Shown: piece after piece, positions 1 through 33,324 of the stretch
How positions within the stretch are numbered: position 1 is the first letter of the stretch
Layout: each line of letters begins with the position of its first letter
DNA from: a virus
Length of the DNA stretch: 33,324 nucleotides
IMG/VR virus record: IMGVR_UViG_3300037796_000302
Coordinates: 1 to 33,324 of that record
Strand: one strand, 5' to 3'
Made by a program: the position numbers and the translations under genes
The notes under the pieces: generated by a model
What the model saw: only the letters and a program-made list of their open reading frames with translations
Database searches by the model: none
What the model was told of the DNA's origin: nothing

Positions 1-324
1 TGTAATCTCTTCATATATTTTTTTAGTTTCAACATTATTATCATTGGGCTGGGGTTTCTTTGTCGTATATAATATTTCAGGTTTTTTTGATATTATTTCT
101 TCGAGACTTTTTTCTGTTTTTTCATTTGCTTCATCTCTTATTTTGAAATTTCTTAACTGTTTTCTCCATTCAAAAACTTCTTGTAAATTTTTTATTTCAA
201 TATCAGCTAATTGTGACCAATCTGTTGACTGAAGATGATGGCGTTTTCTTGCTTTCAAAGATGTTATAAAATCTTTTTTTTGTTTTTCAGTTTTACTGGT
301 TTTTATATTTCTAATTTTTTGCAT
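1..324 (-). CDS. Tail-assembly-chaperone-like protein, C-terminus cut by window edge
   Basis: The frame opens with ATG at 324 and runs off the left edge without a stop, so at least 108 residues are present. After a basic start comes a segment around residues 25-60 with the pattern R-x3-L-x2-TDW-x-QLAD ... EW-RKQLR. This is the signature I associate with phage tail-assembly chaperone / fibre-assembly proteins (the Phage_tail_APC type, 'DWxxLxD ... WxxyRqaLR'). The rest is Lys/Glu-rich and probably helical. It is the last gene seen in the fibre cluster and lies 21 bases after the preceding fibre gene, which fits a helper for folding or attaching those fibres. Family assignment is from motif memory only. 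The missing end could change the picture. Confidence 0.55.
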   Translation of the reverse strand, partial: MQKIRNIKTSKTEKQKKDFITSLKARKRHHLQSTDWSQLADIEIKNLQEVFEWRKQLRNFKIRDEANEKTEKSLEEIISKKPEILYTTKKPQPNDNNVETKKIYEEIT

Positions 325-345
325 AAGTTAAAATTATAACAATTT

Positions 346-1932
346 TTAATTTGTTAACTCCCAAGAAACTTCTACAGAAGCACTTGTTGACTCACCTGTT
401 ACATCATCTGAAATATCAAACGATACAATGGCATTATGGAAATTACTTGGACAACTGCTTGTAGTTGTGCCTGAGTAATTAACAGTGGCACCTGAAGACG
501 TAATATTAACACTTATACTTCCACATAGACTGACACCACTAGACGTACATCCAGTATTTGTAATTGTATAACTACCCGATCCTCCACTTACAGACAACGT
601 TCCGCTCAATGATGGTATAGTATATGGATCATTTCCTACCACACAAACTGTAGCATAATTATCATCATTCGACGACGCCTGTAAAGGTGGTAGCGAACTT
701 GGTGTAGGTGTTGGAGGAGGTGTTGAATCCGGTGATGACGTTGGTGTAGGTGTTGGAGGAGGTGTTGAATCCGGTGATGACGTTGGTGTAGGTGTTGGAG
801 GTGTATCACCAAGCTGTATATGATTAGTTCTAAATGTAAAATTGGATGATGCCGTATTTGATAGTGAATCTGTTACAGTAACTTGGCCATATCCAGTAAC
901 ACTCAAATCAGGAACTGTGCGTGTTCTTGAAAGTGTTGGCGTTGCTGTAGTAGAGTCAGTGATGTTAAACGAAGCTCCTCCCGTATATACCCAATTATAT
1001 GTGTAAGGTGGAGTGCCGCCACTTACACTATAATGAAATCCGCTAGAGAGATCAAGTGTTGCTATACATAGACCAGTATCAGCAATACAGGATGCTTCAA
1101 ATGGATCAAATGTTGTAATCACTAAATCTGAAGCGCCTGAATTAGATGGTGTTGGTGTTGGTGTTGGTGTGTTAGAAGCATTCGGCGTTGGTGTAGGTGT
1201 GGGTGTAGGTGTATCTGGTGCTCCCGCTGAAGACGTTGGTGTAGGTGTTGGAGTTTGTGTAGGCGGTGGATCAGGAGTTATTAATGTGCCTGTATTATTG
1301 TTATCTTTCAAGCCTACTATAAGATAGTTGGCCACACCCGCTGTTCTAAATCCTTGTCCTGAATAAGTATATTCCATTGTAACATTTGCCATATCATCTG
1401 TACGACATTCCATTTCATCTATTACATCTAATTGGTTAAAAGGAGAGACAATCCAGCTACATTCTTCATATGGAAAAGTATAACCGGATTCTGAAACTGG
1501 TTGTGGTATTTGCTCACCATCTACAATTTGACCCCAATTAGCGGCTACTTCTTGTCCCAATACTTCAATAGGGTGCCATTCACCATCATAAAACACATAT
1601 GGTCTTCCGCCAACTTCTGGTCTATCATCGCTTATATTAAACCATACTTGACCTTCTAAAGGCTTTCCTGTTGATAACAATGAATCACCATTTATTTCAT
1701 CATCTTCAATAGATATTATTTGACTATAGTCTGGGGTTCCTTGAATTGAAGGATCTTCGGGTGCTGCAAAATTTTCTAATAGATGTACAAAGTTTTCATT
1801 TAAATCTCGGCCATATCTTAAACGAGTAAACCCGAATAAGGTAATATCAACTAGATCAGAAATTTCTTCCTTTTCGCTGACGGTTACAATTGGTAAATTT
1901 ATATCAGTAAATTCTAGTCGATAGTCGGCCAT
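346..1932 (-). CDS. Fibre-like virion protein with Thr-Pro linkers and two Ig-like domains
   Basis: The protein has 528 residues in four parts. Residues 1-215 are a domain shared with three neighbouring genes. It includes 'YGRDLNENFVHLLENFA', a 'GQVWFN ... YDGEW' hairpin motif, '[15 protein letters not shown]', 'FPYEECSW' and the closing 'ANYLIVG-x-NNN'. Next is a Pro/Thr linker, then a SprB/PKD-like Ig domain with 'SGGTPPYTYNW'. A second linker carries a 14-residue repeat (PTPTSSPDSTPPPT), followed by a C-terminal Ig-like domain ('GGSGSYTI ... SFDISDDVTGE'). N-domain, flexible stalk and Ig head is a plausible fibre or adhesin layout, but no receptor specificity can be read. It is the only paralogue with two Ig domains. 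It starts 3 bases after the 58-residue ORF and probably shares its late promoter. Confidence 0.7.
   Translation of the reverse strand: MADYRLEFTDINLPIVTVSEKEEISDLVDITLFGFTRLRYGRDLNENFVHLLENFAAPEDPSIQGTPDYSQIISIEDDEINGDSLLSTGKPLEGQVWFNISDDRPEVGGRPYVFYDGEWHPIEVLGQEVAANWGQIVDGEQIPQPVSESGYTFPYEECSWIVSPFNQLDVIDEMECRTDDMANVTMEYTYSGQGFRTAGVANYLIVGLKDNNNTGTLITPDPPPTQTPTPTPTSSAGAPDTPTPTPTPTPNASNTPTPTPTPSNSGASDLVITTFDPFEASCIADTGLCIATLDLSSGFHYSVSGGTPPYTYNWVYTGGASFNITDSTTATPTLSRTRTVPDLSVTGYGQVTVTDSLSNTASSNFTFRTNHIQLGDTPPTPTPTSSPDSTPPPTPTPTSSPDSTPPPTPTPSSLPPLQASSNDDNYATVCVVGNDPYTIPSLSGTLSVSGGSGSYTITNTGCTSSGVSLCGSISVNITSSGATVNYSGTTTSSCPSNFHNAIVSFDISDDVTGESTSASVEVSWELTN
670..805 (-). repeat. 42-bp tandem repeat in fibre linker
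   Basis: Two almost identical 42-base units, plus partial flanking copies, encode the 14-residue repeat PTPTSSPDSTPPPT inside the fibre gene. The unit is a multiple of three, so copy-number changes would keep the frame. Confidence 0.8.
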
Positions 1933-1935
1933 GTT

Positions 1936-2112
1936 TTATCTCACCCGTTCTTCTATTTCAAAATCATCTAGCTTTTTTCCAATTATTTCTGGAGAATATT
2001 CATTATCATCAATTTCATAAATTCTCAATCCCTTTTCAGAGCATATTTCTTCACTCGGTTTCCCTGTCGAACTTGCCGTTATTATTCTATCGGTATTAAC
2101 TAATATATACAT
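1936..2112 (-). CDS. Small hypothetical protein, 58 residues
   Basis: ATG at 2112, TAA at 1936-1938. The protein begins MYILVNTDRI, is acidic towards the end and contains 'EEICSEKGLRIYEI'. An AAGGAT ribosome-binding site lies just upstream, and a late-promoter box (AATAAATA, 2139-2146) sits 26 bases before the start. Both argue that it is real and that it heads the transcript for the fibre gene beginning 3 bases after its stop. I do not recognise the family. A small beta-rich virion or fibre-accessory protein is possible, but that rests only on position. Confidence 0.7.
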   Translation of the reverse strand: MYILVNTDRIITASSTGKPSEEICSEKGLRIYEIDDNEYSPEIIGKKLDDFEIEERVR

Positions 2113-2138
2113 AACTTATCCTTGATGTAATATCTCCT

Positions 2139-2146
2139 ATTTATTA
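2139..2146 (-). promoter_or_regulatory. Late promoter box AATAAATA
   Basis: Minus-strand AATAAATA, 26 bases before the 58-residue ORF. It matches the T4-type late box (N)ATAAATA and overlaps the stop region of the next upstream gene. Confidence 0.65.
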
Positions 2147-2752
2147 ATAAACTGAAGTACCTAAATTATTATTTCTCTGTATTCCAATAATAAGATAATT
2201 TGCAATCCCTTCGATTTGTCCAAATGTTGAATTATTATATGTCATGGTAACTGTACTATCTACGGGATCACTATAACAGTTTACAGAAGTAAATCCAATT
2301 GCATAGCTAAAGGGCGCTACTGACCATATGCATTCTTCATAACTAAAATTATATCCTTCTGGAGATGTGGGTAATGGTAATTGCTCTCCATGTCTTATTT
2401 GACCCCAGTTAGCTGCATATTGCTGCCCCTTTTCTCCATAAGGAATCCACAAATCATTTTCAGCGTCATAAGAATATAAACGTTTATTGGTTTTATTAAA
2501 CCATAATTGACCTTCTACTGGATTTGACAGACGACTTTTTGACAGTGCATCATTTGGAAGGTCTTGATCAACATTTGATGATTCAACAGCAAAGTTTTCT
2601 AAAAGGTGTAATAAATTTTCATTGACATCTTTTCCCCATTCCAAACGAATTCTGCCGGGAAATTTAATACTATAGTCTTCATTAATACCAGTTTCTTCAA
2701 CTTCTATTGGCTGTTTTGAAGCATCGGTAAAATTTATATTATATGTAGTCAT
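2144..2752 (-). CDS. Fibre-like paralogue, N-terminal domain only
   Basis: The 202 residues correspond to the shared N-terminal domain of the fibre paralogues and nothing else: 'WGKDVNENLLHLLENFA', 'GQLWFNKTNKRLYSYD', 'AANWGQIRHGEQLPLP', 'FSYEECIWSVAP' and 'ANYLIIGIQRNNNLGTSVY' followed by the stop. The other paralogues enter their Thr-Pro stalk right after this NNNLG point, so the gene ends exactly at a domain boundary. It has its own late promoter (2778-2785). It could be a short fibre, a capping subunit or a partner of the separately encoded C-domain gene just upstream. A truncated relic is less likely because the reading frame and promoter are intact. Confidence 0.7.
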   Translation of the reverse strand: MTTYNINFTDASKQPIEVEETGINEDYSIKFPGRIRLEWGKDVNENLLHLLENFAVESSNVDQDLPNDALSKSRLSNPVEGQLWFNKTNKRLYSYDAENDLWIPYGEKGQQYAANWGQIRHGEQLPLPTSPEGYNFSYEECIWSVAPFSYAIGFTSVNCYSDPVDSTVTMTYNNSTFGQIEGIANYLIIGIQRNNNLGTSVY

Positions 2753-2777
2753 TTATAATCTTACTTTCAATCTTAGA

Positions 2778-2785
2778 TATTTATT
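2778..2785 (-). promoter_or_regulatory. Late promoter box AATAAATA
   Basis: Minus-strand AATAAATA, 25 bases before the start of the 202-residue N-domain protein. Spacing matches the other late boxes in the window. Confidence 0.65.
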
Positions 2786-2806
2786 CAAAATTTCATTTTC
2801 ACTAAA

Positions 2807-3292
2807 TTATACAATTTCCCAAAGTATGGTCAATCCTTCAAAAGCAACATCTCCAGTCACATTATCAACTATACGAAACGAAACTACAGCATCATGATAT
2901 CCACTTTCTAATGGACAATTCTCATATACTTTTTCGGGAAATTTAATCATTGCATTATCAGAACCTGTTTCTACAATTATATCTTCACAGATAGAAGTTC
3001 CCTGTGAATGGCAATTCTCAAATGATATAGTATAATCACCTGAACCACCATTTACTACAAATGAAGATTGAAGTTCCGGGATTGCTACTGAACCACCGGT
3101 GCAAGTAGATATAAAAGATGAATTGCTTCTATCTACTGTTGTCATTAAATTATTAGATGATGGTGTTGGTGTTGGGCTGGGATTAGGCTCAGAGGGTGAG
3201 GGTGAAGGTGGTGATTCAGAATCATCCGAAGAGCGTAAAACCGCAACTAATATCATAATAGCAATTATGACTAAAACTATTAATATATCCAT
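2807..3292 (-). CDS. Membrane-anchored Ig-like (fibre C-domain) protein
   Basis: 161 residues. Residues 3-20 form one uninterrupted hydrophobic segment (MDILIVLVIIAIMILVAVL), which is a signal anchor or a poorly charged signal peptide. Then come a Ser/Asp/Pro/Thr stalk (about 21-48) and a C-terminal Ig-like domain (about 60-161). That domain shares 'GGSGDYTI', two Cys flanking it, 'YHDAVVSFRIVDNVTGD' and a final 'W-E' with the C-domain of the 528-residue fibre. It therefore carries the fibre head on a membrane anchor instead of the virion-docking N-domain. A strong AAAGGAGAT ribosome-binding site precedes the ATG, 17 bases after the upstream fibre gene. A role at the cell envelope (exclusion, decoy or assembly) is inference. 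It could also be an accessory virion protein. Confidence 0.65.
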   Translation of the reverse strand: MDILIVLVIIAIMILVAVLRSSDDSESPPSPSPSEPNPSPTPTPSSNNLMTTVDRSNSSFISTCTGGSVAIPELQSSFVVNGGSGDYTISFENCHSQGTSICEDIIVETGSDNAMIKFPEKVYENCPLESGYHDAVVSFRIVDNVTGDVAFEGLTILWEIV

Positions 3293-3309
3293 TTTTATCT
3301 CCTTTTAAA

Positions 3310-4665
3310 TTATTGTATTTCTCCTATGCAATTTATATCTTGTGTTCTAGAACAAGTTATCGTATCTGTTGCAACTTCACCTGTTTCATTATCAGTTATA
3401 GTTACAGTAAATGTAGCCGTTATTGTGGCACTACCACTCCAACTTTGCTGTGTTCCACCCGAATTACCTGTGTAACTCAATATAGCCTGTGAATTTGTCG
3501 TTCCTGATGAGCCACAGGAAGCAGTTCCATCAACCACACTGCCAGTTGAACTTCCTGATGGATTGCTGCATGTAACTTGTGAAGTATAATTTCCTGATCC
3601 ACCATTAACATTAAATGAAGGTGAACCCACATTAATGTCATTATTATATTCTACGTTACAAACAGTTGGGAACAGCGGTGCTGGGTCTCCCAAACAACTT
3701 CCAAAGGAAACCGATAGCGGCTGTAATGGGCTATTAGATGGCGTGGGTGTTGGTGTGGGCGTATTTGTTGGTGTAGGTGTAGGTGTAGCCGTTGCTGTAG
3801 CCGTTGCTGTAGCCGTTGCCGTTGAAGTAGGTGTGGGTGGTGGTGGTGCTCCCTCAGAAGTAGACGGTGTAGGTGTAGCGGTATTTGTCGGCGTTGGTGT
3901 AGGCGTGGTTTCCTCGCTGCTTGTAGGTGTAGGTGTGGGTGTTGGCGAACCGCCGATTGGGCTTGATGGTGTGGGTGTAGGTGTCGGAGAAGGTTGATTA
4001 GTAGGTGTAACAGATGCTGTTGGAGTGGGTGTCACATCAATAGGTTCCCTCTGTACACCAAGATTATTGTTTCCTCTAATACCAATTATTTGATAATTTG
4101 CAACCCCTGAAGTAAGAGTGCCACTGCCGCTCTCCTGAAATTGAAAAGTTACGTTTCCTTCTGAATCAGTATAACAACGCATATAATCTATTTCTGCTCC
4201 ATAATTTGATGGAGCCACAACCCAACTACATTCTTCATATGGAAACACATAACCAGTTATATCACTAACAGGGCGTGGTATTTGTTCACCGTGGGAAATA
4301 GTTCCCGAATTACCTGCAACATCTCCAATTTGTTTTAAAGGTTTCCACAATAAGCCGGTAAAAAAGTAAATTCTTTGATTTGTTGTATTATACCAGAATT
4401 GTCCTGCTGTTGGTTTCGATAATACATTCTTTGTAGTATTTTTAGGGTTAGGATTGCCGGGATTATCAGGATCTTCTGGAGATGCAAAATTTTCTAATAT
4501 AAATAAAGCATTTTCATTAAAAACTTCACCATACTCTTCTCTTCTCTTACCTATAAGGGTAATATCTAGACTCTCATCATCTAGTTGTTTTCTCAAAACA
4601 ACAATACTGTTAACATTTTCATTTGTTTTTCTTATTTCATAAGAAGAGTCTTGACACTGAGCCAT
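3310..4665 (-). CDS. Fibre-like virion protein with Thr-Pro/Ala-Thr linker and Ig-like C-domain
   Basis: 451 residues. The N-domain (about 1-206: '[17 protein letters not shown]', 'GQFWYNTTNQRIYFF', 'GNSGTISHGEQIPRP', '[12 protein letters not shown]', '[17 protein letters not shown]') is followed by a long low-complexity stalk (about 210-320) of PTPTPT runs and an AT-dipeptide run encoded by repeated 12-base units. The C-terminal domain (about 325-451) carries 'NGGSGNYTS' and 'TFTVTITDNETGEVATD' and is richer in Cys than in the sister genes. Its N-domain is very close to that of the 468-residue paralogue upstream, which suggests a recent duplication, whereas the C-domains differ more. It has its own late promoter (4692-4699). 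Probably a tail-fibre or decoration protein. Confidence 0.7.
   Translation of the reverse strand: MAQCQDSSYEIRKTNENVNSIVVLRKQLDDESLDITLIGKRREEYGEVFNENALFILENFASPEDPDNPGNPNPKNTTKNVLSKPTAGQFWYNTTNQRIYFFTGLLWKPLKQIGDVAGNSGTISHGEQIPRPVSDITGYVFPYEECSWVVAPSNYGAEIDYMRCYTDSEGNVTFQFQESGSGTLTSGVANYQIIGIRGNNNLGVQREPIDVTPTPTASVTPTNQPSPTPTPTPSSPIGGSPTPTPTPTSSEETTPTPTPTNTATPTPSTSEGAPPPPTPTSTATATATATATATPTPTPTNTPTPTPTPSNSPLQPLSVSFGSCLGDPAPLFPTVCNVEYNNDINVGSPSFNVNGGSGNYTSQVTCSNPSGSSTGSVVDGTASCGSSGTTNSQAILSYTGNSGGTQQSWSGSATITATFTVTITDNETGEVATDTITCSRTQDINCIGEIQ
3735..4035 (-). repeat. Thr-Pro / Ala-Thr low-complexity stalk DNA
   Basis: Runs of GGTGTAGGTGTN-type hexamers encode TPTPTP, and a 12-base unit (GCCGTTGCTGTA on the plus strand) in three near copies encodes ATAT. 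The in-frame repeats are likely to change length by slippage. Confidence 0.75.
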
Positions 4666-4691
4666 TTATTCCACCTAATATCTATTGTGTA

Positions 4692-4699
4692 TATTTATA
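4692..4699 (-). promoter_or_regulatory. Late promoter box TATAAATA
   Basis: Perfect T4 late consensus TATAAATA on the minus strand, 26 bases before the 451-residue fibre gene. Confidence 0.75.
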
Positions 4700-4704
4700 A
4701 GCAT

Positions 4705-6111
4705 TTATGCGAATATTTCATATTGTAATGTAACACTAACATTAACTGTCTCTCCAGTTACAGTATCAGAAACTGTAACTGTTTCTGTCGAATATGTTTG
4801 AATTCCCGTATTGGAACATATCTGTGTAGTATTCCAACTGAAAGAAGATGGCGATATTGAATAATTGCCGGAACCTCCACTAGCATTGACAGTACTACTA
4901 GAAACAGACCATGAGAATGAAAAATTAACTGAATTTCCTGCTTGTCCAAAGCAGCTATCAGAATCTGTTATAGTGGCATTAGAAGCCGAAAGTGGAGGAT
5001 ACGTCGGTGATGGTGTTGGTGTATTCGACGGTGATGGTGCCGGTGTATTCGACGGTGATGGTGCCGGTGTATTCGACGGTGATGGTGCCGGTGTATTCGA
5101 CGGTGATGGTGCCGGTGTATTCGACGGTGATGGTGCCGGTACCGCTGTAGCAGTTGCTGTATTAGTTGGTGTAGGTGTTGGTATTACGACTTCAGAATTT
5201 GATGGTGTAGGTGTTGGTGTAGGTGTTGCACTTTCACTAACCGATGGTGTAGGTGAATTAGACGGATCAGGTGTATTAGATGGTGTTGGTGTAACGCTAC
5301 TTGTCGGTGTAATTGATGGCGTCGGTGTCACACTACTCGTTGGTGTAGGTGTTGGTGTACTTGTAGGTGTAGGAGTAGGTGTTGGTGTACTTGTAGGTGT
5401 AGGAGTAGGTGTTGGTGTACTTGTAGGTGTAGGAGTAGGTGTTGGTGTAACGCTACTTGTAGGTGTAGGTGTAGGTGTAGGTGGCATTGGAGTAATTCTA
5501 TTCCCAAGATTATTATTATCTCTTATGCCAATTATTTGATAGTTTACAATACCTGAAGTATACGTTAATGATCCCGATTCTCGATATTCAAATGTTACAT
5601 TAGCAGAAGAATCGGTATAACAACGCATATAATCTATTTCTACTCCATAATTTGATGGAGCTACAACCCAACTGCATTCTTCATATGGAAACACATAACC
5701 TGTAATGTCACTAACAGGCTGAGGTATTTGTTCACCATCTGCTATTGTTCCAGAATTACCTGCAACATCTCCTATTTGTTGTAAAGGCTTCCAATTTGTC
5801 CCATCAAAGAAATATATGTGATGACTTGTACTATTATACCAAAATTGTCCGGTCGTGGGGTTTGATAAAACAGAATTTGTTGTAGCAGTAGTATCAGGGT
5901 TTCCAACATTACCAGAATCTTCTGGTGCTGCAAAATTTTCTAATATGAACAACAAATTTTCATTAAACGTTTCTCCATAGTTTTTTCGACGATCCCCCAC
6001 TAGACCAATATCCAAACTAGAAGTATTTAATTCATTTATGTCAACTTCTATAATTTCTTCATTAGAATTTGTTTTTCTTATTTGAAAAGGTACATCTTTA
6101 CAAAGAGACAT
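4705..6111 (-). CDS. Fibre-like virion protein with longest Thr-Pro minisatellite stalk
   Basis: 468 residues. The N-domain (about 1-207) has the same landmarks as its sisters ('[17 protein letters not shown]', '[15 protein letters not shown]', '[15 protein letters not shown]', '[12 protein letters not shown]', '[16 protein letters not shown]'). The stalk (about 210-385) contains three copies of the 10-residue [10 protein letters not shown] repeat and five copies of the 8-residue PAPSPSNT repeat. The C-domain (about 386-468) is Ig-like with 'GGSGNYSI' and '[16 protein letters not shown]'. It lies first in the fibre array behind a GATAAATA late box. Tail-fibre or head-fibre are equally possible; it has no catalytic motif and no signal peptide. 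Confidence 0.7.
5006..5142 (-). repeat. 24-bp minisatellite, about five copies
   Basis: The plus-strand unit GACGGTGATGGTGCCGGTGTATTC is repeated head to tail about five times with almost no differences. It encodes the 8-residue PAPSPSNT repeat. The nucleotide near-identity shows recent expansion or homogenisation. Confidence 0.85.
5341..5452 (-). repeat. 30-bp minisatellite, three copies
   Basis: Three identical 30-base units encode [10 protein letters not shown] within the stalk of the 468-residue fibre. They are built from shorter GGTGTAGGTGTN subunits, which also flank them. Confidence 0.85.
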
Positions 6112-6135
6112 TTTTTATAATTCATTTAGTATTTT

Positions 6136-6143
6136 TATTTATC
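6136..6143 (-). promoter_or_regulatory. Late promoter box GATAAATA
   Basis: Minus-strand GATAAATA, 24 bases before the 468-residue fibre gene. It sits in a palindromic TTTATTT-TTGAT-AAATAAA context, so the transcript of the preceding gene might also pause here. Confidence 0.65.
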
Positions 6144-6189
6144 AAAAATAAAGAAGACCTCTTACTTTAACGAATGGACATTGTTAATA

Positions 6190-6888
6190 TTAAAGTCCCA
6201 TTTCTTTGATCATATTAAGAATGGATTTTCTTTTCTTTGGACGTTTTTTAAATATTTCATTCCACTTTTTAGGATTTGTATATTTTTGAATGTGTTCTCT
6301 GTCAGATGCAGATGCTCTTTTAATTAAAAAATCTTTAAACTTATCACTATTCAAAAAAAACCATGGTGATATTTTTCTACTTTTGACTAATTTAGAAACA
6401 TCATCAGAGTCTAATTCATCAAAAACTTCACTTACATCAATGTTTAAACCTTCAGCTAATGTATAAATCGTATCAACAGAAATTTCTATTTGTTTATTAA
6501 CTGGAATATACTCATCATAAATTTCCATAAAAGTTTCATAAGTTTTTAAGTTTGACCAATCTCTTGGCGATAACTTAAATTGATTACACACTTTAATATA
6601 AGTCTTTTTACTAGGAATGGAATGTTTTTTAGCAAATTCAATAAACCTTTGAAAAGCTTTATAATGTATTGAATGTATAAATGTATGTTCATCAACATAT
6701 TTTACACTGCGTCCGTTAGAGCGTAACCAGAACAAATATAGTTTATACATTCCCATTCCTGTGGGTGTTTTAGTTATATTGTCATAACGTTTTTTAAATT
6801 CACAACCAGATTCCAAATGCTTTTTAAGATTTTTCTCATTAACATATGTTTTTGAGCAAAAATTACATTGATTATAAATTGGAATCAT
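6190..6888 (-). CDS. Hypothetical protein with N-terminal C2HC zinc finger
   Basis: 232 residues. Residues 8-30 carry C-x2-C-x12-H-x4-C in a sequence with the look of a classical finger ('CNFCSKTY ... LKKHLESGC'). The remainder is helical and basic, with many aromatic residues ('KLYLFWLRSNGRSVKYVDEHTF') and a basic C-terminus (KKRPKKRKS). I do not recognise the family by function. A nucleic-acid-binding role is plausible from the finger and charge. The start overlaps the gp62 stop by ATGA, so the two are translationally coupled and it belongs to the clamp-loader operon. No early or late promoter is seen directly before it. Confidence 0.6.
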   Translation of the reverse strand: MIPIYNQCNFCSKTYVNEKNLKKHLESGCEFKKRYDNITKTPTGMGMYKLYLFWLRSNGRSVKYVDEHTFIHSIHYKAFQRFIEFAKKHSIPSKKTYIKVCNQFKLSPRDWSNLKTYETFMEIYDEYIPVNKQIEISVDTIYTLAEGLNIDVSEVFDELDSDDVSKLVKSRKISPWFFLNSDKFKDFLIKRASASDREHIQKYTNPKKWNEIFKKRPKKRKSILNMIKEMGL

Positions 6889-7313
6889 ATAGCTTTCTTT
6901 ATTTTATTTTTTAATTTATCTTCATAACCCATTTGCTCTAAAATTTCGTGAAGGTCTTCTTTTTCTAGTTCTTCTAAAGCACGCTCCGCATCTCCAGCAG
7001 TGATATTATAATACTCAGATACCATCGATATCAAATCTTTATTGAACTTTTTTGGTCTTTTAATCCATGAGTATCTTTTTTGAGTCCCATCAGAGCAACA
7101 ACATGCAAGATAAAATAATAATTTTTGTTCTTTATGCAATGCAAAAATCATAGGATTTAATAATTCATTTACCAACAAGACCCTTTTAGCATCCGTAGTA
7201 TAAGAATACCATTTGTTTATCATGAATGGTGAAAATGAATCCATGAATTCAGGATCATTCGCAAGTTTTATTTCCTGATTATCTATTCTTTTAAGCTGTT
7301 CAAATAAATCCAT
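6885..7313 (-). CDS. 62: Clamp loader small subunit, gp62-like
   Basis: 142 residues, shorter than T4 gp62 (187). In T4, gp62 joins four gp44 ATPase subunits to load the gp45 sliding clamp. Visible features that fit are 'SPFMINKWYSYTTDAKRVLLVNELL' near the N-terminus, an aromatic/Cys-rich helix and 'RYSWIKRPKK' in the middle, and a C-terminal 'ISMVSEYYN ... AERALEELEKEDL' segment. This is the layout of gp62 in marine T4-like phages. Position supports the call: it follows gp44 with only one small gene between. It overlaps the upstream stop by one base (TAATG) and the downstream start by four (ATGA). There are no ATPase motifs, as expected for this subunit. Confidence 0.75.
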   Translation of the reverse strand: MDLFEQLKRIDNQEIKLANDPEFMDSFSPFMINKWYSYTTDAKRVLLVNELLNPMIFALHKEQKLLFYLACCCSDGTQKRYSWIKRPKKFNKDLISMVSEYYNITAGDAERALEELEKEDLHEILEQMGYEDKLKNKIKKAI

Positions 7314-7618
7314 TATCTTTTTAATTTAATGATTTTATCACAAAATTTGCATTCTACGTGCGTTCCCTTGTGTACAAGGTAATCTTTTGGATGTACACAT
7401 TCCTGAACCATTGTTTGGCGCAACTCTGCAATTTTATCCATAATCGGCTGCTTCTCTTCATACAGTTCAATAATCTTATTTTGAATTGGCTCTAATTCTT
7501 CAATTAGAGCATCGAGTTTCTTTTTCTTTCTTCTCCATGCTAGTTTAGCATCATTTTGACTATAACCTGCAACCGTGTCAAGGTCTTTTTTTACATCTTT
7601 TTCTGTTAAACGTTTCAT
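7313..7618 (-). CDS. Coiled-coil protein with C-terminal Cys/His cluster
   Basis: 101 residues. Lys/Glu-rich helix from about 25 to 75 (coiled coil likely), then 'CVHPKDYLVHKGTHVECKFCDK', a possible zinc ribbon with ligands among C-H ... H ... C-x2-C. The ATG follows the gp44 stop directly (TAAATG), and the stop overlaps the gp62 start, so it is translated as part of the 44-x-62 unit. The family is not known to me. T4 lacks a gene at this place between 44 and 62, so this is an accessory of the clamp-loader operon. A DNA or clamp-loader-associated function is only inferred. Confidence 0.6.
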   Translation of the reverse strand: MKRLTEKDVKKDLDTVAGYSQNDAKLAWRRKKKKLDALIEELEPIQNKIIELYEEKQPIMDKIAELRQTMVQECVHPKDYLVHKGTHVECKFCDKIIKLKR

Positions 7619-8566
7619 TTAAATCTCCGAAAGTTTAATTAAACAACTTGCAAAATTTATTTCTTGATCAGGATGTATGGCATGACGATACATGTAATCT
7701 GATATAACAACAATTCCTTTTTTCCATTTTATACTCTTGTCTTTAAACTTTTCAATTTCATCAAGATAATCATAAAGAAAACGGTAAACTTCTATAAGTT
7801 CATCATCCGTAAAATTCTCAGCAGCAACTTGACGGGCTTTTATCCAATTATCTTCAGCTAATAAATCTAGTATATCGAGCTTATACGCCAATTGCTCATC
7901 TTCTATTGAAGTTTCAACAAGTTTATTACCGTCTTTAGCATTAGATAAAGCTGTAATAATTTTCCTTAAATCATCCGAATATAAGTCAACAATGTTCTTT
8001 AATATATCAATATTGTTGTTATCTTCGATATCAATACCTTCTTGGTCCAGAATATCAATACAATATTCCATCATTTTTATTCTTTTCAATTTACTGAACT
8101 TAAGTTCATCAAATCTTGATCTTAACTGTTTATCAAATTTGTTTATATGATTTGTTGTAAAAATTACCCGAGCATTATCAGAGTATTTTTCAAGAGTTCC
8201 CTTTAGTGCTTTTTGAGCGTCAGGAGATAGCTTTTCAGCTTCATCTACAAACACGAGTTTAATATCACCCATCGGGACAGAGCTAATATGATTGATTAAT
8301 TTTGTTCTTATATTATCAATGCCACCTTGAAGAGAGCCATCTATTTCTAAAACATCTGAACTCTGATATTCTTCTGGTACAAGTTCATTAATCAAAATTT
8401 TAGCCAAAGTCGTTTTGCCGGTTCCTCTAGGACCGTGCAAAAGAATATGATTAATACTTTTAGTTTTTATCCAATTTTCTATTATGCGCCTATGATCGTC
8501 ATTTTGGAAAATAAACGTGTCAAGGCTGTATGGGCGATATTTTTGCCACCAGATTTGTTTTGGCAT
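7619..8566 (-). CDS. 44: Clamp loader large subunit, gp44-like AAA+ ATPase
   Basis: 315 residues (T4 gp44 is 319). The AAA+ motifs are in order: 'WWQKYRP' entry at 6-12, Walker A GPRGTGKT at 45-52, Walker B VFVDEAEK at 105-112, sensor 'IFTTNH' near 135-140 and the trans-acting arginine motif SRF at 150-152 (SRC in most clamp loaders). A helical collar follows. With gp62 it opens and loads the sliding clamp for the replicative polymerase. The transcript is probably driven by a sigma70-like promoter at 8598-8626, and a GAGGA ribosome-binding site lies before the ATG. This is a confident assignment. Only the third residue of the SRC motif is changed (Phe for Cys). Confidence 0.95.
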   Translation of the reverse strand: MPKQIWWQKYRPYSLDTFIFQNDDHRRIIENWIKTKSINHILLHGPRGTGKTTLAKILINELVPEEYQSSDVLEIDGSLQGGIDNIRTKLINHISSVPMGDIKLVFVDEAEKLSPDAQKALKGTLEKYSDNARVIFTTNHINKFDKQLRSRFDELKFSKLKRIKMMEYCIDILDQEGIDIEDNNNIDILKNIVDLYSDDLRKIITALSNAKDGNKLVETSIEDEQLAYKLDILDLLAEDNWIKARQVAAENFTDDELIEVYRFLYDYLDEIEKFKDKSIKWKKGIVVISDYMYRHAIHPDQEINFASCLIKLSEI

Positions 8567-8597
8567 TTATATTTCATCCTCGTTCAATTATTCAAGA

Positions 8598-8626
8598 ATG
8601 ATACAACCTTGCGTGTATATTTTCAA
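8598..8626 (-). promoter_or_regulatory. Sigma70-like promoter upstream of gene 44
   Basis: Minus-strand TTGAAA (8626-8621), 17-base spacer, TATCAT (8603-8598), with the start site expected near 8591 and gene 44 at 8566. The spacing is ideal and the -10 one mismatch from consensus; this points to host-polymerase early/middle expression. Confidence 0.55.
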
Positions 8627-8634
8627 GACATTGT

Positions 8635-9633
8635 TTAGCGGGTGGCGTCTTTGATCATATCGTCTTTTGTTCTTTCTCGATCAAAGTGTTTTTTCATTTC
8701 TTCTAGCCCTTTACCATGATCTTCAAGTGTTTTTTCATTTTTTTTCAAATGATTAACAACTTGTGACATGACATTAGACATATCATTAGAAGTTTCTTCA
8801 TTAGTGTTTGAACTTGATATATCTTCAGGTTGGGAATTATTATTTAATTCTGATTCTTCTTGATTAACAGATTTTTTATCACGCAAAGATAATGATACTT
8901 TATTTGTATAAACCGTTAATGCGATTGCTACCGGATCAAATACTAATACAATTAATAAAACAAACCATAAAACGGCCCTTTCACCGGCACCACCAAGTTG
9001 TTCTATGACAAACATGATAGGACCAACTTTATTTTCAATATCTCCGGTTTCTATTTTTAAATCTGCAACTATTTCTTGTTGGGTGCCAAGCTCATCATAA
9101 AGATTTTCTCTATCTTCATAAAGCGTATTAATTTCATTTTCTAAACGATCCATTTCAGGCTTTCTTTCCTGAATGAGTTCTCTACGAACAGTCACATAAT
9201 TATCGGGGACTCTGGCAATATCTTGCTGTATGGCATCAACACGAGATTGTTTTGTTTCAAGTTGATTATTAACATTTTCTATTCTTTGTTTTATTCTATC
9301 TAATTTTTGTTGAGCCGTTTCTACACGTATATTTTGATTTTCTACTTGTAGATTGCCTTCTTGATACGATGTAATTATATGTCCATAAATGCCTAATGAT
9401 GTTATTGTCATTAGGGCACCAATAAACGCCATCGTAATAATTTTAGCTATGAGATTTATTTGATCCCAAAAACGATATAAAAAAGACGCCAGAACAAGTT
9501 TAGCTGTTTCTATTGAAGTTCCCCAAAATAGGGCAGTTTCAGAAAATGTTTGTGTTAAGCCTAGCACGCTGAAAAACACTGCTGCACTTGCAATGATCAA
9601 CGTGCCTATTACCATTATAATAAGGAAAGTCAT
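8635..9633 (-). CDS. Late-expressed four-TM coiled-coil membrane protein
   Basis: 332 residues. Hydrophobic segments lie at about 1-26, 34-54 and 60-84, then a long coiled coil at about 88-205 (Q/E/R heptads, 'QQKLDRIKQRIENVNNQLETKQ'). A fourth transmembrane segment at about 219-243 is followed by a Ser/Asn/Glu-rich disordered tail to the C-terminus. No enzymatic motif is visible. It has a perfect late box (TATAAATA, 9661-9668) 27 bases before its ATG, so it should be made with virion and lysis proteins rather than with the replication genes around it. Possible roles are an envelope scaffold, lysis control or exclusion; none is shown. The length and large coiled coil are unlike a simple holin. 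The family is unknown to me. Confidence 0.6.
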   Translation of the reverse strand: MTFLIIMVIGTLIIASAAVFFSVLGLTQTFSETALFWGTSIETAKLVLASFLYRFWDQINLIAKIITMAFIGALMTITSLGIYGHIITSYQEGNLQVENQNIRVETAQQKLDRIKQRIENVNNQLETKQSRVDAIQQDIARVPDNYVTVRRELIQERKPEMDRLENEINTLYEDRENLYDELGTQQEIVADLKIETGDIENKVGPIMFVIEQLGGAGERAVLWFVLLIVLVFDPVAIALTVYTNKVSLSLRDKKSVNQEESELNNNSQPEDISSSNTNEETSNDMSNVMSQVVNHLKKNEKTLEDHGKGLEEMKKHFDRERTKDDMIKDATR

Positions 9634-9660
9634 AATAAAATAACTGTTGATTCAATTAAT

Positions 9661-9668
9661 TATTTATA
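9661..9668 (-). promoter_or_regulatory. Late promoter box TATAAATA
   Basis: Perfect TATAAATA on the minus strand, 27 bases before the coiled-coil membrane protein. It overlaps the last codons of the GroES-like gene. Confidence 0.75.
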
Positions 9669-9984
9669 GAATTTTTGGTTCTTCATCGCTTACCGCCATA
9701 ACACGGTCTTCAGTCGTTACCCAAAATCTATCTTCATCTATTTCATCAACAGTAAGTTGATTGGTCCAACCTAATGGTTCTATAAGAATATAATCACCTT
9801 CTTGAACCTCAGTTACAGCATCTGCGCATTTAATAGCTTTTGCCCAACGTGGTTGATTGACCTGATTTTCATCACTTCGCTGGACAATGATGCCACCTTC
9901 ACTTTTACCAGTAAAACCTTGGTTGCTAACTTCTTCTACAAATTGAAAAGCGATTTTATTTTCTATTAAATTAAAGTTTTCCAT
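9664..9984 (-). CDS. GroES-like co-chaperonin (gp31-type)
   Basis: 106 residues from the ATG at 9984. A TTG at 9993 would add three residues but sits on top of the AAGGA ribosome-binding site, which is correctly spaced for the ATG. The order of elements fits the GroES fold: a short N-strand ('NKIAFQFVEE'), a mobile-loop-like stretch with 'KSEGGIIVQ' (compare the GG-I-V/I-L tripeptide that contacts GroEL), 'RWAKAIKCADAVTEVQEGDYILIEPLGWT', and the closing 'DRVMAV' strand (GroES: 'ESDILAV'). In T4, gp31 replaces GroES so that host GroEL can fold the capsid protein. A late box before the upstream gene fits such a role. Similarity is distant and judged by eye. Confidence 0.65.
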   Translation of the reverse strand: MENFNLIENKIAFQFVEEVSNQGFTGKSEGGIIVQRSDENQVNQPRWAKAIKCADAVTEVQEGDYILIEPLGWTNQLTVDEIDEDRFWVTTEDRVMAVSDEEPKIL

Positions 9985-9989
9985 TGAAA

Positions 9990-10319
9990 TCAATCCTTAT
10001 CATTTTTTACAATCTTTCTTGTTTTTTTCTTTGTTGATTTTTTCTTTTCTGTCGTAGGTGTTTTTTGTTGCTTATTTTCAGTTTCAGGCTTTTTAGTTGA
10101 TTTACTTTGTGGCCTGTTTTTATTTTCAACATTTCTTCTTTCTCTTAAACGTCTCATGACAGATCGTTTTCCTCTACTTTTCCTTTTAGTGTGTACAAAA
10201 TCCTCACGCTGTTTAACTTCCATTGCACGAGGTTTATTTTCTTGCATTTTTTGTTTTGTTTCAAGAAGATCAAAATCTACTTCTTCGCCTTTTGCACTTT
10301 TTCCAATACGTTTACTCAT
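9990..10319 (-). CDS. Highly basic small protein
   Basis: 109 residues. The N-terminal third 'MSKRIGKSAKGEEVDFDLLETKQKM' looks structured. The rest is Lys/Arg/Thr/Gln-rich and disordered ('KRKSRGKRSVMRRLRERR', later poly-KKST). The N-terminal 'S-x-RIGKSAKGEEVDFD' start resembles a small protein I recall from marine T4-like phages, without a known function. Charge suggests nucleic-acid or capsid-interior binding (inference). A perfect late box lies 31 bases upstream, so it is a late gene. It precedes the GroES-like gene, with its stop five bases before that ATG. Confidence 0.6.
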   Translation of the reverse strand: MSKRIGKSAKGEEVDFDLLETKQKMQENKPRAMEVKQREDFVHTKRKSRGKRSVMRRLRERRNVENKNRPQSKSTKKPETENKQQKTPTTEKKKSTKKKTRKIVKNDKD

Positions 10320-10350
10320 TTATGTTACTCCTAACTTAATCGGGCATTGT

Positions 10351-10358
10351 TATTTATA
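10351..10358 (-). promoter_or_regulatory. Late promoter box TATAAATA
   Basis: Perfect late box, 31 bases before the basic-protein gene. It lies just outside the stop of the DnaE-like gene. Confidence 0.7.
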
Positions 10359-10359
10359 C

Positions 10360-10935
10360 TCATCTTAAAAATTCGTCAATTGACAAATTATAATAATAAC
10401 TATCAATATCATGAACTTCTAACAAATATAAAACATATGAACAACAGGCACTACCTCTACCCGGACCCCATACAATATTGTTTAATTTCAAATTATCTAT
10501 AATATATATGGCACACTTTAAAACATCAAACAATCCCATGATTGTATATTGATCTAATTCTTCAGCCAAACGATATAATCTAGCATTTTTTTCATCTATA
10601 TCCATGCTTTTAACATCATGACGATTTTTAAAAGCTTTTATTAATTTTTTTTCAATATCCATATTAAGATAATCATGTGGTATATTGAAAGATGTATCGA
10701 GGTCAGGTATGCTGTCCTTGGTTTTAAATATAGGACTCTTAGAAATTCTTATACCAGACATATCTATAAAATTTTTAACTTCCTTAAAACTGTCTTCAGA
10801 TATATAAGCGTTTTCTAAAAAATACTTATCATCAGCTAATATTTTATCAGTCATTGCATCAATGTTTAGGGTTTCAGTTCCGTCAACCCACAAGTCTCGA
10901 TCTATTAACTTTTCGTAAAATATACTCTTATTCAT
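10360..10935 (-). CDS. Truncated DNA polymerase III alpha (DnaE)-like protein
   Basis: 191 residues. The C-terminal 75 residues read like the start of the bacterial C-family polymerase palm: 'RLYRLAEELD ... GLFDVLKCAIYIID-N' (DnaE: 'RLE-EL--I--MGF-GYFLIV-DFI-WA'), then 'WGPGRGSACCSYVLYLLEVHDID' (DnaE: 'VGPGRGS-AGSLVAY-L-ITDID'), ending in 'YNLSIDEFLR' (DnaE 'LLFERFLN'). The stop falls just before the position of the catalytic PDFDVDF motif, so the palm aspartates are absent. The N-terminal 110 residues are not recognised; no PHP domain is evident. It cannot be a polymerase by itself. A role binding DNA, nucleotides or a host polymerase partner is speculative. It is followed by the late basic-protein gene. 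Confidence 0.65.
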   Translation of the reverse strand: MNKSIFYEKLIDRDLWVDGTETLNIDAMTDKILADDKYFLENAYISEDSFKEVKNFIDMSGIRISKSPIFKTKDSIPDLDTSFNIPHDYLNMDIEKKLIKAFKNRHDVKSMDIDEKNARLYRLAEELDQYTIMGLFDVLKCAIYIIDNLKLNNIVWGPGRGSACCSYVLYLLEVHDIDSYYYNLSIDEFLR

Positions 10936-10958
10936 CTATAATTTCAATTATATAGTTG

Positions 10959-11417
10959 TTAAACAAAATCATTTGGCAAACTTGCGTCATCATGATCTGG
11001 TAATTTATGATTTCCTACAGAGTTTTGTCTTTGTTCTGCTTCTTGTCGAATTTCAGATAAAGATTTATTTGCTAATTCATTACCTTCTGCTGGTGGTGGA
11101 TTAAATTGTGGTGGACTCTGGGGGAAATTTTGATCCATCCCCTGTGGAGAGTTGACGCCATGATTAATTGGTTGATTGTTCATAGAATTTTTTAATTCTA
11201 TTAAATTATTGTAAACAATATCATTGATTTCATCTAAAGTCGGTTCATTTAAACCTACTTTTTCTTTATTAACTGGTTCTTTTAAATTCATTATTTTGTC
11301 ATATATTTCATCCCACTGTTCTCTTGTAGGAGACCAGTCATCATCTTGAAATTGCATTATTCCTTCTAACCATGTTTTGAATTCGGGAACAGTGAACTTT
11401 TTCTTTTTCTTACTCAT
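10959..11417 (-). CDS. Hypothetical phage protein, acidic N-domain and Pro/Asn-rich tail
   Basis: 152 residues. The N-terminal domain (about 8-60) has 'FTVPEFKTWLEGIMQFQDDDWSPTREQWDEIYDKIMNL', with regularly spaced Trp and acidic residues. A disordered Asn/Pro/Gln region (about 85-125) and an acidic end follow. I recall similar 'FKxWLEG ... W.P...QW..I..KI' proteins in T4-like marine phages but know no function. An AAAAGGAG ribosome-binding site precedes the ATG. It lies between uvsW and its follower and the DnaE-like gene, all on one strand with short gaps, so probably co-transcribed with the recombination genes. Confidence 0.55.
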   Translation of the reverse strand: MSKKKKKFTVPEFKTWLEGIMQFQDDDWSPTREQWDEIYDKIMNLKEPVNKEKVGLNEPTLDEINDIVYNNLIELKNSMNNQPINHGVNSPQGMDQNFPQSPPQFNPPPAEGNELANKSLSEIRQEAEQRQNSVGNHKLPDHDDASLPNDFV

Positions 11418-11457
11418 ATATACTCCTTTTTAAAGGGTAAGTTTTTTAGGAAATTTC

Positions 11458-11952
11458 TCAAATATACAAATCTCCTATTACAGAATCTTTGAGATATTTA
11501 TTAAAGTTATCTGTAGGTGAAACGCACACCCAATGAATGGGTCCAACTGGATGACACAACATCGTACTCTTATGTAACGATGGTGTTCTGATTTTAGAAA
11601 CAGGATAATAGTCTATTACTTTTACTAAGCCTGCACCAGATTCTACAAAATCATCCTTATGATTATAAACTACTGCATGAAAATTTCCTTTAGTCAATTC
11701 ATGAATTTCTAATATATCTAATTGTGAAGTTTCCGGTGAATAAATGAGTATGTTCCAATTAGTAGGAAGTTCAATGACATACCCCATTATTGTCACTAAC
11801 AATGATGAAACTTCCATTTCTTCAAATGTTATAATTTCATTTAACATAAAATCTTTTTCTTTCAAAGAAAAAGACCAAAAATATTCTGATACTGTTGGTA
11901 TGTCAATGCTTTCCAACACAATCGGTACATTATTTTCATCCAAAAACATCAT
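11458..11952 (-). CDS. Conserved-looking hypothetical protein downstream of uvsW
   Basis: 164 residues, mixed alpha/beta, with no membrane segment. 'LHKSTMLCHPVGPIHWVCVSPTDNFNKYL' near the C-terminus (about 127-155) is the most distinctive stretch. Two adjacent ATG codons start it, and it overlaps the uvsW stop, so translation is coupled to uvsW. I do not recognise the fold or function. A link to recombination-dependent replication is inferred only from the operon. Confidence 0.55.
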   Translation of the reverse strand: MMFLDENNVPIVLESIDIPTVSEYFWSFSLKEKDFMLNEIITFEEMEVSSLLVTIMGYVIELPTNWNILIYSPETSQLDILEIHELTKGNFHAVVYNHKDDFVESGAGLVKVIDYYPVSKIRTPSLHKSTMLCHPVGPIHWVCVSPTDNFNKYLKDSVIGDLYI

Positions 11953-13535
11953 TTTTCAAACACACCCTCTTTTAAATTTTTTTTCACATTTTCTGAATTT
12001 ACTAATTTTACTTTCTTGAGACATTTTTGTACAGCGTTTTCTTGATTATTTTGATAGTCATATAATTTTATTTCTTCAAAGGGGAACTTCTCGTTCTTGT
12101 ATATTTTTTTTCTTCTTCCTGCATGTCTCATTGAAAATTTTGTATTAGAATGAATATCAAATACATTAACAGAATCTTTATCCTTTGCTTTACGCAAACC
12201 TCTGCCTATAGATTGTACCACTTTTATAGAAGACTTTCCTCCATCTATTAGAATTAAGTTGAAAATTCGTGGAATATCAAGACCAGTACTAGCAAGGCTG
12301 TATGTAGCAACGCCCTTTAAAGAATTCTTATTCCCAAATTCTTCATATATAGGTTTTCGATCTTTAATATTTGAATCAATAAAAAAAGCGTCACCGGAAA
12401 GAATTTTAACCAATTTTTTTCCAAACTTTATTGTATTAACTAAAACAAATGTATTACCATATTCCTCTGTTACACTATCAATTATACTGGCAATGTTTTC
12501 CAAACGATCTTCATTTGATGTTAAATATGTTTTTTCATTTTGAAATTCAGGAAATAATTTATGCTGTTTAAATTCATTATAAGATATATTCTTATCTGAT
12601 TCTTCGACCGCGTGCTTCTTATATTCTTCATATTCTTCATGGAAATCTTCCATATAACGAACCATAAAGAGATTTGGTTTTGCTAACCAACCCTCTTTAA
12701 TAAGATAATTTGATTTAACTTTTGCCCTAACTGGCCCAATAACAGCATGTGTTTTTAATAAACTGCATTCACCTTCTGGTAAAGTTCCAGTGAGTCCTAT
12801 TCTGATTGGTACATTAGAGCCTTCTTTGGATAATATATTAAATAAAGTATTAGCCTGAGAACCATGACACTCATCTACCATAAAAGCATCAAAAGATGTA
12901 ATGAGTTTTTTATTTTTAGCTAATGATTGCCAAGTTGATACTACAACAGGGCGATCAGCCGTTTTTTCATCAGCGTAATATGCCCCTACGTCTATTCCAA
13001 ATTCAGCAATTGCTTTTTTTGTCTGGTCAATTAAATCTTTATTGGGAACTATGATTATAGTTTTAAGATTTTTATTTAAAAACAAATCTGCTAATACTGC
13101 TGTTATAAGAGTTTTGCCACCACCAGTACCAACTTTTATTATACCATCTAATGTATCCAAAACCGATAAAATAGCTTTAAGCTGATGGGGTGCCAATTCC
13201 CAACCATAATTTTTAAAATAATCAACGGTAGGCTTTTCATTATCTTTAAATTGAATATTAAAATTGCGTCTCCTATTATCAATTTTTATTTTATAGCCCA
13301 TTGCTTTGAGGTCTTCTACAACTTCTAATATTATTATACCATACGTTCTGTTTCCATTTGTAAAAAATTTAAATTTACCATCCCAGCGACCCAATTGATA
13401 TTCGGGTGAGAAAAAGTAATTGTCAGTGTAAACTGCATAATTTTTCACTAGCGTGGAAGTATCAACCGGTGTAATACCTGCTACCGTCACATTAACATAA
13501 TCTTCAATGATAATAGTTGCTACTTTCTTACTCAT
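11949..13535 (-). CDS. uvsW: UvsW-type recombination helicase
   Basis: 528 residues (T4 UvsW 503). An N-terminal substrate-binding domain (about 1-110: 'YFFSPEYQLGRWDGKFKFF', 'NRTYGIIILEVVEDL') precedes a superfamily 2 helicase core. Motifs are a Q-like 'WELAPHQLKAI' at 112-122, Walker A GTGGGKT at 136-142, DECH at 221-224, 'GLTGTLP' (motif III) and 'VVQSIGRGLRK' (motif VI). UvsW in T4 unwinds R-loops and branched DNA and drives the switch from origin- to recombination-dependent replication. It lies next to uvsY and uvsX and overlaps the uvsY stop by eight bases. Highly confident. Confidence 0.95.
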   Translation of the reverse strand: MSKKVATIIIEDYVNVTVAGITPVDTSTLVKNYAVYTDNYFFSPEYQLGRWDGKFKFFTNGNRTYGIIILEVVEDLKAMGYKIKIDNRRRNFNIQFKDNEKPTVDYFKNYGWELAPHQLKAILSVLDTLDGIIKVGTGGGKTLITAVLADLFLNKNLKTIIIVPNKDLIDQTKKAIAEFGIDVGAYYADEKTADRPVVVSTWQSLAKNKKLITSFDAFMVDECHGSQANTLFNILSKEGSNVPIRIGLTGTLPEGECSLLKTHAVIGPVRAKVKSNYLIKEGWLAKPNLFMVRYMEDFHEEYEEYKKHAVEESDKNISYNEFKQHKLFPEFQNEKTYLTSNEDRLENIASIIDSVTEEYGNTFVLVNTIKFGKKLVKILSGDAFFIDSNIKDRKPIYEEFGNKNSLKGVATYSLASTGLDIPRIFNLILIDGGKSSIKVVQSIGRGLRKAKDKDSVNVFDIHSNTKFSMRHAGRRKKIYKNEKFPFEEIKLYDYQNNQENAVQKCLKKVKLVNSENVKKNLKEGVFEK

Positions 13536-14004
13536 CTAAATGTAAAGTAACCCCTTCTAATTCTTTTTCACGTATTTTTATGATATTATTAAGCGCATAA
13601 CCCCTTTGTTGAAACTGATCGACAATTGAACAGGCCATCATATAAAGTTCTTTTATTTCAAGATATATCATGTAAATATCATTATAATCTCTACTTTCTT
13701 CTGCCAGTTTTTCAATCATTCTATCAGACATGCTTCTCTTAGCATTTTCCATTAATGCTTTCATATCTTCAGCCTTTTGCTTTTTCAACAAATGATCAAA
13801 ATAATCCATAATAATTTTTAATTCTACTTTTATTTCATCATAATAGGCCAAGTAAGATGATTGTTCAATACTAGCCATCTCAATATTTTTTTTATCGAGT
13901 TTAACAGCACTTTGCCAACCTTTTAATTTTTTCTCATATTCTTTAATCGCCGTCAATGCATGTTCAAAATCTTTTCTTAAATTTTTAAGATTCTTAGATG
14001 ACAT
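13528..14004 (-). CDS. uvsY: Recombination mediator UvsY
   Basis: 158 residues (T4 UvsY 137), almost wholly helical. The C-terminal 'ACSIVDQFQQRGYALNNIIKIREKELEG' parallels the T4 UvsY C-terminus ('...C-GALDAIKSRGFAIKHIQDMR'), where the protein oligomerises. The middle has 'YLAYYDEIKVELKIIMDYFDHLLKK', which fits the T4 pattern of short helices. UvsY loads UvsX on gp32-coated single strands. It sits between uvsX and uvsW with overlaps or gaps of only a few bases. The call rests on the C-terminal motif together with this neighbourhood. Confidence 0.85.
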   Translation of the reverse strand: MSSKNLKNLRKDFEHALTAIKEYEKKLKGWQSAVKLDKKNIEMASIEQSSYLAYYDEIKVELKIIMDYFDHLLKKQKAEDMKALMENAKRSMSDRMIEKLAEESRDYNDIYMIYLEIKELYMMACSIVDQFQQRGYALNNIIKIREKELEGVTLHLDE

Positions 14005-14007
14005 AAT

Positions 14008-14583
14008 TTAATGCTCGCTATTGTTACTATTATATAGTTCAAATATTTTTCTTTGGGCATCGTCCATATTTTTATATTCATCAAAGTCTTCGAATTCAGA
14101 TTTTGTTTTTTCTTTATTTTTGCTCAATTTTAATAAATCTTCTACTGTTTGGGGGGTTTCCTCATCATCTGGAATTGGTACATCATTATGGTATATTTCT
14201 CGTAAAAATTCTGTAATGGTATCTTCATCTTTTGTTTCTAAAATAACAATTGGAGCATTAATGTTGAGGGTGTCAGAAAACGACCAGAAGTTTTCTTCAT
14301 CTATTTCAACTGTTCTTTGAAAAGAATCAGATTCAGGATCATCTCTTACTGGAACGATATCCCCTATACTATAAGAAGCAGTTGCTAAAGTTAAGCTAAT
14401 ATAATCTAAGTTTTTTGTAATAGGCTCCACGCCTTTAATAACCAATTGAATATCTTCTCCGTCATATATCACATTTTCAATAGCTTTCTTAAGTGGTTGG
14501 AGAAAACCCATGATAATCTCTTCAGATTTTTTAATATAATTTTTTTCACGTTCCTTAAGTAACTTTTTAATATCGTATGACAT
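14008..14583 (-). CDS. Hypothetical protein between uvsX and uvsY
   Basis: 191 residues, acidic overall. The N-terminal helix 'DIKKLLKEREKNYIKKSEEI' is followed by a beta-rich part (about 45-130: 'IQLVIKGVEPITKNLDYISLTL', 'IVILETKDEDTITEFLREI') and a charged, probably disordered C-terminus rich in Lys, Glu and Asp. The start overlaps the uvsX stop by one base (TAATG), and the gene is 3 bases from uvsY. T4 has no gene here. Function unknown. Tight coupling suggests it works with the presynaptic proteins or was inserted as an operon passenger. Confidence 0.55.
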   Translation of the reverse strand: MSYDIKKLLKEREKNYIKKSEEIIMGFLQPLKKAIENVIYDGEDIQLVIKGVEPITKNLDYISLTLATASYSIGDIVPVRDDPESDSFQRTVEIDEENFWSFSDTLNINAPIVILETKDEDTITEFLREIYHNDVPIPDDEETPQTVEDLLKLSKNKEKTKSEFEDFDEYKNMDDAQRKIFELYNSNNSEH

Positions 14584-15614
14584 TAATCTCCCTCATTTTC
14601 TTCAGAGTCTTCTAGATAGTTTAAAACGGTAGAATTTTCTTCATCAAGTTTTACTAAATTCTCATAAATTTCATGTAAAAGTTTTTCATCCATACTACTC
14701 TTTTGAAACTTATTTCCATTATAACTATACCATGCTCCACTTTTTTCCAGTATACCCAATTCTTCCGCAGCTTCTAATATTCCACTATACTTATCAATAC
14801 CTGTTTCATATGGAACAGTTACACGACAAGATTGATAAGGTTTACAAAATCTAGTTTTTTCTGCTACAGCAGTAAGTTCAATTCCTTCAACACTTCTTGT
14901 TTTTTTATCTTTTACACGCCTATTCCATACAAGTAGTATTTGACTAAATGGAAAACGCATTGATTCGGTAATGATGTAAGGTTTCACCTTAGACATAATT
15001 GGGTCTTGGTTGACGTATGGTTGTTTCGTTGCAATTCCAAAAACGTTAATATCTTTAATGTCATGTGCTACATCAAAGCCAAACTGTTTTAACTGTTTAG
15101 CATGTTGACCCTGATCATTATGTACTTCACCTTTTTCAGCTTTCTCAATGTGTGATTTAGTCTTTAACTGATCTAAACTATCAATTATTATTACAAACGG
15201 TGGTAAATCTTTTTGATTATCTCTAACAGTTGTTGTAAACTCTGAAATTAGCTTTTTGGCAGACTCCAAAGAGTCAACATCGTTATATATGAATAATTCA
15301 TTATCCACATCTATACCAACATTTGAAAAATAGTTATTATCCAAAGCATGTTCACTATCTACAATGAAAACACCATAGCCTCTTTTTTGAGCCTCTAAAG
15401 CAGCGTTCATTGCAATAAAACTCTTACCAGCATCTGATGGCCCTGTTACCATAGACATTCGACTCATTGCGAATCCTTTATCATATGAACCTGATAAAAT
15501 TTTATTCATGGTGTAAGAGCCTGTGTTCAACCAATCTTGGGGTGGTTGAGAATTGCTGGTAACACCAGATATTTTTTCCCTTTTCTTTTTAAAAGCTTCT
15601 ACTGCTTTATTCAT
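14583..15614 (-). CDS. uvsX: UvsX, RecA-family strand-exchange protein
   Basis: 343 residues (T4 UvsX 391). Walker A 'GPSDAGKS' at 58-65, 'SEHALD' at about 87-92 (catalytic Glu region as in RecA-type proteins), Walker B 'VIIIDSLDQL' at 141-150 and a DNA-binding loop region 'AKQLKQFGFDV'. It forms filaments on single-stranded DNA and drives strand invasion for repair and late replication. An AAGGAG ribosome-binding site sits before the ATG. The transcription terminator of gp32 lies immediately upstream (15645-15680), so read-through or a nearby weak promoter must supply the message. Confidence 0.95.
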   Translation of the reverse strand: MNKAVEAFKKKREKISGVTSNSQPPQDWLNTGSYTMNKILSGSYDKGFAMSRMSMVTGPSDAGKSFIAMNAALEAQKRGYGVFIVDSEHALDNNYFSNVGIDVDNELFIYNDVDSLESAKKLISEFTTTVRDNQKDLPPFVIIIDSLDQLKTKSHIEKAEKGEVHNDQGQHAKQLKQFGFDVAHDIKDINVFGIATKQPYVNQDPIMSKVKPYIITESMRFPFSQILLVWNRRVKDKKTRSVEGIELTAVAEKTRFCKPYQSCRVTVPYETGIDKYSGILEAAEELGILEKSGAWYSYNGNKFQKSSMDEKLLHEIYENLVKLDEENSTVLNYLEDSEENEGD

Positions 15615-15644
15615 AATTTTTTCTCCTTATATCTTAATACTAGT

Positions 15645-15680
15645 ATAAAGAAAAGCCTATACCAACTAGGATATAGGCTT
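15645..15680 (-). terminator. Rho-independent terminator after gene 32
   Basis: On the minus strand, a perfect 9-bp stem (AAGCCTATA / TATAGGCTT, 15680-15672 and 15661-15653) with a 10-base loop is followed by TTCTTTAT. It lies 31 bases past the gp32 stop. Confidence 0.8.
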
Positions 15681-15692
15681 TCCATAAGTTAG

Positions 15693-15710
15693 TCAACATA
15701 CTCATGTTGA
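15693..15710 (-). other. Stem-loop touching the gene 32 stop codon
   Basis: TCAACAT-GAGT-ATGTTGA on the minus strand: a perfect 7-bp stem and 4-base loop starting on the base after the gp32 stop. Together with the terminator it forms a tandem 3' structure that may stabilise the message. Confidence 0.6.
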
Positions 15711-16730
15711 TTACTTACTTTTTCTTCGACGAGCGATGATGGCTGCAAGTTCACTATCCTCATCATCATCATCATCATCATCATCGTCATCAATAGGTGA
15801 ATCAGATTCATGAGAAGAATTATTTTCATCATTCATTGATTCCTCTTGGACATCTTCAACAATGTTCTTCATTTCTTCATCAAGTTCTTCTTCATTTTCC
15901 TCATCATCGTCATCATTGCCGCCTAATCGATTCAAAATTTCCCTTCTTTTAGAAGAAGATTCTGAGCTTGACCTCTTATTTTCTAAAGAATCTTCAGCGC
16001 CAACACCACCGTTTAGGTGTTTCTGTAGAAGTTCATCTGTTTCTTCGTAAGTGACTTCAGGTGGCAAAAACTCTTCTAGTTCTTTAAGTTCAATATTCTC
16101 GAGAGCTTCTGTCGGAATTTCAGAAGGTTTACGCTCAAAGGTAGAAGCTAGATCATATTTACCACGACCGCCTTGCATTGTTTTTTTGATTTTAAAATTG
16201 AAACCATTTTCCAAATCCCATGGAAGCGGATCATCGTCATCAAAGAAATCAGCCAATTGTGCTTCAATTTTTTTATGTAATTGAAAACCTAATTGCAAAG
16301 TTACAACTTTATTTTCGAAGGTTTCACCTGTTTCAGAATCAGGTGGGAGGGGGTCTTTAATTACGACGGCTCGACATATGTGCTTCAAATCGCGCCAATA
16401 GTACTTGCCATTTTTAGAATCTTTACCTTCGCTTCTGTAATATTCTTGTGAAAGATCACAAATTGGACATTGATTTCCGAAAGTTTGCGGACAAACTACA
16501 TTACGGTCTTTTCCATCTATTGCTAACCTATGTTGCTTTTTTTCAATCATAGGTATTGGATGGTTCTCTTCAGTTTTGTTGGGCAAAATTCTGATAACTG
16601 CTTCTTCTTCTTCATTCATTTGCCAAAAAGGGTAAATATCAGAATTTTTAAAATTACTGCTTTTTCTGCCCGAAGATTGTTTTTTAGCTAATTTTCTTAT
16701 TTCAGCCATACTCATTTTTTGTGTTGCCAT
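15711..16730 (-). CDS. 32: Single-stranded DNA-binding protein gp32
   Basis: 339 residues (T4 gp32 301). The N-terminal basic segment (residues 1-30, 'AEIRKLAKKQSSGRK') corresponds to the T4 cooperativity domain. The zinc ligands H67, C80, C88 and C91 match T4 H64-C77-C87-C90 in order and near-identical spacing. 'YYWRDLKHICRAVVI' and the OB-fold core follow. The C-terminus is strongly acidic, with a run of ten Asp near the end encoded by GAT repeats, but it finishes with a basic RRRKSK. T4 gp32 ends acidic, so the basic tip is a difference. The protein protects single strands and coordinates UvsX, UvsY and the replisome. Its own promoter, 5' hairpin and 3' terminator make it a separate transcription unit. 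Confidence 0.95.
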   Translation of the reverse strand: MATQKMSMAEIRKLAKKQSSGRKSSNFKNSDIYPFWQMNEEEEAVIRILPNKTEENHPIPMIEKKQHRLAIDGKDRNVVCPQTFGNQCPICDLSQEYYRSEGKDSKNGKYYWRDLKHICRAVVIKDPLPPDSETGETFENKVVTLQLGFQLHKKIEAQLADFFDDDDPLPWDLENGFNFKIKKTMQGGRGKYDLASTFERKPSEIPTEALENIELKELEEFLPPEVTYEETDELLQKHLNGGVGAEDSLENKRSSSESSSKRREILNRLGGNDDDDEENEEELDEEMKNIVEDVQEESMNDENNSSHESDSPIDDDDDDDDDDEDSELAAIIARRRKSK

Positions 16731-16801
16731 TTTACGTTCTCCTTTTGTTCTAATAGCATTCTAATTTAGCTCTTGTTGCATTCTGCGTTCAGTGCTAATT
16801 T

Positions 16802-16820
16802 ATGACACCCCATGTGTCAT
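16802..16820 (-). promoter_or_regulatory. 5' leader hairpin of gene 32 mRNA
   Basis: Minus-strand ATGACAC-ATGGG-GTGTCAT: a perfect 7-bp stem and 5-base loop. It starts about five bases after the predicted transcription start (near 16825) and is followed by about 70 bases of mostly unstructured A-rich leader ending in AAAGGAG before the gp32 ATG. T4 gp32 controls its own translation through a leader structure, so this is a candidate analogue. The loop has no visible complement, so no pseudoknot is claimed. Confidence 0.45.
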
Positions 16821-16831
16821 CATTTTTAGAT

Positions 16832-16860
16832 ATTGTAGAATCTTGACATGTTTAATTCAA
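16832..16860 (-). promoter_or_regulatory. Sigma70-like promoter for gene 32
   Basis: Minus-strand TTGAAT (16860-16855), 17-base spacer, TACAAT (16837-16832). It overlaps the end of the SWIM-protein gene. Confidence 0.5.
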
Positions 16861-17406
16861 CAATGATCTAAAAAATTCTTCTCTTTCTAATTCATTCTTT
16901 AATTTCATAATATGTTTGCAGACTCCCGGCGTATTGTTGGGATTAACAGATGGTCTATCAGTTTTCTTCGCATAGGCTTCAGGCGGCTCTCCATATAAAC
17001 TATTATCAGAATAATTATACGGTGCAAAACGCCATCTGAAATCCTCACAAGTACAACGAACTTTTACATCAACATTTTCAGATTTTTGTACATAAAAGGC
17101 TGTTCCATCCGATGAAGTAAGCTCAAAAGCATTTTCGCCAGTTTCTTGCATTTCTTGATATCTTTCTTCACTTATATATTCTAAATTATCAAAAACAATA
17201 ACGGTTTGATATTTAGATCCACTTTCACTGAATGTATCAGCTTTAACTTGAAGCATTCCCTGTTCGACCATTGGAATGTATTGTATATTATTGACTTGTA
17301 CTTTTTGTGAATCCTGTTCTCGATCATCACCAAATGATTTATTAGTAAGTGATATTAATGATGATAATGATCTTTCAAAAAGTGTTAATACTTCGTTAAT
17401 TTGCAT
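16852..17406 (-). CDS. SWIM zinc-finger protein, late-expressed
   Basis: 184 residues. The C-terminal half has C118-x-C120 ('VRCTCEDFRWRFAPYNY') and, after an insert with 'PPEAYAKKT' and a Pro/Asn loop, C163-x-H165 ('PGVCKHIMKLK'). This is the CxC...CxH signature of SWIM zinc fingers, usually DNA- or protein-binding. I recall similar 'C-C-DF---YNY ... PG-CKH' proteins among marine T4-like phages, sometimes as virion components. A late box (GATAAATA, 17436-17443) lies 29 bases before the ATG, supporting late expression. Position directly after the terminase may mean a packaging or head-completion role, which is inference. Confidence 0.7.
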   Translation of the reverse strand: MQINEVLTLFERSLSSLISLTNKSFGDDREQDSQKVQVNNIQYIPMVEQGMLQVKADTFSESGSKYQTVIVFDNLEYISEERYQEMQETGENAFELTSSDGTAFYVQKSENVDVKVRCTCEDFRWRFAPYNYSDNSLYGEPPEAYAKKTDRPSVNPNNTPGVCKHIMKLKNELEREEFFRSLLN

Positions 17407-17435
17407 TAAAAAATTATGTTTTATCTAATCTCTTT

Positions 17436-17443
17436 TATTTATC
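17436..17443 (-). promoter_or_regulatory. Late promoter box GATAAATA
   Basis: Minus-strand GATAAATA, 29 bases before the SWIM-protein gene. The preceding TTTCT resembles the T-rich sequence before the GATAAATA boxes at 6136 and 26903. Confidence 0.65.
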
Positions 17444-17456
17444 AGAAATAAAGACA

Positions 17457-20357
17457 CTACGCGATAATAATAGGCATTGCCATATCATCTATATTTTTAG
17501 GATCATCTGTAAATTCTTCATCCCACTCATTTTGTTGATTATCTTGTCCCTGAACATTATAAATTTGATCATATGCATATGGATTGTGATCTGCTAATTC
17601 TTGTAAAATACGCATAAGTATTAATAAAGCCGCAATACAATCATCTGTTGAGCCTGTTTCAGCTTTATATGTAGAACCTTGTCTAGTATATCCCTTGAAT
17701 TCTCGGAGCAATACTTTAGAGTAAAATTTATAAGTTCTATTCTCAATCATATGCTTCAATTTCATACATGCACCACGTTTAGTGGTTTCTGACATTGAAA
17801 TTCCCAAACGTTTACTATTACTGTCAGAAATGAGCATTGCAGTTTCAGGGGGTTTTTCATCATATTCATATAATGCAAGTATACTGGCACCTAATCCATT
17901 ATTTTCAACTGAAAAATAAACTTCAGATGAATTTTGTTGTAAAAACAATAATATATTCTTCAACCTAGAGTACAAAAATTTTTCATTCGTATTATTTGAT
18001 CTAAATTCCAGAACTTGCTCTAGTGTGGGAAACTCCGTAACTTCAATTACTGAATAATCATTGCCGTTACCACTAGCAACATCAACCGAAACAATATAAG
18101 CAAGAGATTTATTAATCTTTTTGAAAAACTCTAAATCGCCTATTGTAAATGCTATAGGTGGTTCTTCTCCAAATTCTTTATCCATTTCATTTTCTATTTG
18201 ATTCAAAATAAAACTATCAATTAATGTTATATCAGATGACAGAAATTGACACTCGAACTCTTGTAGCCAACGTCTTTTCCCAAGTGCCCCGATTTGTTGT
18301 TTTTTAAATTCTTCATCTCTTTCCGGTGGAGCATACCATGGAACGTGCATCGCTTTAAAATCATTTATTCCATTAACTGCACCTCTCCATAGTTCAGCAA
18401 ATAAATTAGAGTTACCGTTTGGGGTCGAGGATATGATACATGACCCTCCGGTATTTGAACCCATAAACCCAGACTGTAAAAATGAATGAGAAGTGGGAAC
18501 AGTCAAGTCATATGTACGTTGTTGAAAAGAATTCTTGAGTTCTGTTATCTGAACCCATAATCCTCCGTCCAAGTATCCTTTCCAAAATTTTTCATATTTT
18601 TTCCATATTTCATGATTTTCTATTTTTATAATCTCCGACAATTTAACAAGCCATGTATGAGTAATCACTCGATTCGGATTTTTATCAACTACCTTATCCA
18701 ATCTAAGATTATATTTTTTTCTTAATATATTTCCATTTAATCCACTAAGCTTAACAATCTCTTTAATTGTTGGTTCTACTATTTTTGCCGGTATTGTGAA
18801 TTGTTTAAAATCATCCTGTCTTCTTATTTCTATTATTTCATTCAGTTTTTCTATTTTTCTTTTTATTTTAATAGGTATTAACTTTTTAAACTTATAATAT
18901 TGGGACAGAGGTATATTTAAAGAATATACATTTTTATATTTTTTTGTTAAATTTTTATTATTTGCTATAATACGTGGCTTAATATCCAAACTGTTTTTAG
19001 TATAGACTCTACTTATTAAACCCATATTCAAGAGTAGTAACTGTGTTTCTTTTATTAAACGTTTACTAGTGCTGGTTAAGTTTATGGATCGATCTGTAAC
19101 TGCTCCATCACCATCAAACAAACCAGCCAAATAATTACAAACTGTATTTTTATCAGATTCCATTATATATGATGGCGTTTTTTTATCATAACATTTAGCT
19201 TTTAAATCTACGCCCAAATTCTCATAATTTTCTACAAGTTCTCTCGAAAAACAATCTAGTTTATGTGGTTCATTTTTTCTTTTTAATGAAAATCGTCTAA
19301 TAAATTTTGAATTTAAAAATACATTTCTAAACTCATCATCCGTATTAGAAATTGTAATCCCATAAATATACTCACCGCGTTTGCATGACCATCCTTCAGC
19401 TATATACCCACCCAACATATAAGCTAAATCATCATCTAATGATTTATTTCCCCACATATTCATATCGCTATCAACTTTGATATAGTCGTTCAATGTTAAT
19501 TCAGATGTTTTCTTCATATACGGTGCTTCTTTTCCGGCCACCCAAAATTTATGATCTAGTGTAGCCTCAACTTCCATTCCTAGTTTATTCTTTATTTTTT
19601 TAGTATTTGAAGCGGGGCTAACATAGCCATGAGAAACCTTTTCTCTCCCTTCTAATCCCCACGTGTATAAATTGTTGTATTCAAAATACTCCCCATCTTT
19701 TTTATTTTTGCACAATGATTCAATAGTTTTTAAACCATTCTGCGTAAATAAAATCGTGTCACCCCGTAAACATGAAATAGTCGGCAAAATTGAAGTCCAA
19801 AACTCTTCCTGCACATTGGATTTTACAAAGGCGTACTCATCACAATACAATAGTGATATTGCATAACCGCGCCCAGAATCAGCAGATGTTGTTGTTGCTA
19901 TAATTCGAGAAGAGTTATCAAATTTACATTCATGTTTATTCCATGAATCTTCATCAATACCGGGCTTCAACCAATCTGGTAATTCTTCATAAGCATATTG
20001 TATTTTACCAATAATTTCTTTAGCATTATCACTTTTGTTAGAAACGACCATAACAGTAACATCTTCATTAAAAATTGCATACCATAAGAGATAAGCACAA
20101 ATCGTTTCAGTTTTACCAGTTTGGCGAGCAGACATAACGATTGAAAAACGATTTTGATCATATAAATCAATCATGTCTTCTTGATAATCATAGAGATTAA
20201 ATTTAATCTTACCCTTTTTAGGGTGCTTGATTTTTATATAGTTTTTAATAAAGTGTTTAGGGTCTCTGGCACACTTCATCAATTCCTGTACATCTTTTTG
20301 ACTATACTCTATTTCTTTATGAGCCTTTTTAAGGCGTGGATTGCGTCTTCTGCTCAT
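17457..20357 (-). CDS. 17: Large terminase gp17 with in-frame intein
   Basis: The 966-residue precursor would give a 526-residue terminase after splicing (T4 gp17 610). The motor uses ATP to pump DNA into the head and cuts concatemers. N-extein: Walker A 'SARQTGKT' at 76-83 and Walker B 'LLYCDEYAF' with D173/E174. C-extein: the 'IISSTPNGN' coupling motif at 641-649, then the RNase H-like nuclease with D759 ('VSVDVASG'), E818 ('FSVENNG') and D905/D906 ('STDDCIAAL'). These match the order of the T4 D401-E458-D542 triad. The intein lies between residues 195 and 636, directly before the coupling motif, so unspliced protein should be inactive. It has a late box 24 bases upstream. gp16 is not adjacent but lies about 6 kb upstream. 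Confidence 0.93.
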   Translation of the reverse strand: MSRRRNPRLKKAHKEIEYSQKDVQELMKCARDPKHFIKNYIKIKHPKKGKIKFNLYDYQEDMIDLYDQNRFSIVMSARQTGKTETICAYLLWYAIFNEDVTVMVVSNKSDNAKEIIGKIQYAYEELPDWLKPGIDEDSWNKHECKFDNSSRIIATTTSADSGRGYAISLLYCDEYAFVKSNVQEEFWTSILPTISCLRGDTILFTQNGLKTIESLCKNKKDGEYFEYNNLYTWGLEGREKVSHGYVSPASNTKKIKNKLGMEVEATLDHKFWVAGKEAPYMKKTSELTLNDYIKVDSDMNMWGNKSLDDDLAYMLGGYIAEGWSCKRGEYIYGITISNTDDEFRNVFLNSKFIRRFSLKRKNEPHKLDCFSRELVENYENLGVDLKAKCYDKKTPSYIMESDKNTVCNYLAGLFDGDGAVTDRSINLTSTSKRLIKETQLLLLNMGLISRVYTKNSLDIKPRIIANNKNLTKKYKNVYSLNIPLSQYYKFKKLIPIKIKRKIEKLNEIIEIRRQDDFKQFTIPAKIVEPTIKEIVKLSGLNGNILRKKYNLRLDKVVDKNPNRVITHTWLVKLSEIIKIENHEIWKKYEKFWKGYLDGGLWVQITELKNSFQQRTYDLTVPTSHSFLQSGFMGSNTGGSCIISSTPNGNSNLFAELWRGAVNGINDFKAMHVPWYAPPERDEEFKKQQIGALGKRRWLQEFECQFLSSDITLIDSFILNQIENEMDKEFGEEPPIAFTIGDLEFFKKINKSLAYIVSVDVASGNGNDYSVIEVTEFPTLEQVLEFRSNNTNEKFLYSRLKNILLFLQQNSSEVYFSVENNGLGASILALYEYDEKPPETAMLISDSNSKRLGISMSETTKRGACMKLKHMIENRTYKFYSKVLLREFKGYTRQGSTYKAETGSTDDCIAALLILMRILQELADHNPYAYDQIYNVQGQDNQQNEWDEEFTDDPKNIDDMAMPIIIA
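18453..19772 (-). mobile_element. TerL intein with LAGLIDADG endonuclease
   Basis: Residues 196-635 of the gp17 precursor (440 residues). Block A starts at Cys196 ('CLRGDTILFT'). Block B is 'ATLDHKFWV' (T-x-D-H). Two LAGLIDADG motifs, 'LAYMLGGYIAEG' (311-322) and 'LAGLFDGDG' (410-418), retain acidic residues, so the homing endonuclease may be active. Block F is 'TYDLTVPTSHSFLQSG', and block G ends Gly-Ser-Asn635 before Thr636. The junction is PTIS|C ... N|TGGS. The usual penultimate His is Ser, a variant that needs another residue to assist Asn cyclisation. The intact motifs suggest a functional element. Confidence 0.93.
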
Positions 20358-20381
20358 TCCATATCTCTATATTTCAAGAAA

Positions 20382-20389
20382 TATTTATT
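20382..20389 (-). promoter_or_regulatory. Late promoter box AATAAATA
   Basis: Minus-strand AATAAATA, 24 bases before gene 17. Confidence 0.6.
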
Positions 20390-20421
20390 TTTTAAAATAA
20401 TTTATGATATTTGAGCGAAAA

Positions 20422-20667
20422 CTAAAGTTGAGTAATTTCAACATTTTTACCAATTACTATAAAGTGTTTATCTGGGTATGCTTCTTTAAAAATATTACAC
20501 ACATGTTCTCTATATTCTCTTTCTTTTGACGGATGTAAGTTTTTATAATCAACTTTTATAATGTAAACATCTTCTTCACTAAACCCTTTGTTAGGTTTTT
20601 CATCCATTTGTTCAACAAACTCTCCACCATAGTTACTAATTATATATTCAAATCTATCATTTGTCAA
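20422..20667 (-). CDS. Orphan ORF, probably 5'-truncated by the IS607 element
   Basis: About 81 residues ('RFEYIISNYGGEFVEQMDEKPNKGF ... KHFIVIGKNVEITQL'). The only available start is a TTG at 20667 with no ribosome-binding site, six bases after an in-frame TGA. The frame opens about 18 bases past the 3' hairpin of tnpB. This is what is expected if the transposon removed the true start. The remaining sequence is compositionally normal and looks like the C-terminal alpha/beta half of a small phage protein. No family recognised. It may be untranslated now. Confidence 0.4.
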   Translation of the reverse strand: MTNDRFEYIISNYGGEFVEQMDEKPNKGFSEEDVYIIKVDYKNLHPSKEREYREHVCNIFKEAYPDKHFIVIGKNVEITQL

Positions 20668-20684
20668 TAATCAGTTTTTTGGAC

Positions 20685-20707
20685 GAAAGGAACTACAGGT
20701 GCCTTTC
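20685..20707 (-). other. tnpB 3'-end hairpin, candidate reRNA (omega RNA) end
   Basis: Minus-strand GAAAGG - 11-base loop containing the tnpB stop - CCTTTC. TnpB guide RNAs are known to overlap the 3' end of tnpB and finish at the element's right end, so this hairpin is a candidate scaffold element. The exact end of the element is not determined. Confidence 0.4.
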
Positions 20708-21814
20708 ATTTAATGTTTCCTTCCTAGAAATATTGATAGATGCATTTAAATCTGCATCATGTTCAAATGCACAATTCGTGCATTTGAACTTATCACCATT
20801 TCTATTAGAAGAATCAGTCCATCCGCATTCACTGCACTGCTGACTTGTGTAACTAGGCGAAACATGTCGAACAAGGACACCTTGTTCTTCACATTTCGAT
20901 TCCAGTTTGTCATACAATGCAGTGTAAGTCCAGTGACTTAACATGCGGTTTGTTTTCTTTCTTTTTCTTAAGTGCTGTATTTTTTCCAATTTCAATTCTT
21001 TCACGGAATCAAGATTCAATTGATTGATAGTCCAGTTGATATAATTTTTTCTGTGTTCTTGGGCTTTTTTAAAGTTTTTACTTCCTTTCTTCTTTCTTGA
21101 CAGTTTTTCAGTGATTGATTTTAAATCATGTCCGTGATTGCATTGAGAGCTTTGAAAACCATTGGAACAGGAAACAGCTTTGTTTAATCCAATATCAATT
21201 CCTAAAGTGACTCCACTTGTTTTTGTTTCAACTTCTGGCAAATCAAACATGAAAGTCATTTGCTTCTTGCTCAATCGAATTCCAGATTTTATTTCTCCCT
21301 TTTTAAGTAACCGATTAAAATGTTTGCTCTTTTTGAACGGAATTTGGATTTTCATTTTGTTTCCGATGGAACTAAATGTGATCCATCCATCAAAACTGGT
21401 CTCATTTTCTAAATCAATTTTAACAAAACGAGAATCTAATTCAGGACAAACATGATTAATATTTGGTTTTGTAGTTTTGGTTTTATCATAAATCTTCTGT
21501 AATTTCAATGCCCTATGATGATCTCCTTCTGATTTCAATTGATCGATCATGAACTTTCGTTGCCTTTGCTTCTGTTTTGTTCCGCGAACCACGCTACTTG
21601 CTTGTTTTGCAGCGCATTGAATCATTCGAGCAGATAACCATGTGTTGACTTGAGAAGTGATTTCTTTGGGGAGTAATTTTGGAATATCATTTTCTTCCCA
21701 AATCAAATCGATAATTTGTTTCATGACACTTCGGTATTCATCGACCATTAGATGTAATTGATTTTGTTTTTCTTTGTTAGAAAATTTGATTGATGACGTT
21801 GTTGATCTAATCAT
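20693..21814 (-). CDS. tnpB: TnpB, RNA-guided nuclease of IS607/IS605-type elements
   Basis: 373 residues, a usual length. RuvC-like residues are present in order: D207 ('TLGIDIGLNKA'), E277 ('ELKLEKIQHL') and D355 ('HDADLNASINI'). The zinc ribbon C327-x2-C330 ... C345-x2-C348 lies between the last two. The N-terminal part (about 1-130) is helical and basic ('RGTKQKQRQRKFM'). TnpB enzymes cut DNA guided by an RNA from the element's right end and help retain the element after excision. All catalytic positions are retained and there is no frameshift, so this copy could be active. It starts ATGATTAG over the tnpA stop. Confidence 0.93.
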   Translation of the reverse strand: MIRSTTSSIKFSNKEKQNQLHLMVDEYRSVMKQIIDLIWEENDIPKLLPKEITSQVNTWLSARMIQCAAKQASSVVRGTKQKQRQRKFMIDQLKSEGDHHRALKLQKIYDKTKTTKPNINHVCPELDSRFVKIDLENETSFDGWITFSSIGNKMKIQIPFKKSKHFNRLLKKGEIKSGIRLSKKQMTFMFDLPEVETKTSGVTLGIDIGLNKAVSCSNGFQSSQCNHGHDLKSITEKLSRKKKGSKNFKKAQEHRKNYINWTINQLNLDSVKELKLEKIQHLRKRKKTNRMLSHWTYTALYDKLESKCEEQGVLVRHVSPSYTSQQCSECGWTDSSNRNGDKFKCTNCAFEHDADLNASINISRKETLNERHL

Positions 21815-22367
21815 TTTTCATCTCTTTAATTAATTTTTCGGTTTTTCTTTTGCTTCTTCTTTTCCCGTATAATCGGGTGCAAAATGATGTTACCAAAGAA
21901 ACAAAATCTTGCATTAGATCAGATTCATCTTCATTTACATGATTTATAACTACAATTTCTCCATCAAATAGAGTGTCTATGTAAGCAAACCCGAAACGAG
22001 TTAATCGATCTTTATGCTCTATAATTATTCTAGTTGCCTTTTTATCTGACAATATTTTTTGTAATTTAGGTCTCTTGTCATTTAGACCTGATGCAGTTTC
22101 TTTTATGATTTCATGTACTTCCCAACCTCTGGCCGCGCAAAATTCACTTATACGTTTAGCTTGAGAATCTAGGTTGTTTTTATTTTCAGATGAACTCACC
22201 CTTGCATAGACAACATTGTGTTCTGGCTTTTCTTTAATTTCTGGCTCATCTACTACAATGGTACCGCTTGGTAGCTGTCTGGCATTTGGAACTTTATTTT
22301 GTTTAAACAGGCGGTGTGCTGACTGATATGTAATACTATTTTTCTTTGCCCATTGTGAAAGTTTCAT
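21807..22367 (-). CDS. tnpA: TnpA, IS607-type serine recombinase
   Basis: 186 residues. The N-terminal MerR-like helix-turn-helix ('KLSQWAKKNSITYQSAHRLFKQNKVP', about 2-28) precedes a small serine-recombinase domain. The catalytic motif is 'YARVSSSENKNNLDSQ', with the nucleophile around Ser58. Further motifs are 'ISEFCAARGWEV', 'IIEHKDRLTRFGF' (the Arg-rich active-site helix) and a basic C-terminus. HTH before the catalytic domain is typical of IS607 transposases. A TATAAATA late box lies 24 bases upstream, so the transposase may be made late in infection. Confidence 0.92.
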   Translation of the reverse strand: MKLSQWAKKNSITYQSAHRLFKQNKVPNARQLPSGTIVVDEPEIKEKPEHNVVYARVSSSENKNNLDSQAKRISEFCAARGWEVHEIIKETASGLNDKRPKLQKILSDKKATRIIIEHKDRLTRFGFAYIDTLFDGEIVVINHVNEDESDLMQDFVSLVTSFCTRLYGKRRSKRKTEKLIKEMKND

Positions 22368-22391
22368 AGGGGTTGACTTTTTAGTTTCTTC

Positions 22392-22399
22392 TATTTATA
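22392..22399 (-). promoter_or_regulatory. Late promoter box TATAAATA before tnpA
   Basis: Perfect phage late box at the same distance (24 bases) from tnpA as from true late genes. It is either left over from the interrupted phage locus or part of the element. Confidence 0.6.
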
Positions 22400-22444
22400 A
22401 TATTTACATATATAAAAATATATTTGTATATAATAATTATATTC

Positions 22445-22726
22445 TTATATAATACCCCTTCCAGCGTTGCCATTCACGGTACTCGTGAATATTTTAGTAC
22501 CGTTATCGAATTCAATACTATTTTTATTAAATGCAATAACTTTTGGTTTTAGAAAATGTGGTAATTTGTCATATGCATGTTGTAATATTTGTATATTATC
22601 TGTTGCAATTTCTAACTTATTTGCGCACAGCATTATATTGGAATATGAGTGAAAAATGGAATACCATAATATATAAGCTAGGGTTACAGTACTAGTGCCG
22701 ATTTGTCGTGAAGCTAACTTGTCCAT
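22445..22726 (-). pseudogene. Remnant of a second large-terminase ATPase domain
   Basis: About 92 residues align by eye with the ATPase domain of large terminases: 'SRQIGTSTVTLAYILWYSIF', 'AYDKLPHFLKPKV', 'FNKNSIEFDNGTKI' and 'NAGRGI'. It ends before Walker B. The Walker A Lys is lost (G-T-S instead of G-K-T), the N-terminal part is missing, and no start of its own is credible: the ATG at 22726 lies inside another gene. 'NK-SIE-DNG' is closer to T4 gp17 ('WNKGSIELDNGS') than to this phage's gp17, which suggests a different terminase lineage rather than a local duplication. Decayed and not functional as a terminase. Confidence 0.7.
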
Positions 22727-22854
22727 AAACTATCGCAGCGATATGGTCTAGCTGGAACCCATTTACCATCTATTTCAGTAAAATTTTCTTTTAAATGTTG
22801 TACTAATGCTTCAACTGTGAATATATTATTCCCGTATTCTTTTTTATTGCTCAT
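22714..22854 (-). pseudogene. Truncated small 'KWVPARP' gene
   Basis: 46 residues: 'MSNKKEYGNNIFTVEALVQHL' followed by 'DGKWVPARPYRCDSLWTS' and TAG. In other phages I recall small proteins with '-WVPARP-xx-SLW' that continue with a Lys/Trp-rich helix, next to the phosphoesterase gene as here. This one breaks right after SLW, where terminase-like sequence begins, so it looks cut by recombination. The ATG overlaps the phosphoesterase stop by 11 bases. It may still be translated as a short peptide. Confidence 0.5.
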
Positions 22855-25534
22855 CTATCAATCTCCATTTTCCTTTAATTATATGTATCAGGGTTCTATG
22901 TCCGTCAGGATATATAATACAATGAGTGTTCATCCAACTGCTAGGACCGCTAGCATACTCAAGATTAAGTCTAGCACTTATTCCAACTTGATAGACCCCT
23001 TGAAAAATGCCCGGAGAGTTTCCGGTTAAAGAAGTAGTTCCCGATGGATCGTGTCGAACCCAAAAATTACTATTTTCATTTTCCAAGCAATATACATCCT
23101 TTTCTTCTACATCTTCAGTTTTAACGTTCCAAGAATTTATTCTATTTTTATCATTATTTGTCTTGTTGGAAGAAAAGATATGATCTCTATCACTACACCA
23201 AGATATGTGAAATATTCCGCCATAAGTAGATTTTTTATACCTTAATTTGCATGTATTTCTATAACCTAATTCGGTTACTATTGCAGACACAATATTAGCT
23301 TCACATTCTTTCGCAGTCGAGAATTGATTGCTATTTTTATCAGGAGAAAATGTACCATCCCAATATTGTAATTCTTCTAAAAACAACTCTTTTTGCCTTG
23401 GCGGCAATTCTTTAAATATATCGGGTATTCTTTTATCCGAAAAATTAACATATTTTCTAAGTAAATTATATGTGGTTGAACCAGTTTTTAAAGATACTTT
23501 ATAATAACCGTTTATTGTGTTATTTGGCTCTCCTAAATCATCCCCAAATAATTTTTTTAACCTTTCTATTTTGCGGGTTTTCTTTAATTGGAACCTTATC
23601 CATTTACCCTCTTGAATAGAGCCATCTGCACACAATGCTACAATTCGTTTTATATCATCATCTCGTAACTGCTCATGATATTCTTTATTTTTATCAATGA
23701 ACCCTTTAGAAGAAAGAGGAACTTCTCCTGAACATCTTGTAACAATCGCGTTAGAAACGCTAGTATATGTGTGATCTTTTAGGTATAAATTATGATAGTC
23801 AGTAACTTCTTGTTTCCATCTAGAGTTACCTATAGTCAAGAGTTTTCCTGTATGTTTAAAGTGGTAATTTTTTTCAACTCTTACGTATTCATTATAATCT
23901 TCTTTATTGTAAGATAATACAAAATCCCCTTCCTCAACGTCTTTAATGTTTTGCCAACCTTTATTCAATACCAACACTGAATGATTATCTGTTAGGCAAT
24001 GAGAATGCCCGATAATAAGCTTTGGTCCTATTTTGGATAATGACTTAATGCTTCCCCTGCCACCATTTGGTCCAACGTCGCCATGATAACTAATTTCTAT
24101 ATCTTTAATGGAAAAATGATCATCTCTGTTAAGAAACGTAGTGTTATCTAAATTACGTAACCCTTCTCTAGACTCTGGATTTCTACACCAAAACTCAAAC
24201 GGATCGATTGTATCAAATCCAGTATCAGTTTTCCTCACGTTTTTGTATTGATGATATTTCATGTAATGATAAAATATTGCATTTTCTGGGTCATTCTTAG
24301 GATCACAATCACGCAACCATCTATCAAGGGCTTCATCATGATTAGATTTAACAATTATATTTTGCATTCCCTTGCGAGAATGTTTATCAATAAAATCTGC
24401 TGAAACTTGTAAACCATCTTCAACGTTATTCCTTCCGAAATGATGTTTTGCAAACTTTAAGATATCATTTCCGCGATGGTGATGGTTTCTGCGATAAAAA
24501 TCTTCCAAGTCATGTGCCACCCAATATTTCGGTTTCAAATCATTCATAATTGAATGCTCGTCTGTGTAGGTGGCTCTTTCAACATCGGGGTCGTGGAACT
24601 CAGCATGAATATCACCAGCAATCAGTGCTTCAATAGCATGGCCACTTTCTACACCATTCGCAGTATATAAATCAGTTAAATCATAAAATTCACCCGTCTC
24701 ATCATCGCCATGAATGTGCCTTTGGTAAAAACAATCACCTTCAATTTCTACTACACAAGCTGCCAATGAAAAATTAAACTCACCTTTATGACCAAGTTTA
24801 GTATCTGTAAAATTAGGTATTGTTACAGAGCCTGTAGTGGTCAATAATTTAGGTAATGCTTTTGCAGGTGTTGGAACAGTTTTCAGTTCTATGCTAGGAT
24901 GGCCAAATATACCAGATGCTTCTCCAGTATAAGAATCAAATCCAGAAAGTGGATGAACCGCAGTGGGAACAATTTTAATATGTCCCAAAACTCTTATATT
25001 TTCATTAAGTTGAACTTGTTTATCAACCAAATATGGTTTTAGACTTTTATGCCACCATTCCTGATCTTTATCTGCCGCAGTCCATATAGAAGTAGGATTA
25101 CGATAACGATATGGAATAACCATTAATTCTGCGTCATTATGCTCACAATAAACCTTGAGTGCTTGTAGAAATTTTTCATGAACTGGTGTTGCATTTTGGG
25201 CTGATGTTATTACGAATCTTTTCTTTTCAGTTCTTGGGTTATGATCTTTAGATTTATTCATGGTATGTTCAATCCTTTCTTTGGCATCCATGAATCTTTC
25301 AACTGTGGAAGCATCCGGTTCAATGGGAAGTTGACCCTTGAGTGTGGACCTTATTTGTTTCAATGACGGTAATTCCAAGCCCAACCAATGCTTAACAGAT
25401 ATTTTACGTCGTGCTATTGTGTCAGGCTTTAATTCTAACAGCCACGCTAATTCTTCATAACTTAAGCCAACTTTTTCAGCGGCTCTATAATTCAATACAA
25501 ATTCTGTCATTGTTTCAAATCGTTTAGAACTCAT
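22844..25534 (-). CDS. Calcineurin-like metallophosphoesterase with intein
   Basis: 896-residue precursor, 569 after splicing. The N-terminal part (about 1-60) looks like a helix-turn-helix ('LSYEELAWLLELKPDTIARRK'). A middle domain (about 105-265) has unknown function. The phosphoesterase motifs are 'GDIH' at 307-310, 'SNHDEALDRWL' at 397-407 (Asn-His), 'HGDVG' at 484-488 and 'GHSH' at 509-512, the metal-binding set of calcineurin-like enzymes. The intein splits GHSH from 'SPGIFQG', so activity should need splicing. Substrate unknown; DNA-end processing or nuclease activity is possible by analogy with Mre11-type folds. It shares the late packaging transcript with gp16 and has a good AGGAGAT ribosome-binding site. 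Confidence 0.8.
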   Translation of the reverse strand: MSSKRFETMTEFVLNYRAAEKVGLSYEELAWLLELKPDTIARRKISVKHWLGLELPSLKQIRSTLKGQLPIEPDASTVERFMDAKERIEHTMNKSKDHNPRTEKKRFVITSAQNATPVHEKFLQALKVYCEHNDAELMVIPYRYRNPTSIWTAADKDQEWWHKSLKPYLVDKQVQLNENIRVLGHIKIVPTAVHPLSGFDSYTGEASGIFGHPSIELKTVPTPAKALPKLLTTTGSVTIPNFTDTKLGHKGEFNFSLAACVVEIEGDCFYQRHIHGDDETGEFYDLTDLYTANGVESGHAIEALIAGDIHAEFHDPDVERATYTDEHSIMNDLKPKYWVAHDLEDFYRRNHHHRGNDILKFAKHHFGRNNVEDGLQVSADFIDKHSRKGMQNIIVKSNHDEALDRWLRDCDPKNDPENAIFYHYMKYHQYKNVRKTDTGFDTIDPFEFWCRNPESREGLRNLDNTTFLNRDDHFSIKDIEISYHGDVGPNGGRGSIKSLSKIGPKLIIGHSHCLTDNHSVLVLNKGWQNIKDVEEGDFVLSYNKEDYNEYVRVEKNYHFKHTGKLLTIGNSRWKQEVTDYHNLYLKDHTYTSVSNAIVTRCSGEVPLSSKGFIDKNKEYHEQLRDDDIKRIVALCADGSIQEGKWIRFQLKKTRKIERLKKLFGDDLGEPNNTINGYYKVSLKTGSTTYNLLRKYVNFSDKRIPDIFKELPPRQKELFLEELQYWDGTFSPDKNSNQFSTAKECEANIVSAIVTELGYRNTCKLRYKKSTYGGIFHISWCSDRDHIFSSNKTNNDKNRINSWNVKTEDVEEKDVYCLENENSNFWVRHDPSGTTSLTGNSPGIFQGVYQVGISARLNLEYASGPSSWMNTHCIIYPDGHRTLIHIIKGKWRLIDEQ
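23018..23998 (-). mobile_element. Intein in phosphoesterase GHSH motif
   Basis: Residues 513-839 (327 residues). Cys513 starts block A ('CLTDNHSVLVLNKGW', then 'DVEEGDFVLSYN'). Block B is 'EVTDYHNLYL' (T-x2-H). Block F-like 'KDVYCLENENSNFWVR' precedes the end 'SLTGN839', followed by Ser840. The junction is GHSH|C ... N|SPG. LAGLIDADG-like stretches 'VALCADGSI' (632-640) and 'LEELQYWDGTF' (719-729) each keep one acidic residue, so the endonuclease is diverged but not obviously dead. The penultimate residue is Gly, not His. Confidence 0.9.
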
Positions 25535-26339
25535 TTTTTATATCTCCTGTGAATTCTTCAAATATTTTAAAGAAGTTTTTTCCAGTTTCTATGAAAAACC
25601 GCAATCTAAACTTCTCATTCTTATAATCAATCTTTGTTCTTAAGTGCATTAGTTTATGACCTTGATAATAAATTTTCAAGCAAGGGACTTTATTAGATGT
25701 TTCATATGAAAAATTTGAAGACCTGTTTATAAGGTCTATACTTTTAAAGTTATCAAAGTTAATAAAACTATATCCTCTAGGGGTTATTATAATTCCGTTT
25801 GAAGGCAAGGCATATACTTTTTTAATGCCTGTCATGAGGCTATACATTGCTAAAGGGTATGTTTCAAAATACTCTTTTAAATTATCATAGAAATTTTTAT
25901 ATAAATTTATAATTGACTTTTCATTAATAACATTCATCTGTTTAAATAAACTTCTTAATTTATTTTTAAGAAGTGGCTCAGATTGTTGATCTGTAAAAAG
26001 TCTAAAATAACTTAAATGTTTTTCTACTCCTGCATCATATTCAACTTCTTTTACGCCAATAGTTCCTGAAAAAGTCACAGTATCAGTAGAAATTACATTA
26101 TAACTCTTTCCAACACAGCCATCTATGGACCGTAAAACTATATTATTAGTATTTGCTATTCTTTCGCAAAAAAAGTTATCGTCTTTGCATAAATGTTGAC
26201 AAACATTAATAATACTATCTTTATAATCTTGTAATTCTTCATCCACATCAATGGTTTTATTATTTCTTATGGCATTTACACCATTTTTAATAGAATTAAT
26301 GATTTTATGTTTTCTGGTTACGGGATCAATCATTTTCAT
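25524..26339 (-). CDS. Hypothetical protein between gp16 and phosphoesterase
   Basis: 271 residues from the ATG at 26339. The open frame reaches 26372, but that start would overlap gp16 by 47 bases; starts at 26339 or 26333 overlap it by 14 or 8, as is normal here. The N-terminal part is helical with a Cys cluster ('VCQHLCKDDNFFC'). The C-terminal half is beta-rich, with 'VPCLKIYYQGHKLMHLRTKIDYKNEKFRLRFF', a layout that reminds me of nuclease-like folds without a motif I can verify. It overlaps the phosphoesterase start by 11 bases, so translation is coupled with packaging genes. Function unknown. Confidence 0.55.
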   Translation of the reverse strand: MKMIDPVTRKHKIINSIKNGVNAIRNNKTIDVDEELQDYKDSIINVCQHLCKDDNFFCERIANTNNIVLRSIDGCVGKSYNVISTDTVTFSGTIGVKEVEYDAGVEKHLSYFRLFTDQQSEPLLKNKLRSLFKQMNVINEKSIINLYKNFYDNLKEYFETYPLAMYSLMTGIKKVYALPSNGIIITPRGYSFINFDNFKSIDLINRSSNFSYETSNKVPCLKIYYQGHKLMHLRTKIDYKNEKFRLRFFIETGKNFFKIFEEFTGDIKNEF

Positions 26340-26880
26340 TCTCGTCAGAAGATTCCTTTTTCTGATCTTCACCTTCTTCCTCGTTTTCAGGTGTTACATC
26401 GATAACACCTTCTTCTGAATCTTGTGCCCTTCGTATTTGTTTCAATATATCGTTTCTGTCGCCAACATAAACTGTTGTATTATTTCCACTACTACTTGTT
26501 TTTTGAACTTTTTCTTTTTGTATAGACAATTTTTCAATAGATTCTTTTTGTTTACTTTTATGATCTGTAGCATCTAATGCAGTTTTTAAATATTGTAAAG
26601 CAACTTCTGCCATTCTAGCACGGTATTTGGGTTCCATGTTCTCAATAATTTGATCAAGACTTTTATAACCGCTCATGGCTTCTTCAAAAACTTCATGTGC
26701 CTGACGTTCAATTTCTCGATCTTTTGGATCATAATGCTCTGATTGTTTAGTAGGAAAATTATATTTAACCTTTTCTTGTTCTGTGGTACCTTCTTCAATA
26801 TCAAGCCATTCTTCTAGAGCGTGAGCACTTTTTTTAATTTCTACGTCAGTTTGACCTTTGGTGTCTTCTTCATCTGTCAT
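26326..26880 (-). CDS. 16: Small terminase subunit gp16-like
   Basis: 184 residues from the ATG at 26880. An ATG at 26892 would add four residues but lies only 10 bases from the late box, while 26880 gives 22 bases like the other late genes and has GGA at a proper distance. The central helices (about 60-125: 'REIERQAHEVFEEAM', 'RARMAEVALQYLKTALDATDHKSKQKESIEKL') fit the coiled core of T4 gp16. 'NTTVYVGDRNDILKQIRRAQDSEEGVIDV' matches the T4 gp16 C-terminal '[32 protein letters not shown]'. An acidic tail follows. It forms the ring that recognises DNA and stimulates gp17. Unusually, it is separated from gene 17 by about 6 kb. Confidence 0.8.
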   Translation of the reverse strand: MTDEEDTKGQTDVEIKKSAHALEEWLDIEEGTTEQEKVKYNFPTKQSEHYDPKDREIERQAHEVFEEAMSGYKSLDQIIENMEPKYRARMAEVALQYLKTALDATDHKSKQKESIEKLSIQKEKVQKTSSSGNNTTVYVGDRNDILKQIRRAQDSEEGVIDVTPENEEEGEDQKKESSDENEND

Positions 26881-26902
26881 AAAATTATCCATTAAGTTAA
26901 AG

Positions 26903-26910
26903 TATTTATC
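26903..26910 (-). promoter_or_regulatory. Late promoter box GATAAATA
   Basis: GATAAATA on the minus strand directly after the terminator at 26912-26945. It drives gp16 and the packaging operon. Confidence 0.7.
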
Positions 26911-26911
26911 A

Positions 26912-26945
26912 AAAACGCAAAGACCCCCTTCGCTTTAGCGGGGGG
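26912..26945 (-). terminator. Terminator after the gp41 operon
   Basis: Minus-strand CCCCCC-GCTAAAGCGAA-GGGGG stem-loop (possible inner GC pairs with a TAAA loop) followed by TCTTTGCGTTTTT. It separates the helicase operon from the late packaging genes. Confidence 0.75.
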
Positions 26946-26956
26946 AGTTGTCAAAA

Positions 26957-27217
26957 TCAGGTTTCAGAAATACTTTTTTCTGATTCTTTGTCTTTCTGTT
27001 CTGATTCTATATATTCTTTTAATAATTGTTCTAATTGTAACTTCTTTTGTTCTGTAGCTAATTGATATACATTTAACTTATATGTCTGATCCATTAAGTC
27101 TTGGCGCAATTCATCAAATACTTTTACCTGATCTTTAATACTATCAGGTAAAGAAGAAACTAATACTTGTTTTCCATCAATTGTAAGAAAGTGTGTTTTT
27201 TCAACTTTTATACTCAT
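26957..27217 (-). CDS. Small hypothetical protein after gp41 (DUF6447-like)
   Basis: 86 residues. A short beta start ('FLTIDGKQVLVSSLPDSIKDQ') is followed by a helical coiled-coil region ('LRQDLMDQTYKLNVYQLATEQKKLQLEQLLKEYI') and a Lys/Glu/Ser tail. '-IDGK-Y/V--S-LPD--K-Q----------L--Q---YQ-A-----L--LL' is the pattern I recall for small DUF6447-type phage proteins, with unknown function. It begins 3 bases after the gp41 stop and ends 12 bases before the terminator, so it is the last gene of the helicase transcript. Confidence 0.6.
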   Translation of the reverse strand: MSIKVEKTHFLTIDGKQVLVSSLPDSIKDQVKVFDELRQDLMDQTYKLNVYQLATEQKKLQLEQLLKEYIESEQKDKESEKSISET

Positions 27218-27220
27218 ATT

Positions 27221-28726
27221 TTAACTATCCTTAATTTGATTAAAATTGGTGTAGTCAAATAATTCAAGCAGTTCATTTGCGTTTTCCGGTTTCTCGTCAT
27301 TATTTTCATCAGAAAAGTCAACTGCTTCAGCTTTCAACTTATCTAGTCGGCTATTTATAGATTTGTTTTCGATCTGCTCTCCGTTGGCCCCCGGCAAGTC
27401 TATTTCTCCAGCATCAATTAGAGACTCAATGACTTCTTGTTCTTTTGTATTTTTCTTATTATTTTTATTTTTTTCTATACGTCTAATTAAATCTTCTTCT
27501 TTTTCAGGATTTTCATGATCTGATATTTTAAGGCTGGCATCATCAAAATGTAATAATCCTTGTTTGCCATGCGCGTCTGAATATCGAGTTTTAAGCATAT
27601 AAATCATCATGTCACCTTCCAAACGCATATCACTATTCATGTACATACTAATCCAATAATCACAAATATCAACTTTTGATATACCACCTGCAATTATTGA
27701 CTGATCTGGGTTATTTGTTTTAAGAGCATCTCGGTTTTGTTGAGATGCTGACCATCCAAGCATGTCATAATTATTCAAAATTTCATACATTTCTTGTGAC
27801 TTTTCTCGATCTTGCTCAGATAATGATTTATTTTTTGTTCCTCCAATAGGTGACATTAAATCAAGATAATCGACAACTAAAACATCTGGTGCCTTACCAT
27901 ATTGTATCTCATAATGTTTTAAATATGCTCTAATAGCATTGGCATTTGAACCAATTGGCATTCTAGTGATTCTAAAATTACCCACTCCAAGATTTCCAAA
28001 TTCTTTAATTTTTCCAGCTATTTCAGGTATTTTACTCTTCCAGACTCGGTGAGAAAAAGAAGTCATAATATACGCTTGTCGTAAAAAAATCATTTCGGGT
28101 GGCAATTCAAGAGAAATATAAGCTACATCATAACCTTGTAATACATAGTTATTAGCGAGATTAGATAAACCAACTGATTTACCGCCACCAGAATTAGCTG
28201 ATAAAATACCCATCTGTTTTCTACCCGGACCACCGCCAGTATATTCATCCAACAATCGTATGCCAGTTGATATATTTTCAGTTTCTTCTAATAGCTCTTT
28301 TAATTTATTTTCAGGGTCATTAAACATATCAAGACCCAAATCTTTTTTAAGGCTTACGTTTAAAGCTTCAGAAACTTTTTTATAAACCTCACCAAATTCA
28401 TTATCTTGAATTAAACTATAACTGTCTGTTATAGCATCAACCATAGCAGATTGTTTACAAAATGCTTCTAATTCTTCAGCGGTGTGTTCTTGTTCATCTG
28501 TAAGAATTTTATATGATTCATATGGATCATCTGTATCAACCTCCGCATTCATCAAATCTACATTAGGATTAGAATTATGCTTGAGATGATATTCAATCAA
28601 AAACTTAACGTGAGGTATATATTCTGGATCAAAGTATGATGGTTTAATAATATCAATACTTTGAGACAACAGATCGGGAGAGTTAAGTAAATTATTAATT
28701 ATTCTCTTTTGTTTCTTTGTATTCAA
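27221..28726 (-). CDS. 41: Replicative DNA helicase gp41 (DnaB family)
   Basis: 501 residues (T4 gp41 475). An N-terminal helical domain (about 1-130) precedes the RecA-like core: 'GIRLLDEYTGGGPGRKQMGIL' lead-in, Walker A 'ANSGGGKS' at 177-184, 'AYISLELPPEM' (the DnaB H1a-type Glu) near 202-212, Walker B 'DVLVVDYLDLM' at 281-291 and 'LGWSASQQNRDAL' (motif H3 Gln). It unwinds the fork as a hexamer and pairs with the primase. The start is TTG at 28726 with an AAGGA ribosome-binding site seven bases away; no earlier ATG exists and the next Met is about 60 residues in. A sigma70-like promoter lies upstream. Confidence 0.93.
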   Translation of the reverse strand: MNTKKQKRIINNLLNSPDLLSQSIDIIKPSYFDPEYIPHVKFLIEYHLKHNSNPNVDLMNAEVDTDDPYESYKILTDEQEHTAEELEAFCKQSAMVDAITDSYSLIQDNEFGEVYKKVSEALNVSLKKDLGLDMFNDPENKLKELLEETENISTGIRLLDEYTGGGPGRKQMGILSANSGGGKSVGLSNLANNYVLQGYDVAYISLELPPEMIFLRQAYIMTSFSHRVWKSKIPEIAGKIKEFGNLGVGNFRITRMPIGSNANAIRAYLKHYEIQYGKAPDVLVVDYLDLMSPIGGTKNKSLSEQDREKSQEMYEILNNYDMLGWSASQQNRDALKTNNPDQSIIAGGISKVDICDYWISMYMNSDMRLEGDMMIYMLKTRYSDAHGKQGLLHFDDASLKISDHENPEKEEDLIRRIEKNKNNKKNTKEQEVIESLIDAGEIDLPGANGEQIENKSINSRLDKLKAEAVDFSDENNDEKPENANELLELFDYTNFNQIKDS

Positions 28727-28762
28727 AGATTATTCCTTAAATCCGCAGTTAGTTACCGCAAG

Positions 28763-28791
28763 ATTATACTGGATTGATCAATATATATCAA
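28763..28791 (-). promoter_or_regulatory. Sigma70-like promoter for gene 41
   Basis: Minus-strand TTGATA (28791-28786), 17-base spacer, TATAAT (28768-28763). Near-perfect consensus, 37 bases before the gp41 start; early-type expression. Confidence 0.7.
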
Positions 28792-28805
28792 TAATGTAAT
28801 TGAAT

Positions 28806-30539
28806 TTACTCCTCATCACTGTCATTACCACTAAACTTATCATCAAAACCATCAACATCCAAACGAAAATCTTTACCATCACCCGCAGGATTTATAAAAT
28901 CTGTTAATGTTGGTTTTGTTTCAGTGAATTGATATCTTAAATCAGTTTCCATATACATCCAACGATTTTTAGCTTTAGAAAATTTATACAAATTTGGTGA
29001 AAGATTGCGATCAACATTATTATATGTTAATCTATGCCAGTCACCATCTTCAGGATTAGGTGGAAATTCATCTCCTTCTGTATAATCTTCTCCATTAGGG
29101 GGGAGACCATCAACACCCCACAAATGTCTCAAGCGGTCCAAACGATCAGGATTGTAATCATCTAGGTTCTTTTCAACCCACTCTCGCAATTCTTCAGACA
29201 GTTTAGGTTTATTTGCATAATCTTGACCCCTTTGAGGAACTTGAGTATTGGCTTCAGAAGCAATTGTATCATCTACATCATGCATATCTTGATAATTTTT
29301 ATTAGCCCTATCACCATCATTAATATCCGACTTTCCGGTTTCATCATAGTCTTCTGTCAATTTACCAAATATGTCTTGGGTTTCTCTTGAAGCCATGGCA
29401 GGTTCAGCAATTACCCGCAACATTGTTGGAATCCATTGTGGTGAAAATCCTGTTGTCGCCCAAGCAACATTCGTGATTTCAAGATACTTTTTCTTTCCTC
29501 TTAAAGAAGTATCATAATAAATTTCACTTGGTAATTCAAGGACATCACCAATCACTAAAGGTCTTCCTAATGATCGAATAACCTGTCTAAACGAAAATTC
29601 AAACATAAATTGTTCAGGATTAAATGGAGAATTGAACCCCATTTTGGAAAGAAAGGCGGAATACTCTACAGGTGTATAGGATGCCTTGGTTCGTACTGAT
29701 TCTTTTGAGTAACTTCTGTCACGATTTTCTAAAAATACTTTATCTTGTATGTTCGTAACATTTGTTTTCTCATATTCAGACATTTGTAAGGCTCTCACTG
29801 ACCAATAATCATTATCTCCACCATTAAATTCTAGGGGTCTAATTCTCCAATACCTTGCTGGTGTAGTGGCTTTGAAATGAACTGTGATAAGACCTTCACA
29901 ATCAGGTATTTTCATTGCAGAAACACCATACCACTTTTCACCATCATATGAACGTTCTAAACGTATTCTGGTAACTCTATTCTTAGAATCACAACCTTGT
30001 TTAAATTTTATTGTAGCAATGTTTTTTTTAACATATGTTTCAATTGCATATCGTGCCCTATTGTTTTCAAGACGTATAGGACCGAAATCATATCCAATGT
30101 AAGCTTTTTTAATTACATCTTTTCCTAGCTGCTGTGATCTCCATTCTGTGTCAAAGGCATCAAAAGCATTTTCTGCTGGAAAATTTGGATGATCTCCGTT
30201 TGAAATGGCTTCACCCACTCCAACTTCATCAACAAGTTTTTTTTGTTCATATATACCAAGCATTTTATGAACGTTAACAACTGCTGCTCCGATAGATAAT
30301 GATTCTTCTACATAGCCTTCAATATTACAAACTTCTGAATCAAAATTGGTAAACTGCCATGGATAACATGGTTCTTCTGTTGGACATGGTAAATTTCTAG
30401 GATTATCTGCACAGGGGTCATTTGTATTATCTTCATCAAAAGAAGGATCACCCGGACCATAAACTCCTCCATCAGGGCAATCTTTTATTTTATCTTCTTT
30501 AGGATAACAATCAACTTTTTTCTTTACATTATCTGTCAT
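28806..30539 (-). CDS. Virion (baseplate, gp8-like?) protein with discoidin-like domain
   Basis: 577 residues. The N-terminal 60 residues are Cys/Pro/Asp-rich ('DCYPKEDKIKDCPDGGVYGPGDP'). Residues about 85-255 have the F5/8C (discoidin) pattern: 'PAENAFDAFDTEWRSQ', 'YIGYDFG', 'IRLERSYDGEKWYGV' and 'ARYWRIRPLEFNGGDNDYWSV', typical of carbohydrate-binding jelly rolls. Residues about 280-385 have 'EFSFRQVIRSLGRPLVIGDVLELPSEI' and 'WATTGFSPQWIPTMLRVIAEPAMAS', which I associate with the T4-like gp8 baseplate region in marine phages. A Trp/Tyr-rich hairpin motif ('EDGDWHRLTYNN') and acidic tail follow. Order after a gp7-like protein supports gp8, but I cannot confirm it. Confidence 0.55.
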   Translation of the reverse strand: MTDNVKKKVDCYPKEDKIKDCPDGGVYGPGDPSFDEDNTNDPCADNPRNLPCPTEEPCYPWQFTNFDSEVCNIEGYVEESLSIGAAVVNVHKMLGIYEQKKLVDEVGVGEAISNGDHPNFPAENAFDAFDTEWRSQQLGKDVIKKAYIGYDFGPIRLENNRARYAIETYVKKNIATIKFKQGCDSKNRVTRIRLERSYDGEKWYGVSAMKIPDCEGLITVHFKATTPARYWRIRPLEFNGGDNDYWSVRALQMSEYEKTNVTNIQDKVFLENRDRSYSKESVRTKASYTPVEYSAFLSKMGFNSPFNPEQFMFEFSFRQVIRSLGRPLVIGDVLELPSEIYYDTSLRGKKKYLEITNVAWATTGFSPQWIPTMLRVIAEPAMASRETQDIFGKLTEDYDETGKSDINDGDRANKNYQDMHDVDDTIASEANTQVPQRGQDYANKPKLSEELREWVEKNLDDYNPDRLDRLRHLWGVDGLPPNGEDYTEGDEFPPNPEDGDWHRLTYNNVDRNLSPNLYKFSKAKNRWMYMETDLRYQFTETKPTLTDFINPAGDGKDFRLDVDGFDDKFSGNDSDEE

Positions 30540-30542
30540 TTT

Positions 30543-33324
30543 TTACCCCAACACAAAGTATGCTTTTTGTCCAACTTCCCCGACACCTTGCATAGCCATA
30601 TCTTCTAATTCGTCCATCAATACTGCTTTTTCGGCTTCTGACTGTGTAATAAGTTCTTGAGCATTTAATATTGTATTACCATTTGGTCCGGGTAATGACT
30701 GGAATTTACCTCTAGATTGTGATAGCATAATTTTCGCTTCTGCAACCGCCCATCTCTGTAACCACAAGTTAGTATCTCTAGAAGATATTAAATCTTGTTC
30801 AGTTCTTTCTACACTAGCATCAACTAACACTCTTTCATTCTTGTATATTGCATTATACAAATTTAGTTCTCGTGTTCTTTCATTAAATTGATATGTTATT
30901 CGTGTAGCAAACAACGTTTCAAGTTCTTCAATAAAACTTGATACGAGATGAAAGCTTAAAAGATCGAATGAACCTAATGTATACAATTGTTTGAGGGCAG
31001 CATATCCGTAAATGTCATAGCCAGTATACGCACCTTGTAAAAAGCCACTTCTCAGTCTATAAACCGCCGTCACATTAACAACTTTATGGAACCCTACACA
31101 GCGATCTTTTAATAAGTAACGCTGTTGATTGGGTTTTAGATCAAGGAAAAAGAAACCTCTTTTATATGAAACGCCGCCATATTTTCTTAGCTGTTTAAGA
31201 GCATTATCAATACAAACATCAATATTAGATTTTGAAAGTTCTACTTTTACCGAAGGTTCTCCTAATATTTGCCGAATTTGATCATGTAATTCTCGTCTTT
31301 CATCTGGACTACCGTCATCACCTACGCCTAAACGATCATACATTGGACTACCACTAACCAAGTCTTTACCTTTAATAGACTCAGTATAAAGAATGCTTGA
31401 TTCAAAATCATTGAAAACGCTGTCTTCATTAGATTTAAGTTCATAAACAGCATCGCACCCAAGCCTTTTAGTCTTGAATGTGAGTTTATCTCTTTCATTA
31501 AATTTTTCTTTAGGATCAAACTCTAAGTAAGCCCTGCCAGTTGTTTTAATCCATTGGTCTATTTTCCACTCATATAAGTGCTCTTCAACAGTATTAAACC
31601 ACAAGAATCCTTCATTGGGTTTAGGGTCTTCATCAGACACTATTAACGATTGCCAAGAAGAACCATCCCAAATCTTCAATTGAGGTTCAGATAATGAAGT
31701 ATCTAACCAATATGTTCCTTGTGGTATTGCTGTTGGATCAGAATCCCACCATATCGGCTGTGGGGTTACTAAAACCCATGAAGACCCATTCCATATTTTA
31801 AATGTATCACCATCTTTCCAATATATTCCAACCGGAGGGTCAAGAGGGTTATACGTTTCATTAATAAAATATAGTTCTTGACAAGTAGAATCGAGTATTT
31901 TTAATAAATCACCTGTGTCTGGATTATACCATACACTACCTGTTTCCAATTCTGGTGGAAGAGCGGGATCGCGGGATTGTTGATAAAAATTATCTGCTTG
32001 AACCCATTGATTATTTAAAGAATCCCACAAAAACACATCATCAACTGAAAGTGAAGCATCCCACCATAGGTTACATGATTCTCTATCTCTAGGATCAGTC
32101 GGGTAAACGGCAATAGGCACTGACACCCACTGTAATTGGGTCGCCTTCCATTCATATAATTTTTGTTCATCAATTACATAACGGTATTCTGTATCCGTAG
32201 AACCTGATGGAGTAGAATTTGTTTCTTCATATTCAATATCTGTGACTTCTTCCCATATAAAACCTGAAATTAATTCGAAGACAGTTTCATTTGTTTCATC
32301 ATACCAGAAATCACCAATATCAATATCGTTGGGATCTTTTGAATAATAAATGACTAAACGTTCATTCCACTTTTTTAAATCTTTATCTCTTTCAAAAAAC
32401 TCACCTGTTTCAGTATTATACCAAAATGTATTTCCAACAAATTTTGTCGGTAGCAAGGGATTTCGAGTGTCAACTATCGTGTTAAGTTTACACCATAAAT
32501 CATTTTTCCATTCATATGCTTGTGATTCAGAAGAATCAAACCATATCGTTCCGTCCTCGGGATTAGTAATATCAAAATTGTATGTTATAAGCGTCTGAGA
32601 GACCCATGAAGAGCCATCATATTCATAAAGAATACCATCATCAGTATCATACCATAAATCTCCTGAAGACGCTGAGGTTGGATCTGTATCGCTTTCAATA
32701 TACTCAATCTCAGTCTTATTTTCACCATCCCAAAGATATATCACACCATCTTGCTCAAAATAAGTATTTTCAGCAGGAAATGTTGGAGATATAAAGGGGT
32801 TTTCTAAAAGAGCATATTGTTTATTGACTTCATCAATTAAGCTTTGATATGTTTGTACATTACTGCCATTAAATTCAATTTCAACTTCTCTTTCTTCATT
32901 AATATCTGCCACAATTTTATATGTTTTTTGAGGATTAACCCCTGTAGCTGATGTTAATTTTACATCTTCATCAATTTCAACCGTATGTTTTGCAGGAGTT
33001 AACTCTTCTTCACCACTTTCTTCTATCCCCGTAGGAAGAGAATAAGAATGAACGCCTTCACGGTGATAACGTGCTACATTATCAACAGCATATGCTGAAA
33101 AATAATATGCTGTTCTTGGTTGTAAATCCATTACATCAAGTTCAGTAGTTTCTCTATCATTATAAAATGCACCTACCACTAAAACCTGATTATCATCTGT
33201 GTTTACAATTTTACTACCCGAATGCATATCTGGATCAACAGTCGGGTCACCTATATAATATTCACCGTCTTTAGGAGAAGTTTCAATATAATTAGCAGGT
33301 TTTCTACTGACTGTAATAACAATG
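30543..33324 (-). CDS. Large virion (baseplate, gp7-like?) protein, N-terminus beyond window
   Basis: The frame is open to the right edge (an ATG at 33227 is internal), giving at least 926 residues. The visible start is a fibronectin type III domain ('VVGAFYNDRETTELDVMDLQPRTAYYFSAYAVD'). Next come roughly ten copies of a 45-60-residue Trp/Tyr repeat, G-x2-W-[YF]-[DN] ... [YF]-x-W-[DN]-G-x-S-W-V, predicted to form small beta hairpins. A globular C-terminal part (about 260 residues: 'VCIDNALKQLRKYGGVSYKRGFFFLDLKP', 'SQSRGKFQSLPGPNGNTILNAQEL') ends the protein. Its place before a gp8-like protein suggests a gp7-type baseplate wedge component. It could also be another baseplate or fibre-connector protein. 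Confidence 0.6.
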   Translation of the reverse strand, partial: IVITVSRKPANYIETSPKDGEYYIGDPTVDPDMHSGSKIVNTDDNQVLVVGAFYNDRETTELDVMDLQPRTAYYFSAYAVDNVARYHREGVHSYSLPTGIEESGEEELTPAKHTVEIDEDVKLTSATGVNPQKTYKIVADINEEREVEIEFNGSNVQTYQSLIDEVNKQYALLENPFISPTFPAENTYFEQDGVIYLWDGENKTEIEYIESDTDPTSASSGDLWYDTDDGILYEYDGSSWVSQTLITYNFDITNPEDGTIWFDSSESQAYEWKNDLWCKLNTIVDTRNPLLPTKFVGNTFWYNTETGEFFERDKDLKKWNERLVIYYSKDPNDIDIGDFWYDETNETVFELISGFIWEEVTDIEYEETNSTPSGSTDTEYRYVIDEQKLYEWKATQLQWVSVPIAVYPTDPRDRESCNLWWDASLSVDDVFLWDSLNNQWVQADNFYQQSRDPALPPELETGSVWYNPDTGDLLKILDSTCQELYFINETYNPLDPPVGIYWKDGDTFKIWNGSSWVLVTPQPIWWDSDPTAIPQGTYWLDTSLSEPQLKIWDGSSWQSLIVSDEDPKPNEGFLWFNTVEEHLYEWKIDQWIKTTGRAYLEFDPKEKFNERDKLTFKTKRLGCDAVYELKSNEDSVFNDFESSILYTESIKGKDLVSGSPMYDRLGVGDDGSPDERRELHDQIRQILGEPSVKVELSKSNIDVCIDNALKQLRKYGGVSYKRGFFFLDLKPNQQRYLLKDRCVGFHKVVNVTAVYRLRSGFLQGAYTGYDIYGYAALKQLYTLGSFDLLSFHLVSSFIEELETLFATRITYQFNERTRELNLYNAIYKNERVLVDASVERTEQDLISSRDTNLWLQRWAVAEAKIMLSQSRGKFQSLPGPNGNTILNAQELITQSEAEKAVLMDELEDMAMQGVGEVGQKAYFVLG

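Follow-up and report, generated by a model that had tools for sequence, protein, structure and literature searches.

The analysed stretch of DNA (33,324 nucleotides, hereafter the window) originates from a large bacterial virus and carries, at positions 346-6111 and entirely on the minus strand, an array of five genes designated A to E. Four of them (A, B, D, and E) encode an N-domain of about 200 residues and lie where a sequence-only reading of this DNA had placed them. That reading had also correctly recognized three genes with all parts, i.e. an N-domain, a Thr/Pro stalk, and an Ig-like tip (A, B, and E), and one gene with the N-domain only (D). Gene A (4705-6111, 468 residues) comprises an N-domain (5500-6111), a stalk (ca. 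4954-5514), and an Ig-like tip (4708-4965). Gene B (3310-4665, 451 residues) has an N-domain at 4054-4665, a stalk at ca. 3697-4059, and an Ig-like tip at 3313-3702. Both belong to slot 1, slots being the old groups formed by N-domains on their tree, and B is the sister of A (support 100/95). Their N-domains, previously described as nearly the same, share only 70% protein and 73% DNA identity, with one patch (residues 137-170) reaching 89% DNA identity. Gene D (2144-2752, 202 residues, slot 2) is headless since it ends where its N-domain (2156-2752) ends. Gene E (346-1932, 528 residues, slot 3) contains an N-domain (1285-1932), a stalk (ca. 1102-1305), a middle Ig-like domain (820-1119), a second stalk (ca. 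658-819), and a terminal Ig-like domain (349-663). A, B, C, and E are all tipped, as proposed, but the two Ig-like domains of E bring the total in the window to five rather than four. Gene C (2807-3292, 161 residues) does have a tip (2810-3133) and no N-domain. Its description as a C-domain only overlooked an N-terminal hydrophobic helix (3236-3292; residues 1-19, mean hydropathy of 3.3), which precedes a short stalk (ca. 3122-3235).

The array also includes an ORF of 58 residues (1936-2112, minus strand), which matched no Pfam family above the cut-off and was not assigned a function. In 18 of the 24 related loci listed, a similar short ORF immediately precedes an N-domain gene. Locus L021 has one as well, although the next gene is cut off there, and in phages XacN1 and RAS14 the similar ORF is placed after the array. 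The next gene is truncated by the window edge, leaving its start (1-324, minus strand). This piece gave no match to the tail-assembly chaperone family Phage_tail_APC (PF16778), whereas the gene's counterparts in all three relatives scanned matched this family below the cut-off of 26.6 bits (L020, 26.4; L016, 19.9; L019, 16.3). Upstream, the array is bordered, in the window as in relatives, by a gene encoding 232 residues (6190-6888, minus strand) with a sub-threshold zinc-finger match. It is part of a conserved flank that continues with 6885-7313, 7313-7618, and a clamp loader gene (7619-8566). An Rfam scan of the window returned nothing at the gathering score.

The four N-domains scored 255-293 bits with a profile built including them. 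They were also recovered, far beyond chance, by an independent profile, PHROG 15511, which matched A, B, E, and D with E-values of 3.9e-112, 1.2e-104, 1.6e-84, and 3.8e-71, respectively, and did not match gene C. This PHROG carries no function label and lumps paralogues with differing tips; the five XacN1 paralogues scanned scored far above the four proteins of the window. Full N-domains were detected in at least 22 further IMG/VR loci (21 contigs) by one of two profile scans, which covered the best 80 of 275 and the best 80 of 323 matching stretches. They were also present in the jumbo phages XacN1, RAS14, and CM1; none of the eight papers listed by a literature search names RAS14. One scan of bacterial genome contigs revealed no relative. 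Wherever the record includes the flanks, the arrays of relatives sit between the same flanking genes. Three loci found later (L098, L099, and L100) are absent from the tree and pair counts given below.

A PDB search with the N-domain profile returned nothing, and Foldseek gave no PDB match at E ≤0.001 for either the N-domain or the tip model. Residues 115-196 of the modelled N-domain matched, at Z-scores that are weak (≤5), R2 pyocin (Z 5.0, rmsd of 2.5 over 68 residues; best match), discoidin (4.8), snail agglutinin (4.5), and AP22 gp53 (4.4). Viral matches included tail collar, gp10-like, and gp53-like fibre proteins. These weak fold matches suggest that the N-domain may end in a lectin-like jellyroll. 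The foot of the R-pyocin and AP22 fibres is described, in sections of PMC6363177, as a discoidin-like lectin jellyroll, and the likeness consists in residues 115-196 matching the same set of folds, weakly (Z ≤5). In contrast to this foot, the lectin-like part of the array proteins would be located in the N-terminal half, ahead of a stalk and other domains. Proteins GAP32_225 and CBB_231 of Rak2-like phages matched profile positions 15-62, i.e. the first part of the N-domain (for GAP32_225, E-value of 3.4e-10 in a profile search of the ORFs of three loci and of 9e-3 by tblastn in a phage collection). These phages differ by the presence of one gene at that place, in which the lectin-like half and the Thr/Pro stalk were not detected. 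The relatives in GAP32 and CBB are located in a tail-gene block near the sheath stabiliser, and CBB_231, the homologue of GAP32_225, appears in a table of structural proteins identified by mass spectrometry (12 peptides, 53.3% coverage; table in PMC5259590).

The five Ig-like domains were assigned to one type because alignment A4 shows a motif common to them. The tips of A and B form one weak family (z 3.8), and the middle and terminal Ig-like domains of E resembled each other no better than shuffled sequences do (z 0.4). Against Ig, SprB, and PKD profiles, no tip scored above the cut-off, the best match being SprB (E-value of 0.023, 14.8 bits versus 28). The tip model (pLDDT of 86.8) gave many fold matches to Ig, cadherin, and titin domains, all with Z <6. 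Among relatives, tips also occur without an N-domain, either free-standing or after a hydrophobic helix. A unit common to L038 gene 1 and XacN1 ORF231 consists chiefly of a Hint-like end (z 61.5), the preceding tips being weakly alike (z 6.7).

The genes display a trait of tail-fibre and receptor-binding proteins, namely a conserved N-part followed by an exchangeable C-part. Their products would be fibres on the virion, the tips of which may bind host surfaces. An alternative is that the array encodes decoration or head-fibre proteins, whose Ig-like domains loosely contact cell surfaces instead of binding receptors. Such loose interactions of Ig-like domains with cell surfaces have been reported (Fraser et al., 2006, cited in PMC5259590), and the fold model of the tip is Ig-like. 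PHROG 14394, a weak match, carries the label head and packaging. XacN1, a jumbo phage with a wide host range, displayed no visible tail fibres by electron microscopy, and the authors describing it reported that its genome had no homologue of tail fibres (statements in part of PMC5852040). The products could therefore be whisker-like and short, decorate the head, or stain poorly. However, the array adjoins a gene whose counterparts in relatives resemble, below the cut-off, the PF16778 chaperone, and the GAP32 and CBB relatives belong to a tail-gene block. We consider the decoration reading doubtful. The array genes are candidate adsorption proteins for XacN1.

The histories of N-domains and tips, compared separately with relatives included, were not fully congruent. 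Among the 27 closest same-slot pairs (N-domain path up to 0.5; headless genes, N-domains of fewer than 180 residues, and duplicates of the near-identical contigs L018, L019, L021, L022, and L037 left out), 24 had related tips. The three pairs devoid of tip similarity were L024_3/L025_2 (N-domain identity of 78%), L020_1/L023_1 (71%), and A/B (70%). Since the A and B tips form one weak family, the latter pair may represent divergence rather than a swap. At N-domain paths of 0.5-0.8, a tip match was observed in 12 of 29 pairs, a figure compatible with both divergence and exchange. The full table comprises 56 pairs up to a path of 0.8, which are not independent; a tip match was present in 36 of them and absent in 20. 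Among the latter, L016_2/L039_2 carries no information, as the L039 sequence stops within the tip. In slot 3, the match often came from the middle domain, so that terminal differences are hidden.

Shuffle tests were performed on 33 pairs picked by hand after the earlier comparison. Same-slot tips scored at chance level for L024_3/L025_2 (z 0.2), L020_1/L023_1 (0.8), L028_3/L030_3 (0.3), L016_4/L017_4 (-0.8), L016_5/L017_5 (0.7), and the terminal domains of E and L024_2 (-0.1). Kinship was detected across slots for L024_3/L026_1 (z 14.1), L025_2 and the terminal domain of E (13.6), and L017_7/L017_2 (16.1). In line with the sequence-only reading, identity fell across a stalk in each of the four replaced pairs compared position by position (L024_3/L025_2, L020_1/L023_1, L028_3/L030_3, and E/L024_2). 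The L028/L030 case lies on a weakly supported branch (87/53), and L030 and L040 could be sisters, in which case it would be one old replacement. Tips for which little or no kin was detected (L020_1, best z of 5.2; L017_4 and L017_5) could result from fast divergence or from import.

Plain divergence would account for these data if tips evolved faster than N-domains and apparent swaps were orthologous tips beyond recognition. In most pairs, the tips were indeed the less conserved part, tip matches thinned with N-domain distance as indicated above, and the A and B tips behave as one weak family. However, other pairs at equal N-domain distance retained 31-88% tip identity. The tips of L024_3, L025_2, and C did not exceed chance when compared with their slot partner or positional counterpart, and had z-scores of 13-24 with tips of other slots. 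In XacN1, the tips of ORF234 and ORF233 (74% identical) were more alike than their N-parts (61%). We regard plain divergence as improbable.

Gene C has counterparts of the same make-up and at the same place in L025 (10700-11221) and in the near-identical L019 and L024 (12594-13049), where the C-type gene is located just upstream of the slot-2 gene. The tip of C was kin to the terminal tip of E (z 24.2 in the shuffle test) and not to the tips of its positional counterparts (z about -1). The possibility that C and D are halves of one split gene was rejected on three grounds: C is upstream of D, it carries a hydrophobic helix of its own, and the membrane-type gene of L024 and L025 adjoins a slot-2 gene that is still tipped. 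The headless state was found in 9 of 66 genes, requiring at least seven changes on the N-domain tree, which indicates that this state recurs and is not a product of misannotation. A further reading, to which we give little credence, is a mix-and-match array in which a single pool of tips would circulate within the genome between stalked slots, a gene with a membrane anchor, and a free-standing one. The repetitive stalks would act as joints, and the recurrent single headless fibre as an acceptor slot or as a mini-fibre binding through its own lectin-like domain. If so, the membrane-anchored tip might be a cell-side copy of the adhesin, for example masking receptors after infection.

The stalks contain tandem repeats at 699-801 (42 bp, 2.5 copies, 100%), 5005-5140 (24 bp, 5.7 copies, 98%), and 5345-5479 (30 bp, 4.5 copies, 92%). 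In the gene pairs compared between near-identical contigs, tips were identical and stalk units differed by indels of 48 and 60 bp. Exact matches between the stalks of A, B, E, and C spanned 14-19 nt, 19 nt at most, which makes recombination at the stalk repeats possible but unproven; the longest stretches identical between A and B (27, 26, and 20 nt) were located in the N-domain rather than in the stalk. A diversity-generating retroelement was rejected as no reverse transcriptase (RVT_1) was detected in the window or in any of 12 relatives' records, some of which may be fragments, in agreement with the sequence-only reading on this point. Site-specific inversion of the Gin or shufflon type was rejected as no Resolvase was found in the same 12 records; the single Resolvase of the window (21807-22367) is some 16 kb away from the array and overlaps the beginning of a TnpB-like gene. 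A silent store of tips was also rejected: three tip queries, one of them the Ig-like profile A4, matched in 8, 1, and 2 of the 12 records, many of which are fragments, and only inside the array.

The stronger proposal of a built-in system for host-range diversification, in which stalk repeats would be programmed hinges shuffling tips within a phage population, is very unlikely: the near-perfect repeats, the short matches between stalks, the kinship of the C and E tips, and stalk-like stretches at many other places of the same genomes, which Thr/Pro composition alone may explain, are outweighed by the retention of tips in 24 of the 27 closest pairs and between near-identical contigs, by the location of the longest A/B matches, and by the lack of exchange machinery or a tip store in the records searched. 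Judging from these comparisons, tips are indeed exchanged at the stalk, though slowly, since most close pairs keep their tips and a few have unrelated or cross-slot tips with identity dropping in the stalk.

The array is thus probably best described as a set of paralogous virion fibre (adhesin) genes of an XacN1/RAS14-type jumbo myophage, in which slots are inherited vertically and tips are exchanged at the stalk. The N-part would combine an attachment region, a small trimerisation-like module, and the lectin-like jellyroll proposed from weak fold matches. It is followed by an extended Thr/Pro-rich stalk of variable length and by one or two exchangeable tips, Ig-like in the window. N-parts define the vertically inherited slots. 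Over evolutionary time, tips would be replaced by unrelated tips, copied between paralogues, moved to a gene with a membrane-type helix or to a free-standing gene, or lost, the boundary being in the stalk. We infer that these exchanges may be made by ordinary phage recombination or by illegitimate joining at stalk DNA.

Adhesin exchange at the distal tail-fibre locus of T-even phages was reportedly described by Tetart, Desplats and Krisch in 1998 (cited in PMC3797505). The array resembles this locus by its conserved N-part, its exchangeable adhesin end, and exchanges bounded by conserved or repetitive stretches. It differs by the presence of three to six slotted paralogues, Thr/Pro stalks, headless copies, and tip genes devoid of an N-domain. 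Where T-even-like exchange would have recombination motifs, the array has repetitive stalks with exact matches between genes of at most 19 nt, and its exchanges are deduced from sequence rather than from the bench. A literature search on Thr/Pro linkers and domain swapping found nothing relevant. The domain mosaicism of receptor-binding proteins reported by Smug et al. (2023; PMC10684548) likewise associates a near-identical N-terminus with a non-homologous C-terminal domain in related phages; their 'recent' class requires the shared part to be at least 70% identical, and the sections of that article consulted make no mention of the array's family or slots. Tip swapping is a known mode of phage evolution, of which the present arrays offer an unusually clear natural series. 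Inner parts, stalks, and tips can be tracked separately in this series, so that stalk-bounded exchange and loss of adhesin tips become testable.

The array at positions 346-6111, on the minus strand of the 33,324-base virus record, consists of five genes read in the order A, B, C, D, E. The sequence-only reading had described it as modular, correctly: all five genes have the parts it assigned to them, with four N-domains, three stalked proteins with a tip, one headless protein (an N-domain without tip) and one tip-only protein. The latter, gene C, begins with a hydrophobic helix. Gene E contains two Ig-like domains, middle and terminal, whose similarity is at shuffle level (z 0.4, where z scores tip similarity against shuffled sequence). 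Alignment A4, comprising the five Ig-like domains of the window and seven from relatives, shares points at C, GGxG/GGxP and D, and defines a loose family.

Gene A, used as a tblastn query (E 1e-5) against 50,697 phage records, matched three, XacN1, RAS14 and CM1, the last two being without difference across the 28.6 kb compared. One XacN1 N-domain (E 0.01) matched 21 phage records, 18 of them only partially, with Atu_ph07, GAP32 and cyanophages among the partial matches. In IMG/VR, a profile scan covering the best 80 of 275 matching stretches gave 74 loci, of which 22 (L019-L040, on 21 contigs) have the full N-domain; the others, among the matches listed, chiefly match its first ~110 residues. 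A second scan (best 80 of 323 stretches) added L098, L099 and L100. Among the matches listed, the order clamp loader, two small genes, zinc-finger-like gene, array, TDWTQL gene and MDIDID gene is common to XacN1, RAS14 and the loci reaching far enough. Many of the loci L041-L092 have rows of three to four paralogues of ~500-750 aa sharing mainly its first ~105 residues; arrays of this N-domain module therefore seem to occur beyond this phage group.

A maximum-likelihood tree of 66 N-domains placed those of the window in three lineages, or slots. In slot 1, A and B were paired (support 100/95) alongside the first genes of relatives, and thus look like a duplication absent from the nearest relatives compared. 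D grouped with L024_3 and L025_2 in slot 2 (99/91; suffixes are gene numbers), and E with L025_3 and L024_2 in slot 3 (100/99). Slot order varies between loci: in L025 and the window the membrane-type gene directly follows slot 1 and precedes slots 2 and 3, in that order, whereas in L024 slots 1 and 3 come first, followed by the membrane-type gene and then slot 2.

When genes of one slot were paired, tip similarity was kept in 24 and gone in three of the 27 pairs whose N-domains are closest, and was kept in 12 of 29 more distant pairs (N path 0.5-0.8). L024_3 and L025_2 have N-domains that are 78% identical and tips at shuffle level (z 0.2); the former tip has its kin in slot 1 of L026 (z 14.1), the latter in the tip of window gene E (z 13.6). 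The tips of XacN1 ORF234 and ORF233 are 74% identical and their N-domains 61% identical; each has a RAS14 gene as its partner in the tree (92/90 and 100/86), to whose tip its own is unrelated (z -0.8 and 0.7). The slot-3 tip of L030 is kin to that of L040 (z 31.9) and unrelated to that of L028 (0.3), while its N-domain is closer to L028, L029 and L032 than to L040; since this branch is weakly supported (87/53), the case may reflect one old replacement. The tip of gene C is kin to that of E (z 24.2) but unrelated to those of the membrane-type genes of L025 (-0.8) and L019 (-1.2), which are mutual kin (z 14.9).

Position-by-position comparison of four replaced pairs (L024_3/L025_2, L020_1/L023_1, L028_3/L030_3 and E/L024_2) revealed high identity up to the end of the N-domain and a drop across the stalk. 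The stalk is of low complexity, which masks the precise breakpoint. In the exception, E/L024_2, identity continues, at a lower level, through the middle domain before the drop. This domain is common to both proteins (z 20.0) but the terminal one is not (z -0.1), placing the change at or past the second stalk.

Near-identical contigs differ by in-frame stalk units (48 bp for L019/L024 and 60 bp for L020/L022), although short-read assembly may mislead in such repeats, and otherwise by gaps of 12 and 2 bp outside the array and scattered SNPs. Where the clamp loader gene ends (8405-8515), L019 and L024 differ by 29 SNPs within 111 bp, a cluster that is either an assembly chimaera or a recombination tract. 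The tips were identical in the six gene pairs compared between such contigs, one of them headless.

Two accounts of tip exchange were considered. Exchange could be slow and rest on general phage recombination or on illegitimate joining, the stalks acting as tolerant joints, or a dedicated diversification system could operate. Stalk-like stretches do match many other open frames of the same genomes, perhaps by composition alone. Slow exchange is preferred because tips are identical in near-identical contigs, neither the window nor the records of 12 relatives yielded a reverse transcriptase, no resolvase was detected in those 12, and all matches of three tip queries in the 12 records lie inside the array. 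Of the earlier interpretation, modular, stalk-bounded exchange is thus retained, based on tip/N-domain incongruence and the identity drop across the stalk; a built-in diversification system exceeds the evidence. Overall, the locus is probably a paralogous fibre array with inherited slots and tips exchanged at the stalk, the weaker L030 case tempering our confidence.

Nine of the 66 N-domains are tipless, requiring at least seven state changes on the tree, a count in which gain and loss of the tip are indistinguishable. Among 18 distinct arrays seeming complete (including one spanning two loci and one cut in its last gene), eight have one headless gene and ten have none, the latter including L099, in which two genes have only a 57-residue tail. 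The last genes of XacN1 (ORF231; L016 21828-22685) and RAS14 (L017 21386-21886) lack an N-domain and have a tip in common (z 41.7). In ORF231, the tip precedes a Hint-like end kin to that of a stalked fibre, L038 gene 1 (z 61.5); the tips ahead of these ends scored z 6.7. The RAS14 gene has a cysteine-rich end piece, kin to the end of RAS14 gene 2 (z 16.1). Hint/intein-like fibre ends with a C-terminal HN motif were seen in genes 1 and 2 of L028, L029, L030 and L032, in gene 1 of L038 and L098, and at L016 22248-22682. Four PDB chains matched their profile (E up to 1, best 0.0046). One is labelled an intein, two others are inteins as well and the fourth is not. The L098 tip end gave a below-threshold Hint_2 match (E 0.016), absent from four other Hint-like pieces scanned. 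These ends are possibly self-cleaving.

Elsewhere in the window, a serine-resolvase gene and an adjacent TnpB/Cas12f-like gene (20693-22367), an IS607-like pair, lie beside a 93-aa N-terminal terminase fragment (22445-22726). An intein that carries a LAGLIDADG domain interrupts the full terminase large subunit (17457-20357). An 896-aa protein (22844-25534) has, by eye, an intein-like stretch in its second half and no Pfam match at 0.001. Several copies of a short GxLWYD...W module, present also in the fibre N-domain, occur in a head-tail adaptor-like protein (PHROG 211; 30543-33227).

Regarding virion links, the first part of the N-domain is also present in GAP32_225, whose CBB homologue was detected by mass spectrometry (PMC5259590). 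The authors of the XacN1 paper report that fibres were not seen and a fibre homologue not found, and the string 'ORF23' is absent from its main text (PMC5852040).

The tip model (pLDDT 86.8) has the appearance of an Ig-like sandwich, with Z below 6. For the N-domain model (mean pLDDT 83.0, pTM 0.51), Foldseek alone gave no match at E 0.001. Residues 61-113 weakly match the major tropism determinant (Z about 3) and a region of the CBA120 tailspike (Z 4.6). Residues 115-196 match the R2-pyocin foot, discoidin, snail agglutinin, AP22 gp53, LKA1 gp49 and a coral lectin (Z 5.0-4.4), folds that the R-pyocin paper groups as one lectin-like jellyroll (PMC6363177). The Z scores are weak; what argues for a possible lectin-like jellyroll is the agreement of these folds as a list, and the window N-domain would then resemble the R2-pyocin foot and AP22 gp53 in this region.

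Follow-up and report, generated by a model that had tools for sequence, protein, structure and literature searches.

A 161-aa protein encoded in the viral DNA analysed here (33,324 nt, positions 1 to 33,324 of IMG/VR record IMGVR_UViG_3300037796_000302; hereafter the window) joins a predicted membrane helix to a domain related by sequence, as a diverged copy, to the one that ends the phage's own 528-aa fibre-like protein. The gene for this anchored protein (2807..3292, minus strand) is an intact open reading frame within an array of fibre-like genes, and it occupies the same position in related phages.

The fibre-like array and its genomic setting

The window carries a T4-like replication module (clamp loader, UvsX, SSB, helicase and terminase), and the nearest named relatives of the array are found in Xanthomonas phage XacN1 and in Stenotrophomonas phages RAS14 and CM1. 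By sequence, the window phage is a member of the XacN1-like jumbo group, and by analogy with its known relatives we infer a Gram-negative host. A transposase-like ORF (20693-21814; PHROG 506, E 6e-31) lies near the terminase gene. A large protein encoded at 30543-33227 matches a head-tail adaptor family (PHROG 211) and, over a short stretch, also resembles the array N-domain at its GQ.W motif (E 8e-4).

Every array gene is on the minus strand and transcription runs leftward, in the order 468-aa protein (4705..6111), 451-aa protein (3310..4665), 161-aa anchored protein, 202-aa protein (2144..2752), a 58-aa ORF (1936..2112) and 528-aa protein (346..1932). The 468-, 451-, 202- and 528-aa proteins have in common an N-domain belonging to PHROG 15511 (E values of 3.9e-112, 1.2e-104, 3.8e-71 and 1.6e-84, respectively). 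Linkers rich in Pro, Thr and Ser and variable C-domains follow the N-domain in the 468-, 451- and 528-aa proteins, but not in the 202-aa protein; the 528-aa protein has an internal domain as well as its terminal one. The 58-aa ORF, which begins MYILVN and directly precedes the 528-aa gene, is conserved in relatives L001, L002, L006 and L007; it has no PHROG match and falls in no known family.

The same array, with its N-domain, P/T/S linkers and swapped C-domains, is present in XacN1 (ORF232-237), RAS14 and CM1, but unlike the window these arrays have no membrane-anchored member; the anchored protein, for its part, has no N-domain. In the paper describing XacN1, tail fibres were not seen and fibre homologues were not found, and its main text has nothing on ORF231-237 (PMC5852040). 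XacN1, described as fibre-less, has six PHROG 15511 N-domain genes. We regard the array proteins as candidate virion fibres.

An earlier note on this DNA had described the gene after the anchored gene as encoding an N-domain without a head. The N-domain-only character is borne out: the 2144-2752 product ends without a linker, and the gap to the next conserved ORF, 31 nt, leaves no remnant of a lost C-domain. By sequence it is a complete N-domain-only paralogue and no fragment. The note had also argued that the two genes are not one gene broken by a stop codon, and we agree: leftward transcription puts the anchored gene first and there is no remnant between the genes, which rules out a break by stop or frameshift.

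The term "head-less" fares less well. The C-domain is indeed absent, but it is doubtful that the C-domain is the head. In an AlphaFold2 model of the 202-aa protein built from 43 sequences (pLDDT 87), residues 53-108 match trimerisation segments of tailspike and collagen XV/XVIII, and residues 109-191 match R-pyocin fibre feet, AP22 gp53, the Sf6 tailspike and H-type lectins (Z ~3-6 for both sets). The lectin and fibre-tip matches reach only Z 4-5 over 60-80 residues; these likenesses to the R-type pyocin foot, AP22 gp53 and H-type lectins are weak, come with no sequence similarity and concern the neighbours of the anchored protein rather than the anchored protein itself. Since the matches, though modest, form a coherent set, the N-domain may be a binding unit in its own right, trimeric and lectin-like, and the 202-aa protein may be a short fibre that is complete and does not lack its head.

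Nor does the pairing of an anchored gene with an N-domain-only gene appear to be special. N-domain-only genes are seen without an anchored gene in at least five relatives (L007, L029, L030, L031 and L061), and the association between the two is not significant (Fisher p = 0.07). The N-domain-only genes of L001 and L002 fall in another orthologue group. As a separate observation, several N-domain proteins in L033-L037 and L062 end in regions resembling Hint or autoprocessing domains (e.g. L034:7118-8992 and L062:9001-10649), with a CF.G... start in L062 and ITV..KCFWAGE..AFILHHN ends elsewhere; Pfam Hint_2 is matched in L062 at an E value of only 0.016.

Architecture, homology and recurrence of the anchored protein

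The anchored gene is preceded by a strong Shine-Dalgarno sequence, AAAAGGAGATAAAAATG, with its AAGGAG at 3299..3304 (minus strand). Hydrophobicity analysis and AlphaFold2 both predict a helix at residues 3-19 (3236..3286), which is extremely hydrophobic (mean Kyte-Doolittle 3.8). A Ser/Pro/Thr linker follows (residues 20-49, 3146..3235), disordered as judged from its sequence and low pLDDT, and then the C-domain (residues 50-161, 2810..3145), modelled as a beta sandwich over residues 50-160 (mean pLDDT ~82). The conserved N-domain of about 200 aa found in PHROG 15511 is absent, and so is a lipobox cysteine, the first cysteine being residue 64. Signals for membrane topology conflict. The window helix has no Lys or Arg before it and one Arg directly after it, and the count of positive residues in all three anchored proteins (0 before the helix, 1-2 after) favours a cytoplasmic C-domain; net charge around the helix favours the opposite topology.

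The nearest relative of the anchored C-domain is the terminal domain of the 528-aa protein (349..684, minus strand), with 39% identity over 90 aa. With the linkers removed, phmmer gives E 6e-18 for this pair, and the comparison scores z=22 against shuffled targets; the runner-up among 67 domains, L1_440 (a fibre domain of L001), scores z=13.6. All four cysteines are kept, with residues 64, 94, 102 and 126 of the anchored protein aligning with residues 430, 462, 470 and 494 of the 528-aa protein. These data bear out the view that the 161-residue protein pairs a hydrophobic anchor with a relative of a fibre C-domain. A shared ligand is not thereby assured, because the two domains differ at 61% of aligned positions.

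The C-domain is predicted to be an Ig-like beta sandwich. In structure comparison its matches are to generic folds only: the best VIA scores (Z ~7) are shared by numerous chains of the Ig and cadherin type, and the best Foldseek E value is 1e-3. Sequence searches of Pfam, PADLOC and PDB with the C-domain returned nothing significant, and a direct search for relatives of the window anchored protein found none in phages or IMG/VR. The sole match of a profile of the window C-domain was a fibre domain of L001. In PHROG, the window and L002 anchored proteins had no match below 0.2, and the L001 protein had a weak match (0.0017) to the C-terminal half of PHROG 15511. Ig-like accessory domains, reportedly described in structural proteins of tailed phages by Fraser et al. 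in 2006, share with the anchored protein a small beta sandwich, here a predicted one, on a flexible linker and the swapping between proteins; here, in contrast, a single copy is joined to a membrane anchor and to no other domain.

Related arrays were found in IMG/VR by means of the N-domain, and anchored relatives were located within them by position and N-domain. In L001 (173 aa) and in L002/L003 (151 aa) the gene for an anchored protein comes immediately ahead of the 202-aa gene's orthologue. A position upstream of the MxTYNINF gene is kept in three lineages of a single clade; when the neighbouring N-domains are placed in a tree, those of the three phages that bear an anchored gene form one group (support 88/96). 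The L004-L008, L018-L020 and L029-L037 arrays showed no anchored gene. The L001 and L002 anchored proteins share a C-domain, which has no detectable relation to the window type, and since they are still 35% identical overall we take them to be under selection. Profile comparison gives their domain a weak link to C-domains of fibres in L002 and other phages (hhalign probability 49%, P 2e-4). The L001 domain does not match the sole complete fibre C-domain seen in L001.

Exchange of C-domains is also seen among the fibres themselves: orthologous fibres have N-domains 50-78% identical and C-domains that are unrelated or only weakly related, and repeats in the linker DNA give homology for exchange. 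Because sister lineages keep the gene at the same position with a different C-domain, the anchored gene is, as judged from sequence comparison, an accessory of one clade that is under selection and whose domain is swapped. The L001 orthologue of 346-1932 is truncated, and its missing part was not found at the other contig end; no further membrane-anchored Ig-like proteins were seen elsewhere in 260 kb of the L001 contig, and GTDB genome contigs had no N-domain match.

Late-promoter motifs upstream of array genes

Five arrays were scanned for the core of the T4 late promoter, TATAAATA. Eight of their 24 genes have it within 60 nt upstream, against an expectation of 0.92 genes and a maximum of four in 1000 shuffled sets. 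With one mismatch allowed, enrichment is not clear (15 observed, 8.5 expected), and across the whole window the exact motif is at chance level. In the window it lies 34 nt before the 451-aa gene (4692..4699, minus strand). Exact copies lie 30 and 38 nt before the anchored genes of L001 and L002, respectively, and the window anchored gene has a weak late-promoter-like sequence, TATAAATT, with one mismatch, 45 nt upstream (3330..3337, minus strand). The strong enrichment before array genes (window 346-6111 and L051-L054) is found although the array adjoins replication genes.

A homologue of gp55 is present in eight of the 11 records searched; the window fragment itself has none. A late motif resembling TATAAATA has been reported in jumbo phage CBB (PMC5259590). 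Since T4-type late-promoter motifs are found in the array and gp55 is found in most of the relatives searched, the anchored gene is probably expressed late.

Possible roles of the tethered domain

The reading that we favour, tentatively, is that the tethered domain acts late and at the inner membrane, where it binds what the terminal domain of the 528-aa protein binds. The anchored gene and the fibre genes would be expressed alike from late promoters of the T4 type, and the anchored product would bind at the inner membrane the ligand of that terminal domain, or an envelope precursor of the ligand; alternatively, the target could be the homologous fibre domain itself. This would curb wasteful binding by newly made fibres and virions, or by phage superinfecting late, while the cell is dying. 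What the data support is the architecture, homology, recurrence and promoter motif, whereas location, ligand and effect are guesses. The homology to one specific fibre of the same phage argues for this reading, as do the predicted fold and anchor, the position kept in three lineages and the late-promoter motifs. Against it, the charge signals conflict, the L001 domain is unlike the sole complete C-domain of a fibre in that phage, the XacN1 paper reported neither tail fibres nor homologues of them, and Ig-like domains are common and may serve unrelated roles. Competition for the ligand, a part in assembly and an envelope role unrelated to the fibre are close in likelihood.

The last of these, which we think rather unlikely, holds that the protein is an envelope moron whose Ig-like domain was captured by recombination in P/T/S linkers and binds some other host envelope target. 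Ig-like domains are promiscuous, the linker DNA repeats offer homology for such exchange, and the C-domain at this position differs between lineages; but the nearest relative of the window domain belongs to one of the phage's own fibre-like proteins. A similarly doubtful proposal is an assembly partner on the cytoplasmic face of the inner membrane that pairs with the terminal domain of the 528-aa protein or aids folding or attachment of the fibres. The gene sits inside the fibre array and has late-promoter motifs in common with the fibres, its best match is one specific fibre, and the positive residues favour a cytoplasmic C-domain. Fibre assembly has no general need of the anchored protein, however, because most relatives with the same array lack the gene, and the known chaperones of fibres are soluble.

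The note had suggested that the protein could mask receptors or act in superinfection exclusion. Masking at the cell surface is not supported: an inner-membrane helix with a linker of 10-30 residues cannot reach the exterior of a Gram-negative cell, so that, if the host is Gram-negative, so short a linker is unlikely to take the domain past the cell wall and the outer membrane. It is accordingly improbable that the protein works in the classic way as an early exclusion factor, masking or inactivating the receptor, even though it has a predicted membrane anchor and a domain of the phage's own fibre. Receptor-directed exclusion proteins of the T5 Llp type are periplasmic lipoproteins, and Llp can shut a receptor (PMC9586334); the title of a reference in that paper points to early expression of Llp. 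Like Llp of T5 and Cor of the T1 type, the anchored protein is a small phage-encoded protein, predicted to be tethered to the envelope and possibly tied to adsorption, but it has no lipobox cysteine and no detected homology to them, its promoter motifs are of late type, which does not suit early exclusion, and its domain is related to the phage's own fibre-like protein.

Still less probable is a virion component whose hydrophobic N-terminus serves assembly or ejection; the gene does sit among candidate virion genes with late-promoter motifs, but a 17-residue helix at Kyte-Doolittle 3.8 is expected to insert into a membrane. Repetitive linkers favour recombination, yet a non-functional by-product of domain shuffling is very improbable because of the conservation seen, namely an intact ORF with a Shine-Dalgarno sequence, a position kept in three lineages and the identity remaining between the L001 and L002 proteins.

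A more specific form of the competition reading, which we regard as distinctly speculative, is that a lytic jumbo phage produces late a tethered, ligand-matched copy of one of its own adhesin domains, which competes with its own virions for receptor or receptor precursors and is swapped alongside the fibre domains. A self-matching device of this kind for exclusion or progeny protection was not described in the sources searched.

Regardless of the ligand, a candidate virion protein and a predicted membrane protein have a fibre domain in common, probably through linker-mediated shuffling, and an adhesin-like array in XacN1-type jumbo phages, previously unannotated, is now described. If the ligand is shared, the phage would manage adsorption by tethering a copy of its own adhesin domain to the membrane, and domain swapping would make exclusion and the specificity of adsorption evolve jointly.
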